Below are positions 1-64,000 of a stretch of DNA of 64,000 nt, in pieces (the stretch's first letter is position 1; each line of letters opens with the position of its first letter). A model generated the notes under the pieces. It ran no database searches and was not told the origin of the DNA. It was given only the letters and a program-made list of their open reading frames with translations. Location of the stretch: contig JARGOX010000008.1 of the NCBI GenBank assembly GCA_029233925.1, positions 69,156 through 133,155 of the forward strand. The letters run 5' to 3'. This stretch comes from Rhizobiaceae bacterium (lineage in GTDB: Bacteria; Pseudomonadota; Alphaproteobacteria; Rhizobiales; Rhizobiaceae). A program made the position numbers and the translations under genes.

Positions 1-109
1 AGGACCCCAGTTTTGAAAGGACCCCAGTTTTGAAAGGACCCCAGTTTTGAAAGGACCCCAGTTTTGAAAGGATCCCAGTTTTGAAAGGATCCCAGTTTTG
101 AAAGGATCC
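1..109. repeat. 17-bp tandem direct repeat, six copies plus a partial one
   Basis: The unit AGGACCCCAGTTTTGAA repeats head to tail without spacers. The first four copies carry ACCCC and the next two carry ATCCC, then a partial seventh copy merges into unique DNA. The array begins at the window edge and may extend further left. It lies just downstream of the hemA stop codon. It is not a CRISPR array because there are no spacers. Function unknown. Confidence 0.95.
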
Positions 110-126
110 ATGTGATGACTGAAGCT

Positions 127-1404
127 CTATCCGCCGGATTTGGGTACGGTCAGATTGACGATGCGATCAGAGCGAACAGGATCTTCATTCTTGCCGGATG
201 CAAATGGAATACCGAGCGTATCCCAAACTTCCTGCAGGGCGCTGCAAAGCTCTGAAATCAACTGGTCTTTGTGGTAGGGCGTTGGCGTGATTCGCAAGCG
301 CTCTGTACCGCGCGGCACTGTGGGATAGTTGATGGGCTGAATGTAGATGCCATGAACGTCCATAAGACGATCGGCTGCTTTCTTGCACAGTTCGGGGTCT
401 CCCACCAGCAATGGCACGATATGTGTCTCGGAGGGCATCACCGGAAATCCTGCTGCGCCCAGCGCCTGTTTTGTCGCCTGTGCCTGCCGCTGATGCGCTT
501 CGCGCTCCGTCTGTGACTGCTTGAGGTGGCGAATGGACGTCGTTGCAGCTGCGGCTATGGAGGGTGGCAGGGCCGTGGTGAAAATGAACCCCGGCGCATA
601 GGAACGCACGGCGTCAATCACGGCCCGCGGACCGGTGATATAGCCGCCCAGTGCACCAAAAGCCTTGGCAAGTGTTCCTTCTATAATGTCGATACGGTCC
701 GCCAAACCATCACGATCCGTGATGCCGCCGCCGCGCGCGCCATACATGCCAACGGCATGCACTTCGTCAATATAGGTCATCGCGCCATATTTTTCAGCCA
801 GATCGGCGATCGCTTCGATCGGTGCAATATCGCCATCCATGGAATAAACCGATTCAAAAACAATCAGTTTCGCCCGGTGTGGTTCTGCCGCGCGAAGCAA
901 TTCTTCAAGATGGGCCAGATCATTGTGCCGGAAGATTTTTTTCTCGCATCCAGAGCGACTGACACCCTCGATCATCGAGGAATGATTGAGTTCGTCCGAA
1001 AGAATCAGGCAGTCGGGAAGCAGTTTGGCGATGGTGGAAATCGACGCTTCATTGGATATGAAACCGGACGTGAAAACCAGCGCGGCTTCCTTGTTGTGGA
1101 GATCGGCAAGTTCGAGTTCGAGCTCCACCAATGGATGGTTGGTGCCTGAAATATTGCGCGTTCCACCGGCGCCGGACCCCATTTTCGTCGCTGCATTACA
1201 CAATGCCGCTATGACGTCTTCATTCTGCCCCATGCCCAGGTAGTCGTTGGAACACCACACGGTCACTTCACGTGCAGCGCCGCCGGAACGATGAATGGCC
1301 TGCGGGAATTTTCCCACAATACGTTCCAGGTTCGCAAAGACGCGATAGCGCTTTTCGGCATGCAGCTGGTCGACTGCTTCCTGAAAAATACTGCGATAGT
1401 CCAT
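127..1404 (-). CDS. hemA: 5-aminolevulinate synthase
   Basis: Condenses glycine and succinyl-CoA to 5-aminolevulinate in the first step of the alphaproteobacterial (C4) heme pathway; cytoplasmic and PLP-dependent. The 425-residue protein matches the family length. Visible hallmarks are the GTRNISGT segment near residue 81, NHSSMIEG near 140, the cofactor Asp region [12 protein letters not shown] near 211, and the PLP lysine in EGTLAKAFG (about Lys247). I chose the ATG giving MDYRSIF because alphaproteobacterial HemA starts this way and a GGAG lies upstream; a start 20 codons earlier would add a non-homologous leader. The upstream region carries Irr-like and FNR-like boxes. It is divergent from the liv-type binding-protein gene. 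Confidence 0.97.
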
Positions 1405-1524
1405 TGAATACACACTCCAATTCGCAAAGCAGGGACATTGCCCGTGCAAGATTTCGGACAGCACCCCAACCGATGGGTATTGACTGCAATAGCCTACAGC
1501 TCCTCTCGGTCAGTCCTATCAGAC

Positions 1525-1541
1525 TTTAGATGGAGTCTAAA
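1525..1541. promoter_or_regulatory. Irr-type iron control element (ICE-like box) upstream of hemA
   Basis: TTTAGATGGAGTCTAAA has perfect 6-bp inverted arms (TTTAGA and TCTAAA) and the exact 17-bp length of the alphaproteobacterial ICE consensus TTTAGAA-N3-TTCTAAA; only the two bases flanking the centre deviate. It lies 121 bp upstream of the hemA start. Irr control of heme genes is established in rhizobia and Brucella; that this site binds Irr is inference. Confidence 0.6.
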
Positions 1542-1561
1542 CAGGAAATTATGACGCAGGC

Positions 1562-1575
1562 TTGACTCAGATCAA
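1562..1575. promoter_or_regulatory. FNR/FixK-type box upstream of hemA
   Basis: TTGACTCAGATCAA matches the FNR consensus TTGAT-N4-ATCAA at nine of ten fixed positions. If it activates from about -41.5, hemA transcription would begin near 1527, so the ICE-like box would cover the -10 region or start point. FnrL/FixK regulation of hemA is known in related bacteria. The rest of the 1405-1758 gap holds two copies of AACCAAAGT 15 bp apart (1628, 1643) around a TATAAT at 1636, a possible promoter for the rightward operon. Confidence 0.6.
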
Positions 1576-1758
1576 CCAACTGGACCGGCACCGACCGCAA
1601 GGGGGTGATTGGGAAGACTAAAATATAAACCAAAGTATAATGAACCAAAGTCTCATACACGAATGGATTATTGCGACTTCTGCTGTTGTGATTAGCATTC
1701 GGCCATGTTCCATCAGAGGATATGGAGCACGCGACCAGCGACATTCGGGAGGAATTCA

Positions 1759-3102
1759 ATGTCCAGATTAATCATGACACGGCGTGGCTTGCTTAAAGCA
1801 GGCGCAGCGTCCGGTGTTGCACTAGCAGCACCAATGAGCTTCGTACGCGGAGCCTATGCTGAAGATTTCTGCAATATGCCCACCGGTAGTACAGTCACAC
1901 TGGGCTTTAACGTGCCGCAGTCAGGTGCCTATGCCGATGAAGGCGCAGACGAACTGCGTGCTTATCAGCTTGCCGTCAAACACCTCAATGGTGAAGGCGA
2001 TGGCGGAATGCTCGGTACATTCTCGTCAAAAGCGCTCAAGGGTAATGGTATCCTTGGAAAGAAAGTTGCCTATGTGACAGGCGATACCCAGACCAAATCC
2101 GATGCGGCCCGTGCGTCGGCCAAGCGGATGATCGAAAAAGACGGCGCCATCATGATCACTGGTGGTTCATCGTCTGGTGTGGCAGTTGCCGTGCAGGGTC
2201 TGTGTCAGGAAACCGGCGTCATTTTCATGGCCGGCCTGACCCACTCCAACGATACGACCGGCAAGGACAAGAAACGTTATGGTTTCCGCCATTTCTTCAA
2301 TGCCTACCAGTCAGGTCTGGCATTGGGACCAATCCTTGGTGAACAATTCGGTGCGGATCGCCGCGCCTATCACCTGACAGCCGATTATACCTGGGGCTGG
2401 ACACAGGAAGAATCCATCAAGAATGCTACGGAAGGTCTTGGCTGGGAAACAGTCAATGCGGTACGCACACCATTGGGTGCCGGTGACTTCTCGCAGTATC
2501 TCACGCCTGTTTTGAACTCCGGTGCAGATGTGCTGATCCTGAACCACTACGGCAAGGACATGGTGAATTCACTGACGCAGGCCGTTCAGTTCGGCATGCG
2601 CGCCAAGCAGGTCAATGGCAAGAACTTCGAAATCGTTGTTCCGTTGTTCTCGCGTCTGATGGCTCAGGGAGCCGGCGAAAACATCAAGGGCATTTTGGGA
2701 ACCACAAACTGGAACTGGTCGCTGGAAGACGATGCATCGAAGGCCTTTGTCAAATCCTTCGGTCAGGAATACGGCTTCCCGCCATCTCAGGCAGCCCATA
2801 CATGCTATGTCCAGACCTTGCTTTATGCTGACGCTTGCGAACGTGCGGGAACATTCTCTCCGCCGCAGGTCATTGCTGCACTTGAAGGCTTTGAGTTTGA
2901 CGGCATGGGCAACGGCAAAACGCTCTACCGTGCTGAAGACCATCAGTGCATGAAGGATGTTCTTGTGGTGCGCGGCAACGAAAACCCGACGTCGCAGTTC
3001 GACCTTCTGGATGTTGTCAAGATTGTACCGCGTGACCAGGTCACCTATGACCCGGCCATCTTCGGTGGTGATCTTGGACCGGCAGATGCCAAATCGTGCT
3101 AG
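1759..3102 (+). CDS. Branched-chain amino acid-type ABC transporter substrate-binding protein
   Basis: Periplasmic type I binding protein that should deliver its ligand to the LivHMGF components encoded downstream. The N-terminus carries a Tat-like motif (TRRGLLKAGAA) and an AYA-type cleavage site near residue 33, so it is probably exported folded. The mature 447-residue precursor has the peripla_BP_6 layout (TLGFNVPQSGAYADEG, then ITGGSSSGVAVAVQGL). The start was chosen because GGGAGGA lies 5 bp upstream; an upstream frame extension has no such site. The ligand could be an amino acid, an amide or urea; the sequence does not decide this. Confidence 0.9.
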   Translation: MSRLIMTRRGLLKAGAASGVALAAPMSFVRGAYAEDFCNMPTGSTVTLGFNVPQSGAYADEGADELRAYQLAVKHLNGEGDGGMLGTFSSKALKGNGILGKKVAYVTGDTQTKSDAARASAKRMIEKDGAIMITGGSSSGVAVAVQGLCQETGVIFMAGLTHSNDTTGKDKKRYGFRHFFNAYQSGLALGPILGEQFGADRRAYHLTADYTWGWTQEESIKNATEGLGWETVNAVRTPLGAGDFSQYLTPVLNSGADVLILNHYGKDMVNSLTQAVQFGMRAKQVNGKNFEIVVPLFSRLMAQGAGENIKGILGTTNWNWSLEDDASKAFVKSFGQEYGFPPSQAAHTCYVQTLLYADACERAGTFSPPQVIAALEGFEFDGMGNGKTLYRAEDHQCMKDVLVVRGNENPTSQFDLLDVVKIVPRDQVTYDPAIFGGDLGPADAKSC

Positions 3103-3130
3103 CAACCCCTTGCTAGTTTAGCTTGCTATT

Positions 3131-3161
3131 GCTGATCGGCCTCGTAAAGTGGCCGGTCAGC
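3131..3161 (+). terminator. Intercistronic hairpin after the binding-protein gene
   Basis: GCTGATCGGCC pairs with GGCCGGTCAGC (11 bp including one G-U) across a 9-nt loop. There is no T-run, so it looks like an attenuator or mRNA-stabilising hairpin rather than a full terminator. Confidence 0.6.
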
Positions 3162-3293
3162 AGCGATAGTTGAAAAGTGGTAAACGGTTTTCGGGCCAAT
3201 AGATCAATACAACAGTGAACCCGAGCAATAAACGCGGTGCCGATATTGCACCTGTTGCTTGAACACAGCGTTGACAACGGGGCGCTTCGCAAT

Positions 3294-4319
3294 ATGGATG
3301 CGATCTTTCTTCAATTTTTGAACGGCCTGGACAAGGGTGGAGCCTACGCGTTGATCGCATTGGGTCTGACGCTCGTGTTCGGGACATTGGGTGTGGTCAA
3401 TTTCGCCCATGGTGCCCTGTTTATGCTGGGTGCTTTTTGCGCGGTGACGTTCAACAAGTTGCTCAGTCTTGAACTTGTGGTTCTCGACGAGACCAAAACA
3501 ACGGCCTGGGGAACGGCGCTGGAAGTGCGTACGGCCTATATTGAGAACTGGTTCGGAGATTTCGGCACCACGATCCTCGATTACTCCGTGCCCATATCCA
3601 TTATTGTTGCTATTCCCGTCATGCTTCTGATCGGCATTGCCATGGAGCGTGGCCTGATCAAATATTTCTACAAACGTCCCCATGCGGACCAGATTCTCGT
3701 GACATTTGGCATGGCCATTGTGATACAGGAAATCATCAAACATTATTTCGGTGCCAATCCCATTCCTCAGAGCGCGCCGGATATTGTGTCTGGCAGCGCC
3801 AATATTGGGCTCTGGCTCGGTCTGGGGGACAATGTTGTCTATCCCTGGTGGCGGCTTGTTTACTTCGCATTCTCCGCATTCATCATCGCGGCGGTCTTTG
3901 CATTCCTGCAATTTACCACCTATGGCATGGTTGTGCGTGCTGGCATGCGCGACAGCGAGACAGTCGGCCTCCTTGGTATCAATATAGAGAAACGCTTTAC
4001 CGTCGTCTTCGGCCTTGCCGCCGTTGTGGCCGGTCTTGCCGGGGTCATGTATACGCCCATATTGCCGCCCGACTATCACATGGGCATGGACTTTCTCGTG
4101 CTGTCCTTTGTGGTTGTGGTTGTCGGTGGCATGGGCTCGCTGCCCGGTGCAGTTCTGGCCGGGTTCATGCTCGGTATCCTGCAGTCCTTTGCATCCATGA
4201 ATGAAATCACGAGCCTGTTTCCGGGGATCGACCAGATTATTATCTATCTGGTGGCGGTCGTGATCCTGTTGACCATGCCGCGCGGCCTGCTGGGGCGCGA
4301 AGGCGTAATGGAAGAGTAA
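3294..4319 (+). CDS. livH: Branched-chain amino acid-type ABC transporter permease LivH
   Basis: Inner-membrane permease of 341 residues with about eight hydrophobic segments and the LivH hallmark [19 protein letters not shown] near the N-terminus, then [28 protein letters not shown] near the C-terminus is the conserved cytoplasmic loop that contacts the ATPases. The insert between the first two segments (about residues 62-85, hydrophilic) is longer than in E. coli LivH. The start giving [15 protein letters not shown] fits the family; a start 19 codons earlier is possible. The gene is followed by livM after 5 bp. Confidence 0.93.
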
Positions 4320-4324
4320 AACAG

Positions 4325-5470
4325 ATGAAACAGCTACTCTCCAAAGAACCCTTCGCCCTGCTTCTTTTTTCTGCAGTCATTCTGACGATGCCCATCTGGC
4401 TGGCCCCGCTGGGCGCAAATTACCCGGATTTGCTGCAGAAATTTGCCATCTATGCCATCTTTGCAATGGGCTTCAACATTCTGTTCGGCCTGACCGGCTA
4501 CCTCTCATTCGGCCATGCCGCCTTTTTGGGCGTTGGTTCCTATGCGGCCGTGTGGTCTTTCAAGCTCTTTACGATGAATGTCTTGCCGGCTGTCCTGTTC
4601 GGCACCGCCTTTGCCGGAGGGGTCGCCCTGTTGATCGGCTTTGTCTGTCTGCGGCGATCGGGGATCTATTTCTCCATTCTGACCTTGGCCTTTGCGCAAA
4701 TGTTCTACAATCTTGCCTATTCGGTCATGACCCCGATCACCAATGGTGAAACAGGTCTGCAACTGACCTTGCAGGATCCGCGCATCATCGACCGGGCACT
4801 GGCCCCTGCGGGGCAGGGGCTGCCGTCGACCGAACTGTTCGGACTGTCCATGAGTGGCTATTCAGGCTTTTATTTTTGCGCCACCATGCTGATCATATGT
4901 TTCTTCATTTCCAGGCGTATCTTCAAGTCGCCCTTCGGGTTGACGCTGCTCGGCATCAAATCCAACCAGACACGCATGAACTATACCGGCTTCAATACCC
5001 GTCCCTATACACTCACCGCCTTTGTCATTTCCGGCATGTTCGCAGGACTGGCAGGCTCCTTGCTTGCGGTCACGGATCCGCTGGCCGGTGCTGAACGGAT
5101 GCAATGGACGGCATCCGGCGAGGTTGTGCTGATGACCATTCTGGGTGGCGTCGGAACCTTGATCGGGCCGATGCTCGGTGCCTGGATCATCAAATATTTC
5201 GAAAACATCTTTTCCTCCTTCAATGATGATGCCTTGCAGCAGGTCTATTCCTTCCTGCCTGAGGGATTGCGCAATATGGCGGTGGATCTATCAAGCCTGT
5301 TTGTCGGCGAAGGCTGGCATCTGACATTGGGTGTGCTCTTCATGCTGATCGTGATCTTCCTGCCAGGAGGTCTGATGGAGGGCTGGCGGCGTATTGTCCG
5401 GCGTTTTCGTGGTGGCGGCGGGGGCGAAGGTGAATCGGCACCGGCTGCAACCGCTCAACCGGCAGAATAG
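4325..5470 (+). CDS. livM: Branched-chain amino acid-type ABC transporter permease LivM
   Basis: Second permease subunit, 381 residues and about nine hydrophobic segments. Family signatures visible are [28 protein letters not shown] near residues 41-68 and [14 protein letters not shown] near 274. A Gly-rich, Glu-containing tail (residues 360-381) looks disordered. The ATG is preceded by GGAAGAG. It should pair with LivH in the membrane, with LivG and LivF as the ATP-hydrolysing pair. Confidence 0.93.
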
Positions 5471-5481
5471 GGAAGCGCATC

Positions 5482-6240
5482 ATGAAAAACAGTGTTCTAC
5501 ACGTAGCCGATGTGCACAAGAGCTTCGGCGGGTTGCATGCCCTCAGTGATGTTGACCTCAATGTTGAGGAAGGCACCACCCATGCCATCATCGGTCCAAA
5601 TGGTGCAGGCAAGTCGACCTTGCTCAATGTCTGTGTCGGGCGCATCAAGCCGGACAAGGGACATGTGGTTTTTGACGGCACGGTTCTGGATTCGCGCACA
5701 CCCTATGAGATCAACCAGCTGGGCGTGTCCCGGGTCTTTCAGACGCCGGAAATATTTCCGGATTTGAGCCTTTTGGAAAACGTCATGATCCCGGCCTTTG
5801 CCCGAAGGGATGGTGCATTCAGAATGCGTCTCTTCGCCAAATTGAGCAAGGAAGCGGAATTGCGCGATGAGGCCGAACATGTTCTGGCGGATATGGGCCT
5901 GGTCGAAATGAAGGATCGTGAAGCGGCCTCGCTGTCACGCGGCGACAAGCGGCGGCTGGAGTTGGCGATGTGCCTGATACAGCATCCCAAGCTGCTTCTG
6001 CTTGACGAGCCCACGGCAGGCATGGCCCGCCATGATACAAATCGAACCGTTGACCTTTTGAAGACCATCAAGGCACGTGGTATGACGAAAGTGATCATCG
6101 AACATGATATGCATGTGGTGTTCTCGCTGGCAGACAAGATCTCGGTTCTGGCTCAGGGCCGGATCATAGCATCGGGAACGCCGGACGAAATCAAAGGCAA
6201 CAAGAAAGTACAGGAAGCGTATCTTGGCGGAGAGCAATGA
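5482..6240 (+). CDS. livG: Branched-chain amino acid-type ABC transporter ATP-binding protein LivG
   Basis: Cytoplasmic ATPase of 252 residues. Walker A is GPNGAGKSTLLN near residue 38, Walker B LLLLDEPTAGM near 170, and the C-terminal DKISVLAQGRIIASGTP is typical of LivG. The signature loop reads LSRGDKRRLE, an acceptable variant of the LSGGQ class seen in LivG-like ATPases. A GGGAAG lies upstream of the ATG. The next gene starts 1 bp after this stop. Confidence 0.93.
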   Translation: MKNSVLHVADVHKSFGGLHALSDVDLNVEEGTTHAIIGPNGAGKSTLLNVCVGRIKPDKGHVVFDGTVLDSRTPYEINQLGVSRVFQTPEIFPDLSLLENVMIPAFARRDGAFRMRLFAKLSKEAELRDEAEHVLADMGLVEMKDREAASLSRGDKRRLELAMCLIQHPKLLLLDEPTAGMARHDTNRTVDLLKTIKARGMTKVIIEHDMHVVFSLADKISVLAQGRIIASGTPDEIKGNKKVQEAYLGGEQ

Positions 6241-6241
6241 C

Positions 6242-7015
6242 ATGCTGACAAATACAGATCCAAGCAACCTGCAAAATGAAAAAGCAGCCTTGGCGCAGCC
6301 CGTGGCGGGCAAGCCGTTTTTCAGCGTACAAGACATTCACGCCTACTACGGTGAATCCTATATCGTCCAGGGAATATCATTGGAGTTGAACGAGGGTGAG
6401 ATTTTGGCACTGCTGGGCCGCAATGGTGCCGGCAAAACCTCAACGCTTCGCGCGATCGCCCGGGTCGATGATCCTGCGCTGAAACGCGGTGAGATCTATC
6501 TCGGCGGCGAAAGCCTGCATGACAAGAAGGCCTATCAGGCAGCGCAGATGGGTGTTCAGCTTGTACCCGAAGATCGGCGGATCATCGGCGGTTTGACAGT
6601 TGAGGAAAATCTGGTCCTGGCGCAGGTTGCCGAGCCGCGCGGCTGGGAGTTGGAACGCATTTACGAACATTTTCCGCGTCTTGCCGAGCGCCGTTCGCAA
6701 ATGGGCACCACTTTGTCGGGTGGTGAGCAGCAGATGCTGGCGGTTGCCCGGGCACTGGCCCGCGATATCAAGCTGCTTTTGCTGGATGAGCCCTATGAGG
6801 GGCTGGCGCCGGTTATTGTTCAGGAAATCGAGAAAATTGTCAGGCAGATCAAGGAAATCGGAATCACCACGATCATTGTCGAGCAAAATGCCGTTGCCGC
6901 ACTGAAACTGGCCGACAAGGCTGTCATCGTCGATATGGGCGAGATTGCCTATTCGGGGTCAGCGCAGGATGTGCTTAACAACGAAGATCTGCGCAATGAA
7001 TATCTGGCGATCTGA
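6242..7015 (+). CDS. livF: Branched-chain amino acid-type ABC transporter ATP-binding protein LivF
   Basis: Partner ATPase of LivG. Walker A GRNGAGKTSTLRAI, signature LSGGEQQMLAVARAL, Walker B LLLLDEPYEGLAP, and the LivF-type end DVLNNEDLRNEYLAI. The ATG at 6242 sits 6 bp after GGCGGAGAG; an in-frame TTG at 6224 overlapping livG is less likely. The N-terminus has about 25 extra residues (TNTDPSNLQNEKAALAQP) before the nucleotide-binding fold, longer than usual. Last gene of the operon; a strong terminator follows. Confidence 0.93.
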   Translation: MLTNTDPSNLQNEKAALAQPVAGKPFFSVQDIHAYYGESYIVQGISLELNEGEILALLGRNGAGKTSTLRAIARVDDPALKRGEIYLGGESLHDKKAYQAAQMGVQLVPEDRRIIGGLTVEENLVLAQVAEPRGWELERIYEHFPRLAERRSQMGTTLSGGEQQMLAVARALARDIKLLLLDEPYEGLAPVIVQEIEKIVRQIKEIGITTIIVEQNAVAALKLADKAVIVDMGEIAYSGSAQDVLNNEDLRNEYLAI

Positions 7016-7070
7016 AACACACCGGACGCGATAGCAATATTCCTTTTTGCCTTTTTGCTGAACTGCCCGA

Positions 7071-7102
7071 GCGCCGCACCCGAAAGGGTGCGGCGCTTTT
7101 TT
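7071..7102 (+). terminator. Rho-independent terminator of the liv operon
   Basis: A perfect 11-bp stem (GCGCCGCACCC pairing with GGGTGCGGCGC) closes a GAAA tetraloop and is followed by six Ts. The T-run abuts the stop codon of the convergent permease gene. Confidence 0.95.
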
Positions 7103-8103
7103 CATTCATAGCCTCGTGCTTGCCGGAAGCGATCAAATGCGACTGCAATTATGATGAAGGAGCCAACGAAAGTACCTTGCCAGAACGTGCTTATACCAAG
7201 CAGGATCAGGCTGTTGCGAATAACTTCAATGAGCAGTGCGCCGATAACGGCGCCGAAGGCTGTTCCGACACCACCTGCCAGGTTGGCGCCGCCGATAACG
7301 GAAGCTGCGATGACCGACAGCTCCATGGACTGGCCGAGATTGGTGGTGACGCCACCCAGCCAGCCAACTTCGAGTATACCGGCGATGCCGGCCATGAGGG
7401 CCGAGAACATATAGACACTCACTTTCACACGACTGACAGGAATGCCTGTCAGCACGGCAGCCTGCTCATTGCCGCCGATGGCAAACAGATGCTGCCCCCA
7501 GCGCAGCCATCGAAAGGCAAATGATGTGAATGCGGCAAGGATGAGCAGGATGATCAAGGGGTGCGGCAAACCGAAGGTGGAGCCTCCGCCCAACCAAAGC
7601 AGAAAATCATGATCGGGACCGAACTGGTAAATCATCTTGTTATTGGACAACACCATGGCAAGGCTTCGTGCGATCGACAGCATACCCAGCGTCACCACAA
7701 ATGACGGCATCTTGGCATAGGCAATCAACACACCGTTTACGGCCCCGACAACAAGGGAAACGCCAAGCGCCAGAAGACAACCGGCCCAAAAGGGCATTCC
7801 AGATGCCATTGTGACGCTGACCGTCATGGCGGAGATAACCAAAGTCGATCCCACTGACAGATCAATTCCGCCCGATGCGATCACTGCCGTCATGCCGAGA
7901 GCCACGATGCCGATAAAGGCAAAATTCCGGGTGACGTTGAACAGATTGCGTTCCGTGGCGAACGTATCCGTCATGAGGGTCAAGGCGATGCATGCCAGCA
8001 ACGCCGCAACGAAGACCCAGAATGTTTGCTGGCTGGCAATACGCGAAATGAAACTGCGGTGTTCGGAATTATTGATGGCGTCTGAGAGGCTTGAGTTTGA
8101 CAT
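7102..8103 (-). CDS. RbsC/FrcC-type sugar ABC transporter permease (first set)
   Basis: Inner-membrane permease of the BPD_transp_2 family, 333 residues, with about nine hydrophobic segments. The family hallmark ASGGIDLSVGSTLV is near residue 76 and the cytoplasmic contact loop FAIGGNEQAAVLTGIPVSRVK near 206. It is the last gene of the minus-strand sugar regulon and follows a single-domain ATPase gene by 21 bp, the FrcCA-like arrangement. Substrate unknown; the neighbouring oxidoreductase and epimerase suggest a sugar or polyol. Confidence 0.9.
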   Translation of the reverse strand: MSNSSLSDAINNSEHRSFISRIASQQTFWVFVAALLACIALTLMTDTFATERNLFNVTRNFAFIGIVALGMTAVIASGGIDLSVGSTLVISAMTVSVTMASGMPFWAGCLLALGVSLVVGAVNGVLIAYAKMPSFVVTLGMLSIARSLAMVLSNNKMIYQFGPDHDFLLWLGGGSTFGLPHPLIILLILAAFTSFAFRWLRWGQHLFAIGGNEQAAVLTGIPVSRVKVSVYMFSALMAGIAGILEVGWLGGVTTNLGQSMELSVIAASVIGGANLAGGVGTAFGAVIGALLIEVIRNSLILLGISTFWQGTFVGSFIIIAVAFDRFRQARGYE

Positions 8104-8124
8104 TTCAGTGGTTCCTTATGCGCT

Positions 8125-8865
8125 TCAGGCCGCTTCGATAGCGCCGGTAATCAGACCCGTGACTTCTTCCGGTGATGAATCCGATGCGTTTTTGCTGGCG
8201 ACCAATTGTCCTCGCCGAAGCACAATGACCTTGTCCGCGACTTCGAAGACATCGGGCATGCGATGGCTGATCAGGACAACTGCAATGCCTTGTTCACTCA
8301 ATTGCCTGATAAGATTGAGCACTTCGGCAACCTGCCGCACAGATATGGCCGCCGTCGGTTCGTCCATGAGCACGATTCTCGCGTCAGTCAAAAGTGCCCG
8401 CGCGATCGCCACGGCCTGCCGCTGTCCGCCAGACATCCGTTTGACAAGGTCGCGCGGTCGGGTTTCGGATTTCAGCCGCGCGAAGAGTTCAACCGCACGG
8501 TTCTGCATGTGTTTGTAGTCAACGATCTGAAACGGCCCGAACTGCCGCGTAGGCTCACGTCCCAGAAACACGTTTGAAGCAGCCGACAGATTGTTGCAAA
8601 TTGCCAAATCCTGATAGACGACCTCTATTCCCGCCCGCTGCGCGTCCAGGGGCTTGTGAAAATTGACAGTCTGACCGGAGATCAGGACTTCGCCCGACGA
8701 CGGTGCAAAATTGCCCGCGATCACTTTCACCAAAGTCGATTTGCCGGCGCCATTATCACCCATCAGACCAACAACCTCACCCGGTTCGACTGTCAGCGAA
8801 ACGCCATTGAGCGCCTGAATGGCACCATAATTCTTGGAAATATTTTTTAGCTCGAGTACGCTCAT
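8125..8865 (-). CDS. Single-domain sugar ABC transporter ATP-binding protein (FrcA-like)
   Basis: A 246-residue ATPase with one nucleotide-binding domain, unlike the fused two-domain ATPase upstream. Walker A GDNGAGKSTLVKVI near residue 38, signature MSGGQRQAVAIARAL, Walker B VLMDEPTAAI. The chosen ATG has GGAGGTGAG directly upstream. FrcA of rhizobial fructose transporters has the same one-domain form. It forms a unit with the permease at 7102; its binding protein may be the one at 13802, which has no transporter genes directly beside it. The 151-bp gap before this gene (8866-9016) contains no convincing signal. Confidence 0.88.
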   Translation of the reverse strand: MSVLELKNISKNYGAIQALNGVSLTVEPGEVVGLMGDNGAGKSTLVKVIAGNFAPSSGEVLISGQTVNFHKPLDAQRAGIEVVYQDLAICNNLSAASNVFLGREPTRQFGPFQIVDYKHMQNRAVELFARLKSETRPRDLVKRMSGGQRQAVAIARALLTDARIVLMDEPTAAISVRQVAEVLNLIRQLSEQGIAVVLISHRMPDVFEVADKVIVLRRGQLVASKNASDSSPEEVTGLITGAIEAA

Positions 8866-9016
8866 CTCACCTCCTCCCACGTGCCGGTTTACCCGGCTTA
8901 GTGTTGTCGTTCAAAATCCCGAAACGTTTAACCAGCCTTATGCTGACGCCGCAGCGCTCCTCTGTGACTTGTAACCAACACTATCATGAACGCCCTGCCT
9001 TTCATGATCCGGACCA

Positions 9017-10012
9017 TCACATCCTGGCCTCGTCTTTTTGTAAAAGATTCATTGCCTGAGCAGCGCTTTTGCGGGCACGGAAGGCTGAAAATTGCTGGTC
9101 AGCCATGACGCCAAGCAGAATGACCGTGCCCATGACCGCAAAATTGAGAGACGATGGAATACCGAGCAGATTGACGAGGTTTTGCAACTCCTGCAGCAGC
9201 ACCGCACCAAGGACCACCCCGATGATCGAACCCTCGCCACCGCGCAAGGAAAAGCCGCCCAGGACAGCCGCTGCTATGGCGTAAAGCTCATAAAAATTGC
9301 CATGGGAGGATGGCTGCACCGACTTCGTGAACATTGCAAAATAAATGGCCGCTATAGCAGCCAGCACAGAACAGATGACGTATGCGGAAATTGTCACGGC
9401 GTCGGTACGTATGCCGGAGAAACGGGCCGCTTCCTCATTCTTGCCCACGGCATACAGATGGCGTCCGAACACAGACTGGTGCAGCACCATCCACATGACA
9501 ATAGCGACCACGATCATGGCAACAAATGAATGGGGCACGCCGAACGACCTACCGATTGTAAGCCATTCCAGGTCGGGGAAGGACGCTCCGAAAGGAAACC
9601 CTGCCGTCGATTCAGCTGTATAGCCGCGGGCTATTCCGCGATAGATCAGCAAACCGCACAAGGTCACGACAAATGGCTGCATCTTGAACCTGGTTATCAG
9701 CAGCCCGTGCCCCAATCCGATAATCGCGCCGAGTAATATTATTATCAGCACGGCCAGCGGCCAGGGCACCCCGAACTTGCCAACCATGTCAACAAATACA
9801 ACACCAAGCAATGCGATGACGGAACCGACGGAAAGATCAATTCCACCGGTCATGATCACAAAACCCTGCCCAATGGCAAAGAGCCCGAACAAACCGATCA
9901 GATTCGCCGTGTTTCCCAGATTGATGGGTGACAGGAACAGGGGATTGCGCAGGTAAACGACGGTGCCAACGGCAATGATCAAAATGGCCAGGCCCAGATC
10001 TTTCTTGTGCAT
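9017..10012 (-). CDS. RbsC-type sugar ABC transporter permease (second set)
   Basis: A 331-residue membrane protein with about nine hydrophobic segments and the hallmark MTGGIDLSVGSVIAL near residue 54. The loop LYAVGKNEEAARFSGIRTDAV near 185 is the ATPase contact region. The sequence is clearly distinct from the permease at 7102, so this is not a recent duplication. It lies 3 bp after the two-domain ATPase gene and should pair with it and with the binding protein at 11636. Confidence 0.9.
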   Translation of the reverse strand: MHKKDLGLAILIIAVGTVVYLRNPLFLSPINLGNTANLIGLFGLFAIGQGFVIMTGGIDLSVGSVIALLGVVFVDMVGKFGVPWPLAVLIIILLGAIIGLGHGLLITRFKMQPFVVTLCGLLIYRGIARGYTAESTAGFPFGASFPDLEWLTIGRSFGVPHSFVAMIVVAIVMWMVLHQSVFGRHLYAVGKNEEAARFSGIRTDAVTISAYVICSVLAAIAAIYFAMFTKSVQPSSHGNFYELYAIAAAVLGGFSLRGGEGSIIGVVLGAVLLQELQNLVNLLGIPSSLNFAVMGTVILLGVMADQQFSAFRARKSAAQAMNLLQKDEARM

Positions 10013-10015
10013 GAT

Positions 10016-11533
10016 TCAGACCTCCTCCAGGACCTTGCCGACGGCAAGGGTCAAGATATTTCGCTCGGAAAACTGGCTGCGTTGCAATTCGCCCGTGACC
10101 ATGCCTTCTTTCATCACCACTATTCTGTCCGACACACCGATCACTTCCTCCATATCGCTGGAAATCATCATGACCCCCACACCATCGTCGGCAAGTGCGC
10201 GCATCAATTTGTAAATTTCCGACTTGGCGCCCACGTCGATGCCGCGTGTAGGTTCGTCAAAAATGATCACTTTGGGATTCATCGACAACCACTTCGCCAG
10301 CACGACTTTTTGCTGGTTTCCGCCAGACATTTCCTGCGTGGCCCTGCGTACATCCGGCGTTTTTATGGCCAGTTGCTTTCTTTGTTCTTCGGCGACCGCG
10401 ATCTGACGAGCATGCGAGACCACGCCGCGTTTTGCAAAAGTCTGGAGACTTGCCATCGTGACATTCTCCACCGTGCCGAATTCAAGGATCAGACCATTGC
10501 GCTTGCGATCTTCAGGAACAAGGTAAAGCCCCTCGTCAATCGCCTCGGATGGAAACCGCGCAGCAAGCACGGTTTCGCCAATCAATACGTCTCCACCCAG
10601 CTTGCCGCCAACACCAAAAACCGCTTCTGCAAGTTCAGTTCGTCCCGCACCTATCAAACCGGCAACACCCAGAATTTCACCAACCCGCACATCGAGTGTC
10701 GCTGTGTGGGCCGGATTTGCAGCCGTTCTGAAGTCCCTGATTGCCAGAATTGGTTTGCCCGGCGTTTGGGCAGGGGGCGTATAAAGCGATTTCAGATCCC
10801 GCCCGATCATCATGTGGATCATGGCGTTGTGAGAAATTTCCGCGCGCGCCAAATGGCCAGCGTTCAATCCGTCGCGCAGAACAACCACCCTGTCGGCACT
10901 TTCTTCGATCTCACTGAGACGGTGCGAGATGAAAATCACCGAAATTCCATGCGCCTTCAGATCGGCTATGACTTTCATAAGCATTGTCGTTTCGGACAGT
11001 GTCAGGCTGGAGGTTGGCTCGTCCATGATAACAAGACGTGCATCCACCGACAAAGCCTTGGCGATCTCGAGCAATTGTCTCTCGGCCAGTGAAAGCTCAA
11101 GTACAAGCGTGGTGGGTTTGAAATGGGCTCCAACCTTCTCCAGCAGGGGCTGAACCAGTCGGTTCATGCTTTTTCTGTCCAGGAACGGCAGACTCCCGCG
11201 TCTTCTCTCGCGCCCCAGAAATATGTTTGCAGCAACATCTAGATTGTCAAAAACATTGAGTTCTTGATGAACAAAGGCAATTCCCGCCGCCTGGGACTCA
11301 ATAACCGAAAGGCGGTCAAATTCTCTGCCTTCGAGAATGATTTTTCCGGATGTGGGTGCGATCACACCACCGAGAATCTTCATCAAAGTGGATTTACCGG
11401 CGCCATTTTCGCCGATCAGACCAACAACTTCTCCAGCCCGAACACGCAAAGACACGTCTTGCAAGGCGGCAACACCGGGATAGACTTTCGTCACTCCCTC
11501 AAGCCGAAGATCAAGCTCTGGCGAAACGTTCAT
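10016..11533 (-). CDS. RbsA/MglA-type two-domain sugar ABC transporter ATP-binding protein
   Basis: About 505 residues with two fused nucleotide-binding domains. The first has an intact Walker A (GENGAGKSTLMKIL) and Walker B (LVIMDEPTSSL). The second has the degenerate Walker A GLIGAGRTELAEAV normal for this family, then MSGGNQQKVVLAKWL and IIFDEPTRGIDVGAK. The chosen start has GAGGA 10 bp upstream; an ATG 8 codons earlier (11557) is an alternative. It works with the permease at 9017. Confidence 0.9.
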   Translation of the reverse strand: MNVSPELDLRLEGVTKVYPGVAALQDVSLRVRAGEVVGLIGENGAGKSTLMKILGGVIAPTSGKIILEGREFDRLSVIESQAAGIAFVHQELNVFDNLDVAANIFLGRERRRGSLPFLDRKSMNRLVQPLLEKVGAHFKPTTLVLELSLAERQLLEIAKALSVDARLVIMDEPTSSLTLSETTMLMKVIADLKAHGISVIFISHRLSEIEESADRVVVLRDGLNAGHLARAEISHNAMIHMMIGRDLKSLYTPPAQTPGKPILAIRDFRTAANPAHTATLDVRVGEILGVAGLIGAGRTELAEAVFGVGGKLGGDVLIGETVLAARFPSEAIDEGLYLVPEDRKRNGLILEFGTVENVTMASLQTFAKRGVVSHARQIAVAEEQRKQLAIKTPDVRRATQEMSGGNQQKVVLAKWLSMNPKVIIFDEPTRGIDVGAKSEIYKLMRALADDGVGVMMISSDMEEVIGVSDRIVVMKEGMVTGELQRSQFSERNILTLAVGKVLEEV

Positions 11534-11585
11534 TTTGCCGAGTTCCTCACGATTCATGCCGCGGACCCACCCTCATCCACTGAAG

Positions 11586-11612
11586 ACGAGCGGACAACAC
11601 GTGCCCGCTCGT
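11586..11612 (-). terminator. Intercistronic hairpin after the second sugar-binding protein gene
   Basis: ACGAGCGG pairs perfectly with CCGCTCGT across an 11-nt loop, between the binding-protein stop and the ATPase start. No T-run, so it is likely a stabilising or attenuating hairpin. Confidence 0.55.
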
Positions 11613-11635
11613 ATGACTGACATTGGAGAAAGAAA

Positions 11636-12583
11636 TTATCCGCCTATGCGTTTCTTGAGAACTGCTTCGAATTCATCGACATTTGACTGATCGATAATGA
11701 CGGTAGGCACAATGATCAGGCCATCTGCCGGAATTTCAGACTTGTCACCCTGGAGATACTTGGCCATCAGGTGCATACCACGATAACCCCACTGATATGG
11801 ATCCTGAACGACAGTGCCGGAGAAACTTCCCTGACCCACGGCGCCCAGAGTGATGGGATCTTCGTCGAATGCGATCACCGAAACCTTCCCCAGCCTGCCG
11901 GCAGCCTGAAGTGCTTCATAGATTTTTGGTGGATTATACGAGTAGAAGCCAACCATGCAGTCGATCTCAGGCATCGAAGCCAAGACGTCATCGACATTTG
12001 AACGCGCCCGGGCGAAGTCGACGTCGTCACCACGAACATCAATCAGTTCGATGCTCGAACCTTCGACTGCCTTGCGGAAACCGGCAATACGCTCAATGGC
12101 GTTGTCAGCACCCAGAAATCCCACAAAGCCCATGCATTTGCCACCATTGGGCAGGGCCTTCAAGGCAATTTCACCGGCCTGGATGCCTGCCAGCGTATTG
12201 GACGAACCCAGATAGGCGATTCGATTGCTGTCCGGGGCATCGCTGTCAGTCGTGAAAAGTGGAACCTGAGCGGCAATACGGTTGAAAGCGTCAACCGAGT
12301 TCTTTGGATCAGCGGAAGAAATCATGATTGCATCGGTGCCGGCGGCGACCAGATCATCCATGAGTGCGTTCTGCAACGCTGCTGATCCTTGCGCCGGATA
12401 GCGGAACTGGAGTTCATAATCCGGCAATTCAGCCTGAGCTGCGGCAACACCGGCTTCAGCCAATTTCCAGAAATCCGATGCAGCATTGACCACAAAAGCC
12501 AATTTCTGCTTTTCCTGCGCCATTGCCCCACTTGCAAGAAGCGCGGACAGACCAATCACTGTGAGTGTGCGGCTTAGTTTCAT
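11636..12583 (-). CDS. Ribose/galactose-type periplasmic sugar-binding protein (second set)
   Basis: A 315-residue precursor with signal peptide MKLSRTLTVIGLSALLASG followed by AMA-Q, and a type I periplasmic binding protein fold of the RbsB class (KLAFVVNAASDFWKLAEAG, then DAIMISSADPKNSVDAFN and PLFTTDSDAPDSNRIAYLG). The ATG has GGGAGGATAAA directly upstream. It is the first gene after an AT-rich operator (12654) and is followed by the ATPase and permease of its set. The ligand is not identifiable from sequence. Confidence 0.9.
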   Translation of the reverse strand: MKLSRTLTVIGLSALLASGAMAQEKQKLAFVVNAASDFWKLAEAGVAAAQAELPDYELQFRYPAQGSAALQNALMDDLVAAGTDAIMISSADPKNSVDAFNRIAAQVPLFTTDSDAPDSNRIAYLGSSNTLAGIQAGEIALKALPNGGKCMGFVGFLGADNAIERIAGFRKAVEGSSIELIDVRGDDVDFARARSNVDDVLASMPEIDCMVGFYSYNPPKIYEALQAAGRLGKVSVIAFDEDPITLGAVGQGSFSGTVVQDPYQWGYRGMHLMAKYLQGDKSEIPADGLIIVPTVIIDQSNVDEFEAVLKKRIGG

Positions 12584-12645
12584 TTTATCCTCCCAAAACA
12601 ATTGTGCGTTTATATTTAAGTCACCGCATAAGCGGATAATCATTA

Positions 12646-12673
12646 ATAATATCATTAATAGAAATTAATCAAG
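12646..12673 (-). promoter_or_regulatory. Putative LacI-family operator with overlapping sigma-70 promoter
   Basis: ATTAATAGAAATTAATCAAG (12654-12673) contains perfect ATTAAT arms around a 4-bp spacer and matches the site at 15838-15857 in 16 of 20 positions. On the minus strand TTGATT (12672-12667) and TATTAT (12651-12646) could be -35 and -10 boxes, though with a short 15-bp spacer. Further ATTAAT copies lie just left. Confidence 0.5.
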
Positions 12674-12713
12674 CCCCAATAGGTGCAAGGCGGTACACCT
12701 GCTCAGCGGCGTT

Positions 12714-13718
12714 TCATATATCCACCCAACCACCCATGCGCTCGCTTTCGAAAATCGCATCCAGTACACGCATAGATTTAATAGCGTCATCAATGCCATA
12801 GGGCAGGGGGCGCTTGTTCAGAACAGCTTGTGCAATGGCTTCTGCCTGTTCCGCATACTGATCGCAGGCCGCAATGATTTCCCGCCGCGCCAGGCTGGAA
12901 TCAAGGCTTTCGCCTCCATCCACAATCAGTGCTGTTGCCTGCCCCTGCGGTGCATTGAAGGGGATCGCCATTTCGGCGCGACCTTTGGTGCCGAACAGGT
13001 TGAGCGTCTGGTATGGAACAAGCTGCGTTGACACGACAAAGGATAATTGCCGACCGCCACCGAAATCTGCAATCACACTCGTCTGTCGGTCGGTAGCAAA
13101 TTCCACGTCGCGATCGATCAGTGATACAAGGCGCTGCGGCTCGGCATCGAAGAAAAACCGGCCGGCGACGACCGGGTAGCAGCCAATATCCATGATGGCG
13201 CCGCCACCATTTTCCATGCGGTTTCGAATGTCGGATGGATTTGAGTTGAAATAGCTGAATGCAGCTTGCACAGCGCGGACCTCGCCAAGCTCACCGGATC
13301 TGACCAGATCACGCGCTCGCAGCCATTGCGGGTGATAGCGCACCATGAAACCCTCGGAAACAACGCAGCCCTCCGGGCATTCACGCAGTTTCTCCGCTTC
13401 TGCAGCATTGAGTGCAACAGGTTTCTCACACAGAACATGCTTTCCGGCTTTTGCAGCGGCAATGGTCAGTTCAACATGGAGATTGTTTGGTAGCGGATTG
13501 TAAATGACATCTATGTCCGGGTCTTGAAGTAATTCTTCGTAGGAGCCATAGGCCTTTGGAATGCCCAGCGACTGTGCGACCTGTCGCGCGCGCCCGATGC
13601 TTCGCGAGGCAATCGCTAGGACATGGGATGACGGGGAGCTTTGAATGGCTGGAATGACCTTTTCCGTTCCAATATTGGCGGTTGAAAGGATTCCCCAATT
13701 GATTTTACGCTGTGACAT
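12714..13718 (-). CDS. Gfo/Idh/MocA-family NAD(P)-dependent oxidoreductase
   Basis: A 334-residue dehydrogenase with an N-terminal Rossmann fold (INWGILSTANIGTEKVIPAI) and the family motif CEKPVALNAAEAEKLRE near residue 96. FMVRYHPQWLRARDL and GGGAIMDIGCYPV place it with glucose-fructose oxidoreductase and trans-dihydrobenzenediol dehydrogenase-like members. The chosen ATG has CGAGGG upstream; a 25-residue extension is unlike the family. It probably oxidises a sugar or polyol imported by the neighbouring transporters; substrate unknown. Confidence 0.88.
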   Translation of the reverse strand: MSQRKINWGILSTANIGTEKVIPAIQSSPSSHVLAIASRSIGRARQVAQSLGIPKAYGSYEELLQDPDIDVIYNPLPNNLHVELTIAAAKAGKHVLCEKPVALNAAEAEKLRECPEGCVVSEGFMVRYHPQWLRARDLVRSGELGEVRAVQAAFSYFNSNPSDIRNRMENGGGAIMDIGCYPVVAGRFFFDAEPQRLVSLIDRDVEFATDRQTSVIADFGGGRQLSFVVSTQLVPYQTLNLFGTKGRAEMAIPFNAPQGQATALIVDGGESLDSSLARREIIAACDQYAEQAEAIAQAVLNKRPLPYGIDDAIKSMRVLDAIFESERMGGWVDI

Positions 13719-13751
13719 CTGACCCTCGCGTTTGTCTGATCCGCTTACAGA

Positions 13752-13782
13752 TGTGCCGGGCCCAGCGATTGGACCCGGCACA
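13752..13782 (-). terminator. Intercistronic hairpin after the first sugar-binding protein gene
   Basis: TGTGCCGGG pairs perfectly with CCCGGCACA, with further inner CCA/TGG pairing. It lies between the binding-protein stop at 13802 and the oxidoreductase start. No T-run. Confidence 0.65.
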
Positions 13783-13801
13783 TTCGGAACCATAATGCTG
13801 A

Positions 13802-14791
13802 TTAGTTGTTTGCGCAGAAACCCTTGTCCTGCTCGTTGCAGACATCCAGGCCAGTGAAGAGCGGATCATCAACCGTTTCACCGTTGATCAGCTTGATCAT
13901 CACGTCTGGTGCAAGATAGCCCATTTCGAAAGGACGTTGTCCAACTTGCGAGTGGCTGCGCCCATCACGGAAGGCCTGTGTTTGTGGAGGCAATGTGTCA
14001 CCCGCAATGATGATCAGGTCTTTGGACTTCAACTTGTCCATCACCTGATCCGTCACCTGCGCATAGGCCTGCGGAGCAAACTGAGCCCAGCCGCCAATGA
14101 GGATAAAGGCATCCAGATCGGCATTGGCAGTGAAGATGTCAGCCATCTGCTGATTGGCAAGATCGGCCTGGTCATTGGTGTAGACCGGGCAGCCCTCGAC
14201 TTCGCTCCAACCGCTCTGGCCATTGAGGCGATCCACACCTTTTTCACCGGAAATGGTGTCACGGAAACCGGCGGCACGTGCGTTGATGTTATCAGCGGCG
14301 ACATTGCCGAGCTGCAGGCAAACGCTGCCGCCCTCGGGCTTCAGCACCATGGCCTGCTCAGCCATTTTCACACCCATCAGGTAGTTGTCCGTACCCAGAT
14401 AGGTTTTGCGCAACCCGCGATCCGCTTCCAGGAAGTCTGCATCGATGGTCATGACGGGGATGCTTGGGTTGATCTGCCGTATCCGGTTTGCCATGGCCGG
14501 TGCATTGGACGGTGAAATTGCTATAGCAGCAACGCCACGGGTCAGAAGGTCATCAACAATCTGCACTTCGCCAGCTTCATCCGTACTGGAAGCCGGCCCG
14601 GTATACAGGCACTCATACTCAGAATCCTTGTTCTCCGACATCCACTTCTGGCAGCCAAGATTGATCTGCTCAAAAAATGGATTGTCCAGGCCTTTGACAA
14701 CAATCGCCAAGGTCTTTTTATTCTGAGCCTCGGCGGCTCCGGCCATCAGCGCTGCTGCCGATGCCAATATCAATATAAACTTGCTTTTCAC
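13802..14791 (-). CDS. Periplasmic sugar-binding protein (first set)
   Basis: A 329-residue precursor read from a GTG start: GGGAGAGAGAAC lies directly upstream and the protein then begins with a clean signal peptide (KSKFILILASAAALMAG, then AEAQ). The body is an RbsB-class fold (TLAIVVKGLDNPFFEQINLG, GVAAIAISPSNAPAMANRI, PVMTIDADF). Six cysteines, including pairs near C30-C40 of the mature part and CNEQDKGFC at the C-terminus, suggest disulfides, which is unusual for RbsB relatives. It lies between the epimerase and oxidoreductase genes and probably feeds the FrcCA-like pair at 7102-8865. Confidence 0.88.
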   Translation of the reverse strand: MKSKFILILASAAALMAGAAEAQNKKTLAIVVKGLDNPFFEQINLGCQKWMSENKDSEYECLYTGPASSTDEAGEVQIVDDLLTRGVAAIAISPSNAPAMANRIRQINPSIPVMTIDADFLEADRGLRKTYLGTDNYLMGVKMAEQAMVLKPEGGSVCLQLGNVAADNINARAAGFRDTISGEKGVDRLNGQSGWSEVEGCPVYTNDQADLANQQMADIFTANADLDAFILIGGWAQFAPQAYAQVTDQVMDKLKSKDLIIIAGDTLPPQTQAFRDGRSHSQVGQRPFEMGYLAPDVMIKLINGETVDDPLFTGLDVCNEQDKGFCANN

Positions 14792-14825
14792 GTTCTCTCT
14801 CCCTGATTGCCTGGCCCGATGCACA

Positions 14826-15806
14826 TTACCCCGGGTACCAGATTTTCCGAGGATCATCGGGGTCACGCTTGTAAGTCCAAGCGCGCTCGATGAGCCCTTC
14901 GAAATCCACATCCGGCCGCCAACCCAACGCCTGTCGCGCTTTGGAGTTGTCCAGCCAATTGCTATGAAAAGATGTCTGAATTTCTGCTATTTCAGCGCCT
15001 CGTGTGCGCGCCAGATATTCGGCAACAACGGAATAATCCACCGGCTCATTCATGGAAATATTGAAGAGCGACTGCCGCGCTGCCGGGTTGTCGAATGCTG
15101 CCAGAATTGCGGAGACCAGATCATCGACATGCACGAAATTGCGTTTTAGAGGCGCACCTGCCGCATCCAGCATCAGGGGAACTGCCTTCTTGTGCGCATA
15201 TTCGTTTGCCTTTTCAGATCCGATAATCGTCGGCCATTCAGGCCCCCCGAACTGGTCAGGGCCAAAGGACAGGGCGAATTTGAAGTCATCTTTTTCCATG
15301 ATCCAGGGCGCACGTAAAATGCAACCATCAAGATCATACTGGAATTGGTATTGCTCCAACATGACCTCTTCCAGAACCTTGGTGAGGGCATAACATCCCG
15401 GATAGGCCATGCGCGGCGATGTTTCGGTCACCGGTGTGGAGTATTTGTGAAAAACATGTCCGACCGTGCAGTCGCCGCTGACGAGAACAAACTGTTTCAA
15501 AGATGATGATTGGCGGGCAGATTCCAGTAATAAAAACATGCCCTTGATTGCAACATCAATGACAAGGTCCGGCGTTTCCTTCACGGCAGCCATATGCAGT
15601 ACATGCGTGATGCCATCCATGGCCTGCTCCACGGTCGCCGGATCGGCCAGGGAACCGGTTATCACCTGAATCCTGTCGGTCTCCGCAATACGGCGATTGT
15701 GACACAGGGCAACGACGCTCCAGCCGGCAAATTGCGGGTTTTCCATAAAGCTGTTCATGAAGGTCTGTCCGACTTTGCCGGACGCACCCGTGACCAAAAG
15801 TTTCAT
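14826..15806 (-). CDS. NAD-dependent epimerase/dehydratase (extended SDR)
   Basis: A 326-residue extended short-chain dehydrogenase. The N-terminal TGASGKVG is the NAD-binding glycine motif and YALTK near residue 143 supplies the catalytic Tyr-x3-Lys, with the Ser in LVSGDCTVGH upstream. The N-terminus resembles uronate dehydrogenases and nucleotide-sugar epimerases alike, so substrate remains open. First gene of the minus-strand regulon; the ATG is preceded by GGAGGTAAGTAA and by a promoter-operator overlap 23-51 bp upstream. Confidence 0.88.
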   Translation of the reverse strand: MKLLVTGASGKVGQTFMNSFMENPQFAGWSVVALCHNRRIAETDRIQVITGSLADPATVEQAMDGITHVLHMAAVKETPDLVIDVAIKGMFLLLESARQSSSLKQFVLVSGDCTVGHVFHKYSTPVTETSPRMAYPGCYALTKVLEEVMLEQYQFQYDLDGCILRAPWIMEKDDFKFALSFGPDQFGGPEWPTIIGSEKANEYAHKKAVPLMLDAAGAPLKRNFVHVDDLVSAILAAFDNPAARQSLFNISMNEPVDYSVVAEYLARTRGAEIAEIQTSFHSNWLDNSKARQALGWRPDVDFEGLIERAWTYKRDPDDPRKIWYPG

Positions 15807-15828
15807 TTACTTACCTCCGCCTTCTTCA

Positions 15829-15857
15829 ATAATATTTACTAATAATAATTAGTCAAG
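15829..15857 (-). promoter_or_regulatory. Sigma-70 promoter overlapped by a putative LacI-family operator
   Basis: On the minus strand TTGACT (15856-15851) and TATTAT (15834-15829) are spaced 16 bp, a good vegetative promoter for the epimerase gene. The palindrome ACTAAT-AATA-ATTAGT (15838-15853) covers the -35 and the spacer. Its flank CAAG is shared with the site at 12654. A repressor bound here would block polymerase. Confidence 0.65.
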
Positions 15858-16358
15858 TATGAATGGGGTGCGTTTCGATCGCTGCGACGGGCTTTTGCAT
15901 CCGCTCAGATGCAGAAAGGTTTTCGTGCAGCGGCGGGATGGAATGGAGGGGTGTGAAAGGCGAAAGATGAAAAACAAATATCTGCTTCATTGGCCGCGCG
16001 GTCTTAGGACCATGAAATTAGCTATCTGACTTGCCAATTGGTAGCCAACCACACAAAAGACTTGTCTTTCAGTGTACCAGCGTCTGTTGACTGTCGTACT
16101 TGTGGTGACGGCGTTGCTCGGATTTCTTCACTGGCGATGCATGGGAGGACCTGCGACGAAAATTTGATGACGAAGGGGCCGCCAGTGCGTCAATAGGCAA
16201 ATGCCCGTGGGGAGTGTGCACATTTCACTGCCGGACTTCGTTGTGAAACGCTTGAAATAATGCACGCTTTGGCGCAATTCACGCCTTGCCAGCAACAAAT
16301 GGGCTGCGTCAACGCCGCAAGCCTCATACGCAACAAACTGAAGAGGTAACGAAGTTAG
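15858..16358. other. Intergenic region upstream of the LacI-family gene
   Basis: About 500 bp between the divergent epimerase and regulator genes. I see no convincing reading frame, RNA gene or repeat, and no third copy of the AT-rich operator. The regulator promoter must lie here but I cannot place it. Confidence 0.5.
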
Positions 16359-17450
16359 ATGTCGGAAAACAAGCATTATGGTAGCAAAAGCCGACCAACC
16401 ATGATGGACGTGGCGGCAATGGCAGGCGTTTCGCAGGCAACGGTCTCGCTGGTTCTCAATGGCAGTCCCGGCGTCAAACTGACGGATTCGACGCGCAGCA
16501 GGGTATTGCAGGCTGCTCAAGAACTTGGATATCAATTTGTACGCCGCGGAATACAATGGGCACCCGATGGGCAGTCCATGATCATCTTTATAGCCGATGA
16601 AGTCACGACCGATCCATGGATGGCGCTGGCATTCGAAGGCGCCCGGGACAAAGCGCTGGAGTTTGGCATCAATGTCTGCCTGATGGTAAGTCACGGAGAT
16701 GTGGAAACGGAAACGAGCATAGTAAGCCAGATGGGCGGTCAACAGGTGCTGGGTTTCCTTTACGGCACGATTTTGACCCGGTTGGTGGAACTGCCGGTTG
16801 CTTTGGCAAGTCAGCAAACGGTACTTGTCAATTGCTATGATGCCAAGCGAACAATTCCATCGGTCGTTCCGGGGGATCTGGTCGGTGGGCGGGTCGCGAC
16901 CGAACACCTTTTGTCAATCGGGCGCAAGCGTATTGGTTTCATCAACGGCCAGCATGGCGTAGATGCGGCGCGCGACCGCCTCAAGGGGTACAAGCAGGCC
17001 TTGGCCAGCAATGACATTCCGTTTGATTCAGCTCTTGTTTGTCCGGGAAACTGGGAGCCGTCCACAGGTTACGAGATGACCCGCAGCCTGATGGCCATTG
17101 AAAATCCACCTGATGCAATCTTCTGCGCCAATGACATGATGGCGTTGGGATGCTTCGACGCTTTGACCGAACTGGGACTTAAAGTACCCAAAGATGTCGC
17201 TGTCGTCGGTTTTGACGACCGCGGGATTGCGCAGCATACGCATCCGCCTCTTACCACCCTCGTGCTCCCGCACTACGAAATAGGCGAAATTGCCGCAGAA
17301 CTGCTGATAGACAGCGCCGGTGGATTGCGCCCCCGGCCCAACCAGATCAAGGTCGAATGCCGGTTGATTGAGCGACAGTCTACGGGATCTGTTCACAGCC
17401 TGGAGTCCGAATCAGAAGGCAGAATGGCTACCGGCCAGGCAAGCGCTTGA
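16359..17450 (+). CDS. LacI-family transcriptional regulator
   Basis: A 363-residue repressor with an N-terminal helix-turn-helix (TMMDVAAMAGVSQATVSLVLNG, split here as TMMDVAAMAG and VSQATVSLVLNG, residues 14-36) and a periplasmic-binding-protein-like sugar-sensing domain (FINGQHGVDAARDRLKGYK; DVAVVGFDDRGIAQHTHPPL). It is divergent from the sugar regulon and the natural candidate to bind the two AT-rich palindromes upstream of 15806 and 12583. The effector is probably the imported sugar or a derivative. GAAGAGG precedes the ATG. Confidence 0.92.
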   Translation: MSENKHYGSKSRPTMMDVAAMAGVSQATVSLVLNGSPGVKLTDSTRSRVLQAAQELGYQFVRRGIQWAPDGQSMIIFIADEVTTDPWMALAFEGARDKALEFGINVCLMVSHGDVETETSIVSQMGGQQVLGFLYGTILTRLVELPVALASQQTVLVNCYDAKRTIPSVVPGDLVGGRVATEHLLSIGRKRIGFINGQHGVDAARDRLKGYKQALASNDIPFDSALVCPGNWEPSTGYEMTRSLMAIENPPDAIFCANDMMALGCFDALTELGLKVPKDVAVVGFDDRGIAQHTHPPLTTLVLPHYEIGEIAAELLIDSAGGLRPRPNQIKVECRLIERQSTGSVHSLESESEGRMATGQASA

Positions 17451-17470
17451 CAGTAGCCTGCTTCCCAGCA

Positions 17471-18733
17471 TCATGATCTGCTGCTTTTTGGTTCAGAATC
17501 CAGATGTGTGTAAAGTTCCTGCGGCTCTGAAATACCCCTGAGCATATAACGGCCCAGAGAGATCAGGTCGTCGCGTTGCACTTGACCAGCACGGGCAACT
17601 TTCGACGAAATGATCAGATTTTGCTCCAGCGGATTACACATGCCCAGGATACGTGCAGTCGTATTGACCGCAGATCCGATGACCGTGAAATCAAGGCGGT
17701 TTTTGGCCCCTATATTGCCGTAGAGCACGTCACCGGCATGCAGCGCCAGATTGAACCCGGTTTGGGGCAGCCCCTCGGATTCACGCCGCAGGTTGATTTC
17801 ATTGATGATTTTGCGAAGGGCTATGGCCGCATCAATCGCCTTGGAGCGCGTGCCGGGACTGTCCTTGAAGGTGAAAATGGCGAGCATGCCATCGCCCATG
17901 AATTTGAGGACATTGCCGCCATGCTCCTCGACAATGGCCACGGCCGCGCCAAAATATTCGTTCAGCATCGCTATGGTTTCGGCGCCGGTGATTGTCTCTG
18001 ACAATTTGGTGAATCCCTGCAGGTCAAAATACCAGATCACCGCATTGATGGTCTCAAATGAGCCGCGCTGAATGTCGCCCGACAGAACACGCTGGCCTGC
18101 ATCCGCTCCCACATAGGTGGCCAGCAGGTCATGGGCCATCTGGCGGTTGGACGCGGATTTCAGCGACAGGCCAAGACTGGGCAACAATTTGCGCAGAAGA
18201 TCGATGTCTGAATCGGAAAATCCATCCTCGGCATCACTTGTCCAGGAAATGATGATCCCTTCGGGTGTAAAATTCGGATCGATGGCCTGCACATTGTCTG
18301 GTTTGGCAAACAACAGCCTTTTGGCAAAATACTCTGTTCCACCATTGGCGCGCAGATCGTCAAAAAGCGGGAAACGGCTGGGTTTGTCTGTCTGTGCAAG
18401 AGGCACGCGCAACTCGTTGATGTTGTCTTCCAGCATATGATAAAAGGGGCTTTGCCGCCATTGTTGCAGGGGGCTCTCCGAGCGGGCGAAATTTTCGCGC
18501 CCTATCCCGGCTGCCTTGCTCCATCGAAAACCGATGCCGCCAAATTCGGGATGAAAGGCGCGCTGCGCGACATGCACACGCTGGATGGGAATGCCGTCCG
18601 ATAGCAGTCTTGTGCAAAAACCCTCCAGCAAAACTTCCTGGGAAGCCCCCTCGAGACCCTGTTCAATAAGCCAGAAGGCAATGTCGGATGCCACGGCCGG
18701 ATGACTCGCCTGTCGTTGAGCTGGTCGTTTCAC
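17471..18733 (-). CDS. Class III adenylate/guanylate cyclase
   Basis: Makes cyclic nucleotide from NTP; soluble protein of 420 residues from a GTG start, chosen because AGGAGG sits 8 bp upstream; a longer reading would add 56 residues including a hydrophobic stretch but lacks that site. The C-terminal cyclase domain shows both metal aspartates (WYFDLQGFTKLSE and FMGDGMLAIF), the purine-recognition Lys in LKFMGDG, and the transition-state Asn and Arg in GSAVNTTARI, so it should be active. The N-terminal 200 residues form an uncharacterised region common in rhizobial cyclases. Convergent with the LacI gene. Confidence 0.88.
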   Translation of the reverse strand: MKRPAQRQASHPAVASDIAFWLIEQGLEGASQEVLLEGFCTRLLSDGIPIQRVHVAQRAFHPEFGGIGFRWSKAAGIGRENFARSESPLQQWRQSPFYHMLEDNINELRVPLAQTDKPSRFPLFDDLRANGGTEYFAKRLLFAKPDNVQAIDPNFTPEGIIISWTSDAEDGFSDSDIDLLRKLLPSLGLSLKSASNRQMAHDLLATYVGADAGQRVLSGDIQRGSFETINAVIWYFDLQGFTKLSETITGAETIAMLNEYFGAAVAIVEEHGGNVLKFMGDGMLAIFTFKDSPGTRSKAIDAAIALRKIINEINLRRESEGLPQTGFNLALHAGDVLYGNIGAKNRLDFTVIGSAVNTTARILGMCNPLEQNLIISSKVARAGQVQRDDLISLGRYMLRGISEPQELYTHLDSEPKSSRS

Positions 18734-18997
18734 TGCAGGGCCCTCCTTTGCCTGGTTTATCGCGCGGCAAGCTAACACCAAGACGGTCAAATACAAGGCG
18801 CACATCAAAAGGCGTCTTTGAGAACGTGCTGCGCGTAGCCTGATTTGATTATAGAAATCCAGCAAATCGGGGAAATCAAAAAACCGTAATCCGCAAAGCA
18901 AAGGGGTCGTTTCCCGGCTGCATTTGTATTACACCGCTTGCGAAAGCTGCATACGATATTGAAGCAGGAACTGACAACAGGAAAGCCGGAATTATCA

Positions 18998-19582
18998 ATG
19001 ACCATTCGAGAAATGTTACAGACCCGATCAGAAGGGACCTGCGAGCTTTGTGCAGCCAGCGAGGAGCTGTCCGTCTATGAGGTTCAGCCGCAGGAAGAGG
19101 CGACCCCCGACACATGTATTCTGGTGTGTGAAACCTGTCGCACTCAGATTGATGATCCGCAATTGGTGGATATTCACCATTGGCGCTGTCTCAATGACAG
19201 CATGTGGAGCCAGGTTCCCGCAGTGCAGGTGACCGCCTGGCGCATGCTGAACCGTCTCGAAGCCGAAGATTGGGCCCGCAGCCTTCTCGACATGCTCTAT
19301 CTGGATGATGAAACGCTGGCCTGGGCCAGTTCCACAGGTGATGGTTCAGGTGGAGATAGTACCTCCGTCATACACAGGGACAGCAATGGTGCGACTTTGG
19401 CGTCTGGCGATACGGTGGTTTTGATCAAGGACCTGAACGTCAAGGGGGCGGGTTTTACCGCAAAACGTGGCACGGCTGTGCGCAATATTTCCCTGGTGCA
19501 TGACAATGCCGCCCATATTGAAGGGCGGGTCAACAATCAGCAAATTGTCATTCTGACGGAATTTGTAAAGAAGTCCGGTTGA
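18998..19582 (+). CDS. phnA: PhnA-family zinc-ribbon protein
   Basis: A 194-residue protein. An N-terminal zinc ribbon has two CxxC pairs (TCELC near residue 15 and VCETC near 43). The C-terminal part (SGDTVVLIKDLNVKGAG, KRGTAVRNISL, IEGRVNNQQIVILTEFVKK) is the PhnA domain, an SH3-like fold. Despite its name, PhnA is not phosphonoacetate hydrolase and its role is unsettled; no phosphonate genes are nearby. The ATG at MTIREML is preceded by CCGGAA. Confidence 0.85.
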   Translation: MTIREMLQTRSEGTCELCAASEELSVYEVQPQEEATPDTCILVCETCRTQIDDPQLVDIHHWRCLNDSMWSQVPAVQVTAWRMLNRLEAEDWARSLLDMLYLDDETLAWASSTGDGSGGDSTSVIHRDSNGATLASGDTVVLIKDLNVKGAGFTAKRGTAVRNISLVHDNAAHIEGRVNNQQIVILTEFVKKSG

Positions 19583-19691
19583 ACCTTTGATAATGCAACA
19601 GACAATTGTGTTCTTATCGCAAAACCGTTTTCCGTAACTACGAAAACCCACCATTTCAGGTGGTTGCCAAGGCAGGTTCAATACTATTCTG

Positions 19692-19721
19692 TTTGCATAT
19701 ATAGCGCAATTGATATGCAAA
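19692..19721. promoter_or_regulatory. Perfect inverted repeat upstream of the TRAP operon
   Basis: TTTGCATAT and ATATGCAAA form perfect 9-bp arms separated by 12 bp, 140 bp upstream of the dctP start in a 278-bp gap. The geometry suits a dimeric repressor or activator. No regulator gene lies beside it, so the partner is unknown. Confidence 0.5.
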
Positions 19722-19860
19722 ACGTGATATGTTGGCGTTAATAAGTGTCCGGTGGTCGGTCGGGTGCTTGTTGGGAGCGCGCGTCAGAGGAAAAAACCCT
19801 CATTTGAGCCATGTTTATCTGGTCATTGACGTGTCCGGAAATAGAGTAAGGGAGAAGAAT

Positions 19861-20901
19861 ATGAAAACGCACAAAATGATTGGCATTGGATTTGCAGCGA
19901 TGGCCGCCCTTGCGGTTTCCACTGCCGCCATGGCCCAGGAATACACATTCAAACTGCATCATCTGCTGTCGGCCAAAGCGCCGGCCCATACAAAAATGCT
20001 GGAGCCCTGGGCGAAAGCTGTTGAAGAAAATTCCGGTGGCAAGGTGAAGATCGAAATTTACCCGGCCATGTCCCTGGGTGGAAAACCTCCGGAACTGATT
20101 CGCCAGGCACGTGATGGTGTCGTTGACCTGATCTGGACGGTGAATGGTTACACGCCGGGCCTTTTCCCGCGCACCGAAGTTTTTGAACTGCCATTTGTCT
20201 ATACCAACGATCCCAAGGCAACCAATCTTGCCATGCAGGAAATGTTCGAAAGTGACCTGAAGGCCGACTATGAAGGTGTCGAGGTCATGTTCCTGCATGT
20301 TCATGCCGGACAGGGCATTCACATGGTCGATACGGAAGTCCGCTCGCCTGCCGATCTGGAAGGCATGAAGATGCGTATTCCAACCCGCACCGGTGCCTGG
20401 ATCATCGAAGCGCTTGGTGCAAGTCCCGTCGCCATGCCTGTGCCGGATTTGCCGCAGGCCCTTTCAAAGAAAGTTGTCGATGGTGCATTCATTCCATGGG
20501 AAATCATCCCGCCGTTGAAACTTCAGGAGCAGACCGAGTATCAGATTGAAGGCGCTGACAAGACGCGCTTTGGTACAACAACCTTCCAGGTCTCCATGAA
20601 CCAGGCCCGCTGGGATGGATTGCCCGATGATATCAAGAAAGCTTTCAGAGATGCCTCAACGGCAGCCTGGTGGGGTGAAGTTGGGGATATCTGGCGTGCA
20701 ACGGATGAGTTCGGTATCGGGCTTGCGGTCAAGTCCGGCAACAAGCACGTCACGCTGACACCGGAAGAAACGGACGCTTTCCGCGTGACGCTGGAACCGG
20801 TCGTTGAGCGCTGGATTGCAGAAGTCGGCACCAAGGGTATTGACGGTCAGGCACTGGTTGACAAGGCCCGTGCGCTGATTGCCAAGCACTCGTCCAACTG
20901 A
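19861..20901 (+). CDS. dctP: TRAP transporter solute-binding protein, DctP family
   Basis: A 346-residue periplasmic protein with signal peptide ending AAMAQ (near residue 23). DctP features: FKLHHLLSAKAPAHTKML, then the region MRIPTRTGAWIIEALGASPVAMP, whose Arg normally clamps a ligand carboxylate, and VSMNQARWDGLPDDIKKAF. The ATG follows GGGAGAAGAAT. It captures an organic acid-like ligand for the DctQM permease encoded just downstream. The MetE-like gene in the same direction suggests a methylated or sulfur-containing substrate, but that is speculative. Confidence 0.93.
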   Translation: MKTHKMIGIGFAAMAALAVSTAAMAQEYTFKLHHLLSAKAPAHTKMLEPWAKAVEENSGGKVKIEIYPAMSLGGKPPELIRQARDGVVDLIWTVNGYTPGLFPRTEVFELPFVYTNDPKATNLAMQEMFESDLKADYEGVEVMFLHVHAGQGIHMVDTEVRSPADLEGMKMRIPTRTGAWIIEALGASPVAMPVPDLPQALSKKVVDGAFIPWEIIPPLKLQEQTEYQIEGADKTRFGTTTFQVSMNQARWDGLPDDIKKAFRDASTAAWWGEVGDIWRATDEFGIGLAVKSGNKHVTLTPEETDAFRVTLEPVVERWIAEVGTKGIDGQALVDKARALIAKHSSN

Positions 20902-20905
20902 CCCG

Positions 20906-21433
20906 ATGAACGAGGGTCAGACAGATAACCGGGCGGGGGTGCAAACCCTCGCCCGGAAAATCATCGAATTGTGGGCTCTGCTGGGCGGGTTGATCCTGCT
21001 CGCCGTGGTGTTGATGAGTTCCGCATCGGTGACAGGCAATGCATTGATCGGGACGCCTTTTCCGGGTGATTTCGAAATCGTGCAGATGGGTGTGGCCATC
21101 GCTGTCTTCTGCTTTCTGCCCTACTGCCAGATGACCGGAGCTAATGTCACGGCGGATATTTTTACCTCCGGCGCTTCACCGCGCACCGTTGCGTTGCTGG
21201 GTCTGCTGGCTTCCATTATTGCAATCGGCTTCAGTCTGCTGTTGCTTTCGCGCATGTGGGCCGGAATGTATGACTACATCAAATATGAGGAAACAACGGC
21301 CATTTTGCAGGTGCCGCATTGGTGGGCGTTCATTCCCATTCTCATTTCCCTGCTGCTGCTGGCCGTCGCGTCGATCCTGACGCTTGTGGACTCGGCCCAA
21401 GCTGTCTCAGCCAACAAGACAGGAAGCGTCTGA
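20906..21433 (+). CDS. dctQ: TRAP transporter small permease, DctQ family
   Basis: A 175-residue membrane protein with four hydrophobic segments, as in DctQ. The segment pattern (LLGGLILLAVVLMSSASVTGN, GDFEIVQMGVAIAVFCFLPY) and the conserved FCFLPYCQM region fit the family. It starts 4 bp after the dctP stop and ends 1 bp before dctM. It is the smaller membrane partner of DctM. Confidence 0.9.
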   Translation: MNEGQTDNRAGVQTLARKIIELWALLGGLILLAVVLMSSASVTGNALIGTPFPGDFEIVQMGVAIAVFCFLPYCQMTGANVTADIFTSGASPRTVALLGLLASIIAIGFSLLLLSRMWAGMYDYIKYEETTAILQVPHWWAFIPILISLLLLAVASILTLVDSAQAVSANKTGSV

Positions 21434-21434
21434 C

Positions 21435-22793
21435 ATGCAAGATGCGTTGATGATCGGCTTTGCCGGGTTGGCGGTACTGGTTCTGCTGATCGCCATTCGG
21501 GTTCCCATTGCCTATGCAATGATACTGGTCGCCGGTGTTGGCGTCACCATTCTCAATGGGCCTGCGATTTTTCTGAGTCAGCTCAAGACATTGGCCTATG
21601 GTCAATTCTCGATCTACGACCTGTCGGTCGTGCCGATGTTCGTGCTGATGGGCAATATTTCCACCCGCGCTGGCCTTTCCAAGGATCTGTTTCGCGCGGC
21701 CAATGCCTGGCTTGGCTGGATGCGTGGCGGTGTGGCCATGTCCGCAATTGCGGCCTGCGCCGGTTTCGGGGCCGTTTGCGGCTCCTCGCTGGCAACCGCA
21801 TCGACCATGGGCCAGGTTGCCCTGCCGGAATTGAAGCGCTTCAAATATTCCGGTTCATTGGCAACGGGCACAGTTGCAGCCGGAGGCGTATTGGGCATTT
21901 TGATCCCGCCCTCGGTGGTGCTTGTGATCTATGCGATCATCGTTGAAGCCAATATTGTCACCATGTTCATGGCCGCTTTTATCCCCGGGATCATTGCTGT
22001 CATCCTGTTTTTGCTGACCATTGCCATCTATGTGCGCCTCTGGCCGGAAGCAGGCCCGCCCGGAGATGCCGTCAATCTGCGCGAGTTTCGCGATGCATCG
22101 ATAAATGTCATCCCGGTTCTGGTGATCTTTGGCCTGGTGATCGGCGGTATCTATTTCGGATATTTCAATCCGACGCCAGCGGCGGCTGTCGGCGTATTCT
22201 TCGTCTCTCTCTACGGCATCGTGCGGGGTGATATTCGCTGGAAGGACATGCGCGGCGCCTTGCTGGATACTGCAAAGACGGCGGGAATGATCTACCTGAT
22301 CCTGCTGGGCGCTGAAATGCTCAAGATCTTCATGTCGCGTGGCGGCGTGCCGCAGGCCGTGGCCGAGTGGATGGTGAGTTCCGGTCTGGCGCCGATGACA
22401 ATTCTGGTGCTCTTGCTTGTTGCCCTGATCATTCTGGGCTGCCTGATGGATTCCCTTTCGATGATCCTCTTGGCCATCCCGTTTTTCTGGCCGGTGCTGG
22501 TGGAGCTTAATGGTGGAGATTACGTGTCAGCGGCGCAGGCCGGTTTTGGCATGGGCACCGAAGACTTGAAAATTTGGTTCGGCATATTGGCGCTGATTGT
22601 GGTGGAACTCGGGTTGATCACGCCGCCAGTCGGCATGAATGTTTTCATCATCTCAGCTCAGGCCACGGATGTGCCAATGTCGGAAACCTTCAAGGGAATC
22701 ATACCCTTCTTTCTGGCAGAGATTGTACGCATCACATTGTTGATCGCATTTCCCATCATCGTTTTGTGGATGCCGCGTTTTCTCTCCGGGTGA
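21435..22793 (+). CDS. dctM: TRAP transporter large permease, DctM family
   Basis: A 452-residue secondary transporter with about 12 hydrophobic segments. Signatures are GFGAVCGSSLATASTMGQVALPELKR (read as GFGAVCGSSLATASTMGQ then VALPEL) near residues 115-140, the GGVLGILIPPSVVLVIYAI region, and LGLITPPVGMNVFI near the C-terminus. It should use a sodium or proton gradient. The start at MQDALMI has AGGAAG upstream. Confidence 0.93.
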   Translation: MQDALMIGFAGLAVLVLLIAIRVPIAYAMILVAGVGVTILNGPAIFLSQLKTLAYGQFSIYDLSVVPMFVLMGNISTRAGLSKDLFRAANAWLGWMRGGVAMSAIAACAGFGAVCGSSLATASTMGQVALPELKRFKYSGSLATGTVAAGGVLGILIPPSVVLVIYAIIVEANIVTMFMAAFIPGIIAVILFLLTIAIYVRLWPEAGPPGDAVNLREFRDASINVIPVLVIFGLVIGGIYFGYFNPTPAAAVGVFFVSLYGIVRGDIRWKDMRGALLDTAKTAGMIYLILLGAEMLKIFMSRGGVPQAVAEWMVSSGLAPMTILVLLLVALIILGCLMDSLSMILLAIPFFWPVLVELNGGDYVSAAQAGFGMGTEDLKIWFGILALIVVELGLITPPVGMNVFIISAQATDVPMSETFKGIIPFFLAEIVRITLLIAFPIIVLWMPRFLSG

Positions 22794-22857
22794 CAAGACA
22801 TCCTGCCCGCTTTAAATTCCCTGAAAATCTATAGCCTCGTTCAATGGAGAAATGATC

Positions 22858-23979
22858 ATGGCAAAGGCCAAACCACCCTTCCGCGCTGACCATGTGGGCA
22901 GCCTGTTGCGTCCCGACAGTGTCAAAGATGCCCGCAAAAAGCACTTTGAAGATAAAACCATTTCCGCCGCCGAACTGAAGGCCGTGGAAGATCAGGCAAT
23001 CCGCGATGCCGTTGCCATGCAGGAAGACGTCGGCCTTCTTGCCGTCACCGACGGCGAATACAGACGCTCTTTCTGGCATTATGATTTCATGGGTGGCCTG
23101 ACCGGGCTGGATCTGGAAGAACGCGATGAGGGCGTGCAATTTGCCGGGGTGAAGCTGCGTCCGATCTATCCCACCATCACATCGAAACTGGATTTTCCAG
23201 ACGACCACCCGATGCTGGACCATTTCAAATTTGTCGCGTCCGTAACCAATGTGGTGCCGAAGATTTCCATTCCGGGACCGAGCTGCTGCCATTTCCGAAC
23301 AGCATCGGCTGATATTCATCCCAAGGAATACGCCGATCAGGACATTCTGCTGGCTGACATCGCGGCCACCTACAAAAAGGCCGTTGCGGCTTTTTACAAG
23401 GCCGGGTGCCGCTATCTTCAGATGGACGACATTTTCTTTGCCTATCTGTGTGATCCCAAACACCGGGCAGCACAAAAGGCAGACGGGCGCGATCCCGATT
23501 GGCTGATCGACCGTTATGCATGGATGATGAATGAGGCCATCAAGGACCGCCCAGATGACATGATCATCGGCATGCATATGTGTCGCGGCAATTTCCGCTC
23601 AACCCATGCAGCAGAAGGGGCCTATGATGCCGCCGCTGACGCCGTGTTCAACAAGACCGGCGTTGATGTCTTCTTCATGGAATATGACACGGACCGCGCC
23701 GGTGGTCTGGAACCTCTGAGCCTGTTGGCCAAGGGCAAGCAGCGGGTATTGCCCGGGTTCATCACCACCAAGGTGGGCACGCTCGAGACCGTTGATGATC
23801 TCAAGCGCCAGTTTGAGACTGCCGCAAAATTCGCGGATATGGATCAGCTCGGCATTGCGCCGCAATGTGGCTTTGCTTCAACCGAAGAGGGCAACTCACT
23901 GACCCATGACGACCAGCGCAAAAAACTTGAACTGGTGGTTCGCACGGCTGAAGAAATCTGGGGCGGTGTCGACAGCTGA
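22858..23979 (+). CDS. MetE C-terminal-like (UROD/MetE superfamily) enzyme
   Basis: A 373-residue homologue of the catalytic half of cobalamin-independent methionine synthase (YxjG/YxjH type), lacking the N-terminal MetE domain. Visible are FRADHVGSLLRP at the N-terminus, PGPSCCHFR, the zinc-ligand candidates His and Cys in GMHMCRGNFRS, and the third Cys in APQCGFAST. The superfamily also includes epoxyalkane:coenzyme M transferase, so the reaction could be thiol alkylation or dealkylation other than methionine synthesis. GGAGAA precedes the second of two close ATGs. Downstream of the TRAP genes by 64 bp. Confidence 0.85.
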   Translation: MAKAKPPFRADHVGSLLRPDSVKDARKKHFEDKTISAAELKAVEDQAIRDAVAMQEDVGLLAVTDGEYRRSFWHYDFMGGLTGLDLEERDEGVQFAGVKLRPIYPTITSKLDFPDDHPMLDHFKFVASVTNVVPKISIPGPSCCHFRTASADIHPKEYADQDILLADIAATYKKAVAAFYKAGCRYLQMDDIFFAYLCDPKHRAAQKADGRDPDWLIDRYAWMMNEAIKDRPDDMIIGMHMCRGNFRSTHAAEGAYDAAADAVFNKTGVDVFFMEYDTDRAGGLEPLSLLAKGKQRVLPGFITTKVGTLETVDDLKRQFETAAKFADMDQLGIAPQCGFASTEEGNSLTHDDQRKKLELVVRTAEEIWGGVDS

Positions 23980-23997
23980 TCTGCCGACCTGACACAT

Positions 23998-24041
23998 TCC
24001 AACCACGGCAACGGCTAAACCACAGCGTTGGCGTGGTTGGA
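23998..24041. terminator. Bidirectional hairpin between convergent genes
   Basis: TCCAACCACGGCAACG pairs with CGTTGGCGTGGTTGGA at 15 of 16 positions across a 12-nt loop. It lies between the MetE-like gene and the convergent glyoxalase-fold gene. No long T-run on either side. Confidence 0.7.
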
Positions 24042-24083
24042 TACTCATTGTTTCACATCGAAAAACCTGCAGCAGGCATGCAA

Positions 24084-24674
24084 CTACCCATTGCGATAGG
24101 GGTCTTTGGCGCTGCGGTCTGAAGAAAGACTTTCACGGTTGCGCAGCACAAGGTTCTCGATGGCGTCCGCCAGATGAACTTCTTCTATATTGTAATCACC
24201 ACGTTCAACCCGCAATTTGTGCGCTTCAATCATCACCTGCCCGTGTGAATAGCCAAAAGGCGGCTCAAAACGGTAGGACGCCAGTTCGATCAGCAACCCC
24301 AACGGATCCTTGAAGTAAATGGAGTCCATGAAGCCGCGATCTTTCGGGCCGCTGTGGCTGATCCCGCGCTCATCCAGCCGTTCGACACATTGGCTGAAGG
24401 TCGCCTTGCTGACGGAAAATGCCAGATGATGGACACAGCCGGGAAATGTTGGTGTTCTTGCCGGATCGGGCACACGCGCCTCGTCGGTAAAGATGGTGAT
24501 CAAGCGCCCATCGCCGGGGTCGAAATAGAGGTGACTCTCCGATGAATTATCCAGATTGGGTTGCTCGAAGACAAATGGCATGCCCAGAACACCTTCCCAG
24601 AAATCAATCGATGTCTGCCGATCAGCGCCGGTGATGGTGATGTGGTGAACACCTTGTGTCTGAAGTTTTCTCAT
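24084..24674 (-). CDS. Glyoxalase/VOC-superfamily protein
   Basis: A 196-residue protein with a tandem VOC layout. The first module begins GVHHITITGADRQTSIDFWEG, split as GVHHITITG plus DFWEGVLGMP; the second begins CVHHLAFSV and ends with the metal-ligand Glu of DPLGLLIELASY. His-His-Glu ligands suggest a metal-dependent dioxygenase, lyase or glyoxalase. The start is set by GAGGAG 5 bp upstream. It converges on the MetE-like gene and its substrate is unknown. Confidence 0.85.
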   Translation of the reverse strand: MRKLQTQGVHHITITGADRQTSIDFWEGVLGMPFVFEQPNLDNSSESHLYFDPGDGRLITIFTDEARVPDPARTPTFPGCVHHLAFSVSKATFSQCVERLDERGISHSGPKDRGFMDSIYFKDPLGLLIELASYRFEPPFGYSHGQVMIEAHKLRVERGDYNIEEVHLADAIENLVLRNRESLSSDRSAKDPYRNG

Positions 24675-24828
24675 AATCACTCCTCAGGACTTCGATGGGT
24701 CGCAGTCAACAAGTCTGGATTCATTATGGGGCCGTGGCAAGCGTCGGTTGAATAATTGTACAGGCGAAAAAGAATGGGTCATGAACCTGAACGGGTGTAA
24801 ATTGACATTTCTGGCCCAATACACGCAT

Positions 24829-25132
24829 TAGAGCGCTTCATGATCAAATAGACCCATTTGACCGAATCGATTTTGGTTGCTGATTAGGCGACTTGTGCGC
24901 AGTGGTGCTTCCCCACCATAAGCACAAGTCAACGCGAGCAGCGGGCAAAATCGATCGGCCCTCTCTTGCTCAGAATTGAAATAGCATCCTTTCTTCAATG
25001 GGTGGGGAAAGCCGGCCCATCGGCTACGTTGCGCCGCTTGCCCGATGCACCACATCGCGCTGCGCGACGCGCCTTGCCGAGTGAACCGGCTTTCCGCCAT
25101 CAAATGTTTCCATTTGATCATGAAACGCTCTA
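24829..25132. mobile_element. 304-bp non-coding element with terminal inverted repeats (MITE-like)
   Basis: The two ends are inverted copies at 20 of 21 positions, starting TAGAGCG and ending ATGATCAAAT. The right end also folds on itself (ATCAAATG-TTTC-CATTTGAT, 25099-25118), and an internal 9-bp inverted repeat GACTTGTGC/GCACAAGTC lies at 24890-24930. No credible gene is inside. The size and ends fit a non-autonomous transposable element or an intergenic palindromic repeat family; no target duplication was identified with certainty. Confidence 0.65.
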
Positions 25133-25212
25133 GAAGTTCCTGCGCCGGGGCCAAACCATTATCATGGCAAACTCAATTCCACCGCACCGGGCGCGATCAG
25201 GGGGCCATCAGC

Positions 25213-26124
25213 ATGCGGATTCATTCAAGTGCGATTCACTATTTCGACGCGGTGCGCAGGGCTGGATCGATACGCGAGGCTGCGCGCCGTCTCAATGTTG
25301 CTTCTTCGGCCGTCAACCGACAAATACTCAAACTGGAAGACCTCGTCGGCACACCGCTTTTTGATCGCTCATCGACCGGTGTCAGCCTGAGTTCCGCCGG
25401 TGAGATCCTGGCCCATCATGTGATTGTTGTCCTGCAGGACCTGGACCGGGCAAAAGCCGAGATTGACGCCCTGAAGGGAGCCAGGATCGGCCATCTGACA
25501 ATTGGCGCTGTAGAAGGTGTATGCACATCGCTTCTGCCGATCGTTCTGCGCGAACTCAAGCAACGGGCGCCCCGGATTACCTATACAGTCGATGCCATGG
25601 GATCTGCAGCCATTCCCGAGCAGGTGCAGAACGGCCTGATGGATATCGGAATAGCGTTCAATCTGCCGCGGTCACCGGAATTGCGGCAGATTTTTGTTGC
25701 CAAATTCAAGCTCGGCGCGATCATGGCGCCCGACCATCCGCTGGCGCAGCGCGAATTTGTCACCTTCAGCGATTGTGCCGACTATCCAATGGTCTATGCG
25801 AGCAACGATTTGTCGATTTCGCAATTGCTGGATCCGTTGATCACCCAATCCAAACGCACCATCGACCCGGCCATGCGTACGAACTCCATTGACCTGATGC
25901 GTCAGCTTGCCATGCAGGGCTCGGCCATCGGCTTCCAGACGCTGGTCGGATTGGATCGTTCCATTGCCATGGGTGAGCTGGTCCATGTTCCCCTCGATGC
26001 AAAAGGCCCTGTCTGGAGTGATCTGGGGATCTATGTGCGCGCGGGGCGTTCTGTTCCTGCCGCGGTGGATCTGTTTCTCAAGATATTGGTTGAAGAGATT
26101 CAGATGATCGAGGGTGCAGGCTGA
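25213..26124 (+). CDS. LysR-family transcriptional regulator
   Basis: A 303-residue regulator with an N-terminal winged helix-turn-helix (AVRRAGSIREAARRLNVASS then AVNRQILKLEDLVGTPLFDR) and a periplasmic-binding-like effector domain (HLTIGAVEGVCTSLLPIVLR). AGGGGG lies 9 bp before the ATG at MRIHSSAIH. It is 153 bp upstream of, and in line with, the heterocycle-type catabolic operon, so it is the likely regulator of that operon. The repeat element ends 80 bp before it. Confidence 0.92.
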   Translation: MRIHSSAIHYFDAVRRAGSIREAARRLNVASSAVNRQILKLEDLVGTPLFDRSSTGVSLSSAGEILAHHVIVVLQDLDRAKAEIDALKGARIGHLTIGAVEGVCTSLLPIVLRELKQRAPRITYTVDAMGSAAIPEQVQNGLMDIGIAFNLPRSPELRQIFVAKFKLGAIMAPDHPLAQREFVTFSDCADYPMVYASNDLSISQLLDPLITQSKRTIDPAMRTNSIDLMRQLAMQGSAIGFQTLVGLDRSIAMGELVHVPLDAKGPVWSDLGIYVRAGRSVPAAVDLFLKILVEEIQMIEGAG

Positions 26125-26277
26125 AAATCCTTTGCCGCCATAAATCCTTTTGAAATCGCAACAGTATAAACACGACAGATATTGCGCTGCTGTTTTGGCA
26201 TCATCATGAGCGAAAAAATGTTCTTTTAAGAGCGCGAAAGACCCCATAGCGTCTGCACAACACGTTTGGGGATCGCC

Positions 26278-27261
26278 ATGGCTACAACGCTTGATGCAAA
26301 AACAGTTCAGACGGCAACATTGCCGATAATCGATGTATCCGGCCTGTCTTCACACCATGCCGGTGACCGGGCCGCTGTCGGAAAAACTCTGCGGGCAAGC
26401 TGCCTCGACAAGGGCTTCTTTTACTGTTCGGGGCACGGTGTCCCCCAGGGCCTGATGGATGCAGCCTTTGAAGAGGCGCGCGGGTTCTTTGATCAAACGC
26501 TTGAAGAGAAGATGCGGGTGGAGAAGTCAGTCTCCAAATGCAATCGCGGCTATGAGGTGCTGGGTGGCCAGACTCTGGAAGCAGGTGCACCACCGGATCG
26601 CAAGGAAGGCTATTATATCGGCCTGGAACTGGACGAGAGTGATCCACGGGTCGTTGCCGGTCGTTTCAATCGCGGACCGAATGTGTGGCCTGAGGGACGT
26701 GTCGGTTTTCGCCCCGCCATGAAGGCCTATTTTGCGGCGCTGCAGGACCTTGGTGAACGGTTGATGCAGGGAATGGCGCTGTCGCTGGATCTGCCGGAAG
26801 ATCATTTCAAACCCTTTTGCAAGGACCCGATGGCGACCCTGCGCCTGTTGCATTATCCGCCTCAGCGCCCGGACGCAAGCCAGGGTGAAAAGGGCGCCGG
26901 TGCCCATACTGATTTTGGCGGGCTGACCATTCTCATGCAGGACGATGTCGGCGGGCTTCAGGTCTATGACAATGAGAATCAAAGCTGGATCCATGCCAAT
27001 CCGGTTCCGGGTGCATTTGTTGTCAATCTCGGCGACATGATCGCCCGGTGGACCAACGACACCTACCGTTCAACGCTGCATCGTGTGGTCAATGCCTCCG
27101 GACGGGAACGCTATTCCATCCCGTTCTTCTATGTCGGCAATCCGGACTACGTCGTCAGTTGCATTGAGACCTGCGTCGAGCCGGGCGGGTCACCCAAATA
27201 CCCTCCGATCACGGTCGAGGAGCATCTGCAGTCCATGTACAAGAAAACCTATGTCGCATGA
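26278..27261 (+). CDS. 2-oxoglutarate-Fe(II) oxygenase, IPNS/GA20-oxidase-like
   Basis: A 327-residue oxygenase of the isopenicillin N synthase-like family. N-terminal DIOX_N region (LPIIDVSGLS, CLDKGFFYCSGHGVP); catalytic facial triad His210-x-Asp212 (AHTDFGG) and His268 (STLHRVV); 2-oxoglutarate-binding Arg278-x-Ser280 (ERYSIPFF). All key residues are present. It should hydroxylate, desaturate or demethylate a small molecule. GGGGAT lies just upstream of the ATG. It heads the operon and overlaps the next gene by ATGA. Confidence 0.9.
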   Translation: MATTLDAKTVQTATLPIIDVSGLSSHHAGDRAAVGKTLRASCLDKGFFYCSGHGVPQGLMDAAFEEARGFFDQTLEEKMRVEKSVSKCNRGYEVLGGQTLEAGAPPDRKEGYYIGLELDESDPRVVAGRFNRGPNVWPEGRVGFRPAMKAYFAALQDLGERLMQGMALSLDLPEDHFKPFCKDPMATLRLLHYPPQRPDASQGEKGAGAHTDFGGLTILMQDDVGGLQVYDNENQSWIHANPVPGAFVVNLGDMIARWTNDTYRSTLHRVVNASGRERYSIPFFYVGNPDYVVSCIETCVEPGGSPKYPPITVEEHLQSMYKKTYVA

Positions 27262-28115
27262 CCCCTCCTGCGGCGGCTGCTCCTTACCCGAAAATGTCTG
27301 AAGTTCCCGATACGGTGATCCTGATCCACGGTGCCTGGCAGGGAAGCTGGGCGTGGAACGCGCTTGTGCCCTATCTGAGCGCAACTGGTATTGTCTGTGT
27401 TGCAGTGGATCTTCCGGGCAATGGCCACGGGTCTGCGACCGATACCGAGATATCGCTTCAGACCTATCTGGACCATATCGGCAAGCTTCTGGCAAAATTG
27501 CCTGGAAAGGTTTCGCTGGTTGGCCACTCGGCTGGTGGCATTGTCGCCACCGCAGTCGCCGAAAATTTCCGTGAGAAAGTGTCACGCATTGCCTTCATTG
27601 CCGGGATGATGTTGCCGAGTGGAGTGGCCTTTGCGACGGTTCAGAAGAATGTCGCCGCAACGGCGGCCATCTCATACGGGATCACCAGCGAACTGCAATG
27701 GTCAGCTGACGGTCAGCAAAGCAGCGTTCCGCTTGCTGCGGCCAAAGCTATCCTGTTCAGCGATTGCCCGACGGAACTTGCAACAAGTGCCGCTGAACGT
27801 CTGACGCCCCAGCCCGAGGGTGGCCGGGCGATCAATGCCACCTTCACGCCGGAGCGGTTCGGCAGCCTGCCGAGGTTGTATGTCGAGGCGACAAAGGACC
27901 GTTCAATCGATCTGCTCCTGCAACGGCGCATGCAGGAACTGGTTCCGGGGGCATTGGTCGTATCCCTGCCAACCGGCCACACGCCGCAACTCAGTGCGCC
28001 TGATCTGCTTGCCAATTCCCTGATCCCCTTTCTGCTGGGGGAAACCGACTGCAACCTCTCGGATCGGTTTGCTCAGGGCAAATCCGAAAACACCCAATCA
28101 AAAACTGGAGTATGA
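27258..28115 (+). CDS. Alpha/beta hydrolase
   Basis: A 285-residue hydrolase resembling the plant methylesterase/hydroxynitrile lyase-like branch. The oxyanion region is VILIHGAWQGSWAWN near residue 20, the nucleophile elbow GHSAGG near 90, the acid Asp probably in ATKDRS and the His in TGHTPQL. No signal peptide. An ATG 12 codons later (27294) is an alternative start. It could cleave an ester or amide made or imported in the pathway. It overlaps its upstream neighbour by 4 bp. Confidence 0.88.
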   Translation: MTPPAAAAPYPKMSEVPDTVILIHGAWQGSWAWNALVPYLSATGIVCVAVDLPGNGHGSATDTEISLQTYLDHIGKLLAKLPGKVSLVGHSAGGIVATAVAENFREKVSRIAFIAGMMLPSGVAFATVQKNVAATAAISYGITSELQWSADGQQSSVPLAAAKAILFSDCPTELATSAAERLTPQPEGGRAINATFTPERFGSLPRLYVEATKDRSIDLLLQRRMQELVPGALVVSLPTGHTPQLSAPDLLANSLIPFLLGETDCNLSDRFAQGKSENTQSKTGV

Positions 28116-28117
28116 TG

Positions 28118-29104
28118 ATGAAACAAACCACCCTGAAAAAACTGATGATTTCTGCATTTGCCGTGGCCTTGAGCACAGGCGTCGGCCGTGCCGCTGATGC
28201 GGTCACCTTCATGATCGACTGGCTTCCGGCCGGCGACAAGGCAGCCGTCTATTATGGCGTGGAGAAAGGCATCTTTGCCGATGCCGGGCTTGACGTGACC
28301 GTTGCCATTGGGCGTGGATCTTCGGACGTTGTCACCAAACTTGCCACCGGCGCTGCCGACGTGGGAACAGGCGGTCTTTCTGCGCTGCTGCAGGCCGTGG
28401 CAGCAGAAGATGCGCCGGTCAAGGCCTTGATGCCGATCTACACCAAGCAACCGGATGCGATTTTCACGACCAGCGATTCGGGCATCGAAACACTCAAGGA
28501 TGTAGCTGGCAAAAAGCTGGCCACCGCCACATTCTCGTCTTCCAACGTATCGTGGCCGCTGGTGCTGGAAGCCAATGGCATTGATCCGGCAAGCGTTGAA
28601 GTCTTGAAAGTCGATCCCGGCGCGCTGGCGCCGATGCTGGCAACCGGTCAGGTCGATGGCACGATCAACTGGTTGACCGTTGCCCCGGCCTATATGGCGC
28701 CGCTCAAGGAAGTCGGCAAGACGTTCAAGGCGGTGCCCTGGTCTGAATATGGCTATGAAGGCTATGGGCTTTCGCTGTTCACATCCGACCGGATGATCTC
28801 TGAGCGTCCGGATGTGCTCAAGCGTCTGGTCGCCGCCTACCAGAAGGCAACGCTTGCCGCGATTGATGATCCGGCGGGTGCTGCTGCTGCCCTGAAAGCC
28901 ATGGTTCCCGAAGTCGACGAGCAGGTTGCAAAGGAGCAGTGGGAAGCCTCCATTCCATTGATGGTCAATGAAATCTCCGAGGCTGACGGCATGGGTGTCT
29001 TCAATCCGGAACTGCTGAAAGCATCGTGGGGCTGGGTCGCCAAGGCGCAGGGATACGAGATGGACAAGCTTGATCCGGTCACGGCCATTGCAGCAGGTTC
29101 CTGA
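28118..29104 (+). CDS. NMT1/THI5-like ABC transporter substrate-binding protein
   Basis: A 328-residue periplasmic protein with a signal peptide (LKKLMISAFAVALSTG, then GRAAD) and the NMT1 fold (FMIDWLPAGDKAAVYYGVEK, GRGSSDVVTKLATGAADVG). This family binds pyrimidine precursors of thiamine, riboflavin, taurine, sulfonates and nucleobase-like ligands. The third of three consecutive ATGs (28112, 28115, 28118) has the best spacing from GGAG. Together with the deaminase and Mo hydroxylase downstream, a nitrogen heterocycle ligand is likely. Confidence 0.9.
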   Translation: MKQTTLKKLMISAFAVALSTGVGRAADAVTFMIDWLPAGDKAAVYYGVEKGIFADAGLDVTVAIGRGSSDVVTKLATGAADVGTGGLSALLQAVAAEDAPVKALMPIYTKQPDAIFTTSDSGIETLKDVAGKKLATATFSSSNVSWPLVLEANGIDPASVEVLKVDPGALAPMLATGQVDGTINWLTVAPAYMAPLKEVGKTFKAVPWSEYGYEGYGLSLFTSDRMISERPDVLKRLVAAYQKATLAAIDDPAGAAAALKAMVPEVDEQVAKEQWEASIPLMVNEISEADGMGVFNPELLKASWGWVAKAQGYEMDKLDPVTAIAAGS

Positions 29105-29119
29105 TCAGAACGTCTTCAG

Positions 29120-29145
29120 CCGGGCGTCATCCGACGCCCGGTTTT
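29120..29145 (+). terminator. Hairpin with short T-run between binding-protein and ATPase genes
   Basis: CCGGGCGTC pairs perfectly with GACGCCCGG around an ATCC tetraloop and is followed by TTTT. It is a plausible partial terminator inside the operon that lowers expression of the downstream genes relative to the binding protein. Confidence 0.75.
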
Positions 29146-29164
29146 GCCCATGGGAAGGAAAAAC

Positions 29165-29947
29165 ATGAACATGCCCCCGGCCATTTCCTTCGATGCAGTG
29201 GAACAGGTTTTCACAGGCAATGACGGTGCGCCGATTCATGCCCTGTCCGACCTCTCTTTCTCGGTTGCCCGCCATGAATTCGTGTCGGTGCTCGGTCCAT
29301 CAGGTTGCGGCAAATCAACCCTTCTGCGACTCGTGGCAGGCCTGATTGCACCGACCGGCGGTTCGGTGTCGATCTTCGGATATCCGGTCCAGGAGCCCCG
29401 GGACGAGATCGGTATTGTCTTTCAAAAGCCGACGCTTCTGCCCTGGTATACCGTCATCAACAATGTGACCTTTCCGATGCGCCACAAATACGGTCGGGTT
29501 CAGGCCAAGGACACGGCCCGTGCTCTCCAATTGCTGGATCTGGTGGGACTGGCCGATTTTGCCGACAAGCGGATTGATGAGCTTTCCGGCGGCATGCAGC
29601 AACGGGTCGGCATTGCCCGGGCCCTGCTTCTTGATCCTGATATCCTCTTGATGGATGAGCCCTTCTCGGCGCTTGACGCCCTGACGCGTGACGAGATGAG
29701 TTTCGAACTGCTGCGCATCTGGCGCGACCGGCCGAAAACAGTGCTTTTCATCACCCATTCCATTCCCGAAGCGCTGCTTCTTTCCGACCGGATTCTGGTC
29801 ATGAGCGAGCGGCCGGGCTCTATTCGCGAGGAAATAAAGGTTCCGTTTGAACGCCCGCGGACACTGGAGACCTTGGGCGATCCGGAATTCACCCGCCTGG
29901 CGAATCACATTCGCAGCACGCTCTTCTCCAAGCCCGTTGCGGCATAG
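29165..29947 (+). CDS. Nitrate/taurine-type ABC transporter ATP-binding protein
   Basis: A 260-residue ATPase of the SsuB/TauB type. Walker A GPSGCGKSTLLRLV near residue 42, signature LSGGMQQRVGIARAL, Walker B ILLMDEPFSALD, and the H-loop FITHSIPEAL. The ATG is preceded by GGGAAGG. It pairs with the permease encoded 7 bp downstream and the NMT1-type binding protein upstream. Confidence 0.92.
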   Translation: MNMPPAISFDAVEQVFTGNDGAPIHALSDLSFSVARHEFVSVLGPSGCGKSTLLRLVAGLIAPTGGSVSIFGYPVQEPRDEIGIVFQKPTLLPWYTVINNVTFPMRHKYGRVQAKDTARALQLLDLVGLADFADKRIDELSGGMQQRVGIARALLLDPDILLMDEPFSALDALTRDEMSFELLRIWRDRPKTVLFITHSIPEALLLSDRILVMSERPGSIREEIKVPFERPRTLETLGDPEFTRLANHIRSTLFSKPVAA

Positions 29948-29954
29948 GCGGATC

Positions 29955-30767
29955 ATGACCAATCTCAATGAAAAGAAAACCGCGATCAGTCAGCGCCAGC
30001 AGGTGCTGCGTCTGCTCGACCGCTTTACCCCGGCGCTGGCATTCGTGGCACTGATTGGTCTTTGGGAAATCTCGACGCGGGTCTTTTCCATTCCCTCCTT
30101 CCTGCTTCCTGCACCCAGCCGGATCCTTGCCGATGGTTTTGCTGTCGCAGCGTCGACCTGGGCAGGGCATATATGGGCAACCATGCGCGTGGCCTTGATC
30201 GGTTATCTGCTGGCAATCGCCATTGGCATTCCCATGGCGGTCGGACTGGCCAAATCCCGGTTCCTGGCACGAACCCTCTATCCCGCGCTTATCATCATTC
30301 AATCGACGCCGATTGTCGCAGTGGCGCCGATCATCGTGGTGACCCTTGGTGCGGGCGATCTGCCGCGTATTGTGATCACCTTCCTGATCACCTTTTTCCC
30401 GATTGTCGTTTCGACAACCACCGGTCTGCTGGCAACGCCCGAAGAACTGATTGAACTGTCGCGGTCGCTGCGCGCGGGAACGCGACGCGAGGTCATGCAG
30501 GTGCGCCTTCCCTATGCGCTGCCCTATATTTTTTCGGCGCTGAAAATTTCGACAACCCTTGCCGTGATCGGTGCGGTGGTGGCCGAATTCGTCGCTGCCG
30601 ACAAAGGGTTGGGATTCTTCATTTCGTTTTCGACCTCATTTTTCAAAATTCCGCAGGCTTTTGCCGGGCTCGTTTTCCTGGTGATCTTGAGCATGCTGCT
30701 GTTTCGCACGGTCGGTTTCCTGCAAAAGCGCTTTGCGCCCTGGTCCCTTCCAAAGAATGAAAGGTAA
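29955..30767 (+). CDS. Nitrate/taurine-type ABC transporter permease
   Basis: A 270-residue BPD_transp_1 permease with about six hydrophobic segments. The EAA-like loop ELSRSLRAGTRREVMQVRLP lies near residue 166 and the C-terminal part (KISTTLAVIGAVVAEFVAAD) matches SsuC/ThiX-like permeases. The ATG at 29955 starts just after the ATPase stop. Forms one importer with the two preceding genes. Confidence 0.92.
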   Translation: MTNLNEKKTAISQRQQVLRLLDRFTPALAFVALIGLWEISTRVFSIPSFLLPAPSRILADGFAVAASTWAGHIWATMRVALIGYLLAIAIGIPMAVGLAKSRFLARTLYPALIIIQSTPIVAVAPIIVVTLGAGDLPRIVITFLITFFPIVVSTTTGLLATPEELIELSRSLRAGTRREVMQVRLPYALPYIFSALKISTTLAVIGAVVAEFVAADKGLGFFISFSTSFFKIPQAFAGLVFLVILSMLLFRTVGFLQKRFAPWSLPKNER

Positions 30768-30771
30768 TGCA

Positions 30772-31263
30772 ATGAACCACTCCCAGACCCAAGACGAAAA
30801 ATACCTTCGCATGGCATTCGCCGTGGCGGCGGCTGCCCGTGACAAGGGACAGCACCCGTTCGGCTGCATCATGGTTGGCCCCGAAGGTGACGTCCTTTTG
30901 GAACAGGGCAATGCCTTTGCCACGGACGGCCATGACATGACCGCCCATGCCGAACGCATTCTGGCCTCGCGTGCCAGCAGGGGCTGGGATGTGGAGTTTT
31001 TGTCCAAATGCACGATGTATACCTCCGCTGAGCCCTGCGCCATGTGTGCCGGGGCGGTTTACTGGGCCGGTATAGGTCGGGTCGTTTTTGGCCAGAGCGA
31101 ACACGATCTCAAGATCCAGACCGGCAATCATGACGAAAATCCGACGCTTGATCTGCCCTGCCGCACAGTCTTTGCGGCCGGCCAGCGCGATATAGAGGTG
31201 GTCGGCCCCTTGCTCGCGGACGAAGCCGCTGCGCTGCAGGAAGGTTTCTGGGCAGAAAAATGA
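30772..31263 (+). CDS. Nucleoside/nucleobase deaminase (CDA-fold, guanine deaminase-like)
   Basis: A 163-residue zinc deaminase. The metal and catalytic residues are visible: His59-Ala-Glu61 (TAHAERI) and Pro88-Cys89-x2-Cys92 (EPCAMCAGAVYW). PFGCIMVGPEG near residue 29 is typical of the guanine/cytosine deaminase branch. It should remove an amino group from a purine, pyrimidine or related ring before hydroxylation by the Mo enzyme encoded next. The gene overlaps its downstream neighbour by ATGA. Confidence 0.88.
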   Translation: MNHSQTQDEKYLRMAFAVAAAARDKGQHPFGCIMVGPEGDVLLEQGNAFATDGHDMTAHAERILASRASRGWDVEFLSKCTMYTSAEPCAMCAGAVYWAGIGRVVFGQSEHDLKIQTGNHDENPTLDLPCRTVFAAGQRDIEVVGPLLADEAAALQEGFWAEK

Positions 31264-32024
31264 ACGTCGACACAGCCTATGTTCGGCCGGCTGATATGGA
31301 AGACGCCATCAGCATCAAGGCCTCTTTGAGGGCAGCCGGCATGTACGGTTGCGGATTGACGGCAGCGCAGCTTGGCTGGGGCGTCAAAGGCCCGGAACAA
31401 ACGATCATCGACATATCAGGGCTTGATTTCGGACCGGATGTTTGCCTTGCGGATAGTGGATCAATGGTCCTGGCCGCCAACGCTCCGCTCGAACGTTTGC
31501 GCCTCAATCCGCTCATTTCCGGGCAAATGCCGACGTTCGCTGATTTCCTCGGATATGTCGGTTCCACAGCAATGCGCAATCAGGCAAGCCTTGGCGGCAA
31601 CCTGCTTTGGGGCGCCGGCGATCTGGAAGTGCTGTTTGCCGTTGTGGATGCAAAACTTCGTTTCGCTGGCAATGGCCGGGCCCAATCTCTGGGGCAGATC
31701 ACATCCGACCGGTCGGACGACCTGCTGGTTTCAATCATCGTTCCGGCGCTGCAGGAAAGCCGAATTTTTGTTGAGAAGCTTGGGCACAGGCAGGCCTTCA
31801 GTCCTGCCCGAGTCGTCGTGGCTGGCTGTGTCGGGCGGCAAAGCGTGAGGCTGGCGGTTCGTCTGGCGGGCAATCCGGTGGTGCTTGTCGAAACCTCATG
31901 GCCAATGAACGGACCTTTGGATGATGCGCTGTTCACCGGAGACACAGACATCCATCTGAAAACGGTCGCCCACAATTTGTTGCGCGGTCATCTGGCGCAA
32001 CTTGCTCAACAGGACATGGCATGA
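31260..32024 (+). CDS. Xanthine dehydrogenase-family FAD-binding subunit
   Basis: A 254-residue medium subunit of a molybdenum hydroxylase. The second FAD motif is clear (AMRNQASLGGNLLWG near residue 103) and the C-terminal CO_deh_flav_C region follows (EKLGHRQAFSPARVVVAG). The first FAD motif, usually AGGTDL-like, is degenerate here (MYGCGLTAAQLGWGV). The subunit is also shorter than the usual 280-290 residues. FAD should carry electrons from the iron-sulfur subunit to NAD or another acceptor. Confidence 0.85.
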   Translation: MNVDTAYVRPADMEDAISIKASLRAAGMYGCGLTAAQLGWGVKGPEQTIIDISGLDFGPDVCLADSGSMVLAANAPLERLRLNPLISGQMPTFADFLGYVGSTAMRNQASLGGNLLWGAGDLEVLFAVVDAKLRFAGNGRAQSLGQITSDRSDDLLVSIIVPALQESRIFVEKLGHRQAFSPARVVVAGCVGRQSVRLAVRLAGNPVVLVETSWPMNGPLDDALFTGDTDIHLKTVAHNLLRGHLAQLAQQDMA

Positions 32025-34237
32025 ACGCGGTGACGGGTCTGGAAGAAAAACTGCGTGGCACGTTTCGCTATTTGGCGGAAGGCCAACCGGAAGGCACGCT
32101 GCATGGCGCGTTGCTCACCAGCCCGCTGGCGCATGCCACCATTCGGCGGCTCGATGTCTCGGCTGCCCGGTCGCTGAACGGGGTGCATGCCGTTGTAACG
32201 GCTGCGGATGTTCCTTCCGACTTTTTGATGGGAACAGCCATTCTCGACCGTCCGCCACTGGCGCGTGCAAAAGTGCGCTTCCAGGGCGAGCCGATTGCTG
32301 CCGTTGCCGCCGAGACTAAGGCGATTGCCGATGCGGCCCTTGCCCTGATCGCATTTGAACTGGAACCTCTGCCGATTGTGAGCGCGCCACGGGATGCGCT
32401 GGACGAGGGCGCTGCGAAACTGCATGATTCAGGCAATCTTTGCTCCGACTTCATCTATTCAAGGGGCGATGCCAGAGCAGACTTTGAGGATTGCGCCCAT
32501 GTGATCGACCATACGCTCACCACGCCGCGTCAGGTCCCGGCTGCGATGGAACTGGAGGGTGGCATCTGCATCCCTTCGCCGACCGGCATCGAATTGCGTG
32601 CAGCCACCCACAGCCCGTTTTATACGCGCAGTCTGATCGCCAGCATGCTGGGGCTGCCGGACAAGGAAGTCCGCGTCATTGGCTCGCCAATCGGTGGCAG
32701 CTATGGCGGCAAGGAGGAGATCCATATCCAGCCCGTCCTCGCGCTGCTGGCCTGGACCGCCAGGCGACCGGTCAGGCTGGTTCTGGAACGGTCGCAAAGC
32801 ATGGCCTTTGCCACGACACGCCATCCTTTCGAGATTGCGCTCAAGATCGGCTGCGACAGAGCGGGCCGTCTGCTGGCACTCACAGCCGATGTGCTGGTTG
32901 ACAATGGCGCTTATGCAAGTTTTGGCCCGGAGGTTCTGGACACGGGGATGGAGTGCATCCAGAGTGCCTATGCCTTCAAATCCGTCAGCCTGAGGGGGCG
33001 TCTTGCCTATACCAACAATGGCGTCGGTGGTGCCTTTCGTGGTTTCGGCGCGCTGCAGACCCTGACGGCCATCGAACTTGCCGTCGATATTCTGGCGCGC
33101 AAGGCCAGCATTGATCCGCTGGCATTCAGGCGGATCAATCTGGCCGGTGCAAATGACCCGGGACCGCTCGGTCAGGCCATCATCCCCCAGCCGGAACTAT
33201 CAAAGGTCGCCGACGCCTTGTCGGCACTTCCAGTCTGGCGCGACGAGACGCCATCGCAGCGTTATCTCAGTGGCACCGGCTATGCGCTTGTGCGCAAGGG
33301 TGAAGGTTTTGCCGGAGGTGGCCCCAATGGCGCCAGCGGCGTGTTGGCTCTGACCCTTGATGGTCAGGTTACGTTTCAAAGTTCCCTTGTCGAAATGGGG
33401 CAGGGGCTTGAAAGCACCGTCAGAAATATCCTTCTTGCGTCCTTTGATCTCGGTGATGCTGACATCTGCTGTGCGACGGGATCCTCCGATGCCGGCGCCG
33501 ATAGCGGACCAACCTCCGCATCACGCGGCACGCAGATCGCACTGCGCCTGATCCGTGCTGGCAAGATGCCATTTCTGGAGAAACTCTACGTTGGGGCTGC
33601 CGAAATTCTACAAGTGCCAATGGATGCTCTGCGGCTTGGTCCGGGTGGTTTTTATCAACGAATGGCGCCCCAAAACAAACCCGATCTGTCCTTGAGTGAT
33701 CTTGCAGCCAGTGCTGGCGAAATCGTCACCCGGATCGACATACCGGGAATTGAAACCACGCAAGCGGGCGTCAAGGTGCACACGCTTTTTACCGCTTGTG
33801 CGGCGCGGGCAGGCGTGCGGATCGACCGCTGGACCGGACAGGTTGTCTGCACCGGCCTTGACCTGCTGCCCGCCTGCGGTCCGCCGATCAGCCCCCTGGC
33901 TTTTCATGGTCAGATGACCGGTGCCGGCGCACAGGCACTGGGATTCTGTCTCACCGAGCACCAGCCCTATGAGGAGGGTACGGTCATGGCGAGAAATTTC
34001 GACAGCTATTTCATCCCGACCATTGCCGATGTGCCGGATATCAATGTTCATCCGGTGACCTGGCTTGCGCCTGATGATCCGGTGGGTATCCGTGGCGCTG
34101 GTGAAATCGGGCTGAATGCCGCCGCACCGGCCATTGCCAATGCCGTCGCCAGCGCATTGGACGCCGCTCCAACACATTTGCCGGTACGACCCGAATGGGT
34201 TCTGGGCGTGCTTGCCAGGCAAGGACGCACCCCATGA
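32021..34237 (+). CDS. Xanthine dehydrogenase-family molybdenum-binding subunit
   Basis: A 738-residue catalytic large subunit. The N-terminal Ald_Xan_dh_C domain begins GTFRYLAEGQPEGTLHGALL; GGSYGGKEEIHIQPVLALLA, GAFRGFGALQ and MGQGLES are molybdopterin-binding motifs, and GIRGAGEIGLNAAAPAI near residue 691 holds the catalytic Glu of the GxGE type. All hallmark residues are present. It should insert water-derived oxygen into a heteroaromatic ring. Overlaps both neighbours by ATGA-type junctions, implying coupled translation. Confidence 0.92.
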   Translation: MNAVTGLEEKLRGTFRYLAEGQPEGTLHGALLTSPLAHATIRRLDVSAARSLNGVHAVVTAADVPSDFLMGTAILDRPPLARAKVRFQGEPIAAVAAETKAIADAALALIAFELEPLPIVSAPRDALDEGAAKLHDSGNLCSDFIYSRGDARADFEDCAHVIDHTLTTPRQVPAAMELEGGICIPSPTGIELRAATHSPFYTRSLIASMLGLPDKEVRVIGSPIGGSYGGKEEIHIQPVLALLAWTARRPVRLVLERSQSMAFATTRHPFEIALKIGCDRAGRLLALTADVLVDNGAYASFGPEVLDTGMECIQSAYAFKSVSLRGRLAYTNNGVGGAFRGFGALQTLTAIELAVDILARKASIDPLAFRRINLAGANDPGPLGQAIIPQPELSKVADALSALPVWRDETPSQRYLSGTGYALVRKGEGFAGGGPNGASGVLALTLDGQVTFQSSLVEMGQGLESTVRNILLASFDLGDADICCATGSSDAGADSGPTSASRGTQIALRLIRAGKMPFLEKLYVGAAEILQVPMDALRLGPGGFYQRMAPQNKPDLSLSDLAASAGEIVTRIDIPGIETTQAGVKVHTLFTACAARAGVRIDRWTGQVVCTGLDLLPACGPPISPLAFHGQMTGAGAQALGFCLTEHQPYEEGTVMARNFDSYFIPTIADVPDINVHPVTWLAPDDPVGIRGAGEIGLNAAAPAIANAVASALDAAPTHLPVRPEWVLGVLARQGRTP

Positions 34238-34689
34238 GAATTTCCTTTACGCTCAATGGTGAGCCGCAAAATCGGCAGGTCAATCCTTTTGACAAGGCGA
34301 CCAGCATCCTGGCGGAACAATGTGGCCAGGAAAGTGTCAAGACATCTTGCGCCATCGGGCGCTGCGGCGCCTGCACGATTCTGGTTGACGGCAAGTCGGC
34401 CAATGCCTGCCTGCTGATCGCCGCCAAGATGGATGGCACGGACGTGGTTACCGCCGAGGGATTGGGCGCACGCGCGGACGCCATTATTGATCGCCTTCGA
34501 CAGAACGGTGCCATCCAGTGCGGCTACTGCGCTCCGGGCCTACTGATCTCGCTGGTGGCTTTGCTGGAACGGGCACCGGACGGAGACAAGCTGGAGCGGC
34601 AGGAGTTGGAGACCGTTCTGGCCGGCAATCTGTGCCGATGCAGTGGCTATACAGCTCTGCGCAAGGCTATTTTGGCGCTCTCAAGTTGA
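34234..34689 (+). CDS. Xanthine dehydrogenase-family 2Fe-2S subunit
   Basis: A 151-residue small subunit. The plant-type cluster ligands are Cys39, Cys44, Cys47 and Cys59 (SCAIGRCGACTILVDGK); the second cluster uses Cys96, Cys99, Cys134 and Cys136 (QCGYC and NLCRC). Eight ligands are all present. The gene order FAD, Mo, FeS differs from the common FAD-FeS-Mo or FeS-Mo orders. It ends the operon and converges on the minus-strand cluster after 12 bp. Confidence 0.92.
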   Translation: MRISFTLNGEPQNRQVNPFDKATSILAEQCGQESVKTSCAIGRCGACTILVDGKSANACLLIAAKMDGTDVVTAEGLGARADAIIDRLRQNGAIQCGYCAPGLLISLVALLERAPDGDKLERQELETVLAGNLCRCSGYTALRKAILALSS

Positions 34690-34701
34690 ACCGCCTGATT
34701 G

Positions 34702-35496
34702 TCAGGTTTCGCGACGGAAACGTGTGCCGGGCGCAGGTGGCGTTTCCGGCGGGCCGGCAAAACATTGCGCATGGGCCATCCATTGTGTCGCAATGGGTCC
34801 ACGGACTGACAATTGCGTATCCGCCACATGGCGGGTCTGGGTGACGACCTGTGCAAATTCCACGGCCTGTCCTTCAATGTGATCGGCTTGGTCAGGGTTC
34901 CCATAATCCCACACCGCGCCCGATGGGGCGAACAATCTGAGAAAGGGCATTTGTTCGGGGGCTGCCATGCCATGCACCTTGAAGGTCCAGCCGAAGGTAT
35001 TGACGCCGAGAACCACAATATTGCGAATGCGGTCGGTCTCCTGGCGCTTCTTGCCCAGCAGGTCGAAGACCTCATGGCCATGGGCCCAGGTTTCCATCTG
35101 CCGCGCGGTCATGGATGAGCGCACGGACATCTCCGGCCCGACCCATTTGACCCGTTGTTTGGGATCGAGCCGTGCCCACCGCCTGCCCATGTCGCGATAA
35201 AGGCCTTGCCAGACAGCCAGCAATTCAGAGCTGCGTTCTTTCACTGCCGCATTTTCGACCGCGCGCATGCCGGAAACGGCACTGGCCGCTATGGCTGAAC
35301 GCATGGTGTCCTGAAATCCGTCCGGGTCTGTCAATGACTGGTCGGCAGCACGATTCCAGAAGTGCAGGTGGACGAGGACGTCGTTGATGGTCCAGCCCTT
35401 GAATTGCGTCGGCCTGTCCCATGCCTGATCATCAAGATCATGCAGGATTGCTGCCAGCGCTTCGCTTTCCGACAGGAAATCTGTTGCCTGTTCCAT
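34702..35496 (-). CDS. TIGR03084-type DinB/MDMPI-like metal-binding protein
   Basis: A 264-residue protein of the mycothiol-maleylpyruvate-isomerase N-like fold. HLHFWNRA near residue 44 and ETWAHGHEVFDLLG near 136 supply His ligands of the DinB-type metal site, and the C-terminal half carries a steroid-carrier-like region. Homologues often accompany acyl-CoA carboxylase and atu-like genes, as here. GGAGGATTGA lies immediately before the ATG, within the end of the carboxylase gene, so the two are translationally linked. Function unknown. Confidence 0.75.
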   Translation of the reverse strand: MEQATDFLSESEALAAILHDLDDQAWDRPTQFKGWTINDVLVHLHFWNRAADQSLTDPDGFQDTMRSAIAASAVSGMRAVENAAVKERSSELLAVWQGLYRDMGRRWARLDPKQRVKWVGPEMSVRSSMTARQMETWAHGHEVFDLLGKKRQETDRIRNIVVLGVNTFGWTFKVHGMAAPEQMPFLRLFAPSGAVWDYGNPDQADHIEGQAVEFAQVVTQTRHVADTQLSVRGPIATQWMAHAQCFAGPPETPPAPGTRFRRET

Positions 35497-37488
35497 TCAA
35501 TCCTCCGCTTTTTCAGCGTCTTCAATATCGAACATCAGATCGTCGGATCCAGCCTGCTCGCCCGGTTTTACGCCGATCTGTTTCACGATACCGTCCACCG
35601 GTGCGATAATCCGATGCTGCATTTTCATGGCTTCCAGAATCGCCAGAGCATCGCCTTTGGCAACCTCTTGGCCCTCCTTCACAAGAAGTTCGATGACCAG
35701 GCCCGGCATGGGTGCGAGAACCCGTCCGCCTGCGGCAGCGGTTTCCGTCCGGTCGCCCGCCATCATGCGCTGGAAGGTGAAACGGTTTGCGCCAATGGCC
35801 AGCAGGATATCCGCCTTGTCGGAAATGACCGCAACAACATCAATCGTACGATCATTGACACGGGCGCGAAATGTCTGGTCCGTCCGTTCTTCGAGCGTGA
35901 TTGCGAATTGCTCTTTGTCAACGCCTACGGTCCAGACATCACCGTTACAGCCGGCGGTGAGTTCATATTCTGCATGCGCGTCGCGCAGATGAACCGGCGT
36001 GGGTAAAAGCGCCGCACTCGACCAGCCAAGCTGTGTTGGCGAAACATAAGGGGCCCTGCCAAAGGCGGCATTCTGCTCTGCCCGCAAACTCAAGGCGGCG
36101 GCCAGGGCAATCTCCTGGCTGGTGGGCACGGTCGCCGGGACACCGTCTGGATAATTTTTGCCGATAAAGGCTGTGGTGGCCGCACACTGCGTGAAATCCT
36201 CCATTGTCAGAATATCGGCCAGAAAGGCACTGTTTGTTACCGGTCCCAGCAGCACGCTATCGCGGATGGCCATGACCAATCGGTTGCGGGCAATCTCCCG
36301 CGTTTCTCCCCAGGCAATGATCTTGGCGAGCAGTGGGTCGTAGTATGGCGACACATCCAACCCGGTTTTGATGCCGCAATCAATGCGAAGACCCTTACCG
36401 GCTGCCGGTCGCCACAATGCAATACGGCCCGTTCCCGGAAGGAAGTCACGGGCCGGGTCCTCTGCATAAAGTCGTGCTTCAATAGCGTGTCCACGGATGC
36501 GCACATCGTGCTGTGCTAAAGCCAGCGGCTTACCCTGGGCAACCGCAATCTGCATGGCGACAAGATCAAGCCCGGAGACCATTTCGGTCACCGGATGCTC
36601 GACCTGCAGCCTTGTATTCATCTCCAGAAAATAAAACGCACTGGACGTGTCCAGCATGAATTCCACCGTACCGGCACCGCGATAATCCACCGCCATGGCC
36701 GCAGCGACGGCGGCTTTGCCCATGCGCTCGCTCAAATCCGGGTTCATCGCCGGGCAGGGGGCTTCCTCGATGACTTTCTGGTGTCTGCGCTGCACCGAGC
36801 AGTCACGTTCGCCCAGATGGATGCAATGGCCATGATTGTCGGCAAAGATCTGCACTTCGACATGACGGGCCCCTTCCAAGGCCTTTTCGATGATCAATTC
36901 GCCGGAACCAAATGCGTTGAGTGCTTCCGAACGGGCCATCGACAGCGCAGCGGCAAGTTCGCTTTCGCCCTGCGCCAGGCGCATGCCGCGGCCACCGCCA
37001 CCAGCCGCTGCCTTGACTATCACTGGAAAGCCGAGTTCATCAGAGGCTCTGATCACGGCGGCGTCGTCAAGATCACCGACTTCAAAGCCTGGCACACAGG
37101 GCACGCCGGCAGCGCTCATCAGCCGTTTGGCCTCGGCCTTGTTGCCCATCCGCCGGATGGCGCTGGCGGGCGGGCCGATAAAGATCAGCCCGGCCCCTTC
37201 TACAGCTTCGGCAAACAGCTCATTTTCCGACAGGAAACCGTAGCCGGGATGAATGGCGGCAGCGCCTCTTGCCTCTGCCGCATCAAGCACCCGCTCAATG
37301 TTCAGATAGCTCTCAGTGGCCGGTCCCGGGCCGATCAACACGGCCTCATCAGCAAGCGCCACATGTGGTGCTTTGGCATCGGCCTCGGAATAGACCGCTA
37401 TGGTCCGCAGGCCCAGGTCGTGGGCGGTCCGGATGATCCGGCAGGCAATTTCACCGCGATTGGCGACAAGAATCGAGTCAAAAGCCAC
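35497..37488 (-). CDS. atuF: Biotin-dependent acyl-CoA carboxylase alpha subunit (geranyl-/methylcrotonyl-CoA type)
   Basis: A 663-residue biotin carboxylase plus biotin carrier protein. N-terminal ILVANRGEIACRIIRTA, ATP-grasp motifs (KAAAGGGGRGMRLA, LGERDCSVQRRHQKVIEEAP read as ERDCSVQRRHQK, FLEMNTRLQVEHPVTE) and the C-terminal biotinyl motif EAMKM with Lys622. The GTG start is chosen because GGAGG and AGGACA precede it; a TTG seven codons earlier would overlap the upstream gene. The substrate assignment (geranyl-CoA) rests on the neighbouring atuA-like gene. Alternatives are methylcrotonyl-CoA or another branched enoyl-CoA. Confidence 0.85.
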   Translation of the reverse strand: MAFDSILVANRGEIACRIIRTAHDLGLRTIAVYSEADAKAPHVALADEAVLIGPGPATESYLNIERVLDAAEARGAAAIHPGYGFLSENELFAEAVEGAGLIFIGPPASAIRRMGNKAEAKRLMSAAGVPCVPGFEVGDLDDAAVIRASDELGFPVIVKAAAGGGGRGMRLAQGESELAAALSMARSEALNAFGSGELIIEKALEGARHVEVQIFADNHGHCIHLGERDCSVQRRHQKVIEEAPCPAMNPDLSERMGKAAVAAAMAVDYRGAGTVEFMLDTSSAFYFLEMNTRLQVEHPVTEMVSGLDLVAMQIAVAQGKPLALAQHDVRIRGHAIEARLYAEDPARDFLPGTGRIALWRPAAGKGLRIDCGIKTGLDVSPYYDPLLAKIIAWGETREIARNRLVMAIRDSVLLGPVTNSAFLADILTMEDFTQCAATTAFIGKNYPDGVPATVPTSQEIALAAALSLRAEQNAAFGRAPYVSPTQLGWSSAALLPTPVHLRDAHAEYELTAGCNGDVWTVGVDKEQFAITLEERTDQTFRARVNDRTIDVVAVISDKADILLAIGANRFTFQRMMAGDRTETAAAGGRVLAPMPGLVIELLVKEGQEVAKGDALAILEAMKMQHRIIAPVDGIVKQIGVKPGEQAGSDDLMFDIEDAEKAED

Positions 37489-37493
37489 TGTCC

Positions 37494-38300
37494 TCAGTCC
37501 TCCGCCCAATTGGGTTTGCGTTTTTCAAAAAAACTGGCAATGCCTTCGCGTCCCTCGTCCGACATCATGGTTTCGGCAAAGGTCTCGGCTGCCATCTGTT
37601 TCTGCTCTTCGCGTGTCAGATTGGGAAGCGCCAGAATCAGGTTCTTGGTGGCTGCCACAGCGCCGGGTGCGCAGCGCATCACCTGTGCCTTGACGCGGTC
37701 AATTTCCACATCCATGGAATCCGGTCCCTCTGCCAGAATGTCGACAAGCCCGGATTCAACCGCTTCGTGCCCCTTCATGGTGGAGGCAAGCAACATCACC
37801 CGGCGTCCCTTCCTGGGTCCCATTCGCTGCAGCACAAAGGCGGAAATCTGCGCCGGTGTCAGCCCGATCATCGTTTCGCTCAGGCAGAACCGCGCTTCGA
37901 CATCGGCAATGACCATATCGCCGACGCAGGCAAGCCCGAAACCACCGGCCATGGCCGCCCCTTCGATGGCCATGATCGTCACCTGTGGCAAGGCATTGAT
38001 CACATCGAACAAGGCTGCACCCGAAAGGCTGAGTTTGACAACATCCTCGCGGGTGGCGCTGCCGTGAAAAGCCGTCCTGAATGCTTTCAGATCACCGCCG
38101 GCGCAGAAGATGCCGCCCTGGCCGCGAAAGGTGACGCCGCGGATGTCGCGGCGATTGTGGATGGCCTTGCACACGGCAAAGAGATCATTGACCCGTTCGT
38201 TGGTCAGCGGGTTGCGGATTTCCGGCTGATTGAACCAGATTGTCAGCCAGCCGTCCTCAAGTTCGAGGTCGAGGGCGCCGGTCTCGGGAAGCCTGCTCAT
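37494..38300 (-). CDS. atuE: Enoyl-CoA hydratase/isomerase (AtuE/LiuC-like)
   Basis: A 268-residue crotonase. The oxyanion-hole segments are FRGQGGIFCAGGDLKAF near residue 55 and IEGAAMAGGFGLACVGDM near 102, with FCLSETMIGLTPAQISAFVL carrying the usual acidic catalytic position. In the atu pathway this step hydrates isohexenylglutaconyl-CoA. GGAG precedes two adjacent ATGs (38303 and 38300); the second has better spacing. It lies between the carboxylase subunit genes, as in atu and liu operons. Confidence 0.82.
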   Translation of the reverse strand: MSRLPETGALDLELEDGWLTIWFNQPEIRNPLTNERVNDLFAVCKAIHNRRDIRGVTFRGQGGIFCAGGDLKAFRTAFHGSATREDVVKLSLSGAALFDVINALPQVTIMAIEGAAMAGGFGLACVGDMVIADVEARFCLSETMIGLTPAQISAFVLQRMGPRKGRRVMLLASTMKGHEAVESGLVDILAEGPDSMDVEIDRVKAQVMRCAPGAVAATKNLILALPNLTREEQKQMAAETFAETMMSDEGREGIASFFEKRKPNWAED

Positions 38301-38310
38301 CATTGCACTC

Positions 38311-39930
38311 CTACATCCGTGCCACGCCAAAGGAATTGGGCTGCAATTTTCTGTTTTTCGATTCAAGGCATGTCTCAAGGCAGAACCCCAGTATGCGGCG
38401 CGTATCCCTCGGGTCGATGACCCCATGGTCAAGGCAGCGCCCGGAGGTGTAGAACGCATCGGACTGCTGGTCGAAATGCGCCGCGATCATCTTGTGCTGC
38501 TGCGCCAGCAGCTTTTCGTCGACCGCCAGACCCTTGCGCTTTGCACCGGACCTTGCAACCATCGTCATGGTGCCTGCTGCCTGTTCGCCACCCATCACGC
38601 CGGTGGTTGCATTGGGCCAGGCGAAAATGAAATCCGGCTCGAAAGCAAGCCCGGCCATGCCGTAATTGCCCGCCCCGAAACTGGCGCCGATATAGAGCGT
38701 GATGCGCGGCACCCGCATATTGGCAACCGCCTGTATCATCTTCGAGCCGTGCTTGATCATGCCGGCCTGCTCATATTCGGTGCCCACCATGTAGCCGGTC
38801 GTATTGTTGAGGAAAATGACCGGCAGGTCCGACTGATCACACAATTGCAAAAACTGTGCAGCCTTTGTCGCACCGGCTGGATCGATCGGGCCATTGTTGC
38901 CGATCAGGCCGCAATGAATGCCGTTGATCGCCGCCTGGATACAGACCGTTGCCGCTCCGTAACGCGGCTTGAACTCGGCAAAATCCGATCCGTCGACAAT
39001 CCGTGCCACCACCTCGCGCACATCATAGGGAATGCGGTAGTCGATGGGCACCACGCCAGCCAATTCGTCCGCGTCGTGCTGCGGCTCGTCGAAAACACGT
39101 TTGGACAGCGGCCTGAGCCTGCTGTTCCAGTCAATGCGGCCCACCACATCGCGGGCCAGCGCCACGCCATGGGCATCGTCCTCGGCCAGATATTCGACCA
39201 GCCCGGATTTGGATGCATGCATTTCCGAGCCGCCCAGTTCGCGGTCATCGGCCTTTTCGCCGGTGGCGGCAGCCACAAGTGCGGCGCCGGCGAGCGCCGC
39301 CATGCCGTTTTTCTTGACCCCGATCACATAGTCCGAGAGGCCCGGCATATAGGCCCCGCCCGCTGTTGACGGGCCATGCAGCACGGAGATGGTGGGGATG
39401 CCAGCCGCGCTGAGTGTCGCCAGGTTGCGAAAGATCGCCCCGGCCCGGGCCCAGCCTTCGACCTGATATTCCACCAGATTGGCCCCGGCGCTCTCGACCA
39501 GGTGAATCAGTGGCAATTTGTGGCGCCGCGCCATGTCCTGGATGTTCATCACAGCAGCGAGGCTCATCTTGCCCATGGCCCCGGCCTTGATGCCGCTGTC
39601 ATCCACCCAGATCATGCAGCGCGCACCGGCGACAAAGCCGATCCCGACGATCAGCGATGAACCGGGAATGGTTTTTTGCGGATCCTTACTGTCGACGAGA
39701 TAGCCGGCAAGTGTATGCAATTGCACGAAAGGCATGCCCGGATCCAGCAGCCGTGCCAGCCGTTCGCGCGGCGTGATCTGTCCGCGCTCCTCGAAACGCG
39801 CGCGCCGCTGCTCCGAATGGGAAACGGCGCGCGCTTCCAGTTCCCGCAGGCGGGCAATCAGGTCTAACATGTCTGTACGGTTCCGGGCAAAACCATCAGA
39901 GCCGGTCTGTATCTGGCTGACAAAGCCCAT
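38311..39930 (-). CDS. atuC: Acyl-CoA carboxylase carboxyltransferase beta subunit (geranyl-CoA type)
   Basis: A 539-residue carboxyltransferase with N- and C-terminal crotonase-like halves. LIHLVESAGANL and GPSTAGGAYMPGLSDY form the acyl-CoA site; LNNTTGYMVGTEYEQAGMIKHG (given in part as NNTTGYMVG) and YIGASFGAGNYGMAG form the biotin site. It pairs with the alpha subunit encoded two genes downstream. The ATG overlaps the upstream stop by one base (TGATG), with AGGGAA before it. Confidence 0.88.
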   Translation of the reverse strand: MGFVSQIQTGSDGFARNRTDMLDLIARLRELEARAVSHSEQRRARFEERGQITPRERLARLLDPGMPFVQLHTLAGYLVDSKDPQKTIPGSSLIVGIGFVAGARCMIWVDDSGIKAGAMGKMSLAAVMNIQDMARRHKLPLIHLVESAGANLVEYQVEGWARAGAIFRNLATLSAAGIPTISVLHGPSTAGGAYMPGLSDYVIGVKKNGMAALAGAALVAAATGEKADDRELGGSEMHASKSGLVEYLAEDDAHGVALARDVVGRIDWNSRLRPLSKRVFDEPQHDADELAGVVPIDYRIPYDVREVVARIVDGSDFAEFKPRYGAATVCIQAAINGIHCGLIGNNGPIDPAGATKAAQFLQLCDQSDLPVIFLNNTTGYMVGTEYEQAGMIKHGSKMIQAVANMRVPRITLYIGASFGAGNYGMAGLAFEPDFIFAWPNATTGVMGGEQAAGTMTMVARSGAKRKGLAVDEKLLAQQHKMIAAHFDQQSDAFYTSGRCLDHGVIDPRDTRRILGFCLETCLESKNRKLQPNSFGVARM

Positions 39931-41717
39931 CAGCAATTCCCTTTCCTGTCGTTCGAAAGCAGCGTCTCCGGCAATTCCACCGGCAGCGACAGCAATGTCT
40001 GCGCAAAAGCCTTGCCCTGTGCATCATTGAGCAGGCTCATGACACCGCCACCACCGAGCACTGCATGTAGCACGATATTCATGCCATGAATTCCCGGAAG
40101 ATAGAACCGGTCAATGGGCCCTTTGAAGTTCGGCGCAAAGGCCAAAGCGATGGCCTCCACACCCAATGAACGCCAGATCCAGGGCAGATAGGCCGGATCG
40201 CGCGCAATGACACCAATATTGGCATCATTGCCCTTGTCGCCCGAGCGCGCCCAGGCAAGATCCTCCAGATCACGGATGGCAAGTGACTGACCGGCAACAA
40301 TGGCCTCCGGCAGGAAGGGTGGTTCAGCGGCGTGGTCTTCAACAAGGGCTGTTGGAGCCGCGTCGTAGCCAATATCCATACCGTTCAGGCTGACCGCGAC
40401 AGGCACGTCATTGGCATCGATGAGCATTGAAAAAAGCCGCACGACGGGAGAAGGTCGTGCCCGTCCGCCACCGGTGAAAAAATGCAGGCCCGGCGGTGTT
40501 GCCAGCGCCGTGCCAACCAGTTCCTTCAGGAACAGGCCGACAGCCCGGGCATCACGATGGCGCACCGCCGCCTTCATCGAAATCTCCTCGTGACGTGCAC
40601 CCGCCGAAATGCCGCCGAAAAACTCGATGCAGACGTCGTCGAAATCCGCTGCGCCCGTGGCAGCCAACATCCTGCGCGACCGCTCCAGTCCGGCGTCAGC
40701 AAAGGCCTGCGCCTTGCCACGCGCGTCACGCCCATTGAATTGGAAGACAAGCCCTGCGCGAAAACCGTCCATGAAGGTCACGGATACTTTCAATCTGCCC
40801 GATGGCGGGCGACCACGGGTGCCGCTGATCTGTACACTCGATTCAGTCAGTTGACTGACAGAAGTATGAGAGAAGTCGGCGATCACATCAGGCAGATGGT
40901 AGGATTGCGGGTCGCCAATCTCGTAAAGCATTTGTTCGCCCACGGATGCAGGAGAGACAATGCCGGATGTGCCAGGTGGCTTGGTGATGATGATGCTGCC
41001 ATCAGGATCAACCATGGCAACGGGATAGCCGATCTCGGCAAGGTTGCCGACCTTTTCCCAGTCAGTAAAATTGCCGCCGGTCGATTGCGGGCCGCACTCC
41101 AGCAGGTGTCCGGCGAGCGATCCCGCCGCCAGCAGGCCAAAATCCCTGTGGGTCCAGCCGAAATGATGGATTGCGGCCGCCAGCGCCAGGGCGCTGTCGG
41201 CGCAACGGCCTGTGATGACGATATCGGCGCCTACGTCAAGCGCCGCCGCGATGGGAAATGCCCCGAGATAGGCATTGATGGAGGCAATCATGTTCGGCTG
41301 CGGAAAGGGTGAGCCGTCAAACATCTCTTTGCAATGGGCAAAATCCGCAGCCTGGTCGATCAAATCATCACCTGTGACCACAGCGACCTTGAGGTCCAGT
41401 CCTGCCTTTTCGATCACCTTGCAAAGCGCATCCGCACAGGCTCCCGGATTGACGCCGCCCGCATTGGACAACACCCGCACACCCTTTGCAGCGATTGCGG
41501 CAAGATTGCCGGCCATGGCATCGGTGACAAAATCAACCGCATAGCCGAGAGATGGATCCTTCATGCGGGCCCGCGCCATGATCGACATGGTGATTTCGGC
41601 GAGGTAATCATAGACGAGAAAATCGAGGCCTTCAAAGGTCAGCAATTGCCCGGTCGCATGCGGCGCTTCGCCCCAGAAACCGCTTGCGCCACCGATAATC
41701 AACCGATCCTGAGCCAA
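39930..41717 (-). CDS. atuA: AtuA-like acyclic terpene utilisation protein (DUF1446)
   Basis: About 595 residues. The N-terminal DUF1446 domain (LIIGGASGFWGEAPHATGQL, GVRVLSNAGGVNPGACADAL, VVTGDDLI) spans most of the protein and a C-terminal AtuA-like ferredoxin-fold domain follows (AWARSGDKGNDANIGVIAR near residue 510). AtuA is required for citronellol and geranylate use in Pseudomonas but its chemistry is unresolved. I prefer a TTG start (GGGAG 7 bp upstream) over the ATG at 41759, because the latter lacks a ribosome site and lies inside an operator-like palindrome. Confidence 0.82.
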   Translation of the reverse strand: MAQDRLIIGGASGFWGEAPHATGQLLTFEGLDFLVYDYLAEITMSIMARARMKDPSLGYAVDFVTDAMAGNLAAIAAKGVRVLSNAGGVNPGACADALCKVIEKAGLDLKVAVVTGDDLIDQAADFAHCKEMFDGSPFPQPNMIASINAYLGAFPIAAALDVGADIVITGRCADSALALAAAIHHFGWTHRDFGLLAAGSLAGHLLECGPQSTGGNFTDWEKVGNLAEIGYPVAMVDPDGSIIITKPPGTSGIVSPASVGEQMLYEIGDPQSYHLPDVIADFSHTSVSQLTESSVQISGTRGRPPSGRLKVSVTFMDGFRAGLVFQFNGRDARGKAQAFADAGLERSRRMLAATGAADFDDVCIEFFGGISAGARHEEISMKAAVRHRDARAVGLFLKELVGTALATPPGLHFFTGGGRARPSPVVRLFSMLIDANDVPVAVSLNGMDIGYDAAPTALVEDHAAEPPFLPEAIVAGQSLAIRDLEDLAWARSGDKGNDANIGVIARDPAYLPWIWRSLGVEAIALAFAPNFKGPIDRFYLPGIHGMNIVLHAVLGGGGVMSLLNDAQGKAFAQTLLSLPVELPETLLSNDRKGNC

Positions 41718-41745
41718 TATTTTCTCCCGCACCAGAACGGTAAAT

Positions 41746-41765
41746 AACAGACCGAACATTCTGTT
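41746..41765. promoter_or_regulatory. Palindromic TetR-type operator between atuA-like and TetR genes
   Basis: AACAGACCGAACATTCTGTT has perfect 6-bp outer arms (AACAGA and TCTGTT) plus G/C symmetry inside. It sits 29 bp upstream of the TTG start of the atuA-like gene and 61 bp upstream of the divergent TetR gene, the expected place for autoregulation and operon repression. Confidence 0.55.
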
Positions 41766-41825
41766 TCTAATGTCTTGTCAGATCGACTGTCAAGGCGATA
41801 TAGAGAGGCGGGACAGGGGATAGTG

Positions 41826-42491
41826 ATGGACGCTGCAGCAATGGCCGGGAACGAACAGATGGAAAATCCGCCGCCGCCGTCCAAAAAAGACATCAAGGCC
41901 AGGGCGATGAAACGCCGGATCTGCGCCGCCGCGGTCTCCTGTATTGACGAACTGGGCTATGCGGCCACTTCGATCAACCGGATCCAGCAACGCGCCGGGG
42001 TTTCGCGCGGCGCTCTGACCCACCACTTTCCGACCAAACAGGCGCTTGTCGCTGAAACCGCCATGCGTCTGCTGCATGCTGCGTCACGACCGCTGCGCTC
42101 ATTGAACGCCGAGCGGCAAAAGGCCGGCCACATGGCCCAGACGGATCCGGTCTCCGACCTTTTGATGAAATCCTGGACGGACATTGCCAATACGCCCGAA
42201 GGAAGGGCCTTCGTCGAAATCCTAGTCGCCTGCCGTACCGACCGAGATCTCTACGATGTCCTCGCCGATGACCTGCACAATTGGGATGCGCAAAACGCCG
42301 CTTCCATCCGTGAGCACTATCAGGGTTCTGAAGCGGACGAGGACGACGCCGCGTTGCTGTGGAGCATCAACCGGACCTTCATCCGCGGCTTGCTGATCCA
42401 CGAACGCTTCGTTTCCGATCCGGATTATCTGCTGCGCATGATGCAACGCTTCGCAGGCATCATGCAGGGCCATTTGTTGTTGCGGGATTGA
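41826..42491 (+). CDS. TetR-family regulator of the atu-like cluster
   Basis: A 221-residue repressor. The DNA-binding domain is near residues 28-75 (RRICAAAVSCIDELGYAATS, then VSRGALTHHFPTKQALVAE). The start follows GGGGATAGTG. It is divergent from the five-gene carboxylase cluster and corresponds in position to AtuR of Pseudomonas. The ligand is probably an acyl-CoA or terpenoid acid intermediate. The next 150 bp hold no feature I can identify. Confidence 0.88.
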   Translation: MDAAAMAGNEQMENPPPPSKKDIKARAMKRRICAAAVSCIDELGYAATSINRIQQRAGVSRGALTHHFPTKQALVAETAMRLLHAASRPLRSLNAERQKAGHMAQTDPVSDLLMKSWTDIANTPEGRAFVEILVACRTDRDLYDVLADDLHNWDAQNAASIREHYQGSEADEDDAALLWSINRTFIRGLLIHERFVSDPDYLLRMMQRFAGIMQGHLLLRD

Positions 42492-42642
42492 CGGGGTGCG
42501 TAGACTGACATGCCATAAAGCACTTTCAAGAAAGTCGGGAAGAAACAGGTTTCAAGCGAGGCAGTGTGCAATATCGCAAGGGTCAAAGAGGCCCTCGATC
42601 ATCAACCCATAAGATTGCCGTTCATCTGCGCGCTCCAAGCAC

Positions 42643-43320
42643 TCATTGCGCCTGTTCAATCAGTTCCGGTCCCTTGTTGGCAACGTTTCCGACGTCTTTT
42701 GACACCGGGTAATAGACCAGCTCCCCGCCGCGGTTTTGCTGCAGTAGGTCAAGCGCTTCCGCCTTGCCGGTTTCCGCATCGAGCCAGGCTGCCAGAACCT
42801 CCCCTTTGAAAATCACCGGCATGCGATTGTGGATATCGGCAATGCCTTCATCCGCTGCCAGCGTGATGATTGCGAATGTCCTGGTGTCCAGGATCTTGTT
42901 GGTGGACATGATGCCGGCAAAGGCGAAGGGCTCGAAAACGGGGGCATCGCCGGGCAGGTGGATCAGATAGGGTTGCTTGACCTTGTTTTCCGTACGCCAT
43001 TCATAATAGCCGGTGGCCGGTATCAGGCATCGACCATGTTCAAAGGCGGTGCGAAAGAATGGCTTGTCTGCAACCGTCTCGCCCCTGGCATTGATCATGG
43101 CGCGCACTTTGCTGTCTTTGGCCCAATGGGGAATCAAACCCCATCGCACCGGCTCCACGATGATTTCGCCCTCATGGCTGGTGATGATCTCAAGTTCGCT
43201 GGTGGGCGCCGTGTTGTAATTGGGCTGTGGTCCGTTGCGGCCATCGACCTCCGGCGGCAGGATACTCAGGTATCGGCGATACTGTGCCCACGTCCCGGTG
43301 GTAATAAATCGGCCGCACAT
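42643..43320 (-). CDS. SRAP/HMCES-family abasic-site shielding protein
   Basis: A 225-residue YedK-like protein that forms a thiazolidine crosslink with abasic sites in single-stranded DNA. The start MCGRF exposes catalytic Cys2 after Met removal, which fixes this ATG. Other active-site residues visible are Asn and Arg of MINARGET, Glu of TGYYEW and His of IADIHNRMPVI. RWGLIPHWAKD is the family signature. Single gene, not in an operon. Confidence 0.95.
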   Translation of the reverse strand: MCGRFITTGTWAQYRRYLSILPPEVDGRNGPQPNYNTAPTSELEIITSHEGEIIVEPVRWGLIPHWAKDSKVRAMINARGETVADKPFFRTAFEHGRCLIPATGYYEWRTENKVKQPYLIHLPGDAPVFEPFAFAGIMSTNKILDTRTFAIITLAADEGIADIHNRMPVIFKGEVLAAWLDAETGKAEALDLLQQNRGGELVYYPVSKDVGNVANKGPELIEQAQ

Positions 43321-43433
43321 CCTGTGATCCCTTGCGCCAGACAGTCCTTGCACTATTGATCGGGCCGTGCGGCGAATCAACATCAAAACGAGGGCCGTTT
43401 ATCGATTCCAATCTCAATGATCCCCTGAGGGAA

Positions 43434-43604
43434 TTGAGCTACAAGGTTGAAGTCTGGAGCGCCGACGACAGGCGTCTGGAAAAGACCCTGGCAATTATCG
43501 GAACAATAACGCTGGCGCGACGATTCATTTTCGCAATCCAGTCGGACTATGCGGGCAAGAGGCTGATCATCAGACAGGGGATCAGGCAGGTCTGGCCCGC
43601 ATAG
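43434..43604 (+). CDS. Small conserved-looking hypothetical protein
   Basis: A 56-residue protein read from TTG (SYKVEVWSADDRRLEKTLAI at the N-terminus, ending KRLIIRQGIRQVWPA). Similar small proteins with a VEVW start and a RQ-rich end are, to my recollection, common in rhizobia. GAGGG lies just 2 bp before the TTG, so the start is uncertain; the open frame extends left to 43332. Convergent with the MAPEG gene. Function unknown. Confidence 0.45.
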   Translation: MSYKVEVWSADDRRLEKTLAIIGTITLARRFIFAIQSDYAGKRLIIRQGIRQVWPA

Positions 43605-43622
43605 CCGCCGGCGGTGGGCGGA

Positions 43623-44087
43623 TTACAGAACAGCGGCGACCAGAGCGTAGGCCGCCATGATGATGACAATGATCGAGCCGATCGAGAAGAAAGTCGCACG
43701 CACTTCATGGCGTTGCCGGGTCGCATAGGCGATCGTGTGTGCAAGGCGGGCAGCGACAAAGGCATACATCAGGATATTCGCCAGCAGCAGGGATGGTCCG
43801 GCCGCCACAAAGATCAGGCCGGCCGCGAGGAAAGCCGGGATGTTTTCCAGATCGTTGCGCTGCATGCGCCGCGACCGTTCGACATGCTCATTGGGCTCAA
43901 GCTGCTCGGGCCGCGGATTGCGGTTTGTCGGTCCGGGCTGGAGATCCTCGGGGTTCAACAACCCGGCATCGCTTCCGATCATTCTGGAGACCGTTATCCA
44001 TCCCTGCCCCATCAGCTTCAGGATCATGATCGCCGCAGCGATGACATAGGTGACGAAAACCGGGTTTTCCATGCTCAGAAGGGTCAT
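43623..44087 (-). CDS. MAPEG-family membrane protein
   Basis: A 154-residue protein with four hydrophobic segments, matching the eicosanoid/glutathione-metabolism (MAPEG) fold. RSRRMQRNDLENIPAFLAAG near residue 73 is the family signature in the loop after segment 1, and FVAARLAHTIAYA follows. The loop between segments 1 and 2 is long and Pro-rich (GPTNRNPRPEQLEPNEH). Members use glutathione, but substrate is unknown. GGGAG lies 10 bp before the ATG. Confidence 0.88.
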   Translation of the reverse strand: MTLLSMENPVFVTYVIAAAIMILKLMGQGWITVSRMIGSDAGLLNPEDLQPGPTNRNPRPEQLEPNEHVERSRRMQRNDLENIPAFLAAGLIFVAAGPSLLLANILMYAFVAARLAHTIAYATRQRHEVRATFFSIGSIIVIIMAAYALVAAVL

Positions 44088-44390
44088 TGCAACGCACTCC
44101 CATGAGGATATTCGTTTCAACCGGCATTCCCACCTGAGACCCGGTTTCCGGCCACATCTTATCCCTCCGGGGTGTTTCAGGCAATATTGTCGGCGTGCGT
44201 TCAGGTCATCGCTGCGACACGCTGGCAATCTTTCCAGGCCAGACCATCCGGCGGGCTCTGTGGATCGCCGAAGGTGTTCCTTTAAAAAACAAAGACAGGA
44301 ACCTGGTATCGCGGCCTTCAAATGATGATATATTCAGCAAGTCCCGGTTCAGATCAGACGTTGGGCATCCAGCGACCGATTTTGAACCAC
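44088..44390. other. Intergenic region between MAPEG and small-protein genes
   Basis: About 300 bp with no credible gene. An AT-rich segment near 44325-44335 (GATGATATATTCAG) could hold the promoter of the rightward small gene. Nothing else was recognised. Confidence 0.4.
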
Positions 44391-44482
44391 CATGCACGCG
44401 ATCCCGCGTGTCAGGTGGCAACCCGCATCGGGACGGCGTGGAGCCCTTTTTAGGGGCGTCGCGTTTTCAGGAAGGAAAATCA
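44391..44482 (+). promoter_or_regulatory. Structured 5' leader of the small basic protein gene
   Basis: Two hairpins precede the ribosome site: CACGCG-ATCC-CGCGTG (44395-44410) and GCCC-TTTTTAG-GGGC (44443-44457), with GAC/GTC flanks (44432-44434, 44458-44460) able to extend the second. AGGAAGGAAAA then leads to the ATG. The compact, GC-rich layout suggests a regulatory or stabilising leader. I cannot assign it to a known RNA family. Confidence 0.4.
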
Positions 44483-44617
44483 ATGTCAAAAGGCGACAAT
44501 AACCGGGGCAACAAAGAGGCCAGGAAGCCAAAGCAGGTCAAGGCCAAAATTTCCGGCACCGCAGACTCAAAGGCCGGAAAACCGCTCAATGTCGGCGTGG
44601 TTAAAAAGACCAAGTAG
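44483..44617 (+). CDS. Small basic conserved hypothetical protein
   Basis: A 44-residue Lys-rich protein (starts MSKGDNNRGNKEARKPK, ends NVGVVKKTK). AGGAAGGAAAA directly before the ATG is a strong ribosome site. Similar short basic proteins recur in Alphaproteobacteria, as I recall. No domain; probably nucleic-acid-associated, but that is a guess based on charge. A hairpin follows. Confidence 0.75.
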   Translation: MSKGDNNRGNKEARKPKQVKAKISGTADSKAGKPLNVGVVKKTK

Positions 44618-44627
44618 CAGGCAAAAT

Positions 44628-44652
44628 ATGGGCCGGTGCACGATCGGCCCAT
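44628..44652 (+). terminator. Hairpin after the small basic protein gene
   Basis: ATGGGCCG pairs perfectly with CGGCCCAT across a 9-nt loop, 11 bp after the stop codon. There is no T-run. Confidence 0.6.
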
Positions 44653-44798
44653 AAGTTTAGCGCAAACTCTACTGATCATTCAAAAATCGGATATTGCCAA
44701 TCGCCAGCGCACATTTTCCCGTTGCTGGTAAAGGCCGGCGCATCACGATAAACTGATGCATGACATCGATCACCCATGTGAAGTGGAGCGGATGCAAT

Positions 44799-45347
44799 AT
44801 GGCAGGCAAGACGACACTTGAGCGCCGTCTGCAGGATTACGATGGCGTTGCTGTGTCGATCCTCTCTGAAGCCAGGGCCGTGTTTCGCGAAGCGCCTGGT
44901 TTCCATGACGATCTGCTCCGATTGTGTTGCGATCAAAGGCTGGCTATTGCCGATGGCGCAACTTGGATACTCAAGGCTGAGCTCGACGAAGGCGTGCAAT
45001 TGCCCACCGCGCTGATCGACCGTCTGATCGCATCACTTGATGATGTGCAGTCCTGGCCAGCCCGGCTGCATCTGTGCCAGTGCATCCGACATCTTGATCT
45101 GTCACCGGCACAGGCGGCTGCGTTACGCCTTTGGCTCAGCCCCTTGTTGAAACACAAGCGGCCTTTCCTGCGGGCCTGGGCCCTGGATGGTCTTTGCCAC
45201 CTGGCGGACGCCGGACAAGATCCGGCAATTTTGCGACATCTGGATGCGATGGAGAACGATCCGGCGGCCTCGGTGCGTGCACGGGCAAGGGCGCTGCGCA
45301 AGATGTTCGGAACAAACCCGGAGAAACAGGCGAAGCGCCATGGATGA
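44799..45347 (+). CDS. Hypothetical alpha-helical, HEAT-repeat-like protein
   Basis: A 182-residue all-helical protein. Repeated helical pairs such as VQSWPARLHLCQCIRHLDLS and FLRAWALDGLCHLADAGQDP resemble HEAT repeats. No catalytic motif or signal peptide. An upstream ATG at 44760 is possible; the chosen one has GGAG 10 bp before it. It overlaps the methyltransferase gene by 8 bp, so the two are probably co-translated and may act together. Confidence 0.7.
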   Translation: MAGKTTLERRLQDYDGVAVSILSEARAVFREAPGFHDDLLRLCCDQRLAIADGATWILKAELDEGVQLPTALIDRLIASLDDVQSWPARLHLCQCIRHLDLSPAQAAALRLWLSPLLKHKRPFLRAWALDGLCHLADAGQDPAILRHLDAMENDPAASVRARARALRKMFGTNPEKQAKRHG

Positions 45348-45960
45348 TGATGATCTTGCCCGCCTCGCCAGCCGGACGCAGGCGGTCTATGAACGCAACG
45401 CGCAGCGGTTCGATGCCGAACGTCCGAAGGGCCTTCACGAGAAGCCCTGGCTGGATCGCTTCCTCGACGGTTTGCCGCCGGGAGGAAAAATCCTTGATCT
45501 GGGATGTGGCGCTGGCATGCCCATTGCAGCCTATTTCATGGAGAAGGGGTTTGCGGTCACGGGATTGGACGCATCAGCCGCCATGATCCGGCTTGCAATA
45601 CAAAACCTGCCCCGGGGTGCGTGGCGCAAAGGCGATATGCGCGGCCTTGATCTGAATGAAACATTCGACGGGATCATCGGCTGGAACAGCTTTTTTCATC
45701 TCACGCGTCCGGAGCAGCGCGACGTGCTTCCAAGGCTGGCCAGGCACCTTGAAGCCAACGGCAGGCTGATGCTGACTGTCGGCCCGGACAACGGCGAAGC
45801 CGTCGGTCACGTGGGTGATGATCGCATCTATCATGCCAGCCTGGCGCGCGACGAATATGCCTCAATTCTTCTGGTAAATCAGCTTGTCATCAAAGACTTT
45901 GTTATCGAGGACCCGCAGTGCGATTTTCAAACGATCCTGCTTGCCCAGAAGACGGAATGA
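45340..45960 (+). CDS. Class I SAM-dependent methyltransferase
   Basis: A 206-residue methyltransferase. Motif I is ILDLGCGAGMPIAAYF near residue 50, followed by the acidic motif II (FAVTGLDASAAMI), GDMRGLDL and the motif IV-like IIGWNSFFHL. The fold is complete and has no extra domain, so the substrate is probably a small molecule. The ATG lies inside the end of the upstream HEAT-like gene. Confidence 0.9.
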   Translation: MDDDDLARLASRTQAVYERNAQRFDAERPKGLHEKPWLDRFLDGLPPGGKILDLGCGAGMPIAAYFMEKGFAVTGLDASAAMIRLAIQNLPRGAWRKGDMRGLDLNETFDGIIGWNSFFHLTRPEQRDVLPRLARHLEANGRLMLTVGPDNGEAVGHVGDDRIYHASLARDEYASILLVNQLVIKDFVIEDPQCDFQTILLAQKTE

Positions 45961-46014
45961 GTGTGATCGGGCTTCACGCCCCATCTATCACCGGTGCTTT
46001 GCGGTCGAATAGCT

Positions 46015-46476
46015 TTACAGCGGATCAGTCTTCGGTTGTTGTGCCGACGCAGGCGTTTGTCTGCGCATGAACCACAAGACGGCAAGTGGAATGAATATCC
46101 ATTGAAGCAGGGGACTCAGCCCCGTTTGGAACGGCGGCACGAGCGGCATCAATTCCGAATAGGTCCATCGCAACGAAACACCGGTATAATAATATTCAAA
46201 CCCGACAGTCAGCGCGATCCCCACTCCCAGGAACAAAACTGTCTGCCACGCCGCTGGCCTTCGAAACCACTGTCGCGTCCGCGCTGCCGCACTGGTTATC
46301 CAGAATGCCGTGAGGGCAAAGCCGACATCACCGAATGTCGCCGATGTGCACAACTTGATGCCATCCCAATGGTTCATCTCAGCCATGCCCGCATAAGTCG
46401 GTGCCTGCCAGAACTCCCAAACGAAGTGCAGCAGGAAAGAGAAGATGATCAGCGAGAATTCTGGCAATCTTGTCAT
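46015..46476 (-). CDS. Hypothetical four-segment membrane protein
   Basis: A 153-residue protein with about four hydrophobic segments: LIIFSFLLHFVWEFWQAP, a segment near residue 53, TVLFLGVGIALTVGFEYYY and LLQWIFIPLAVLWFMRR. No known domain recognised. A decayed copy of the C-terminal 80 residues lies at 51661-51902, on the other side of the copper genes. The ATG was chosen over a TTG 21 codons earlier. Downstream neighbour of the copper operon, separated by a TetR remnant. Confidence 0.75.
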   Translation of the reverse strand: MTRLPEFSLIIFSFLLHFVWEFWQAPTYAGMAEMNHWDGIKLCTSATFGDVGFALTAFWITSAAARTRQWFRRPAAWQTVLFLGVGIALTVGFEYYYTGVSLRWTYSELMPLVPPFQTGLSPLLQWIFIPLAVLWFMRRQTPASAQQPKTDPL

Positions 46477-46637
46477 TTCAATTTCGTCTTTCGAATGGGG
46501 GGGGGCTGGAAGGTAAACCTTTGCCAGTCGCTCCCGCAAGCCACGGGAAGTCGGTCGGCAGTTTCAATCTACAGTGTCTGATGCAAAGCGCCAGCATGGT
46601 TTGGCCGCATGGATAAAAGACGCGCCGCGAAGACCCT

Positions 46638-46727
46638 TGCCTTGCTCTCCTGTCACGCAGCATCTGCCACCAGCACCTTGCGTACGTTGATAGGGTGCAC
46701 CTGCATCCAGCCCTATTCAGCCTGAGG
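46638..46727 (-). pseudogene. Remnant of the 3' end of a TetR-family gene
   Basis: Reading minus-strand DNA gives GWMQVHPI...NVRKVLVADAA-stop, matching the last 25 residues of the intact TetR at 51917 (GWTQARYIEVTKAFARRA then LVVDEA). An internal deletion of about 12 bp and an in-frame stop before GW mark decay. The shared DNA includes CCTTGCTCTCCTGTCAC beyond the stop codon. The remaining gap (46477-46637, 46728-46765) shows nothing else. Confidence 0.75.
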
Positions 46728-46765
46728 GTATACTCGATTGCGAAGCAGCAGAATTGCATCGTACG

Positions 46766-46789
46766 GGCAGGGGGATTGGTTCCCCTGCC
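46766..46789 (-). terminator. Hairpin after the copper operon
   Basis: GGCAGGGG pairs perfectly with CCCCTGCC across an 8-nt loop, 13 bp beyond the stop of the CusF-like gene on the minus strand. Likely transcript end, although no T-run follows. Confidence 0.6.
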
Positions 46790-46801
46790 TGTAACTTGTA
46801 T

Positions 46802-47086
46802 TTACTTCAACTCAACAATCGTCAGCTTGCCTTTGACGCGTTCGGCTACAAACTCAATGTTCTGGCCTTCCTGCAACGTCTGCAGCATGGTTTCATCAGC
46901 GGCCCTGAAGACCATGGTCATCGCCGGCATGTCGAGATTGATCAGCTCTTCATGAATGACGGTGACCTTCTTTTGTTTCAGGTCAACTTTCTTGACGACA
47001 CCCTTGGTGTAGTCAATTGCAAGGGCCGAAGTGGCCATTGTCATCATCAGTGCAAAAATGGCACCTGCTTTGATCAGAGTATTCAT
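46802..47086 (-). CDS. CusF-like periplasmic copper-binding protein
   Basis: A 94-residue precursor with a signal peptide (LIKAGAIFALMMTMATSALA) and a small beta-barrel CusF/CopB-like domain. The metal-binding motif is DMPAMTMVF near residue 52, supplying two Met ligands; the Trp typical of E. coli CusF is replaced by a non-aromatic residue nearby. It should shuttle Cu(I) in the periplasm. Last gene of the copper operon. Confidence 0.88.
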   Translation of the reverse strand: MNTLIKAGAIFALMMTMATSALAIDYTKGVVKKVDLKQKKVTVIHEELINLDMPAMTMVFRAADETMLQTLQEGQNIEFVAERVKGKLTIVELK

Positions 47087-47120
47087 CTGTTTGGTTCCTT
47101 TCGGTTCTGAGAGTGGATTA

Positions 47121-47603
47121 TTATCTTGCAGCGACCGCGATACTGCCTTTCATGCCGGCCTCATAGTGACCGGGGATCAGGCAGGCGAATTCAAAGGCGC
47201 CGGAATTGGCAAAGGTCCAGATGACTTCCCCCTGTGTGCCTTCGATAAGCCGAACGGCGTTTGGATCGTCGTGTTCCATTTCCGGCATCCTTCCCATCAA
47301 CGCCTTGTGTTTCATGATTTCTTCATGGCCATCGAGCACGAACTCGTGTTCCAGTTCACCGGCATTCAAAATGACAAAACGGATTGTCTCGCCCTTCTTG
47401 ATTTGAAGATTGTTCGGCTCGAAAATCATGTCGCCGTCGTCTGTCTCCTTCATTGTGACTTCGATGGTGCGATCCACTTTTGACGCGGTGCCAGGTTTTC
47501 CGACATTCATCATGTCATCATGGCCATCGGAATGTGTTCCCGAAGCAAATGCGGTGCCTGCAGAAATTGCCAGGACGGAGATGAGCAAGAGTGTTTTCTT
47601 CAT
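47121..47603 (-). CDS. Cupredoxin-family periplasmic copper protein
   Basis: A 160-residue precursor with signal peptide ending AFASG. The plastocyanin-like fold shows the type 1 copper ligands: His in LEHEFVL near residue 86, then Cys and His in FACLIPGHYEAGM with Met as axial ligand. An N-terminal His/Met/Asp stretch (THSDGHDDMMNV) could bind extra copper. It probably donates electrons or copper to the multicopper oxidase encoded next upstream. Confidence 0.9.
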   Translation of the reverse strand: MKKTLLLISVLAISAGTAFASGTHSDGHDDMMNVGKPGTASKVDRTIEVTMKETDDGDMIFEPNNLQIKKGETIRFVILNAGELEHEFVLDGHEEIMKHKALMGRMPEMEHDDPNAVRLIEGTQGEVIWTFANSGAFEFACLIPGHYEAGMKGSIAVAAR

Positions 47604-47720
47604 GGTTTTACCTTTGTTAGGGTCAAGATAAGTGTTCGATTCAATTCTTTGGACTGCCGTATTTCTGTCGATGTGCAGTCAAAAATTGTTCAGTCTATTG
47701 ATATTATTAAGTATTTCAGA

Positions 47721-49103
47721 TCACGCCTTGTCCTCGCTCATTTTCATGAAAGCAGGCTTAGGAGTGATCCTTGTTGAGGCATCAGCAGCCTTTGAGACTT
47801 CCGGGAGTTCGCCGGTCCACTCATAGGCCTGTTCTCCGGGAGGATTTTCATACCAGCCGGGATCCGAGTAATCGTCGGCATTGATCCCTTCACGAACTTT
47901 AACGACCGAGAACATGCCGCCCATTTCGATTGGCCCGTGCGGTCCCCAGCCAGTCATCATGGGGATGGTGTTGTCCGGCAGGGGCATTTCCATCACGCCC
48001 ATATCTGCCATGCCGGCTGTTCCCATCGGCATGTATTCGGGTTGGAGTTTGCGGATTTTCCTGGTCAGTACAGATTTGTCAGCGCCTATGAATGTCGGCA
48101 CATCATGACCCATGGCGTTCATCGTGTGATGCGACTTGTGGCAATGTATGGCCCAGTCACCGAGGTGCTTTGCGTCAAACTCATAGGCGCGCATGGCGCC
48201 GACCGGAATGTCGATGGAAACTTCCGGCCAGCGCGCCGCTTTTGGGACCCAACCCCCATCGGTGCAGGTGACCTCAAAGTCGTAGCCGTGCATGTGTATG
48301 GGATGGTTGGTCATTGTCAGATTGCCGACCCGCACCCGGACCCGGTCATCCCTGGAGACAACCAGGGGATCAATGTCGGGGAATATACGACTGTTCCAGG
48401 TCCAAAGATTGAAATCGGTCATTGTCATGATCCTGGGCACGTAGGTTCCCGGATCAATGTCAAATGCATTGAGCATGATCAGAAAATCACGATCGACCGG
48501 CATGAAAGTCGGGTCTTTGGGGTGAACAATGAACATGCCCATCATGCCCATTGCCATCTGTACCATCTCGTCTGCGTGCGGGTGGTACATGAAGGTGCCG
48601 CTTTTAACCAAATCGAATTCATAGACATAGGTCTTGCCGGGCGGAATGCCCGGATGGCTCAGACCGCCCACCCCATCCATGCCTGACGGCAGGATCATGC
48701 CATGCCAATGGACGGTCGTGTGTTCCGGTAATTTGTTTGTGACAAAAATGCGGACACGATCACCCTCAACAGCTTCGATGGTCGGACCGGTGGACTGGCC
48801 ATTGTAGCCCCACAGATAGGCAGTCATTCCTTCGGCAAGCTCCCGTTCGACCGGCTCGGCAACAAGATGAAATTCTTTCACCCCATTGTTCATACGGTGC
48901 GGAAGCGTCCATCCGTTCAGGGTGACCACTGGCTGATAGTTCGGCCCCGAAGTGGGTTGCAACGGTGCCTGTGTCGCTGCCGTTTCCATGATGGCTGCAT
49001 CGGGCAATCCCATATTGGTGGTCTTTGTCCACGCCGAAGTGGAGACAAGCGCGCCTGCCGCTGCACCTGCTCCCAGAAGCTGACGCCTGTTTAAATGAGT
49101 CAT
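47721..49103 (-). CDS. Multicopper oxidase (CopA/CueO-like), Tat-exported
   Basis: A 460-residue periplasmic oxidase with a Tat motif (NRRQLLGAGAAAGALV). Copper ligands: HWHG near residue 131, HPHAD near 176, HPIHMHG near 288 and HCHKSHHTMN near 345, so type 1 and trinuclear sites are complete. Met/Gly-rich stretches (QMAMGMMGMF; MPMGTAGMADMGVMEMPLP) are typical of cuprous-oxidase activity. It should oxidise Cu(I) to less toxic Cu(II). The ATG has AAAGGAAAAGACA before it. Confidence 0.93.
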   Translation of the reverse strand: MTHLNRRQLLGAGAAAGALVSTSAWTKTTNMGLPDAAIMETAATQAPLQPTSGPNYQPVVTLNGWTLPHRMNNGVKEFHLVAEPVERELAEGMTAYLWGYNGQSTGPTIEAVEGDRVRIFVTNKLPEHTTVHWHGMILPSGMDGVGGLSHPGIPPGKTYVYEFDLVKSGTFMYHPHADEMVQMAMGMMGMFIVHPKDPTFMPVDRDFLIMLNAFDIDPGTYVPRIMTMTDFNLWTWNSRIFPDIDPLVVSRDDRVRVRVGNLTMTNHPIHMHGYDFEVTCTDGGWVPKAARWPEVSIDIPVGAMRAYEFDAKHLGDWAIHCHKSHHTMNAMGHDVPTFIGADKSVLTRKIRKLQPEYMPMGTAGMADMGVMEMPLPDNTIPMMTGWGPHGPIEMGGMFSVVKVREGINADDYSDPGWYENPPGEQAYEWTGELPEVSKAADASTRITPKPAFMKMSEDKA

Positions 49104-49128
49104 TGTCTTTTCCTTTTGAGGTGTTTGT

Positions 49129-50601
49129 TCAGTGACCGCCGCCACCGCCTGATGCCAGGGTCATCGCTTCGCCAGCGCCGCCAAGGGGTGTTCCGCCGCC
49201 ATAAATCGCTGCATTGAGATTTGCGTCCGCCAGCCAAAATGCGCGTTTGGCACTGACCGATTGAAGCAACGTGCCGATCTTTGCCCGCGTGTCCGCAAGC
49301 AATTCGAACGTGTTGGTGATCATGCCGTTATAGGAAAGGAGCGCCTCTTCTTCGATCTTCACACGAAGAGGCAGAACACTGTTCTTGTAGTGCCGCGCAA
49401 TATCGTAGCTTGATCGATAGCTGGCATAGGCGGACCGCGCTTCAGAGCGGATATTGACAGCCTTTTCAGCCAGCAGGTTTGCCGCCTGCATATAGGCCAA
49501 TTCAGCTTTTCTCAGGCGTGGTTTGCCGCTATCAAAAATCGGAATGACAAATTCGAATTCGATCTGAGGCATTGTCAGATTTTCGATGTCGCCATCATCG
49601 TTCAGCTCGCGCTCGCTTTCAAAACCGCCGATGATCTCGAAATCTGTCACAAAACGGGTAGCGTCAGTCAGTTTATAGGACTTGGCCACTGCTTCCAGTT
49701 CGAGTTTTGCAATTTGCAGATCAACACGCTTCTGCAGCGCTTCACGTTCTATTGCGTTACTGGTTTGCAATCTGGAGGGCAGTCCTGTGAGTCTGTCCGG
49801 CACAAAATAGTCAACGTCCGTACCCCACAGTCCCATCAAGCGGGTGAGTTCTTCTTTCGCCAGTTTGGCAGCAAGCCGGGCCTCAGCCTTTTGCCCGGTC
49901 AGTTCTGAATAGAATGCGTGTTCTCTTGCCTGCCCACCTTTGTTTAAAGCGCCGCTTTCACCCAATTTCTGCGCAAGTTCGGAAGCCGCATCGGCCGCCG
50001 CCTGGCCTTGATTGAGATAGTAAACCGTTTCAAACGCGGAAACCGCATTGATCCAGGCGCGCCTCGTGTCCGCGGCAACTGTCAAGGTTGCCATTGCAGC
50101 TTTCAACTGAGCCTGGCGAAAACGTGTATCAGCTATATCGACCCGCTTTTCGCGTGTAGCCAACGAAAGGATATTTGCTGCAATCATTCCCTCAACGGCG
50201 CGAAAAAGACCCAGTTCAGGATGGGCAATTCCCAATATTCCAATGGACACTTTCGGGTTTTCAGGAAGTATTTGCTGCCAGACTTCGGCAGCATTCATGC
50301 CAATATTGGCATAGGAAGCCTGCAGGCCCCTGTTGTTCAAGAGTGCCACTTGAACCGCTGTATCAACGTCGATTGTTTTTTTATGGACAAGGCCATGTAC
50401 ATTTTTGGCGTTGGCCTCCGCCTGTTCCTGGTTTTGTATCCAGACAGTCTGCTTGTTGATCGCAGATGATGTCTTCGCCGAAACTGTCGAGAATCCCGCT
50501 CCAGTTGCGGCATAATCAGCAATATCCTGTGCTGTCACACATCCGCCGAGGATCAATGGCAAAGCCAAAGCAAGAACACGCATTTTTGACGAAGCAATCA
50601 T
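49129..50601 (-). CDS. TolC-family outer-membrane efflux lipoprotein
   Basis: A 490-residue outer-membrane factor. Lipobox LGGC places the lipidated Cys at residue 21. The body has the repeated alpha-helical OEP architecture (VDTAVQVALLNNRGLQASYA and IEFEFVIPIFDSGKPRLRKAE) with long amphipathic helices. It lacks a partner RND pump or membrane-fusion gene in this window, which is typical of copper islands that carry only the outer-membrane factor. A Gly-rich C-terminus ends SGGGGGH. Confidence 0.88.
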   Translation of the reverse strand: MIASSKMRVLALALPLILGGCVTAQDIADYAATGAGFSTVSAKTSSAINKQTVWIQNQEQAEANAKNVHGLVHKKTIDVDTAVQVALLNNRGLQASYANIGMNAAEVWQQILPENPKVSIGILGIAHPELGLFRAVEGMIAANILSLATREKRVDIADTRFRQAQLKAAMATLTVAADTRRAWINAVSAFETVYYLNQGQAAADAASELAQKLGESGALNKGGQAREHAFYSELTGQKAEARLAAKLAKEELTRLMGLWGTDVDYFVPDRLTGLPSRLQTSNAIEREALQKRVDLQIAKLELEAVAKSYKLTDATRFVTDFEIIGGFESERELNDDGDIENLTMPQIEFEFVIPIFDSGKPRLRKAELAYMQAANLLAEKAVNIRSEARSAYASYRSSYDIARHYKNSVLPLRVKIEEEALLSYNGMITNTFELLADTRAKIGTLLQSVSAKRAFWLADANLNAAIYGGGTPLGGAGEAMTLASGGGGGH

Positions 50602-50831
50602 GAGCCTGCTCCTGTTTTTGGAGCCTGATCATCATTAAGCTTGCGCCAGGGTTTTGGCTCCACCGGTACGCGATGGCTGTAATCCCCGATGACATTGTAA
50701 TAGCGGGTGCTTCGAATAGCTGTTTGGGTATTCGCCGGAGAGTCAAAGGAGAGAAGATCCGGAGGTGTGTTTTGTGTCGCACATCCTGTTAGCAGCGCAG
50801 AAATGAGCGCCGTTGAAAGCAATATTTTCAT
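50598..50831 (-). CDS. Small lipoprotein of the copper operon
   Basis: A 77-residue protein with lipobox LTGC (Cys at residue 17) after the signal MKILLSTALISAL. The mature part is short and rich in Tyr, Pro and Arg (RYYNVIGDYSHRVPVEPKPW). No known domain. Its stop overlaps the TolC-like start by ATGA, so expression is coupled. Homologues appear beside such TolC genes, as I recall; role unknown. Confidence 0.75.
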   Translation of the reverse strand: MKILLSTALISALLTGCATQNTPPDLLSFDSPANTQTAIRSTRYYNVIGDYSHRVPVEPKPWRKLNDDQAPKTGAGS

Positions 50832-50918
50832 TGTTTTGGTGCCTGACAATACAGTTGGTCATTGCCACAACTCTGGAAAGCTGCGGCGTCCGTCCTTCAC
50901 TGGGAAGGTGAATGTATG

Positions 50919-51317
50919 TCAGGCGTTGGGAGGGCGGTGCGGTGTCGCATAGGTGCCAGGAAGAACCACCGAATTCGGAATAAGGCGGAACTTCGGACGG
51001 GGGATCGTCATAGATTCAATTTTTGCAGACTCAGATGTGGCAATCGTTGCGCAAAATGCTTCGCAGCATGAATTTGGTCCGCGCTCGTTATTTTCATGGG
51101 AACCAGAGACGTGTTTTTCGCAATCGCTGTCTGAAACTTGAAGAATGGGGTTTGTCTGATTCTGATGATCGTGCACACCGTGGTCATGAACGGCATCAAA
51201 CATATTTTGAGTGACGGGATGAAATGCAGACCCGGAAAGTGCTGCCAGCGATACGGAGATCACCAACATCAACAATCTAATGGCATTGAATGCCTTTGGG
51301 GTGCGCGTCCAGTTCAT
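50919..51317 (-). CDS. Hypothetical His/Cys-containing exported protein
   Basis: A 132-residue protein with one N-terminal hydrophobic segment (LLMLVISVSLAALSGSAF), then a hydrophilic part with HDHGVHDHQN, single cysteines and CCEAFC. The His and Cys pattern suggests metal binding. First gene of the copper operon; the ATG is weakly preceded by GGGTA. No recognised family. Confidence 0.65.
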   Translation of the reverse strand: MNWTRTPKAFNAIRLLMLVISVSLAALSGSAFHPVTQNMFDAVHDHGVHDHQNQTNPILQVSDSDCEKHVSGSHENNERGPNSCCEAFCATIATSESAKIESMTIPRPKFRLIPNSVVLPGTYATPHRPPNA

Positions 51318-51348
51318 GGTACCCTATGGTTCCCGATATTCTTGTCTT

Positions 51349-51364
51349 TGTGTCACATGACACA
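51349..51364. promoter_or_regulatory. Palindromic operator-like site upstream of the copper operon
   Basis: TGTGTCACATGACACA has perfect 7-bp arms (TGTGTCA and TGACACA) around CA, 32 bp upstream of the first gene start. It could bind a copper-responsive or MarR-type dimer. No regulator gene is adjacent. Confidence 0.5.
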
Positions 51365-51398
51365 CGAAATTGCCGTATCCCGTTGGTTCATGGCAAAA

Positions 51399-51647
51399 TC
51401 AATTCCTAGTGGTTCCACCAAGGGTAAGGTCAAGCAGTTTCTTGCGCGTCTTCAAAATTTTCTTCACATGAAGGGCAATCGACCGCAACCACGGGTACCA
51501 CGCCAAGACGATCATCATAGACAACATACCATCAAGCCCGACGACATCGGCACGCGAAAAGTTTGTCTATGTTGCGGCCAAAAAAGCATATTGTCCCGCT
51601 ACATTGGCTATCGCAATACCAGCAATACCAAATGGGCCATTCATCAT
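51399..51647 (-). pseudogene. Small two-segment membrane protein gene interrupted by one stop codon
   Basis: GAGGG precedes an ATG at 51647. The frame gives MMNGPFGIAGIAIANVAGQY..., a TAG at codon 27 (51569-51567), then continues in the same frame for 55 codons (VVGLDGMLSMMIVLAWYPWL, LHVKKILKTRKKLLDL) to TGA. Two hydrophobic segments and a basic tail read like a small membrane protein. The stop is one substitution from CAG. Family not recognised. Confidence 0.5.
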
Positions 51648-51660
51648 TTTACCCTCTCAT

Positions 51661-51902
51661 GGTCGGTTGCTGCACGGGCACAGGCGTTTGCCTGCGCATG
51701 AACCACAAGACAGCGAGTGGAATGAATATCCATTGCAGCAGGGAACACAGCCCTGTCTGGAATGGCGGCACCAGGGGCATTAATTCCGAATCGGGTCAGC
51801 GCAACGAAACAGCAGTATGATGATACTCAAACCTGATCGTCAGCGCGATTCCCACTCCCAGGAAAACAACTGTCTGCCAGGCCGCATGCTTGCGGAACCA
51901 AG
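51661..51902 (-). pseudogene. Decayed C-terminal copy of the membrane protein gene at 46015
   Basis: Minus-strand translation matches residues of the intact protein (WQTVVFLGVGIALTIRFEYH; LLQWIFIPLAVLWFMRRQ), roughly 80 percent identical DNA by eye. The N-terminal half is missing and the Trp codon after SLR has become TGA. It abuts the TetR gene at 51917. Confidence 0.8.
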
Positions 51903-51916
51903 GCCTTGCTCTCCTG

Positions 51917-52510
51917 TCACGCCTCATCGACCACCAGCGCCCTGCGGGCAAACGCCTTGGTGACCTCAATATATCGGGCCTGCGTCCAGCCGCATTCACC
52001 GCGCATCTGCTCCCAGTTGCGCACCGAGAGCATGGTCCACAGGAGATCAATGGCTTCCTTTTTGCTCAGGTCGGCAGTCAGTCGGCCATCGCGATCCAGC
52101 GCGTTGACTGCCGCCTCGCAGCCTTCCCGCACGGCTTGCATCCGGCCTTGCCAGGCATTGTACGCCGCCTCGTCCTGATCCTGCATGGCCAGCAGCGCTT
52201 TGGCGACACCGTAGATCTCGGGAATGTAATTGCCCCAGGCTTCGATGAACGCGTCAAGGCGCTCAAGTCCGGTTTTTGCCGCGCGGCTTGCGGCCAGGCG
52301 GGCGTCTATATCGCTGACCTCATCGAGATAGCGGGTGGTGGCAACCAGCAGATCCGCGCGCTTTGGAAAGTGCAGGTAGACCGCCTGACGGCTGATGCCT
52401 GCCTCTTTTGCGATATCCGACATACGCACTTTGTTGCCTGGATCGGCCTCCAGCAGACGCCATGTGGATTCAAGGATGCGATTGCGTGTTTCAATATTTT
52501 TTCTTGACAT
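51917..52510 (-). CDS. TetR-family transcriptional regulator
   Basis: A 197-residue repressor with N-terminal helix-turn-helix near residues 8-54 (RNRILESTWRLLEADPGNKV, then MSDIAKEAGISRQAVYLHF). The ATG lies inside one of two operator-like palindromes, so the protein probably represses itself and the divergent NAD(P)-binding gene. Its 3' end is duplicated as a remnant at 46638. Confidence 0.9.
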   Translation of the reverse strand: MSRKNIETRNRILESTWRLLEADPGNKVRMSDIAKEAGISRQAVYLHFPKRADLLVATTRYLDEVSDIDARLAASRAAKTGLERLDAFIEAWGNYIPEIYGVAKALLAMQDQDEAAYNAWQGRMQAVREGCEAAVNALDRDGRLTADLSKKEAIDLLWTMLSVRNWEQMRGECGWTQARYIEVTKAFARRALVVDEA

Positions 52511-52560
52511 GGTGTAAAGTAGCCATTACTTGTCGCCATGTCAACTTTACACGGTGTCAA
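52504..52560. promoter_or_regulatory. Pair of TetR-type operators between divergent genes
   Basis: TTGACATGGTGTAAA (52504-52518) and TTTACACGGTGTCAA (52546-52560) are mutually inverted and each is itself palindromic (pattern TTkACACsGTGTmAA). The first overlaps the TetR ATG; the second is 34 bp upstream of the NAD(P)-binding gene. Spacing between centres is 42 bp, four helical turns. Confidence 0.7.
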
Positions 52561-52593
52561 GTTATAGCTTGAGCCCAGCCACAGGAGAAGAAA

Positions 52594-53223
52594 ATGAAAG
52601 TCATCGTATTCGGAGCAACCGGAACCATTGGACGCCTCACTGTCGAACGCAGCCTCGCGGATGGACATCAGGTGACCGCCTTCGCCCGTCACCCGGAAAG
52701 GTTGGACATCGACAGTCCTGACCTCACCCTGCTTGCCGGTGATGCAATGGACCCTGCGACAGTCTCGCAGGCCGTCAGCGGCCACGATGCGGTCATTGTC
52801 ACACTTGGAAACGGCCTGTCACGCAAGGGAACCATTCGTTCACGCGGAACCGCCAATGTCATCCAGGGCATGCATGAACACGGTGTGCGCCGTCTCATTT
52901 GCCAGTCGACGCTCGGCGCGCATGAAAGCTGGGCCAACCTGAATTTCTTCTGGAAACGGATCATGTTCGGCCTGCTGTTGCGCCCGGTTTTCCTGGATCA
53001 CGAATTGCAGGAAGAACTTGTGCGGGTAAGCGGGCTGGAATGGACGCTGGTTCGGCCAAGTGCGTTCACAGATGGTCCTGCCTCGGGCTCTTTTCGCGAG
53101 GGCTTTGCCGCCAATGCGCGCAATCTCACCTTGAAAATATCGCGCGCCGATGTCGCCGAATTCCTCAAACGGCAATTGTCTGACCGGACCTACCTGCACC
53201 GCGCTGTTGGCCTGTCCTACTGA
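52594..53223 (+). CDS. NAD(P)-binding atypical SDR (NmrA/YwnB-like)
   Basis: A 209-residue protein with the N-terminal GATGTIG dinucleotide motif and the NAD(P)H-binding pattern LEWTLVRPSAFTDGPASG near residue 140. No classical catalytic Tyr-x3-Lys is seen, as is normal for this group. AGGAGAAG precedes the ATG. Controlled by the TetR operators upstream. Probably a quinone or flavin reductase-like stress protein; substrate unknown. Confidence 0.87.
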   Translation: MKVIVFGATGTIGRLTVERSLADGHQVTAFARHPERLDIDSPDLTLLAGDAMDPATVSQAVSGHDAVIVTLGNGLSRKGTIRSRGTANVIQGMHEHGVRRLICQSTLGAHESWANLNFFWKRIMFGLLLRPVFLDHELQEELVRVSGLEWTLVRPSAFTDGPASGSFREGFAANARNLTLKISRADVAEFLKRQLSDRTYLHRAVGLSY

Positions 53224-53245
53224 CCTGGGAAAAAGGAGACCTGCA

Positions 53246-53731
53246 ATGACCCTTCACTGGACACAATATCTTTCCGGCGCCACGGCAATCTATTGCTGGC
53301 TCGTCGCCGGCGTCTTCCTCGCCTTTTCGGATTTCATCATGAAGTCGCTGGGTGCCATTCCACCGGATCAGGCCATGAGAGCCATGCAAAGCATCAATAT
53401 CCTGGTCTTCCGATCCATCTTCATGGTGGGACTGTTCGCCGTGAGCGCCGCAAGCCTGGTGTTCATCGCAAACGGTGCGTTCAATGGCGGCGTCGGATCG
53501 GGCCTTCTCCTTGCGGCTGGCGTGATTTACCTCATTTCCGTCATGGGGGTGACCATGGCAGGGAATGTTCCGCTCAACAATGAACTCGCCGTCCTTGACC
53601 CAGCTTCATCCGAAGCATTGCAGGTCTGGCGACACTACATCAATGTCTGGGTGAACTGGAACCATGTCCGCACCCTGGGTGCTGCTGCCGCTGCCCTGCT
53701 TATGACCATCGCAACATTCAGGGCTGCGTGA
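53246..53731 (+). CDS. DUF1772/anthrone oxygenase-like membrane protein
   Basis: A 161-residue protein with four hydrophobic segments and the family motifs GNVPLNNEL near residue 110 and YINVWVNWNHVRTLG near 132. AAGGAGA lies before the ATG. It follows the NAD(P)-binding gene by 22 bp, so the TetR-controlled unit is a two-gene operon. Confidence 0.88.
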   Translation: MTLHWTQYLSGATAIYCWLVAGVFLAFSDFIMKSLGAIPPDQAMRAMQSINILVFRSIFMVGLFAVSAASLVFIANGAFNGGVGSGLLLAAGVIYLISVMGVTMAGNVPLNNELAVLDPASSEALQVWRHYINVWVNWNHVRTLGAAAAALLMTIATFRAA

Positions 53732-53820
53732 GGGGGATTCCAGCCGGGGCTGCCGTCGTTGTTGTCCCGGTTTGCAGGTGGGCGTCGGACAGGGTGTTTG
53801 TCTGTAAAAAACTCACGCAT

Positions 53821-56235
53821 TCAGGCGGCATGGGTGGCCTTCTGGTCGAATTTACCCGCCGCCACTGCTCTTTCGTGCTCCCGCGCCCAGGGAACCAATT
53901 TGTCAACCGTCAAGCTTTTGGCAAAGTAGAACCCCTGCAGGATATCGATCTTGTGGCGGGCCAGAAAATTGACCTCGCTCTGGTTTTCAACACCTTCGGC
54001 AACGGTCTTGCAACCAAGCGTACGTGCCATCGTGACAATGCCATCCATCATGATGGCGGCGCGTTTGTCATTATGCGCATAGGAAATGATGGATTTGTCG
54101 ATTTTGAGGAAATCGACCTGCATGTGGCTCAGCCGGGCAATATTGGAATATCCCGTGCCAAAATCATCGATTGAAACCTTGAAGCCGTGGCGATGCAGGT
54201 TAACGAGAATCCGGTCGGCAGTGGCATCGGGGGAAAACAATGTATCTTCCGTGATTTCGATTTCCATGTGCCGGGGATCAAAACCCTTCTGCTTTGATGT
54301 GCGCGCAAGGCGGTTGGTGAAATTTCGATCGGAGAAATGTTCTGCACCGATATTGACCGCGACAGTCAGGTTAAGCCCGTCGCGGGTCCATTGCCGGTGA
54401 TCATCCATGGCACGCGCAATCACCCACTCGCCCAGTCTTTTCATCACAGGGGAATGGGTGATGGTCGGAATCCATTGATCCGGCATCAACCGGCCCTGAT
54501 CGGGATGATCCCATCGGACCAGCGCCTCAACACCCAGGATCTTTTTGTCGTTTGCGCAAACCTTCGGTTGATATTCCAATGTCAAATGACCATCTACAAT
54601 GGCTTTGTCCACTGCAATGCACATTTCTGCCGGTGTCATCTTGCCGACCTCGGGAGAGTATATTTCAAACCGGTTCTTGCCCATCCGCTTGGCATGATAC
54701 ATTGCGATATCGGCAAATTTTACCAAGCCATCAAGATCCATGCCGTCATGCGGATAGCGCGAGCAGCCAAGGCTTGCACTGCAGCGCACGGTTTCGTTCT
54801 GCACATTGGATGGCGTGGACAGCTCATATTGAACCCGCTTCAAAAAAGCTTCAACGTCACGCATCTCCTTGATGTCCGGAAAAAGAATGACAAATTCATC
54901 GCCTCCGAGACGTGCCACAACGGGATTGAGGGCGCCGGCACCGCTGGTGGGGCGTTCATCTGCCGCAAGTTGCACCACATTGACCAGCTTTGCCGCGCAG
55001 TCCCGCAGGAAGTGATCGCCAGTCCCATGACCATAAAGGTCGTTGATTTGTTTGAACCCGTCAAAATCGATGAAAACGATAATCCCGCCGCCGTTGACCG
55101 GATCGCAATGGGCCAGTACATGCCCTGCCTGTTCCTCGAATTTTTTCCGGTAGGGCAAACCGGTTACGCTGTCGGTAAAGGCAAGTGCCGTGATTTTTTC
55201 ATTGGCTTCGGAGACCCTGCTGACCATAGCATTGTAGCCGCTGTTGAACTGCTCTATTTCCCTGAAGTTGATGATGCCCTTGGCCACCTTGCTGGGGCTG
55301 AGTTTTTCCTCGTCGGTATTCCGTCTGATCGATTGCAACAATTGTTCCAGCGGTTTGATGAGTGAATTATTGAACAGAAACAGGACGGAAAGGGCAATGA
55401 CCAGACCGGCGCCGAGAGAGAAGAATATGCCGACAATGTTTTCGCGTACCTTGGCGTAAATCTCTTCCACCGGCTGTGGAATCATCACGCCCCATCCCGG
55501 TCCTTCAACGGCTGTCAGGCCTGCAATCATGTCACCTTTCATGGCTGGTGAGTAGAATAGCTCAATACCCGTTTCGCCATTCATCATACGGGAGACCGCC
55601 GATATCTTGGCGATGTTTTTTCGTGAAGCCACCCAGTCAGTCAGTGGATGCGCAAGTACATTGCCAGCCTTGTCGACAATCGCCGCATGGCCTCGTTTGC
55701 CGAATGCAATCTGTTTGCCAAGGTCAATAAAATATTGTGTATTGACCAGGGCAATGGCGAGCTGATCGCCATGGTGGCGGACGCCCAGCAGGATGTTCCC
55801 ATGAACCCCGCCTTGCAGGACTTGCGAAAACGATGTCTTGCCGGGTTGCGCGTTTTCTCTTGCGGCCTGCAACAGTTTGGCCGGCAATGCGCCATTGCCT
55901 ATGATGGGAATGGCATCGCTTCGCGCCACGATTGAACCCGATGCCTCATCGACGATCACGACACAGGTGATTTTGAGGGTCGTCATCAACGCTCCGAAAC
56001 TGGAATGCGTTTCACCTGCCATAAGTTCCGCGGATATCGCTTCAAAGGTAGCGACCAGATCGGTGTTATACCGCTTCAGGGCGGCACCGAGATTCTGGGC
56101 AAGCAGCAGGTGCCTGTCCGTGACTTCTGAAAATTCACGTTTCAGGGACTGATGGTAAGACCACCATCCAAAAATCGTGGTTGGTGCAAGCGTTGCCAGT
56201 AAAAAAGCCAGTAACAAGACAGTACGGATGCGCAT
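53821..56235 (-). CDS. Membrane GGDEF-EAL protein with Cache sensor
   Basis: An 804-residue cyclic-di-GMP enzyme. Segment 1 (residues 5-25) and segment 2 (about 267-292) flank a periplasmic double-Cache-like domain; a HAMP-like linker follows. GGDEF is intact (RLGGDEFVILF near 444). The EAL domain keeps EALVRW near 570, NIGAEHF, EITEDTLFS, IDDFGTGYSN, the LKIDKSII lysine and AEGVEN, so both synthesis and degradation look possible. GAGAGGG precedes the ATG. It stands alone, with no partner gene; the 255 bp upstream show nothing clear. Confidence 0.93.
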   Translation of the reverse strand: MRIRTVLLLAFLLATLAPTTIFGWWSYHQSLKREFSEVTDRHLLLAQNLGAALKRYNTDLVATFEAISAELMAGETHSSFGALMTTLKITCVVIVDEASGSIVARSDAIPIIGNGALPAKLLQAARENAQPGKTSFSQVLQGGVHGNILLGVRHHGDQLAIALVNTQYFIDLGKQIAFGKRGHAAIVDKAGNVLAHPLTDWVASRKNIAKISAVSRMMNGETGIELFYSPAMKGDMIAGLTAVEGPGWGVMIPQPVEEIYAKVRENIVGIFFSLGAGLVIALSVLFLFNNSLIKPLEQLLQSIRRNTDEEKLSPSKVAKGIINFREIEQFNSGYNAMVSRVSEANEKITALAFTDSVTGLPYRKKFEEQAGHVLAHCDPVNGGGIIVFIDFDGFKQINDLYGHGTGDHFLRDCAAKLVNVVQLAADERPTSGAGALNPVVARLGGDEFVILFPDIKEMRDVEAFLKRVQYELSTPSNVQNETVRCSASLGCSRYPHDGMDLDGLVKFADIAMYHAKRMGKNRFEIYSPEVGKMTPAEMCIAVDKAIVDGHLTLEYQPKVCANDKKILGVEALVRWDHPDQGRLMPDQWIPTITHSPVMKRLGEWVIARAMDDHRQWTRDGLNLTVAVNIGAEHFSDRNFTNRLARTSKQKGFDPRHMEIEITEDTLFSPDATADRILVNLHRHGFKVSIDDFGTGYSNIARLSHMQVDFLKIDKSIISYAHNDKRAAIMMDGIVTMARTLGCKTVAEGVENQSEVNFLARHKIDILQGFYFAKSLTVDKLVPWAREHERAVAAGKFDQKATHAA

Positions 56236-56490
56236 TCGGAACCCTCTCTATATTGGGTTCTTGCATAATATTTGTCTGATTCAGTTAATGAGTATAAAAA
56301 ATAACGGCTTCGGTAAACAAAAATCTAAAATGATCAGTTGCTTTTACACTGAAAATGTACAGGGGCGTTTTGCCATGAATCCGGATCGATACCGCAGCAG
56401 GCCACACCGCTCCGGTCTGGCCGGCGCTTTCCCGTCTGAATCAAATTTCAGCGGCAGGCTCTACAGGGGTGTTCCTGATCGAACATGGGC

Positions 56491-58230
56491 TCAGGCGCTT
56501 GTTTTCGTCTTGGTCAGAAAGTCGAAGTCGCAACCCTTGCTGGCAGGCAGGATCGCCTGTCGATAGAGCTTCGAATACCCCCGTTCGGCAATGGGCGCAG
56601 TCGGCACGAGACCTGCGCGCCGCCGCGTCATTTCGGATTCATCCACAAGCAGGTCAATGGATTTATTTGCTGCGCTGAGGCGAATGCGATCACCGGTGCG
56701 CACGAGGGCCAACGGACCGCCCACGGCACTTTCCGGCGTGACATGCAGTACGATGGTTCCAAAGGCTGTGCCCGACATGCGTGCATCGGAAATACGCACC
56801 ATGTCCTTGACCCCCTGTGCCGCCAGTTTTTTGGGGATCGGCAGATAGCCGGCCTCCGGCATGGCGGAGGCGGATCCGGGGCCGGCGTTCTGCAGGACCA
56901 GAACATCATCTCCATTCACGTCCAGATCCGGATCATCAATCCTGTTCGACAGGTCGTCCAACGATGAAAAGACGACGGCACGGCCTTCATGTTCCAGCAG
57001 ATGCCTTGAAGCGGCAGCACGCTTGAGGATGGCCCCTTGCGGCGCCAGAGTACCCTTGAGGGCAATCAGACCGCCCAGCGGGTCGATGGGGTCCTGCACG
57101 GTGCGTATGATGGTATGATCGATCGGGTCGCTGAGCGGTTTTGCCAGCCGTTCCCCGAGGGTCTCGCCGGTGATGGACAGCGTATCGGGATCAAGCTTGT
57201 CCGCAATCGCCCGCAGCACGCCCTCCAGCGCGCCGGCGGCATGGAAATCCTCCATGTAATTGTCGCCCACCGGTTTGAGATTGACCAGGACAGGCGTCTC
57301 GTCTGACAGGGTATTGAATGTGTCGATATCGATATCGATTCCCAGCCGTCCGGCAATGGCTGTCAGGTGGATCACCGCATTGGTGGAGCCGGAGACTGCC
57401 AGCAACACACGCAGAGCATTGTCGACCGATTGCCGCGTGATGATCCTGTCGGGTGTCAGGTCGGAACCGATGAGCCGGGTTGCAAGGGCGCCCGATTCCT
57501 CGGCTGCACGCAGCCGGTCGGCATGGACCGCCGGGATAGCGGCAGAGCCGGGCAATGCCATGCCCAGCGTTTCGGCGATGAGCGCCATGGTGCTTGCTGT
57601 TCCCATGACGGCACAGGTGCCGGAGGTCACCGCAAGGCGTCCTTCAACCTGATTGATTTCCTCTGTTGACACATCGCCGCTGCGATATCGCCCCCAGAAC
57701 CGCCTGCAATCGGTGCACGCGCCCAGCCGTTCGCCCTTGTGTCGGCCGGTCATCATCGGGCCGGCCACCAGCATCACGGCCGGTTTTCCGGCAGAGGCCG
57801 CGCCCATCAGCAAGGCTGGCACGGTTTTGTCGCAGCCGCCCATCAGAACAACCGAATCCATCGGCTGGGCGCGGATCATCTCTTCAACATCCATGGACAT
57901 CAGGTTGCGGTATTTCATACTGGTAGGGCTGAGGAAGACTTCTCCCAGCGACGTGACCGGGAATGGGATAGGCAGGGCGCCGCTGGCAAGCACGCCGCGT
58001 TTGACCGCCTCCAGCAATTCGGGAAAATTGCGGTGGCAATTGTTGAAACCGCTTTCCGTGTAGCAGATACCGACAATGGGTTTTTTCAGCGATTCATCGG
58101 AATAGCCCATCGATTTGGCGAAGGAACGGCGCAGGTAAAGTGCAAAATCCCTGTCACCATAATTGGTGAGTCCGCCTGCAAGGCCCTTGCCTTTTGAAAG
58201 ATCGCCGGTTTTGTTGATTTTCTTGTTCAT
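56491..58230 (-). CDS. IlvD/Edd-family dehydratase (sugar-acid dehydratase-like)
   Basis: A 579-residue Fe-S dehydratase. Cluster ligands are visible in GICYTESGFNNCHRNF (Cys), VVLMGGCDKTVPALLM (Cys) and GERLGACTDCRRFWGR (Cys). The sequence resembles L-arabinonate/D-xylonate/galactonate dehydratases more than biosynthetic dihydroxy-acid dehydratase: no ilv genes accompany it and an aldehyde dehydrogenase gene lies directly upstream. It should turn an aldonic acid into a 2-keto-3-deoxy acid. Start at MNKKINK. Confidence 0.88.
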   Translation of the reverse strand: MNKKINKTGDLSKGKGLAGGLTNYGDRDFALYLRRSFAKSMGYSDESLKKPIVGICYTESGFNNCHRNFPELLEAVKRGVLASGALPIPFPVTSLGEVFLSPTSMKYRNLMSMDVEEMIRAQPMDSVVLMGGCDKTVPALLMGAASAGKPAVMLVAGPMMTGRHKGERLGACTDCRRFWGRYRSGDVSTEEINQVEGRLAVTSGTCAVMGTASTMALIAETLGMALPGSAAIPAVHADRLRAAEESGALATRLIGSDLTPDRIITRQSVDNALRVLLAVSGSTNAVIHLTAIAGRLGIDIDIDTFNTLSDETPVLVNLKPVGDNYMEDFHAAGALEGVLRAIADKLDPDTLSITGETLGERLAKPLSDPIDHTIIRTVQDPIDPLGGLIALKGTLAPQGAILKRAAASRHLLEHEGRAVVFSSLDDLSNRIDDPDLDVNGDDVLVLQNAGPGSASAMPEAGYLPIPKKLAAQGVKDMVRISDARMSGTAFGTIVLHVTPESAVGGPLALVRTGDRIRLSAANKSIDLLVDESEMTRRRAGLVPTAPIAERGYSKLYRQAILPASKGCDFDFLTKTKTSA

Positions 58231-58240
58231 GCTCAAGCGC

Positions 58241-59686
58241 TCAATCCATGATCAGTCGGTGTTTGATATATTTGGGCTCAAGATAGTCCATAATGCCCAA
58301 AGAGCCACCCTCTCGCCCAAAGCCGCTTTCCTTGACGCCGCCAAAGGGCGCTTCGGCGGTCGCAAGCAGCACTTCATTGATGCCGACCATGCCGACCGCC
58401 AGCCCCTCGGCGGTCCACTGGGCCAGGGCCGCATCCTGGGTGAAGATATAGCCGGCAAGGCCGAAGGGCACATTATTGGCGCGCACCATCACTTCGTCGC
58501 GATCGGTGAAACCGGTAATGGGCGCGATGGGTGCGAAGGGTTCATCATGCATGATCCGTGCATCGTCGGGCACATTGGCCAGAACGGTTGGCTCAAGAAA
58601 GTGACCCTTGTTGAGATGGGCAGGCCTTTGACCGCCAGCCAGCACGCTGGCGCCCTTTTGCTTGGCATCCTCAATCAGTTCAAGCGCCGATTGCAGCGCA
58701 CGTTCGCGTATCATCGGTCCGATTGTTACGCCATCTTGAAGTCCGTCGCCTGCGGTCAGATCTTTGGCAAATTGTGCGAAGCTGTTTTCAAACGCGGGCC
58801 TGATGCTTTCGTGGACAAAAAAGCGGGATGGTGAAATGCAGACCTGTCCGCAATTGCGGAATTTTGCCGCCGCAACTGTCCTTGCCGCCATCACCGGATC
58901 GGCGTCCGCATGGACGATCACCGGGGCATGACCGCCCAGTTCCATGGAGACGCGTTTGACGCCCTGGGCTGCCAGTTCCAGAATCTGTTTGCCGACCGGT
59001 ACCGAGCCCGTCAGCGAGACCTTGCGCACGACAGGCGAGGCTAAAAGATAGGTGCTCAGGCGTCCCGCATCGCCGGTGACCACATTGACCACACCTTCGG
59101 GCACGCCCGCGTCCAGCAAAGCCTGCACAATGGCAAAACAGGAACCCGGCGCCTCGGAGGCGGGCCGGGCAATGATGGAACAACCCGCCGCAAGCGCAGC
59201 GGCAATCTTGCGCGAGGGCAGCAGCGCGGGAAAGTTCCAGGCGGTGAGAGAAAGGCACACGCCCACCGGTTGATAGATGACCGACAGGCGCTGATCCTGG
59301 GCGCGACCGGGAATGATCTGGCCATAGACCCGTTTGGCCTCTTCACCCTGCCATTCGAACTGGTCGGCTGCGGCATTGGTTTCGCCGCGTGCTTCAGCCA
59401 GCGGTTTGCCAGTCTCCGTGGACATGATGATGGCAATGTCATCGGCCCTCTCGCGGATCAGGTCTGCGGTCCTGCGCAGGATTGCCGCCCGGTCACATGC
59501 GGGCATGGCGCGCCAGGTCTTAAATCCCCGTTCGGCAGCAAGCAGCACGGCATCCAGATCCGCATCCGTAGCGTTTGGAATGGAGCCGATTTCTTCCTCA
59601 GTTACCGGGCTGAAAACCGCCCGCGCAGCACCATCCGACGATGGGCGCCACTGGTTGCCAATCAATAATCCGTATGCGCTGTACAT
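58241..59686 (-). CDS. NAD(P)-dependent aldehyde dehydrogenase (succinate/ketoglutarate semialdehyde type)
   Basis: A 481-residue enzyme. Catalytic Cys lies in FRNCGQVCISPSRFFVHE and the general-base Glu in SMELGGHAPV; SLTAWNFPALLPSRKIAAAL and VSLTGSVPVGKQIL are cofactor segments. With the sugar-acid dehydratase, oxidation of 2-oxoglutarate semialdehyde (non-phosphorylative pentose route) is a good fit, but succinate semialdehyde or malonate semialdehyde cannot be excluded. Start at MYSAYGLL with AAAGGTG upstream. Confidence 0.88.
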   Translation of the reverse strand: MYSAYGLLIGNQWRPSSDGAARAVFSPVTEEEIGSIPNATDADLDAVLLAAERGFKTWRAMPACDRAAILRRTADLIRERADDIAIIMSTETGKPLAEARGETNAAADQFEWQGEEAKRVYGQIIPGRAQDQRLSVIYQPVGVCLSLTAWNFPALLPSRKIAAALAAGCSIIARPASEAPGSCFAIVQALLDAGVPEGVVNVVTGDAGRLSTYLLASPVVRKVSLTGSVPVGKQILELAAQGVKRVSMELGGHAPVIVHADADPVMAARTVAAAKFRNCGQVCISPSRFFVHESIRPAFENSFAQFAKDLTAGDGLQDGVTIGPMIRERALQSALELIEDAKQKGASVLAGGQRPAHLNKGHFLEPTVLANVPDDARIMHDEPFAPIAPITGFTDRDEVMVRANNVPFGLAGYIFTQDAALAQWTAEGLAVGMVGINEVLLATAEAPFGGVKESGFGREGGSLGIMDYLEPKYIKHRLIMD

Positions 59687-59711
59687 GGGGACACCTTTGT
59701 GTTGATTTGAA

Positions 59712-61604
59712 TTAGACGGATTGTTTTGCGTAGATCGTTTGAACCGCGTCGCACCAGTTCCCGACATTCCAACTGCCATAGGAACCCATGCCCTCTGCGC
59801 CGTTGCCATCCGCATAGACGGGAACATGCACAACGCTCAGGCCATCATGGTGGTGGGCTTTTTGCAGCACGGCGTGCAAGGTCTCCCTGCTGCCGCCGCC
59901 ATCGAAAGCCATGACGCCGCGAACGGCGCTCGCCAGTTGCACATAATTTACGGCAACATTGTCGCTGGTGCGAAAGTCAACCCCATACTGGGCGCGTTGC
60001 AGGTTGGTAATGGCGGCCATGCGGCGGTTGTCAAAGATGACGATAGTGGCTTTCAGACCATGTTCGACAGCGTCGATAAGTATCTGCGGATTCATGAAGA
60101 AGGAGCCATCGCCGGTAAAGGCGATCTGCGGGCGCTTGTCTCCGGCAATGGCGCCGGCCGTCAGGGCGGAGACCGCAAAACCCATGTAGGATGCGCCCGT
60201 TTCCGTGACGGTCTGATCTGGGCGGTCATCTTCAACGATCTGAAACCCATTGGCCTGCACATCGCCCGCATCGAAGAGTTTCAGCGCATCGATTGTATCG
60301 GCAAAATCGACTGCGACCTTGATCGCCTGCGGTTGGGTCAGTACAGGCCGTCCCCAGACGCGGTCCTGTTGCGGCCCGGCGTCATATTGCTGCTGTTTGA
60401 AAGTGGCCCAGTCGGATTTCTTTGCTGCACAGGCATCCAGCCAGGGCTTTTTCGCCGGCAAGTCCACATTCGTGCCGTCGAGTGTGGTGTTGAGACGGCT
60501 GATAACCATGCCGATATCGCCGAGCAGCGGCACAGTGTGATTGTAATGCAGCGCATCATGGCTGTCGGCATTGATGTTGATGACGGATTTTACCCTGGGA
60601 TAGCCAATGCCCGAACAGTCTGACTGGCATACGGCGCGGGCACCGATGACAATGAGCAGGTCGGCATTTTCCATCGCATAATTGCCGCTGATCGATCCTT
60701 TGGAACCACCCACATGCATGTTTTGCCGATGGGCGTCGGGCAAGACGCCGCTTGAATGCGGTGACAGTACGACAGCCGCCCCGGATTTTTCCGCAAGGGC
60801 TGTGACTTCGCCGCAAAAAGGACGCGTGCCGCCACCGGCCTTGATGACGATATTTCTGGCGGACCCGATCAACGCGGCAGCCCTGTCATAGAATTTCTGG
60901 TCGCTCGATGTCTGCGCCGGCAGTTCCTGCTGGACGGGCAATGCCGCGAGATTGACCTGCATGGTTTTCGGCTGTGTGTTGATGGGTAAAAGCAGATAGA
61001 ACGGCGCGGCGCGCGTTGGATGACGAACGGTTGAAAGTCCCTGTCGCAACGCCTCGCGCAGCGCTTCGGGCGTGTGCAACGTATAGGAACGACCCATTAT
61101 GGCTGTCAGGGCGCCAAAGGCGCCTTGGGCGGGCCCCGGAATCTGCTGCATATTGTAGCCTTCGCCGTGCGTCGTCTCGTCTCCGTAGATATGGTAGACG
61201 CCAACGCCGTTGGATGCGGCAACGAGCGAGCCTGCCATGGCCTGCAGTGCGCCGGGCCCGATGGAGGTGACAAGGGCGGGAACCTCGCCATGGATCCACG
61301 ACAATGCCGTGGCTGCGTGAGCCATTGCCACTTCGTTGCGAAACTGGAAGGTGCGCGTGACGCCGGCGTCCTCATAGATCCGCAGGATCTCGCCAAGCTG
61401 GGTCGAACCATGCCCGAATATCGCCAGATATTTGCTTACGCCCTGTTTGAGCAGTCCGAGAACCAGTGCCTCGCAAAGGGTGCATTCGAAATATGTCGGC
61501 AGTTTGCCCAGGGCGATCGCCTCTTCAAGGCTTCCCGCAGTCGCAATGGCACCGGCGCGGGCGGCGATATTGCCCGGATGATCGGGGGCAGAATTTTCGG
61601 CCAT
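59712..61604 (-). CDS. IolD-like ThDP-dependent enzyme
   Basis: A 630-residue thiamine-diphosphate enzyme resembling 3D-trihydroxycyclohexane-1,2-dione hydrolase (IolD). The N-terminal PYR domain (FGHGSTQLGEILRIYEDAGV; FRNEVAMAHAATALSW with the catalytic Glu) and a C-terminal PP domain with the GDGSFFMNPQ cofactor motif are complete. Typical IolD partners (IolB, IolC, IolE, IolG cluster) are not in this window, so the ring-opening role is inferred only from family resemblance. GAGGAA lies before the ATG. Confidence 0.8.
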   Translation of the reverse strand: MAENSAPDHPGNIAARAGAIATAGSLEEAIALGKLPTYFECTLCEALVLGLLKQGVSKYLAIFGHGSTQLGEILRIYEDAGVTRTFQFRNEVAMAHAATALSWIHGEVPALVTSIGPGALQAMAGSLVAASNGVGVYHIYGDETTHGEGYNMQQIPGPAQGAFGALTAIMGRSYTLHTPEALREALRQGLSTVRHPTRAAPFYLLLPINTQPKTMQVNLAALPVQQELPAQTSSDQKFYDRAAALIGSARNIVIKAGGGTRPFCGEVTALAEKSGAAVVLSPHSSGVLPDAHRQNMHVGGSKGSISGNYAMENADLLIVIGARAVCQSDCSGIGYPRVKSVININADSHDALHYNHTVPLLGDIGMVISRLNTTLDGTNVDLPAKKPWLDACAAKKSDWATFKQQQYDAGPQQDRVWGRPVLTQPQAIKVAVDFADTIDALKLFDAGDVQANGFQIVEDDRPDQTVTETGASYMGFAVSALTAGAIAGDKRPQIAFTGDGSFFMNPQILIDAVEHGLKATIVIFDNRRMAAITNLQRAQYGVDFRTSDNVAVNYVQLASAVRGVMAFDGGGSRETLHAVLQKAHHHDGLSVVHVPVYADGNGAEGMGSYGSWNVGNWCDAVQTIYAKQSV

Positions 61605-61636
61605 AACGGTTCGTTCCTCTCACAAGACCACTTTGC

Positions 61637-61651
61637 TTTGATCGGATCAAA
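61637..61651. promoter_or_regulatory. Short perfect palindrome upstream of the IolD-like gene
   Basis: TTTGATCGGATCAAA has 7-bp arms around a single G, 33 bp upstream of the IolD-like start in a 112-bp gap. It could be an operator or an internal promoter control site. The regulator is unknown. Confidence 0.4.
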
Positions 61652-61716
61652 ACGGTGATCTATCTTCTCTATCTACCTTTGGTCCCGGAACCGGTTTCCC
61701 TGCTGCGGTACAGACA

Positions 61717-62784
61717 TCAAATACTGACAGCCCTGCCAAGACGTGCCGATTGCTGCGCAGCAAGGGTGAATTTGAGAACTTCACGTCCTTCCTCGCCGGA
61801 AAGCTTTGGCGGTTGACCGGTGCGCAATGCATGAATGAAATGCCGTGTGGAATGCACAAAACTTGCCTCCCATCCTGTTTCCATGCCGGAAAATTCGGTC
61901 ATGGCGCCATCGCGGTAGAGCGAGACGGGGGCCGGGCTGCCCAGCGCCCCATGGCCCTGATTGATCCAGATGACGCCCTTTGTGCCGGTGATTTCCACCC
62001 GGTCGTCCTGTGCGTAGTGGCGCGTGACGATTTCCAGTTCAGGCGAATAGACCACTTCCAGATTGCCGTAGCGGTTGTTTGGAAATTTGAAGCTGATGAG
62101 CGCCGGGGCATCGAAAACAAAGCCATCCGGCGCTGTTGTCTCGCCAATCCATGCGTGCACCTCTTCAGCCTGGCCCATGAAATGCCAGGCCAGGGCAAAT
62201 TTGTGATGACCGTCATCAAACACAAGCGGTCCGCCACCGGCCTGGCTCTTGTCCTGCCGCCAGGCTGCAGCCGCCGCCGGGATGGCCCAGGCGGTCTTGC
62301 TCTTGCCGGGGTTGCTCTTGATGCGGATGGTCAGAGGCTCGCCTATGGCGCCCTCGTCAATCAGGCTCTTGGCCTTCATGACTGGCGGATAAAAGATGAA
62401 ATTCTCGAAGACCTTGAAGGGCACTTTGGCAATTGCCGCCGCATCGATGACCTCGGTTGCGTCATCGAGATTCATGCACATCGGTTTTTGCAGCGACAGT
62501 GCCTTGCCGGCGGCAATCGCTGCCAGGGCGATGGGCTTGTGCAGATGATGCGGAACCAGGATCTCTACCAGATCGACCGTATCGAGTGCCAGCAATTGGC
62601 GATAGTCCTCGCACAGGGTGGCCTGCGGCACGCCCCAGGCTTTTGCGCACTCGGCGGCCAGATTCAGATCCCGGTCGCACAGGGCGACAATTTCCGCATG
62701 GGGATTGTTTACATATTCAATGGCATGCAGTCCGGAAATGCGTCCGGTGCCGATGATGCCGACGCGAATTTTGTCCAGTTTCAT
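61717..62784 (-). CDS. Gfo/Idh/MocA-family dehydrogenase
   Basis: A 355-residue dehydrogenase. Rossmann motif RVGIIGTGRISGLHAIEY at the N-terminus and LQKPMCMNLDDATEVIDAA near residue 95 in place of the usual EKP signature. GGGPLVFDDGHHKFALAWHF holds the catalytic His. It may oxidise a polyol, cyclitol or sugar-acid in the same pathway as IolD-like and IlvD-like enzymes. It overlaps the IclR gene by 4 bp (ATGA). Confidence 0.88.
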   Translation of the reverse strand: MKLDKIRVGIIGTGRISGLHAIEYVNNPHAEIVALCDRDLNLAAECAKAWGVPQATLCEDYRQLLALDTVDLVEILVPHHLHKPIALAAIAAGKALSLQKPMCMNLDDATEVIDAAAIAKVPFKVFENFIFYPPVMKAKSLIDEGAIGEPLTIRIKSNPGKSKTAWAIPAAAAAWRQDKSQAGGGPLVFDDGHHKFALAWHFMGQAEEVHAWIGETTAPDGFVFDAPALISFKFPNNRYGNLEVVYSPELEIVTRHYAQDDRVEITGTKGVIWINQGHGALGSPAPVSLYRDGAMTEFSGMETGWEASFVHSTRHFIHALRTGQPPKLSGEEGREVLKFTLAAQQSARLGRAVSI

Positions 62785-63536
62785 TGATTGTTCCCGTTCA
62801 GTTTTTGATTTTGCGACGCGCAAAGGGCAATCACCATTTCACCGAATTCCTGCAGGCGTTCAGACTGTATGCGCGCCGATGGTCCCGAGAGTCCGACTGC
62901 TGCGACCATATTGCCTCCGACCGCGTAAATCGGCACGGCAACGCAGCGAATGCCTGCCGAATATTCCTCGTCATCGATGGCATAACCCCGGCGTCTGGTT
63001 TCCTTGATCTCCGCTTCGAGCTTGTCGGGATCAATGATGGTCCTGGTTGTGAATGGCGTGAGCGCGCCTGTCTGAATGGCGGAGCCGAAGGCCAGAAAAG
63101 CCTTGCCAAGTGCTGTGCAATGGAGCGGCGCCAGCGAGCCAACCGGATGATCGACCTTGAGGGGGAGCGGCGAGGTGACCTTGTCGACATACCAGACCCG
63201 ATGTCCGACCAGCACGGCCATATGGGCGCATTCCTGGCTGGTGTCCACAAGGTGTTCCATTGTTGGATGCATGGCTTCGCGCAATGCAATCACCGCCTCC
63301 AGGTCCGGACCTTTCGGCTGGTTTTTCAAGGCGACAAGTTTTTCGCCAAGCTCGTATTTTCGTCCGTCGGCCTGCTGTGCATAGCCAGCCGCGATCAGCG
63401 TTCGCATCAGGTGAGACGCATTGGACTTGTCGACATCCAGATGGTTGGAAATATCCGTCAGGCGGACCGGTGCATTCGCCTGCCTGAGATAGTCCAGCGC
63501 GTTCAGGCCACGCATCAGCGATTGAAGTACTCTCAT
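62781..63536 (-). CDS. IclR-family transcriptional regulator
   Basis: A 251-residue regulator with an N-terminal winged helix (VLQSLMRGLNALDYLRQANA; KSNASHLMRTLIAAGYAQQ) and a C-terminal effector-binding GAF-like domain (PLHCTALGKAFLAFG; GIRCVAVPIYA). First gene of the minus-strand catabolic operon, divergent from the binding-protein gene at 63767. AAAGGGAAAAAAGA precedes the ATG. Two near-identical direct repeats in the divergent region are candidate binding sites. Confidence 0.9.
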   Translation of the reverse strand: MRVLQSLMRGLNALDYLRQANAPVRLTDISNHLDVDKSNASHLMRTLIAAGYAQQADGRKYELGEKLVALKNQPKGPDLEAVIALREAMHPTMEHLVDTSQECAHMAVLVGHRVWYVDKVTSPLPLKVDHPVGSLAPLHCTALGKAFLAFGSAIQTGALTPFTTRTIIDPDKLEAEIKETRRRGYAIDDEEYSAGIRCVAVPIYAVGGNMVAAVGLSGPSARIQSERLQEFGEMVIALCASQNQKLNGNNQ

Positions 63537-63596
63537 TCTTTTTTCCCTTTGTCCCAAACGATCTCGAAAGAAGAAAGTTTAATATGTCACAACGAA

Positions 63597-63747
63597 AAGT
63601 ACAACATGAGACAACAAAAATAACAGATAGGTCGATATTCCCTGCATATTGGCAAAATATACAAAATATGCAACATAATTGTTGACTATAGGCGTTATTT
63701 TCGTCCTAATACGGTTGCAGACAAATTTAAGTACAACATAAGGCAAC
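63597..63747. promoter_or_regulatory. Two direct repeats in the IclR/binding-protein divergent region
   Basis: AAGTACAACATGAGACAAC (63597-63615) and AAGTACAACATAAGGCAAC (63729-63747) match at 17 of 19 positions. The right copy lies 9 bp before the ribosome site of the rightward gene. Between them are TTGACT (63693-63698) and TAATAC, a weak promoter candidate. They probably bind the adjacent IclR protein. Confidence 0.55.
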
Positions 63748-63766
63748 GATGCCTTTGGGAGGAATC

Positions 63767-64000
63767 ATGAGTATGTTGAGAATTTTAAGGTCCGCAGGTC
63801 TTGGCGCGCTGGTTGGTACGGGCCTGGCGTTTGGCGGTGGCGTGGCGCTGGCAGCCGATGAAGTTACCATCAGCCACTATTTCACCGGTGAACTCGGGCG
63901 CGAGGGCCTTGAGGAAATTTTTTCACGGTTCAGCAGTGAAACCGGTGTCACCGTCAAGGAAAGTCCCATCGGTCACGAGGATTTCAAGACCGGAATCCTG
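63767..64000 (+). CDS. Extracellular solute-binding protein, family 1-like (partial)
   Basis: The first 78 codons of a gene that runs off the window. It begins MSMLRILRSAGLGALVGTG and has a signal peptide ending ALAAD near residue 31. The mature part (EVTISHYFTGELGREGLEEI, then FSRFSSETGVTVKESPIGHE) resembles the N-terminus of family 1 (MalE/UgpB-type) sugar-binding proteins. GGGAGGA lies 3 bp before the ATG. It presumably begins an ABC importer for the substrate broken down by the minus-strand operon. Confidence 0.82.
   Translation, partial: MSMLRILRSAGLGALVGTGLAFGGGVALAADEVTISHYFTGELGREGLEEIFSRFSSETGVTVKESPIGHEDFKTGIL

Follow-up and report, generated by a model that had tools for sequence, protein, structure and literature searches.

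Which compound does a bacterium import and degrade with an operon that joins an ABC transporter to an oxygenase, a hydrolase, a deaminase and a molybdenum hydroxylase? The question is raised by positions 26278-34689 of a 64,000-nucleotide stretch of DNA from a Rhizobiaceae bacterium (the window). An earlier note had described this interval as a nine-gene operon, and this was borne out: all nine genes lie on the + strand, fill the whole interval, constitute a single operon preceded by a LysR gene and keep their order in some relatives.

Gene organisation and its conservation

25213..26124, + strand: LysR-family regulator, 303 aa (Pfam HTH_1 and LysR_substrate)
26278..27261, + strand: IPNS-type Fe(II)/2-oxoglutarate oxygenase (2OG), 327 aa (Pfam DIOX_N and 2OG-FeII_Oxy over cut-offs)
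27258..28115, + strand: alpha/beta hydrolase (ABH), 285 aa (Abhydrolase_6 over cut-off)
28112..29104, + strand: NMT1/THI5-like ABC substrate-binding protein (SBP), 330 aa (Pfam NMT1 130.8 bits, cut-off 20.5)
29165..29947, + strand: ABC transporter ATPase, 260 aa (ABC_tran over cut-off)
29955..30767, + strand: ABC transporter permease, 270 aa (BPD_transp_1 over cut-off)
30772..31263, + strand: cytidine-deaminase-fold deaminase (DEAM), 163 aa (dCMP_cyt_deam_1 over cut-off)
31260..32024, + strand: Mo hydroxylase FAD subunit (PucC-like), 254 aa (FAD_binding_5 over cut-off)
32021..34237, + strand: Mo hydroxylase molybdopterin subunit, 738 aa (Ald_Xan_dh_C, MoCoBD_1 and MoCoBD_2 over cut-offs)
34234..34689, + strand: Mo hydroxylase iron-sulphur subunit, 151 aa (Fer2_2 over cut-off; Fer2 just below cut-off)

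Instead of the five enzyme activities counted in the note, these genes encode four, i.e., the oxygenase, the hydrolase, the deaminase and a single three-subunit Mo hydroxylase. ATGA overlaps of 4 bp are present at five of the eight junctions (2OG/ABH, ABH/SBP, DEAM/FAD, FAD/Mo, Mo/FeS), whereas gaps separate SBP from ATPase (60 bp), ATPase from permease (7 bp, assuming that the permease starts with the ATG at 29955) and permease from deaminase (4 bp), so that to call the genes locked by ATGA overlaps was slightly too strong. The LysR gene, which lies outside the interval covered by the note, ends 153 bp before the operon on the same strand, and its product is likely the local regulator. LysR genes (48-98% identity) are also located directly 5' of the oxygenase gene in loci L054, L055, L068, L081, L083, L102, L110, L123 and L130 as well as in several Paraburkholderia loci (again 48-98% identity). 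A PHROGs search gave a single match, to a family of unknown function.

Synteny was compared across 80 loci of the query's closest relatives, some of them short and several (from Stutzerimonas, Paraburkholderia and Bradyrhizobium) near-copies; gene orders came from a codon-scored gene caller and BLAST clusters, with an HMM check on cluster representatives and some labels given by eye. The identical ten genes (LysR plus the nine) are found in identical order in four of these loci (L054, L055, L123, L130; oxygenase identity ~57-95%), hence the arrangement is not due to chance, and a six-gene core is present in 18/80. Furthermore, hydrolase and oxygenase co-occur in the same three of 398 genomes of the phylum (the source genome included) and are adjacent in all three. 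In the oxygenase tree, which carries a tool warning of long branches, all 68 oxygenases whose gene is followed by that of the hydrolase fall within one clade of 92 rows (SH-aLRT 99); 24 rows of this clade have no adjacent hydrolase.

The enzymes

The oxygenase combines the DIOX_N and 2OG-FeII_Oxy domains with the HxD...H and RxS motifs of IPNS-type 2OG-Fe enzymes; H210-x-D212...H268 and R278-x-S280 are invariant in alignments of 48 and 44 rows. Its AlphaFold model (mean pLDDT 92.4) matches best the PDB entries 9ovh and 6jyv, TraH and SpoC, followed by Neurospora thymine-7-hydroxylase (T7H). The two domains are its sole Pfam matches, and no domain of the TauD family, to which XanA-type xanthine hydroxylases belong, was detected with Pfam. 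In the accessible parts of the open-access literature, no characterised 2OG purine enzyme was recognised. In the hydrolase, S91, D214 and H241 are invariant (38-row alignment), and the nearest PDB chains are a pyrethroid hydrolase, plant esterases and hydroxynitrile lyases.

The deaminase possesses the zinc motifs H59-A60-E61 and P88-C89-x-M91-C92 (24-row alignment). The top fold match of its AlphaFold model (mean pLDDT 92.8) is MSMEG_3575 (Msd), whose nearest structures contain ammeline, 5-azacytosine or 5-azauracil as ligand; matches to guanosine deaminase, tRNA adenosine deaminases and guanine deaminase rank next. The score for the NCBIfam equivalog of the tRNA adenosine deaminase TadA was 63.8 bits, compared with a cut-off of 150. 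The likeness to the guanine deaminase GuaD covers fold and zinc motif.

None of the Mo hydroxylase subunits reached the NCBIfam cut-offs for PucCDE (pucD 484.3/783.65, pucE 126.1/254.3, pucC 59.2/306.05 bits), nor was that for xdhB reached (239.8 vs 849.5 bits). We take E802, R880 and E1261 of bovine xanthine oxidase to be residues of its purine site. E232, R340 and E695 of the operon's Mo subunit match these positions, as placed by motif. The bovine residues are named as docking contacts in PMC12369460. The R880 equivalent was dropped as a discriminator because Arg is present in every Mo subunit compared, which leaves E802 as the sole discriminating site. Among the seven Mo subunits of the genome, only that of the operon and canonical XdhB have an acid there, and E or D is present in all seven related type-I Mo subunits compared (L051, L052, L054, L055, L120, L123, L130).

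Purine genes and xanthine riboswitches around the module

Any of 11 purine markers occurs in 70/80 oxygenase loci, 16/26 paralogue loci (20 plus L036-L041, part of a larger set of paralogues) and 0/19 arbitrary regions (placed by hand, with no random generator, and leaving out L176, the source genome's own contig C14), the loci spanning up to ~21 kb; two or more markers occur in 49/80 vs 2/26 paralogue loci. Without the deaminase and type-I Mo markers, which the operon itself carries, the figures are 52/80, 16/26 and 0/19, i.e., with the PnrA-like transporter marker kept, orthologue loci are not richer than paralogue loci (p 0.82); without this marker too, they are 47/80, 3/26 and 0/19. Genes over the cut-offs for 8-oxoguanine deaminase (NF006055; L094, L030) and guanine deaminase (TIGR02967; L067) lie beside the module, PuuD, UraD, PuuE, Alc and AllA genes adjoin it in relatives, and transporters for nucleobases or nucleosides are also encoded in the relatives' loci. 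NdmC/D/E-like genes (7-methylxanthine demethylase type) adjoin the oxygenase in P. putida pKF715A and six Paraburkholderia loci; the NdmC-like genes accompany the oxygenase and do not replace it, and a PDB search placed the NdmC-like protein of L105 nearer to SxtT and SxtDIOX of the saxitoxin pathway than to NdmA/NdmB.

In the source genome, contig C14 encodes canonical XdhA (685.6 bits) and XdhB (1351.5 bits), both over their cut-offs, GuaD (572.4 bits vs a cut-off of 375.4), PuuD, UraD, PuuE, Alc and AllA; as judged from these genes, the genome holds the canonical guanine-to-ureidoglycolate pathway. Given XdhAB and GuaD, neither DEAM nor the Mo enzyme of the operon would be needed for guanine and xanthine, and the operon therefore probably feeds a modified purine into this pathway. 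Note that redundancy of genes is no proof of a modified substrate.

In their 2020 study, Yu and Breaker (PMC7373994) list an IPNS-like dioxygenase, an NMT1/THI5-like transporter, tadA-like/guanine deaminases and amidohydrolases as associated with xanthine riboswitches, and connect purine oxidation with pcbC-like dioxygenase, NMT1 and tadA-like genes; they state that what exactly these dioxygenases do has not been established, and that xanthine and urate are ligands of the aptamer, whereas N1-, N3- and N7-methyl analogues are rejected. Though the 2020 study connected these dioxygenases with purine oxidation, we found no reaction assigned to them in the literature. The xanthine riboswitch family RF03054 (NMT1 motif) exceeded its gathering score in 7 of the 20 relative loci scanned. 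A strict riboswitch motif gave 20 sites in 15/80 loci, followed by the gene for 2OG (14), SBP (4), another NMT1-like SBP (1) or an amidohydrolase (1), and no match in mononucleotide-shuffled loci; all five of the 15 motif loci that were also scanned with Rfam matched. In the window, no riboswitch was detected with Rfam (at gathering score and E<=1) or the motif, and none in a search of the whole source genome.

Substrate and relation to known systems

Enzyme classes, intact catalytic residues, gene order, purine context and the canonical pathway elsewhere in the genome can be read from the DNA itself, and the operon is very probably an accessory purine-catabolic module. The import and ring oxidation of a heterocycle claimed earlier are supported, the heterocycle being narrowed to a purine by the evidence. 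That the substrate is a purine is strongly indicated; that it is a modified one can be proposed with moderate confidence. The NMT1-type ABC system would import the modified purine, most likely an N-alkylated (e.g., N-methylated) guanine- or adenine-type base, which the oxygenase would hydroxylate, probably on the alkyl carbon. ABH would process the oxygenated product, DEAM would strip the exocyclic amino group, leaving a ring of the xanthine type, and oxidation of a ring carbon by the Mo hydroxylase would yield urate, whose breakdown the chromosomal PuuD-UraD-PuuE-Alc-AllA pathway would complete. In this scheme the N-alkyl modification, the order of steps and the role of ABH are weakly inferred, and we regard an N-alkyl step as conceivable but somewhat doubtful. 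No characterised homologue fixes the substrate, and no riboswitch was detected in the window or the source genome; both points count against the purine-catabolic reading.

Tentatively, the oxygenase-hydrolase pair may perform an undescribed nucleobase dealkylation, in which the N-alkyl group (e.g., of methylguanines from RNA/DNA turnover) is hydroxylated and ABH cleaves the stabilised carbinol. If so, the free base would pass to the operon's own deaminase and Mo hydroxylase, and the dioxygenases under the xanthine riboswitch would be accounted for. Formaldehyde-dehydrogenase genes are not enriched near the oxygenase (1/80 loci vs 2/26 paralogue loci and 1/19 arbitrary regions) and hence lend no support to N-demethylation. 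As one unit comprises the importer, the oxygenase, the hydrolase, the deaminase and the Mo hydroxylase, reconstitution of the whole route is feasible, and the substrate could be identified directly in this way. A modified base as substrate would show soil and marine bacteria recycling nitrogen from methylated nucleic-acid bases.

Other substrates have to be weighed against this. The oxygenase may possibly hydroxylate the ring of hypoxanthine, xanthine or 8-oxoguanine, in a parallel oxygen-dependent route to urate without demethylation. Yu and Breaker expect the associated dioxygenases to use purines (PMC7373994), and in many relatives the module has genes of the 8-oxoguanine deaminase type next to it. 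However, the operon's Mo hydroxylase already suits ring oxidation, the genome has canonical XdhAB, and there would be no obvious need for ABH. Rather improbable is an azapurine, a triazine or a ring-opened oxidised purine, with ABH opening or trimming the ring after oxygenation. Paralogues (~41-50% identity) stand beside PnrA-like transporters and BiuH, AtzD, AtzE or HpxZ genes in 10/26 loci, relatives of biuret/cyanuric-acid-type genes are present in 9/80 orthologue loci, and both counts make such chemistry possible; in L060, for example, two genes are related to biuret hydrolase (identities of 75% and 45%), and the ligands of the Msd structures nearest to DEAM point the same way. Nevertheless, these genes are rarer beside orthologues than beside paralogues, five of the nine orthologue loci have weak matches only (31-42% identity), and the xanthine riboswitch and 8-oxoguanine deaminases indicate the purine level.

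A pterin-catabolic operon, with DEAM and the Mo hydroxylase acting on a 2-amino-pteridine, is very unlikely. Xanthine dehydrogenases can oxidise pterins too, and the amidohydrolase family adjoining the module includes pterin deaminases, but the riboswitch, the uricase/allantoin genes and the nucleobase or nucleoside transporters of the relatives speak for purines. Least credible is the salvage of the thiamin pyrimidine (HMP) suggested by the NMT1/THI5 label: SBP has a match to Pfam NMT1 and weak ones to THI5 and a thiamin-precursor binding protein in PDB, yet Pfam revealed no thiamin gene among the nine operon genes, and according to Yu and Breaker (PMC7373994) thiamin-related ligands gave no riboswitch response and the label is misleading. 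Gene context and these ligand tests led us to rule it out.

The purine-catabolic module thus preferred resembles several known systems in part. T7H is likewise an IPNS-type 2OG oxygenase, acts on a nucleobase methyl group and matches the oxygenase in fold (TMq up to 0.84), but identity is ~30% and its substrate is a pyrimidine. Msd from Mycobacterium smegmatis (~36% identity in the fold alignment) and the cytidine-deaminase-fold guanine deaminases share fold and zinc-site layout with DEAM; however, Msd has HPE and EHC where the DEAM family has HAE and EPC, and the ENxT and W160 region conserved within this family is not covered by the PDB profile match. The Mo hydroxylase has the three-subunit Mo-FAD-FeS layout of Bacillus subtilis PucCDE and keeps the purine-site acid, arginine and catalytic glutamate of PucCDE/XdhAB-type xanthine dehydrogenases, whereas all three subunits score far under the equivalog cut-offs and a canonical XdhAB is encoded separately in the genome. 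The methylxanthine N-demethylases NdmABCDE of Pseudomonas share the purine niche and, in some relatives, NdmC/D/E-like neighbours of the oxygenase; the Ndm oxygenases, however, are Rieske-family, the operon oxygenase is a 2OG-Fe enzyme of different fold, and Pfam detected no VanA_C/Rieske oxygenase among the nine genes.

The closest relation is to the gene group of Yu and Breaker (PMC7373994): the operon contains an IPNS-like (pcbC) 2OG dioxygenase, an NMT1/THI5-like transporter and a tadA-like deaminase. The note's undescribed catabolic system stands in so far as no characterised cluster of the same gene content and order was found in the accessible open-access literature, while the gene constellation itself has been published as xanthine-riboswitch-associated. 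ABH and a three-subunit Mo hydroxylase are not named in the group as far as the accessible text goes, and the operon has a LysR gene and no riboswitch. What is new is that oxygenase and hydrolase form a constant pair, that a Mo enzyme is added and that LysR takes the place of the riboswitch.

Layout of the operon and its recurrence in relatives

Gene calls and Pfam domains reveal the following genes in the window (G000:C24:69156-133155, from a genome of 6.1 Mb):

26278-34689, all on one strand: nine-gene operon, comprising
Oxygenase (2-oxoglutarate-dependent): DIOX_N/2OG-FeII_Oxy
Alpha/beta hydrolase: Abhydrolase_6
Substrate-binding protein: NMT1
ABC ATPase: ABC_tran
ABC permease: BPD_transp_1
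Deaminase: dCMP_cyt_deam_1
Mo hydroxylase subunits: FAD_binding_5, MoCoBD, Fer2_2

A LysR gene is located 153 bp upstream. The ATGA overlaps said in the earlier note to lock the genes together are present at five of the eight junctions (4 bp each) and absent from the other three. The catalytic residues of the oxygenase (H210-D212-H268 and R278-S280) and hydrolase (S91-D214-H241) are intact, as are the zinc-site motifs of the deaminase (HAE and PCxxC). Upstream on the same strand (21384-23979) are a gene for a TRAP-type large permease (assigned by eye) and one resembling cobalamin-independent methionine synthase (Meth_synt_2). The minus-strand genes at 34702-39936, one with a maleylpyruvate-isomerase N-terminal domain and others, by eye, for biotin carboxylase, enoyl-CoA hydratase and carboxyltransferase, form a convergent acyl-CoA carboxylase cluster that is apparently unrelated to the operon.

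A nine-sequence oxygenase alignment, scanned against genome_contigs, recovered at least 561 confirmed relatives, the best 80 of which were kept; gene orders at these loci were obtained with our own gene caller and BLAST clusters. The closest oxygenase among them (95% identity) comes from a Rhizobiaceae MAG contig (L054). Four of the 80 best loci (L054; L055, Breoghania; L123 and L130, Ideonella) repeat the full order LysR-oxygenase-hydrolase-binding protein-ATPase-permease-deaminase-FAD-Mo-FeS. In 18/80, the six core genes from oxygenase through deaminase are consecutive, and one locus (L120) has the Mo enzyme in an operon without deaminase gene. A hydrolase relative is present in 67/80 loci, immediately after the oxygenase in 66; the other 13 have none within the fetched stretch. 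In six loci of Bradyrhizobium and an uncultured Rhizobiales MAG (L070, L071, L076-L079), the Mo hydroxylase that comes after the oxygenase-hydrolase pair is of a different type, which lacks the purine-site acid and has V at the E802 site (bovine xanthine oxidase numbering).

In a less biased sample of 398 genomes of the phylum (E<=1e-95 for the oxygenase, 1e-40 for the hydrolase, 1e-35 for the deaminase), oxygenase and hydrolase occur in the same three genomes, including that of the window, and are neighbours every time. The deaminase is commoner (34/398); some of the 20 deaminase loci fetched adjoin PnrA-like nucleoside transporters, NMT1-type transporters or an 8-oxoguanine deaminase-like gene. 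The window's genome has a second deaminase-family copy outside the operon (L185, G000:C41:5078-5539; 55% identity), by eye with no purine cluster around it.

Evidence for a purine substrate

The heterocycle is very probably a purine. A tblastn search (E<=1e-15, at least half of the marker aligned) looked for eleven markers of purine breakdown. At least one was found in 70/80 best loci, 16/26 loci of paralogous oxygenases and 0/19 arbitrarily placed regions, and at least two in 49/80, 2/26 and 0/19, respectively. Two markers (deaminase and type-I Mo subunit) are themselves operon members; with these removed, orthologue and paralogue loci do not differ (52/80 versus 16/26, p 0.82; arbitrary regions, 0/19), because the PnrA-like transporter alone makes up most paralogue matches. 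Without this marker as well, the counts are 47/80, 3/26 and 0/19 (p 2.6e-5 versus paralogues). Ten of the 80 loci have none of the eleven (L056, L057, L058, L062, L072, L091, L093, L115, L116, L124). HMM checks of representative genes covered these labels: 8-oxoguanine deaminase (L094 and L030, both over cut-off), guanine deaminase (L067), urate oxidase, OHCU decarboxylase, allantoicase, and allantoinase PuuE with ureidoglycolate lyase (L094).

The xanthine riboswitch (RF03054) scored over the gathering score at 10 sites in 7 of 20 relative loci scanned, one of which (L191) had been chosen because of its deaminase. A strict sequence motif matched 20 sites in 15/80 best loci and none in shuffled loci; all five motif-bearing loci scanned with Rfam matched. 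The next downstream gene encodes an oxygenase (14 sites), a binding protein (4), a second NMT1-like protein (1) or an amidohydrolase (1). In ten loci (L059, L074, L075, L080, L082, L084, L096, L097, L099, L100) the motif precedes an oxygenase gene pair, the second gene being the orthologue of the window's. Six loci (L030, L059, L061, L065, L080, L127) have two sites, one before an oxygenase gene and the other before the binding-protein gene (in L127, an amidohydrolase gene). According to PMC7373994, the riboswitch represses genes at high xanthine or urate levels and does not bind N1-, N3- or N7-methyl analogues. In riboswitch-bearing relatives the pathway is therefore controlled by its expected products. 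Rfam and motif searches found no xanthine riboswitch in the window or the rest of its genome.

The genome encodes a purine pathway on another contig (C14): canonical XdhA (685.6 bits) and XdhB (1351.5 bits), both over cut-offs, GuaD (572.4 bits), PuuD (recognised by its urate-oxidase domain), UraD, PuuE and allantoicase (both over cut-offs) and ureidoglycolate lyase. For guanine and xanthine, the operon's deaminase and purine-type Mo enzyme would only duplicate these activities, which argues, with moderate strength, for a modified purine as the substrate. Of the seven Mo subunits encoded in the genome, the operon's and XdhB alone have an acid at the E802 site; judged by this residue, the operon's should bind a purine-like ring. 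It scores far under all xanthine dehydrogenase cut-offs, so xanthine itself need not be its substrate.

Proposed pathway and alternatives

We propose that the substrate would be imported, hydroxylated on an N-alkyl group by the oxygenase and processed by the hydrolase; deamination would give a xanthine-type ring, which the Mo enzyme would oxidise to urate for the C14 pathway. The N-alkyl part is tentative and somewhat doubtful. The oxygenase adjoins NdmC/D/E-like genes in Paraburkholderia (L105, L109, L111, L114, L117, L131) and on P. putida pKF715A. NdmCDE is described in PMC4408171 as the 7-methylxanthine demethylase, with NdmC lacking a Rieske domain, as do the NdmC-like genes tested in relatives; the L105 protein matches SxtT and SxtDIOX in the PDB ahead of NdmA and NdmB, which counts against the NdmC label. 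Many Acinetobacter plasmids (L029 included) carry an oxygenase with 53% identity to the window's. On pAURM-1 its neighbours are a second 2-oxoglutarate oxygenase and genes for a nucleobase symporter and an OmpK-type porin; a formaldehyde dehydrogenase gene lies ~7.6 kb from it, separated by other genes and a transposase. Proximity to a formaldehyde dehydrogenase gene is not general (1/80 case loci versus 2/26 and 1/19 controls).

Among the rivals to N-alkyl hydroxylation, the strongest has the oxygenase hydroxylate the ring directly. In fold the oxygenase comes closest to an ancestral ethylene-forming enzyme and to 6jyv, an enzyme from P. aeruginosa, followed by TraH, SpoC and thymine-7-hydroxylase; none of these fixes its substrate. 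A third option is chemistry on oxidised or aza-purines and triazines. The deaminase's nearest fold is Msd, with structures containing ammeline, 5-azacytosine and 5-azauracil; triazine-type gene relatives occur in 9/80 orthologue loci (most plainly L060), and in 10/26 loci the paralogous oxygenases (~41-50% identity) are accompanied by PnrA-like transporters and genes for biuret amidohydrolase, cyanuric acid amidohydrolase, AtzE or HpxZ. Sister oxygenase operons with a PnrA-like ABC transporter (L036, L038-L041, L138, L139, L154, L156, L157) contain varying sets of biuret amidohydrolase, AtzE, HpxZ, formamidase and cyanuric acid amidohydrolase genes; their oxygenase is a second candidate for triazine/oxidised-purine breakdown.

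Relation to known purine-oxidation genes

The earlier note saw in the operon the best candidate for an undescribed catabolic system. This holds in part: the component families have already been published and linked to purine oxidation (PMC7373994), and the same paper states that the dioxygenase functions are not established. What is new here is that the oxygenase and hydrolase are constantly paired, that a Mo enzyme is added and that a LysR gene takes the place of the riboswitch.
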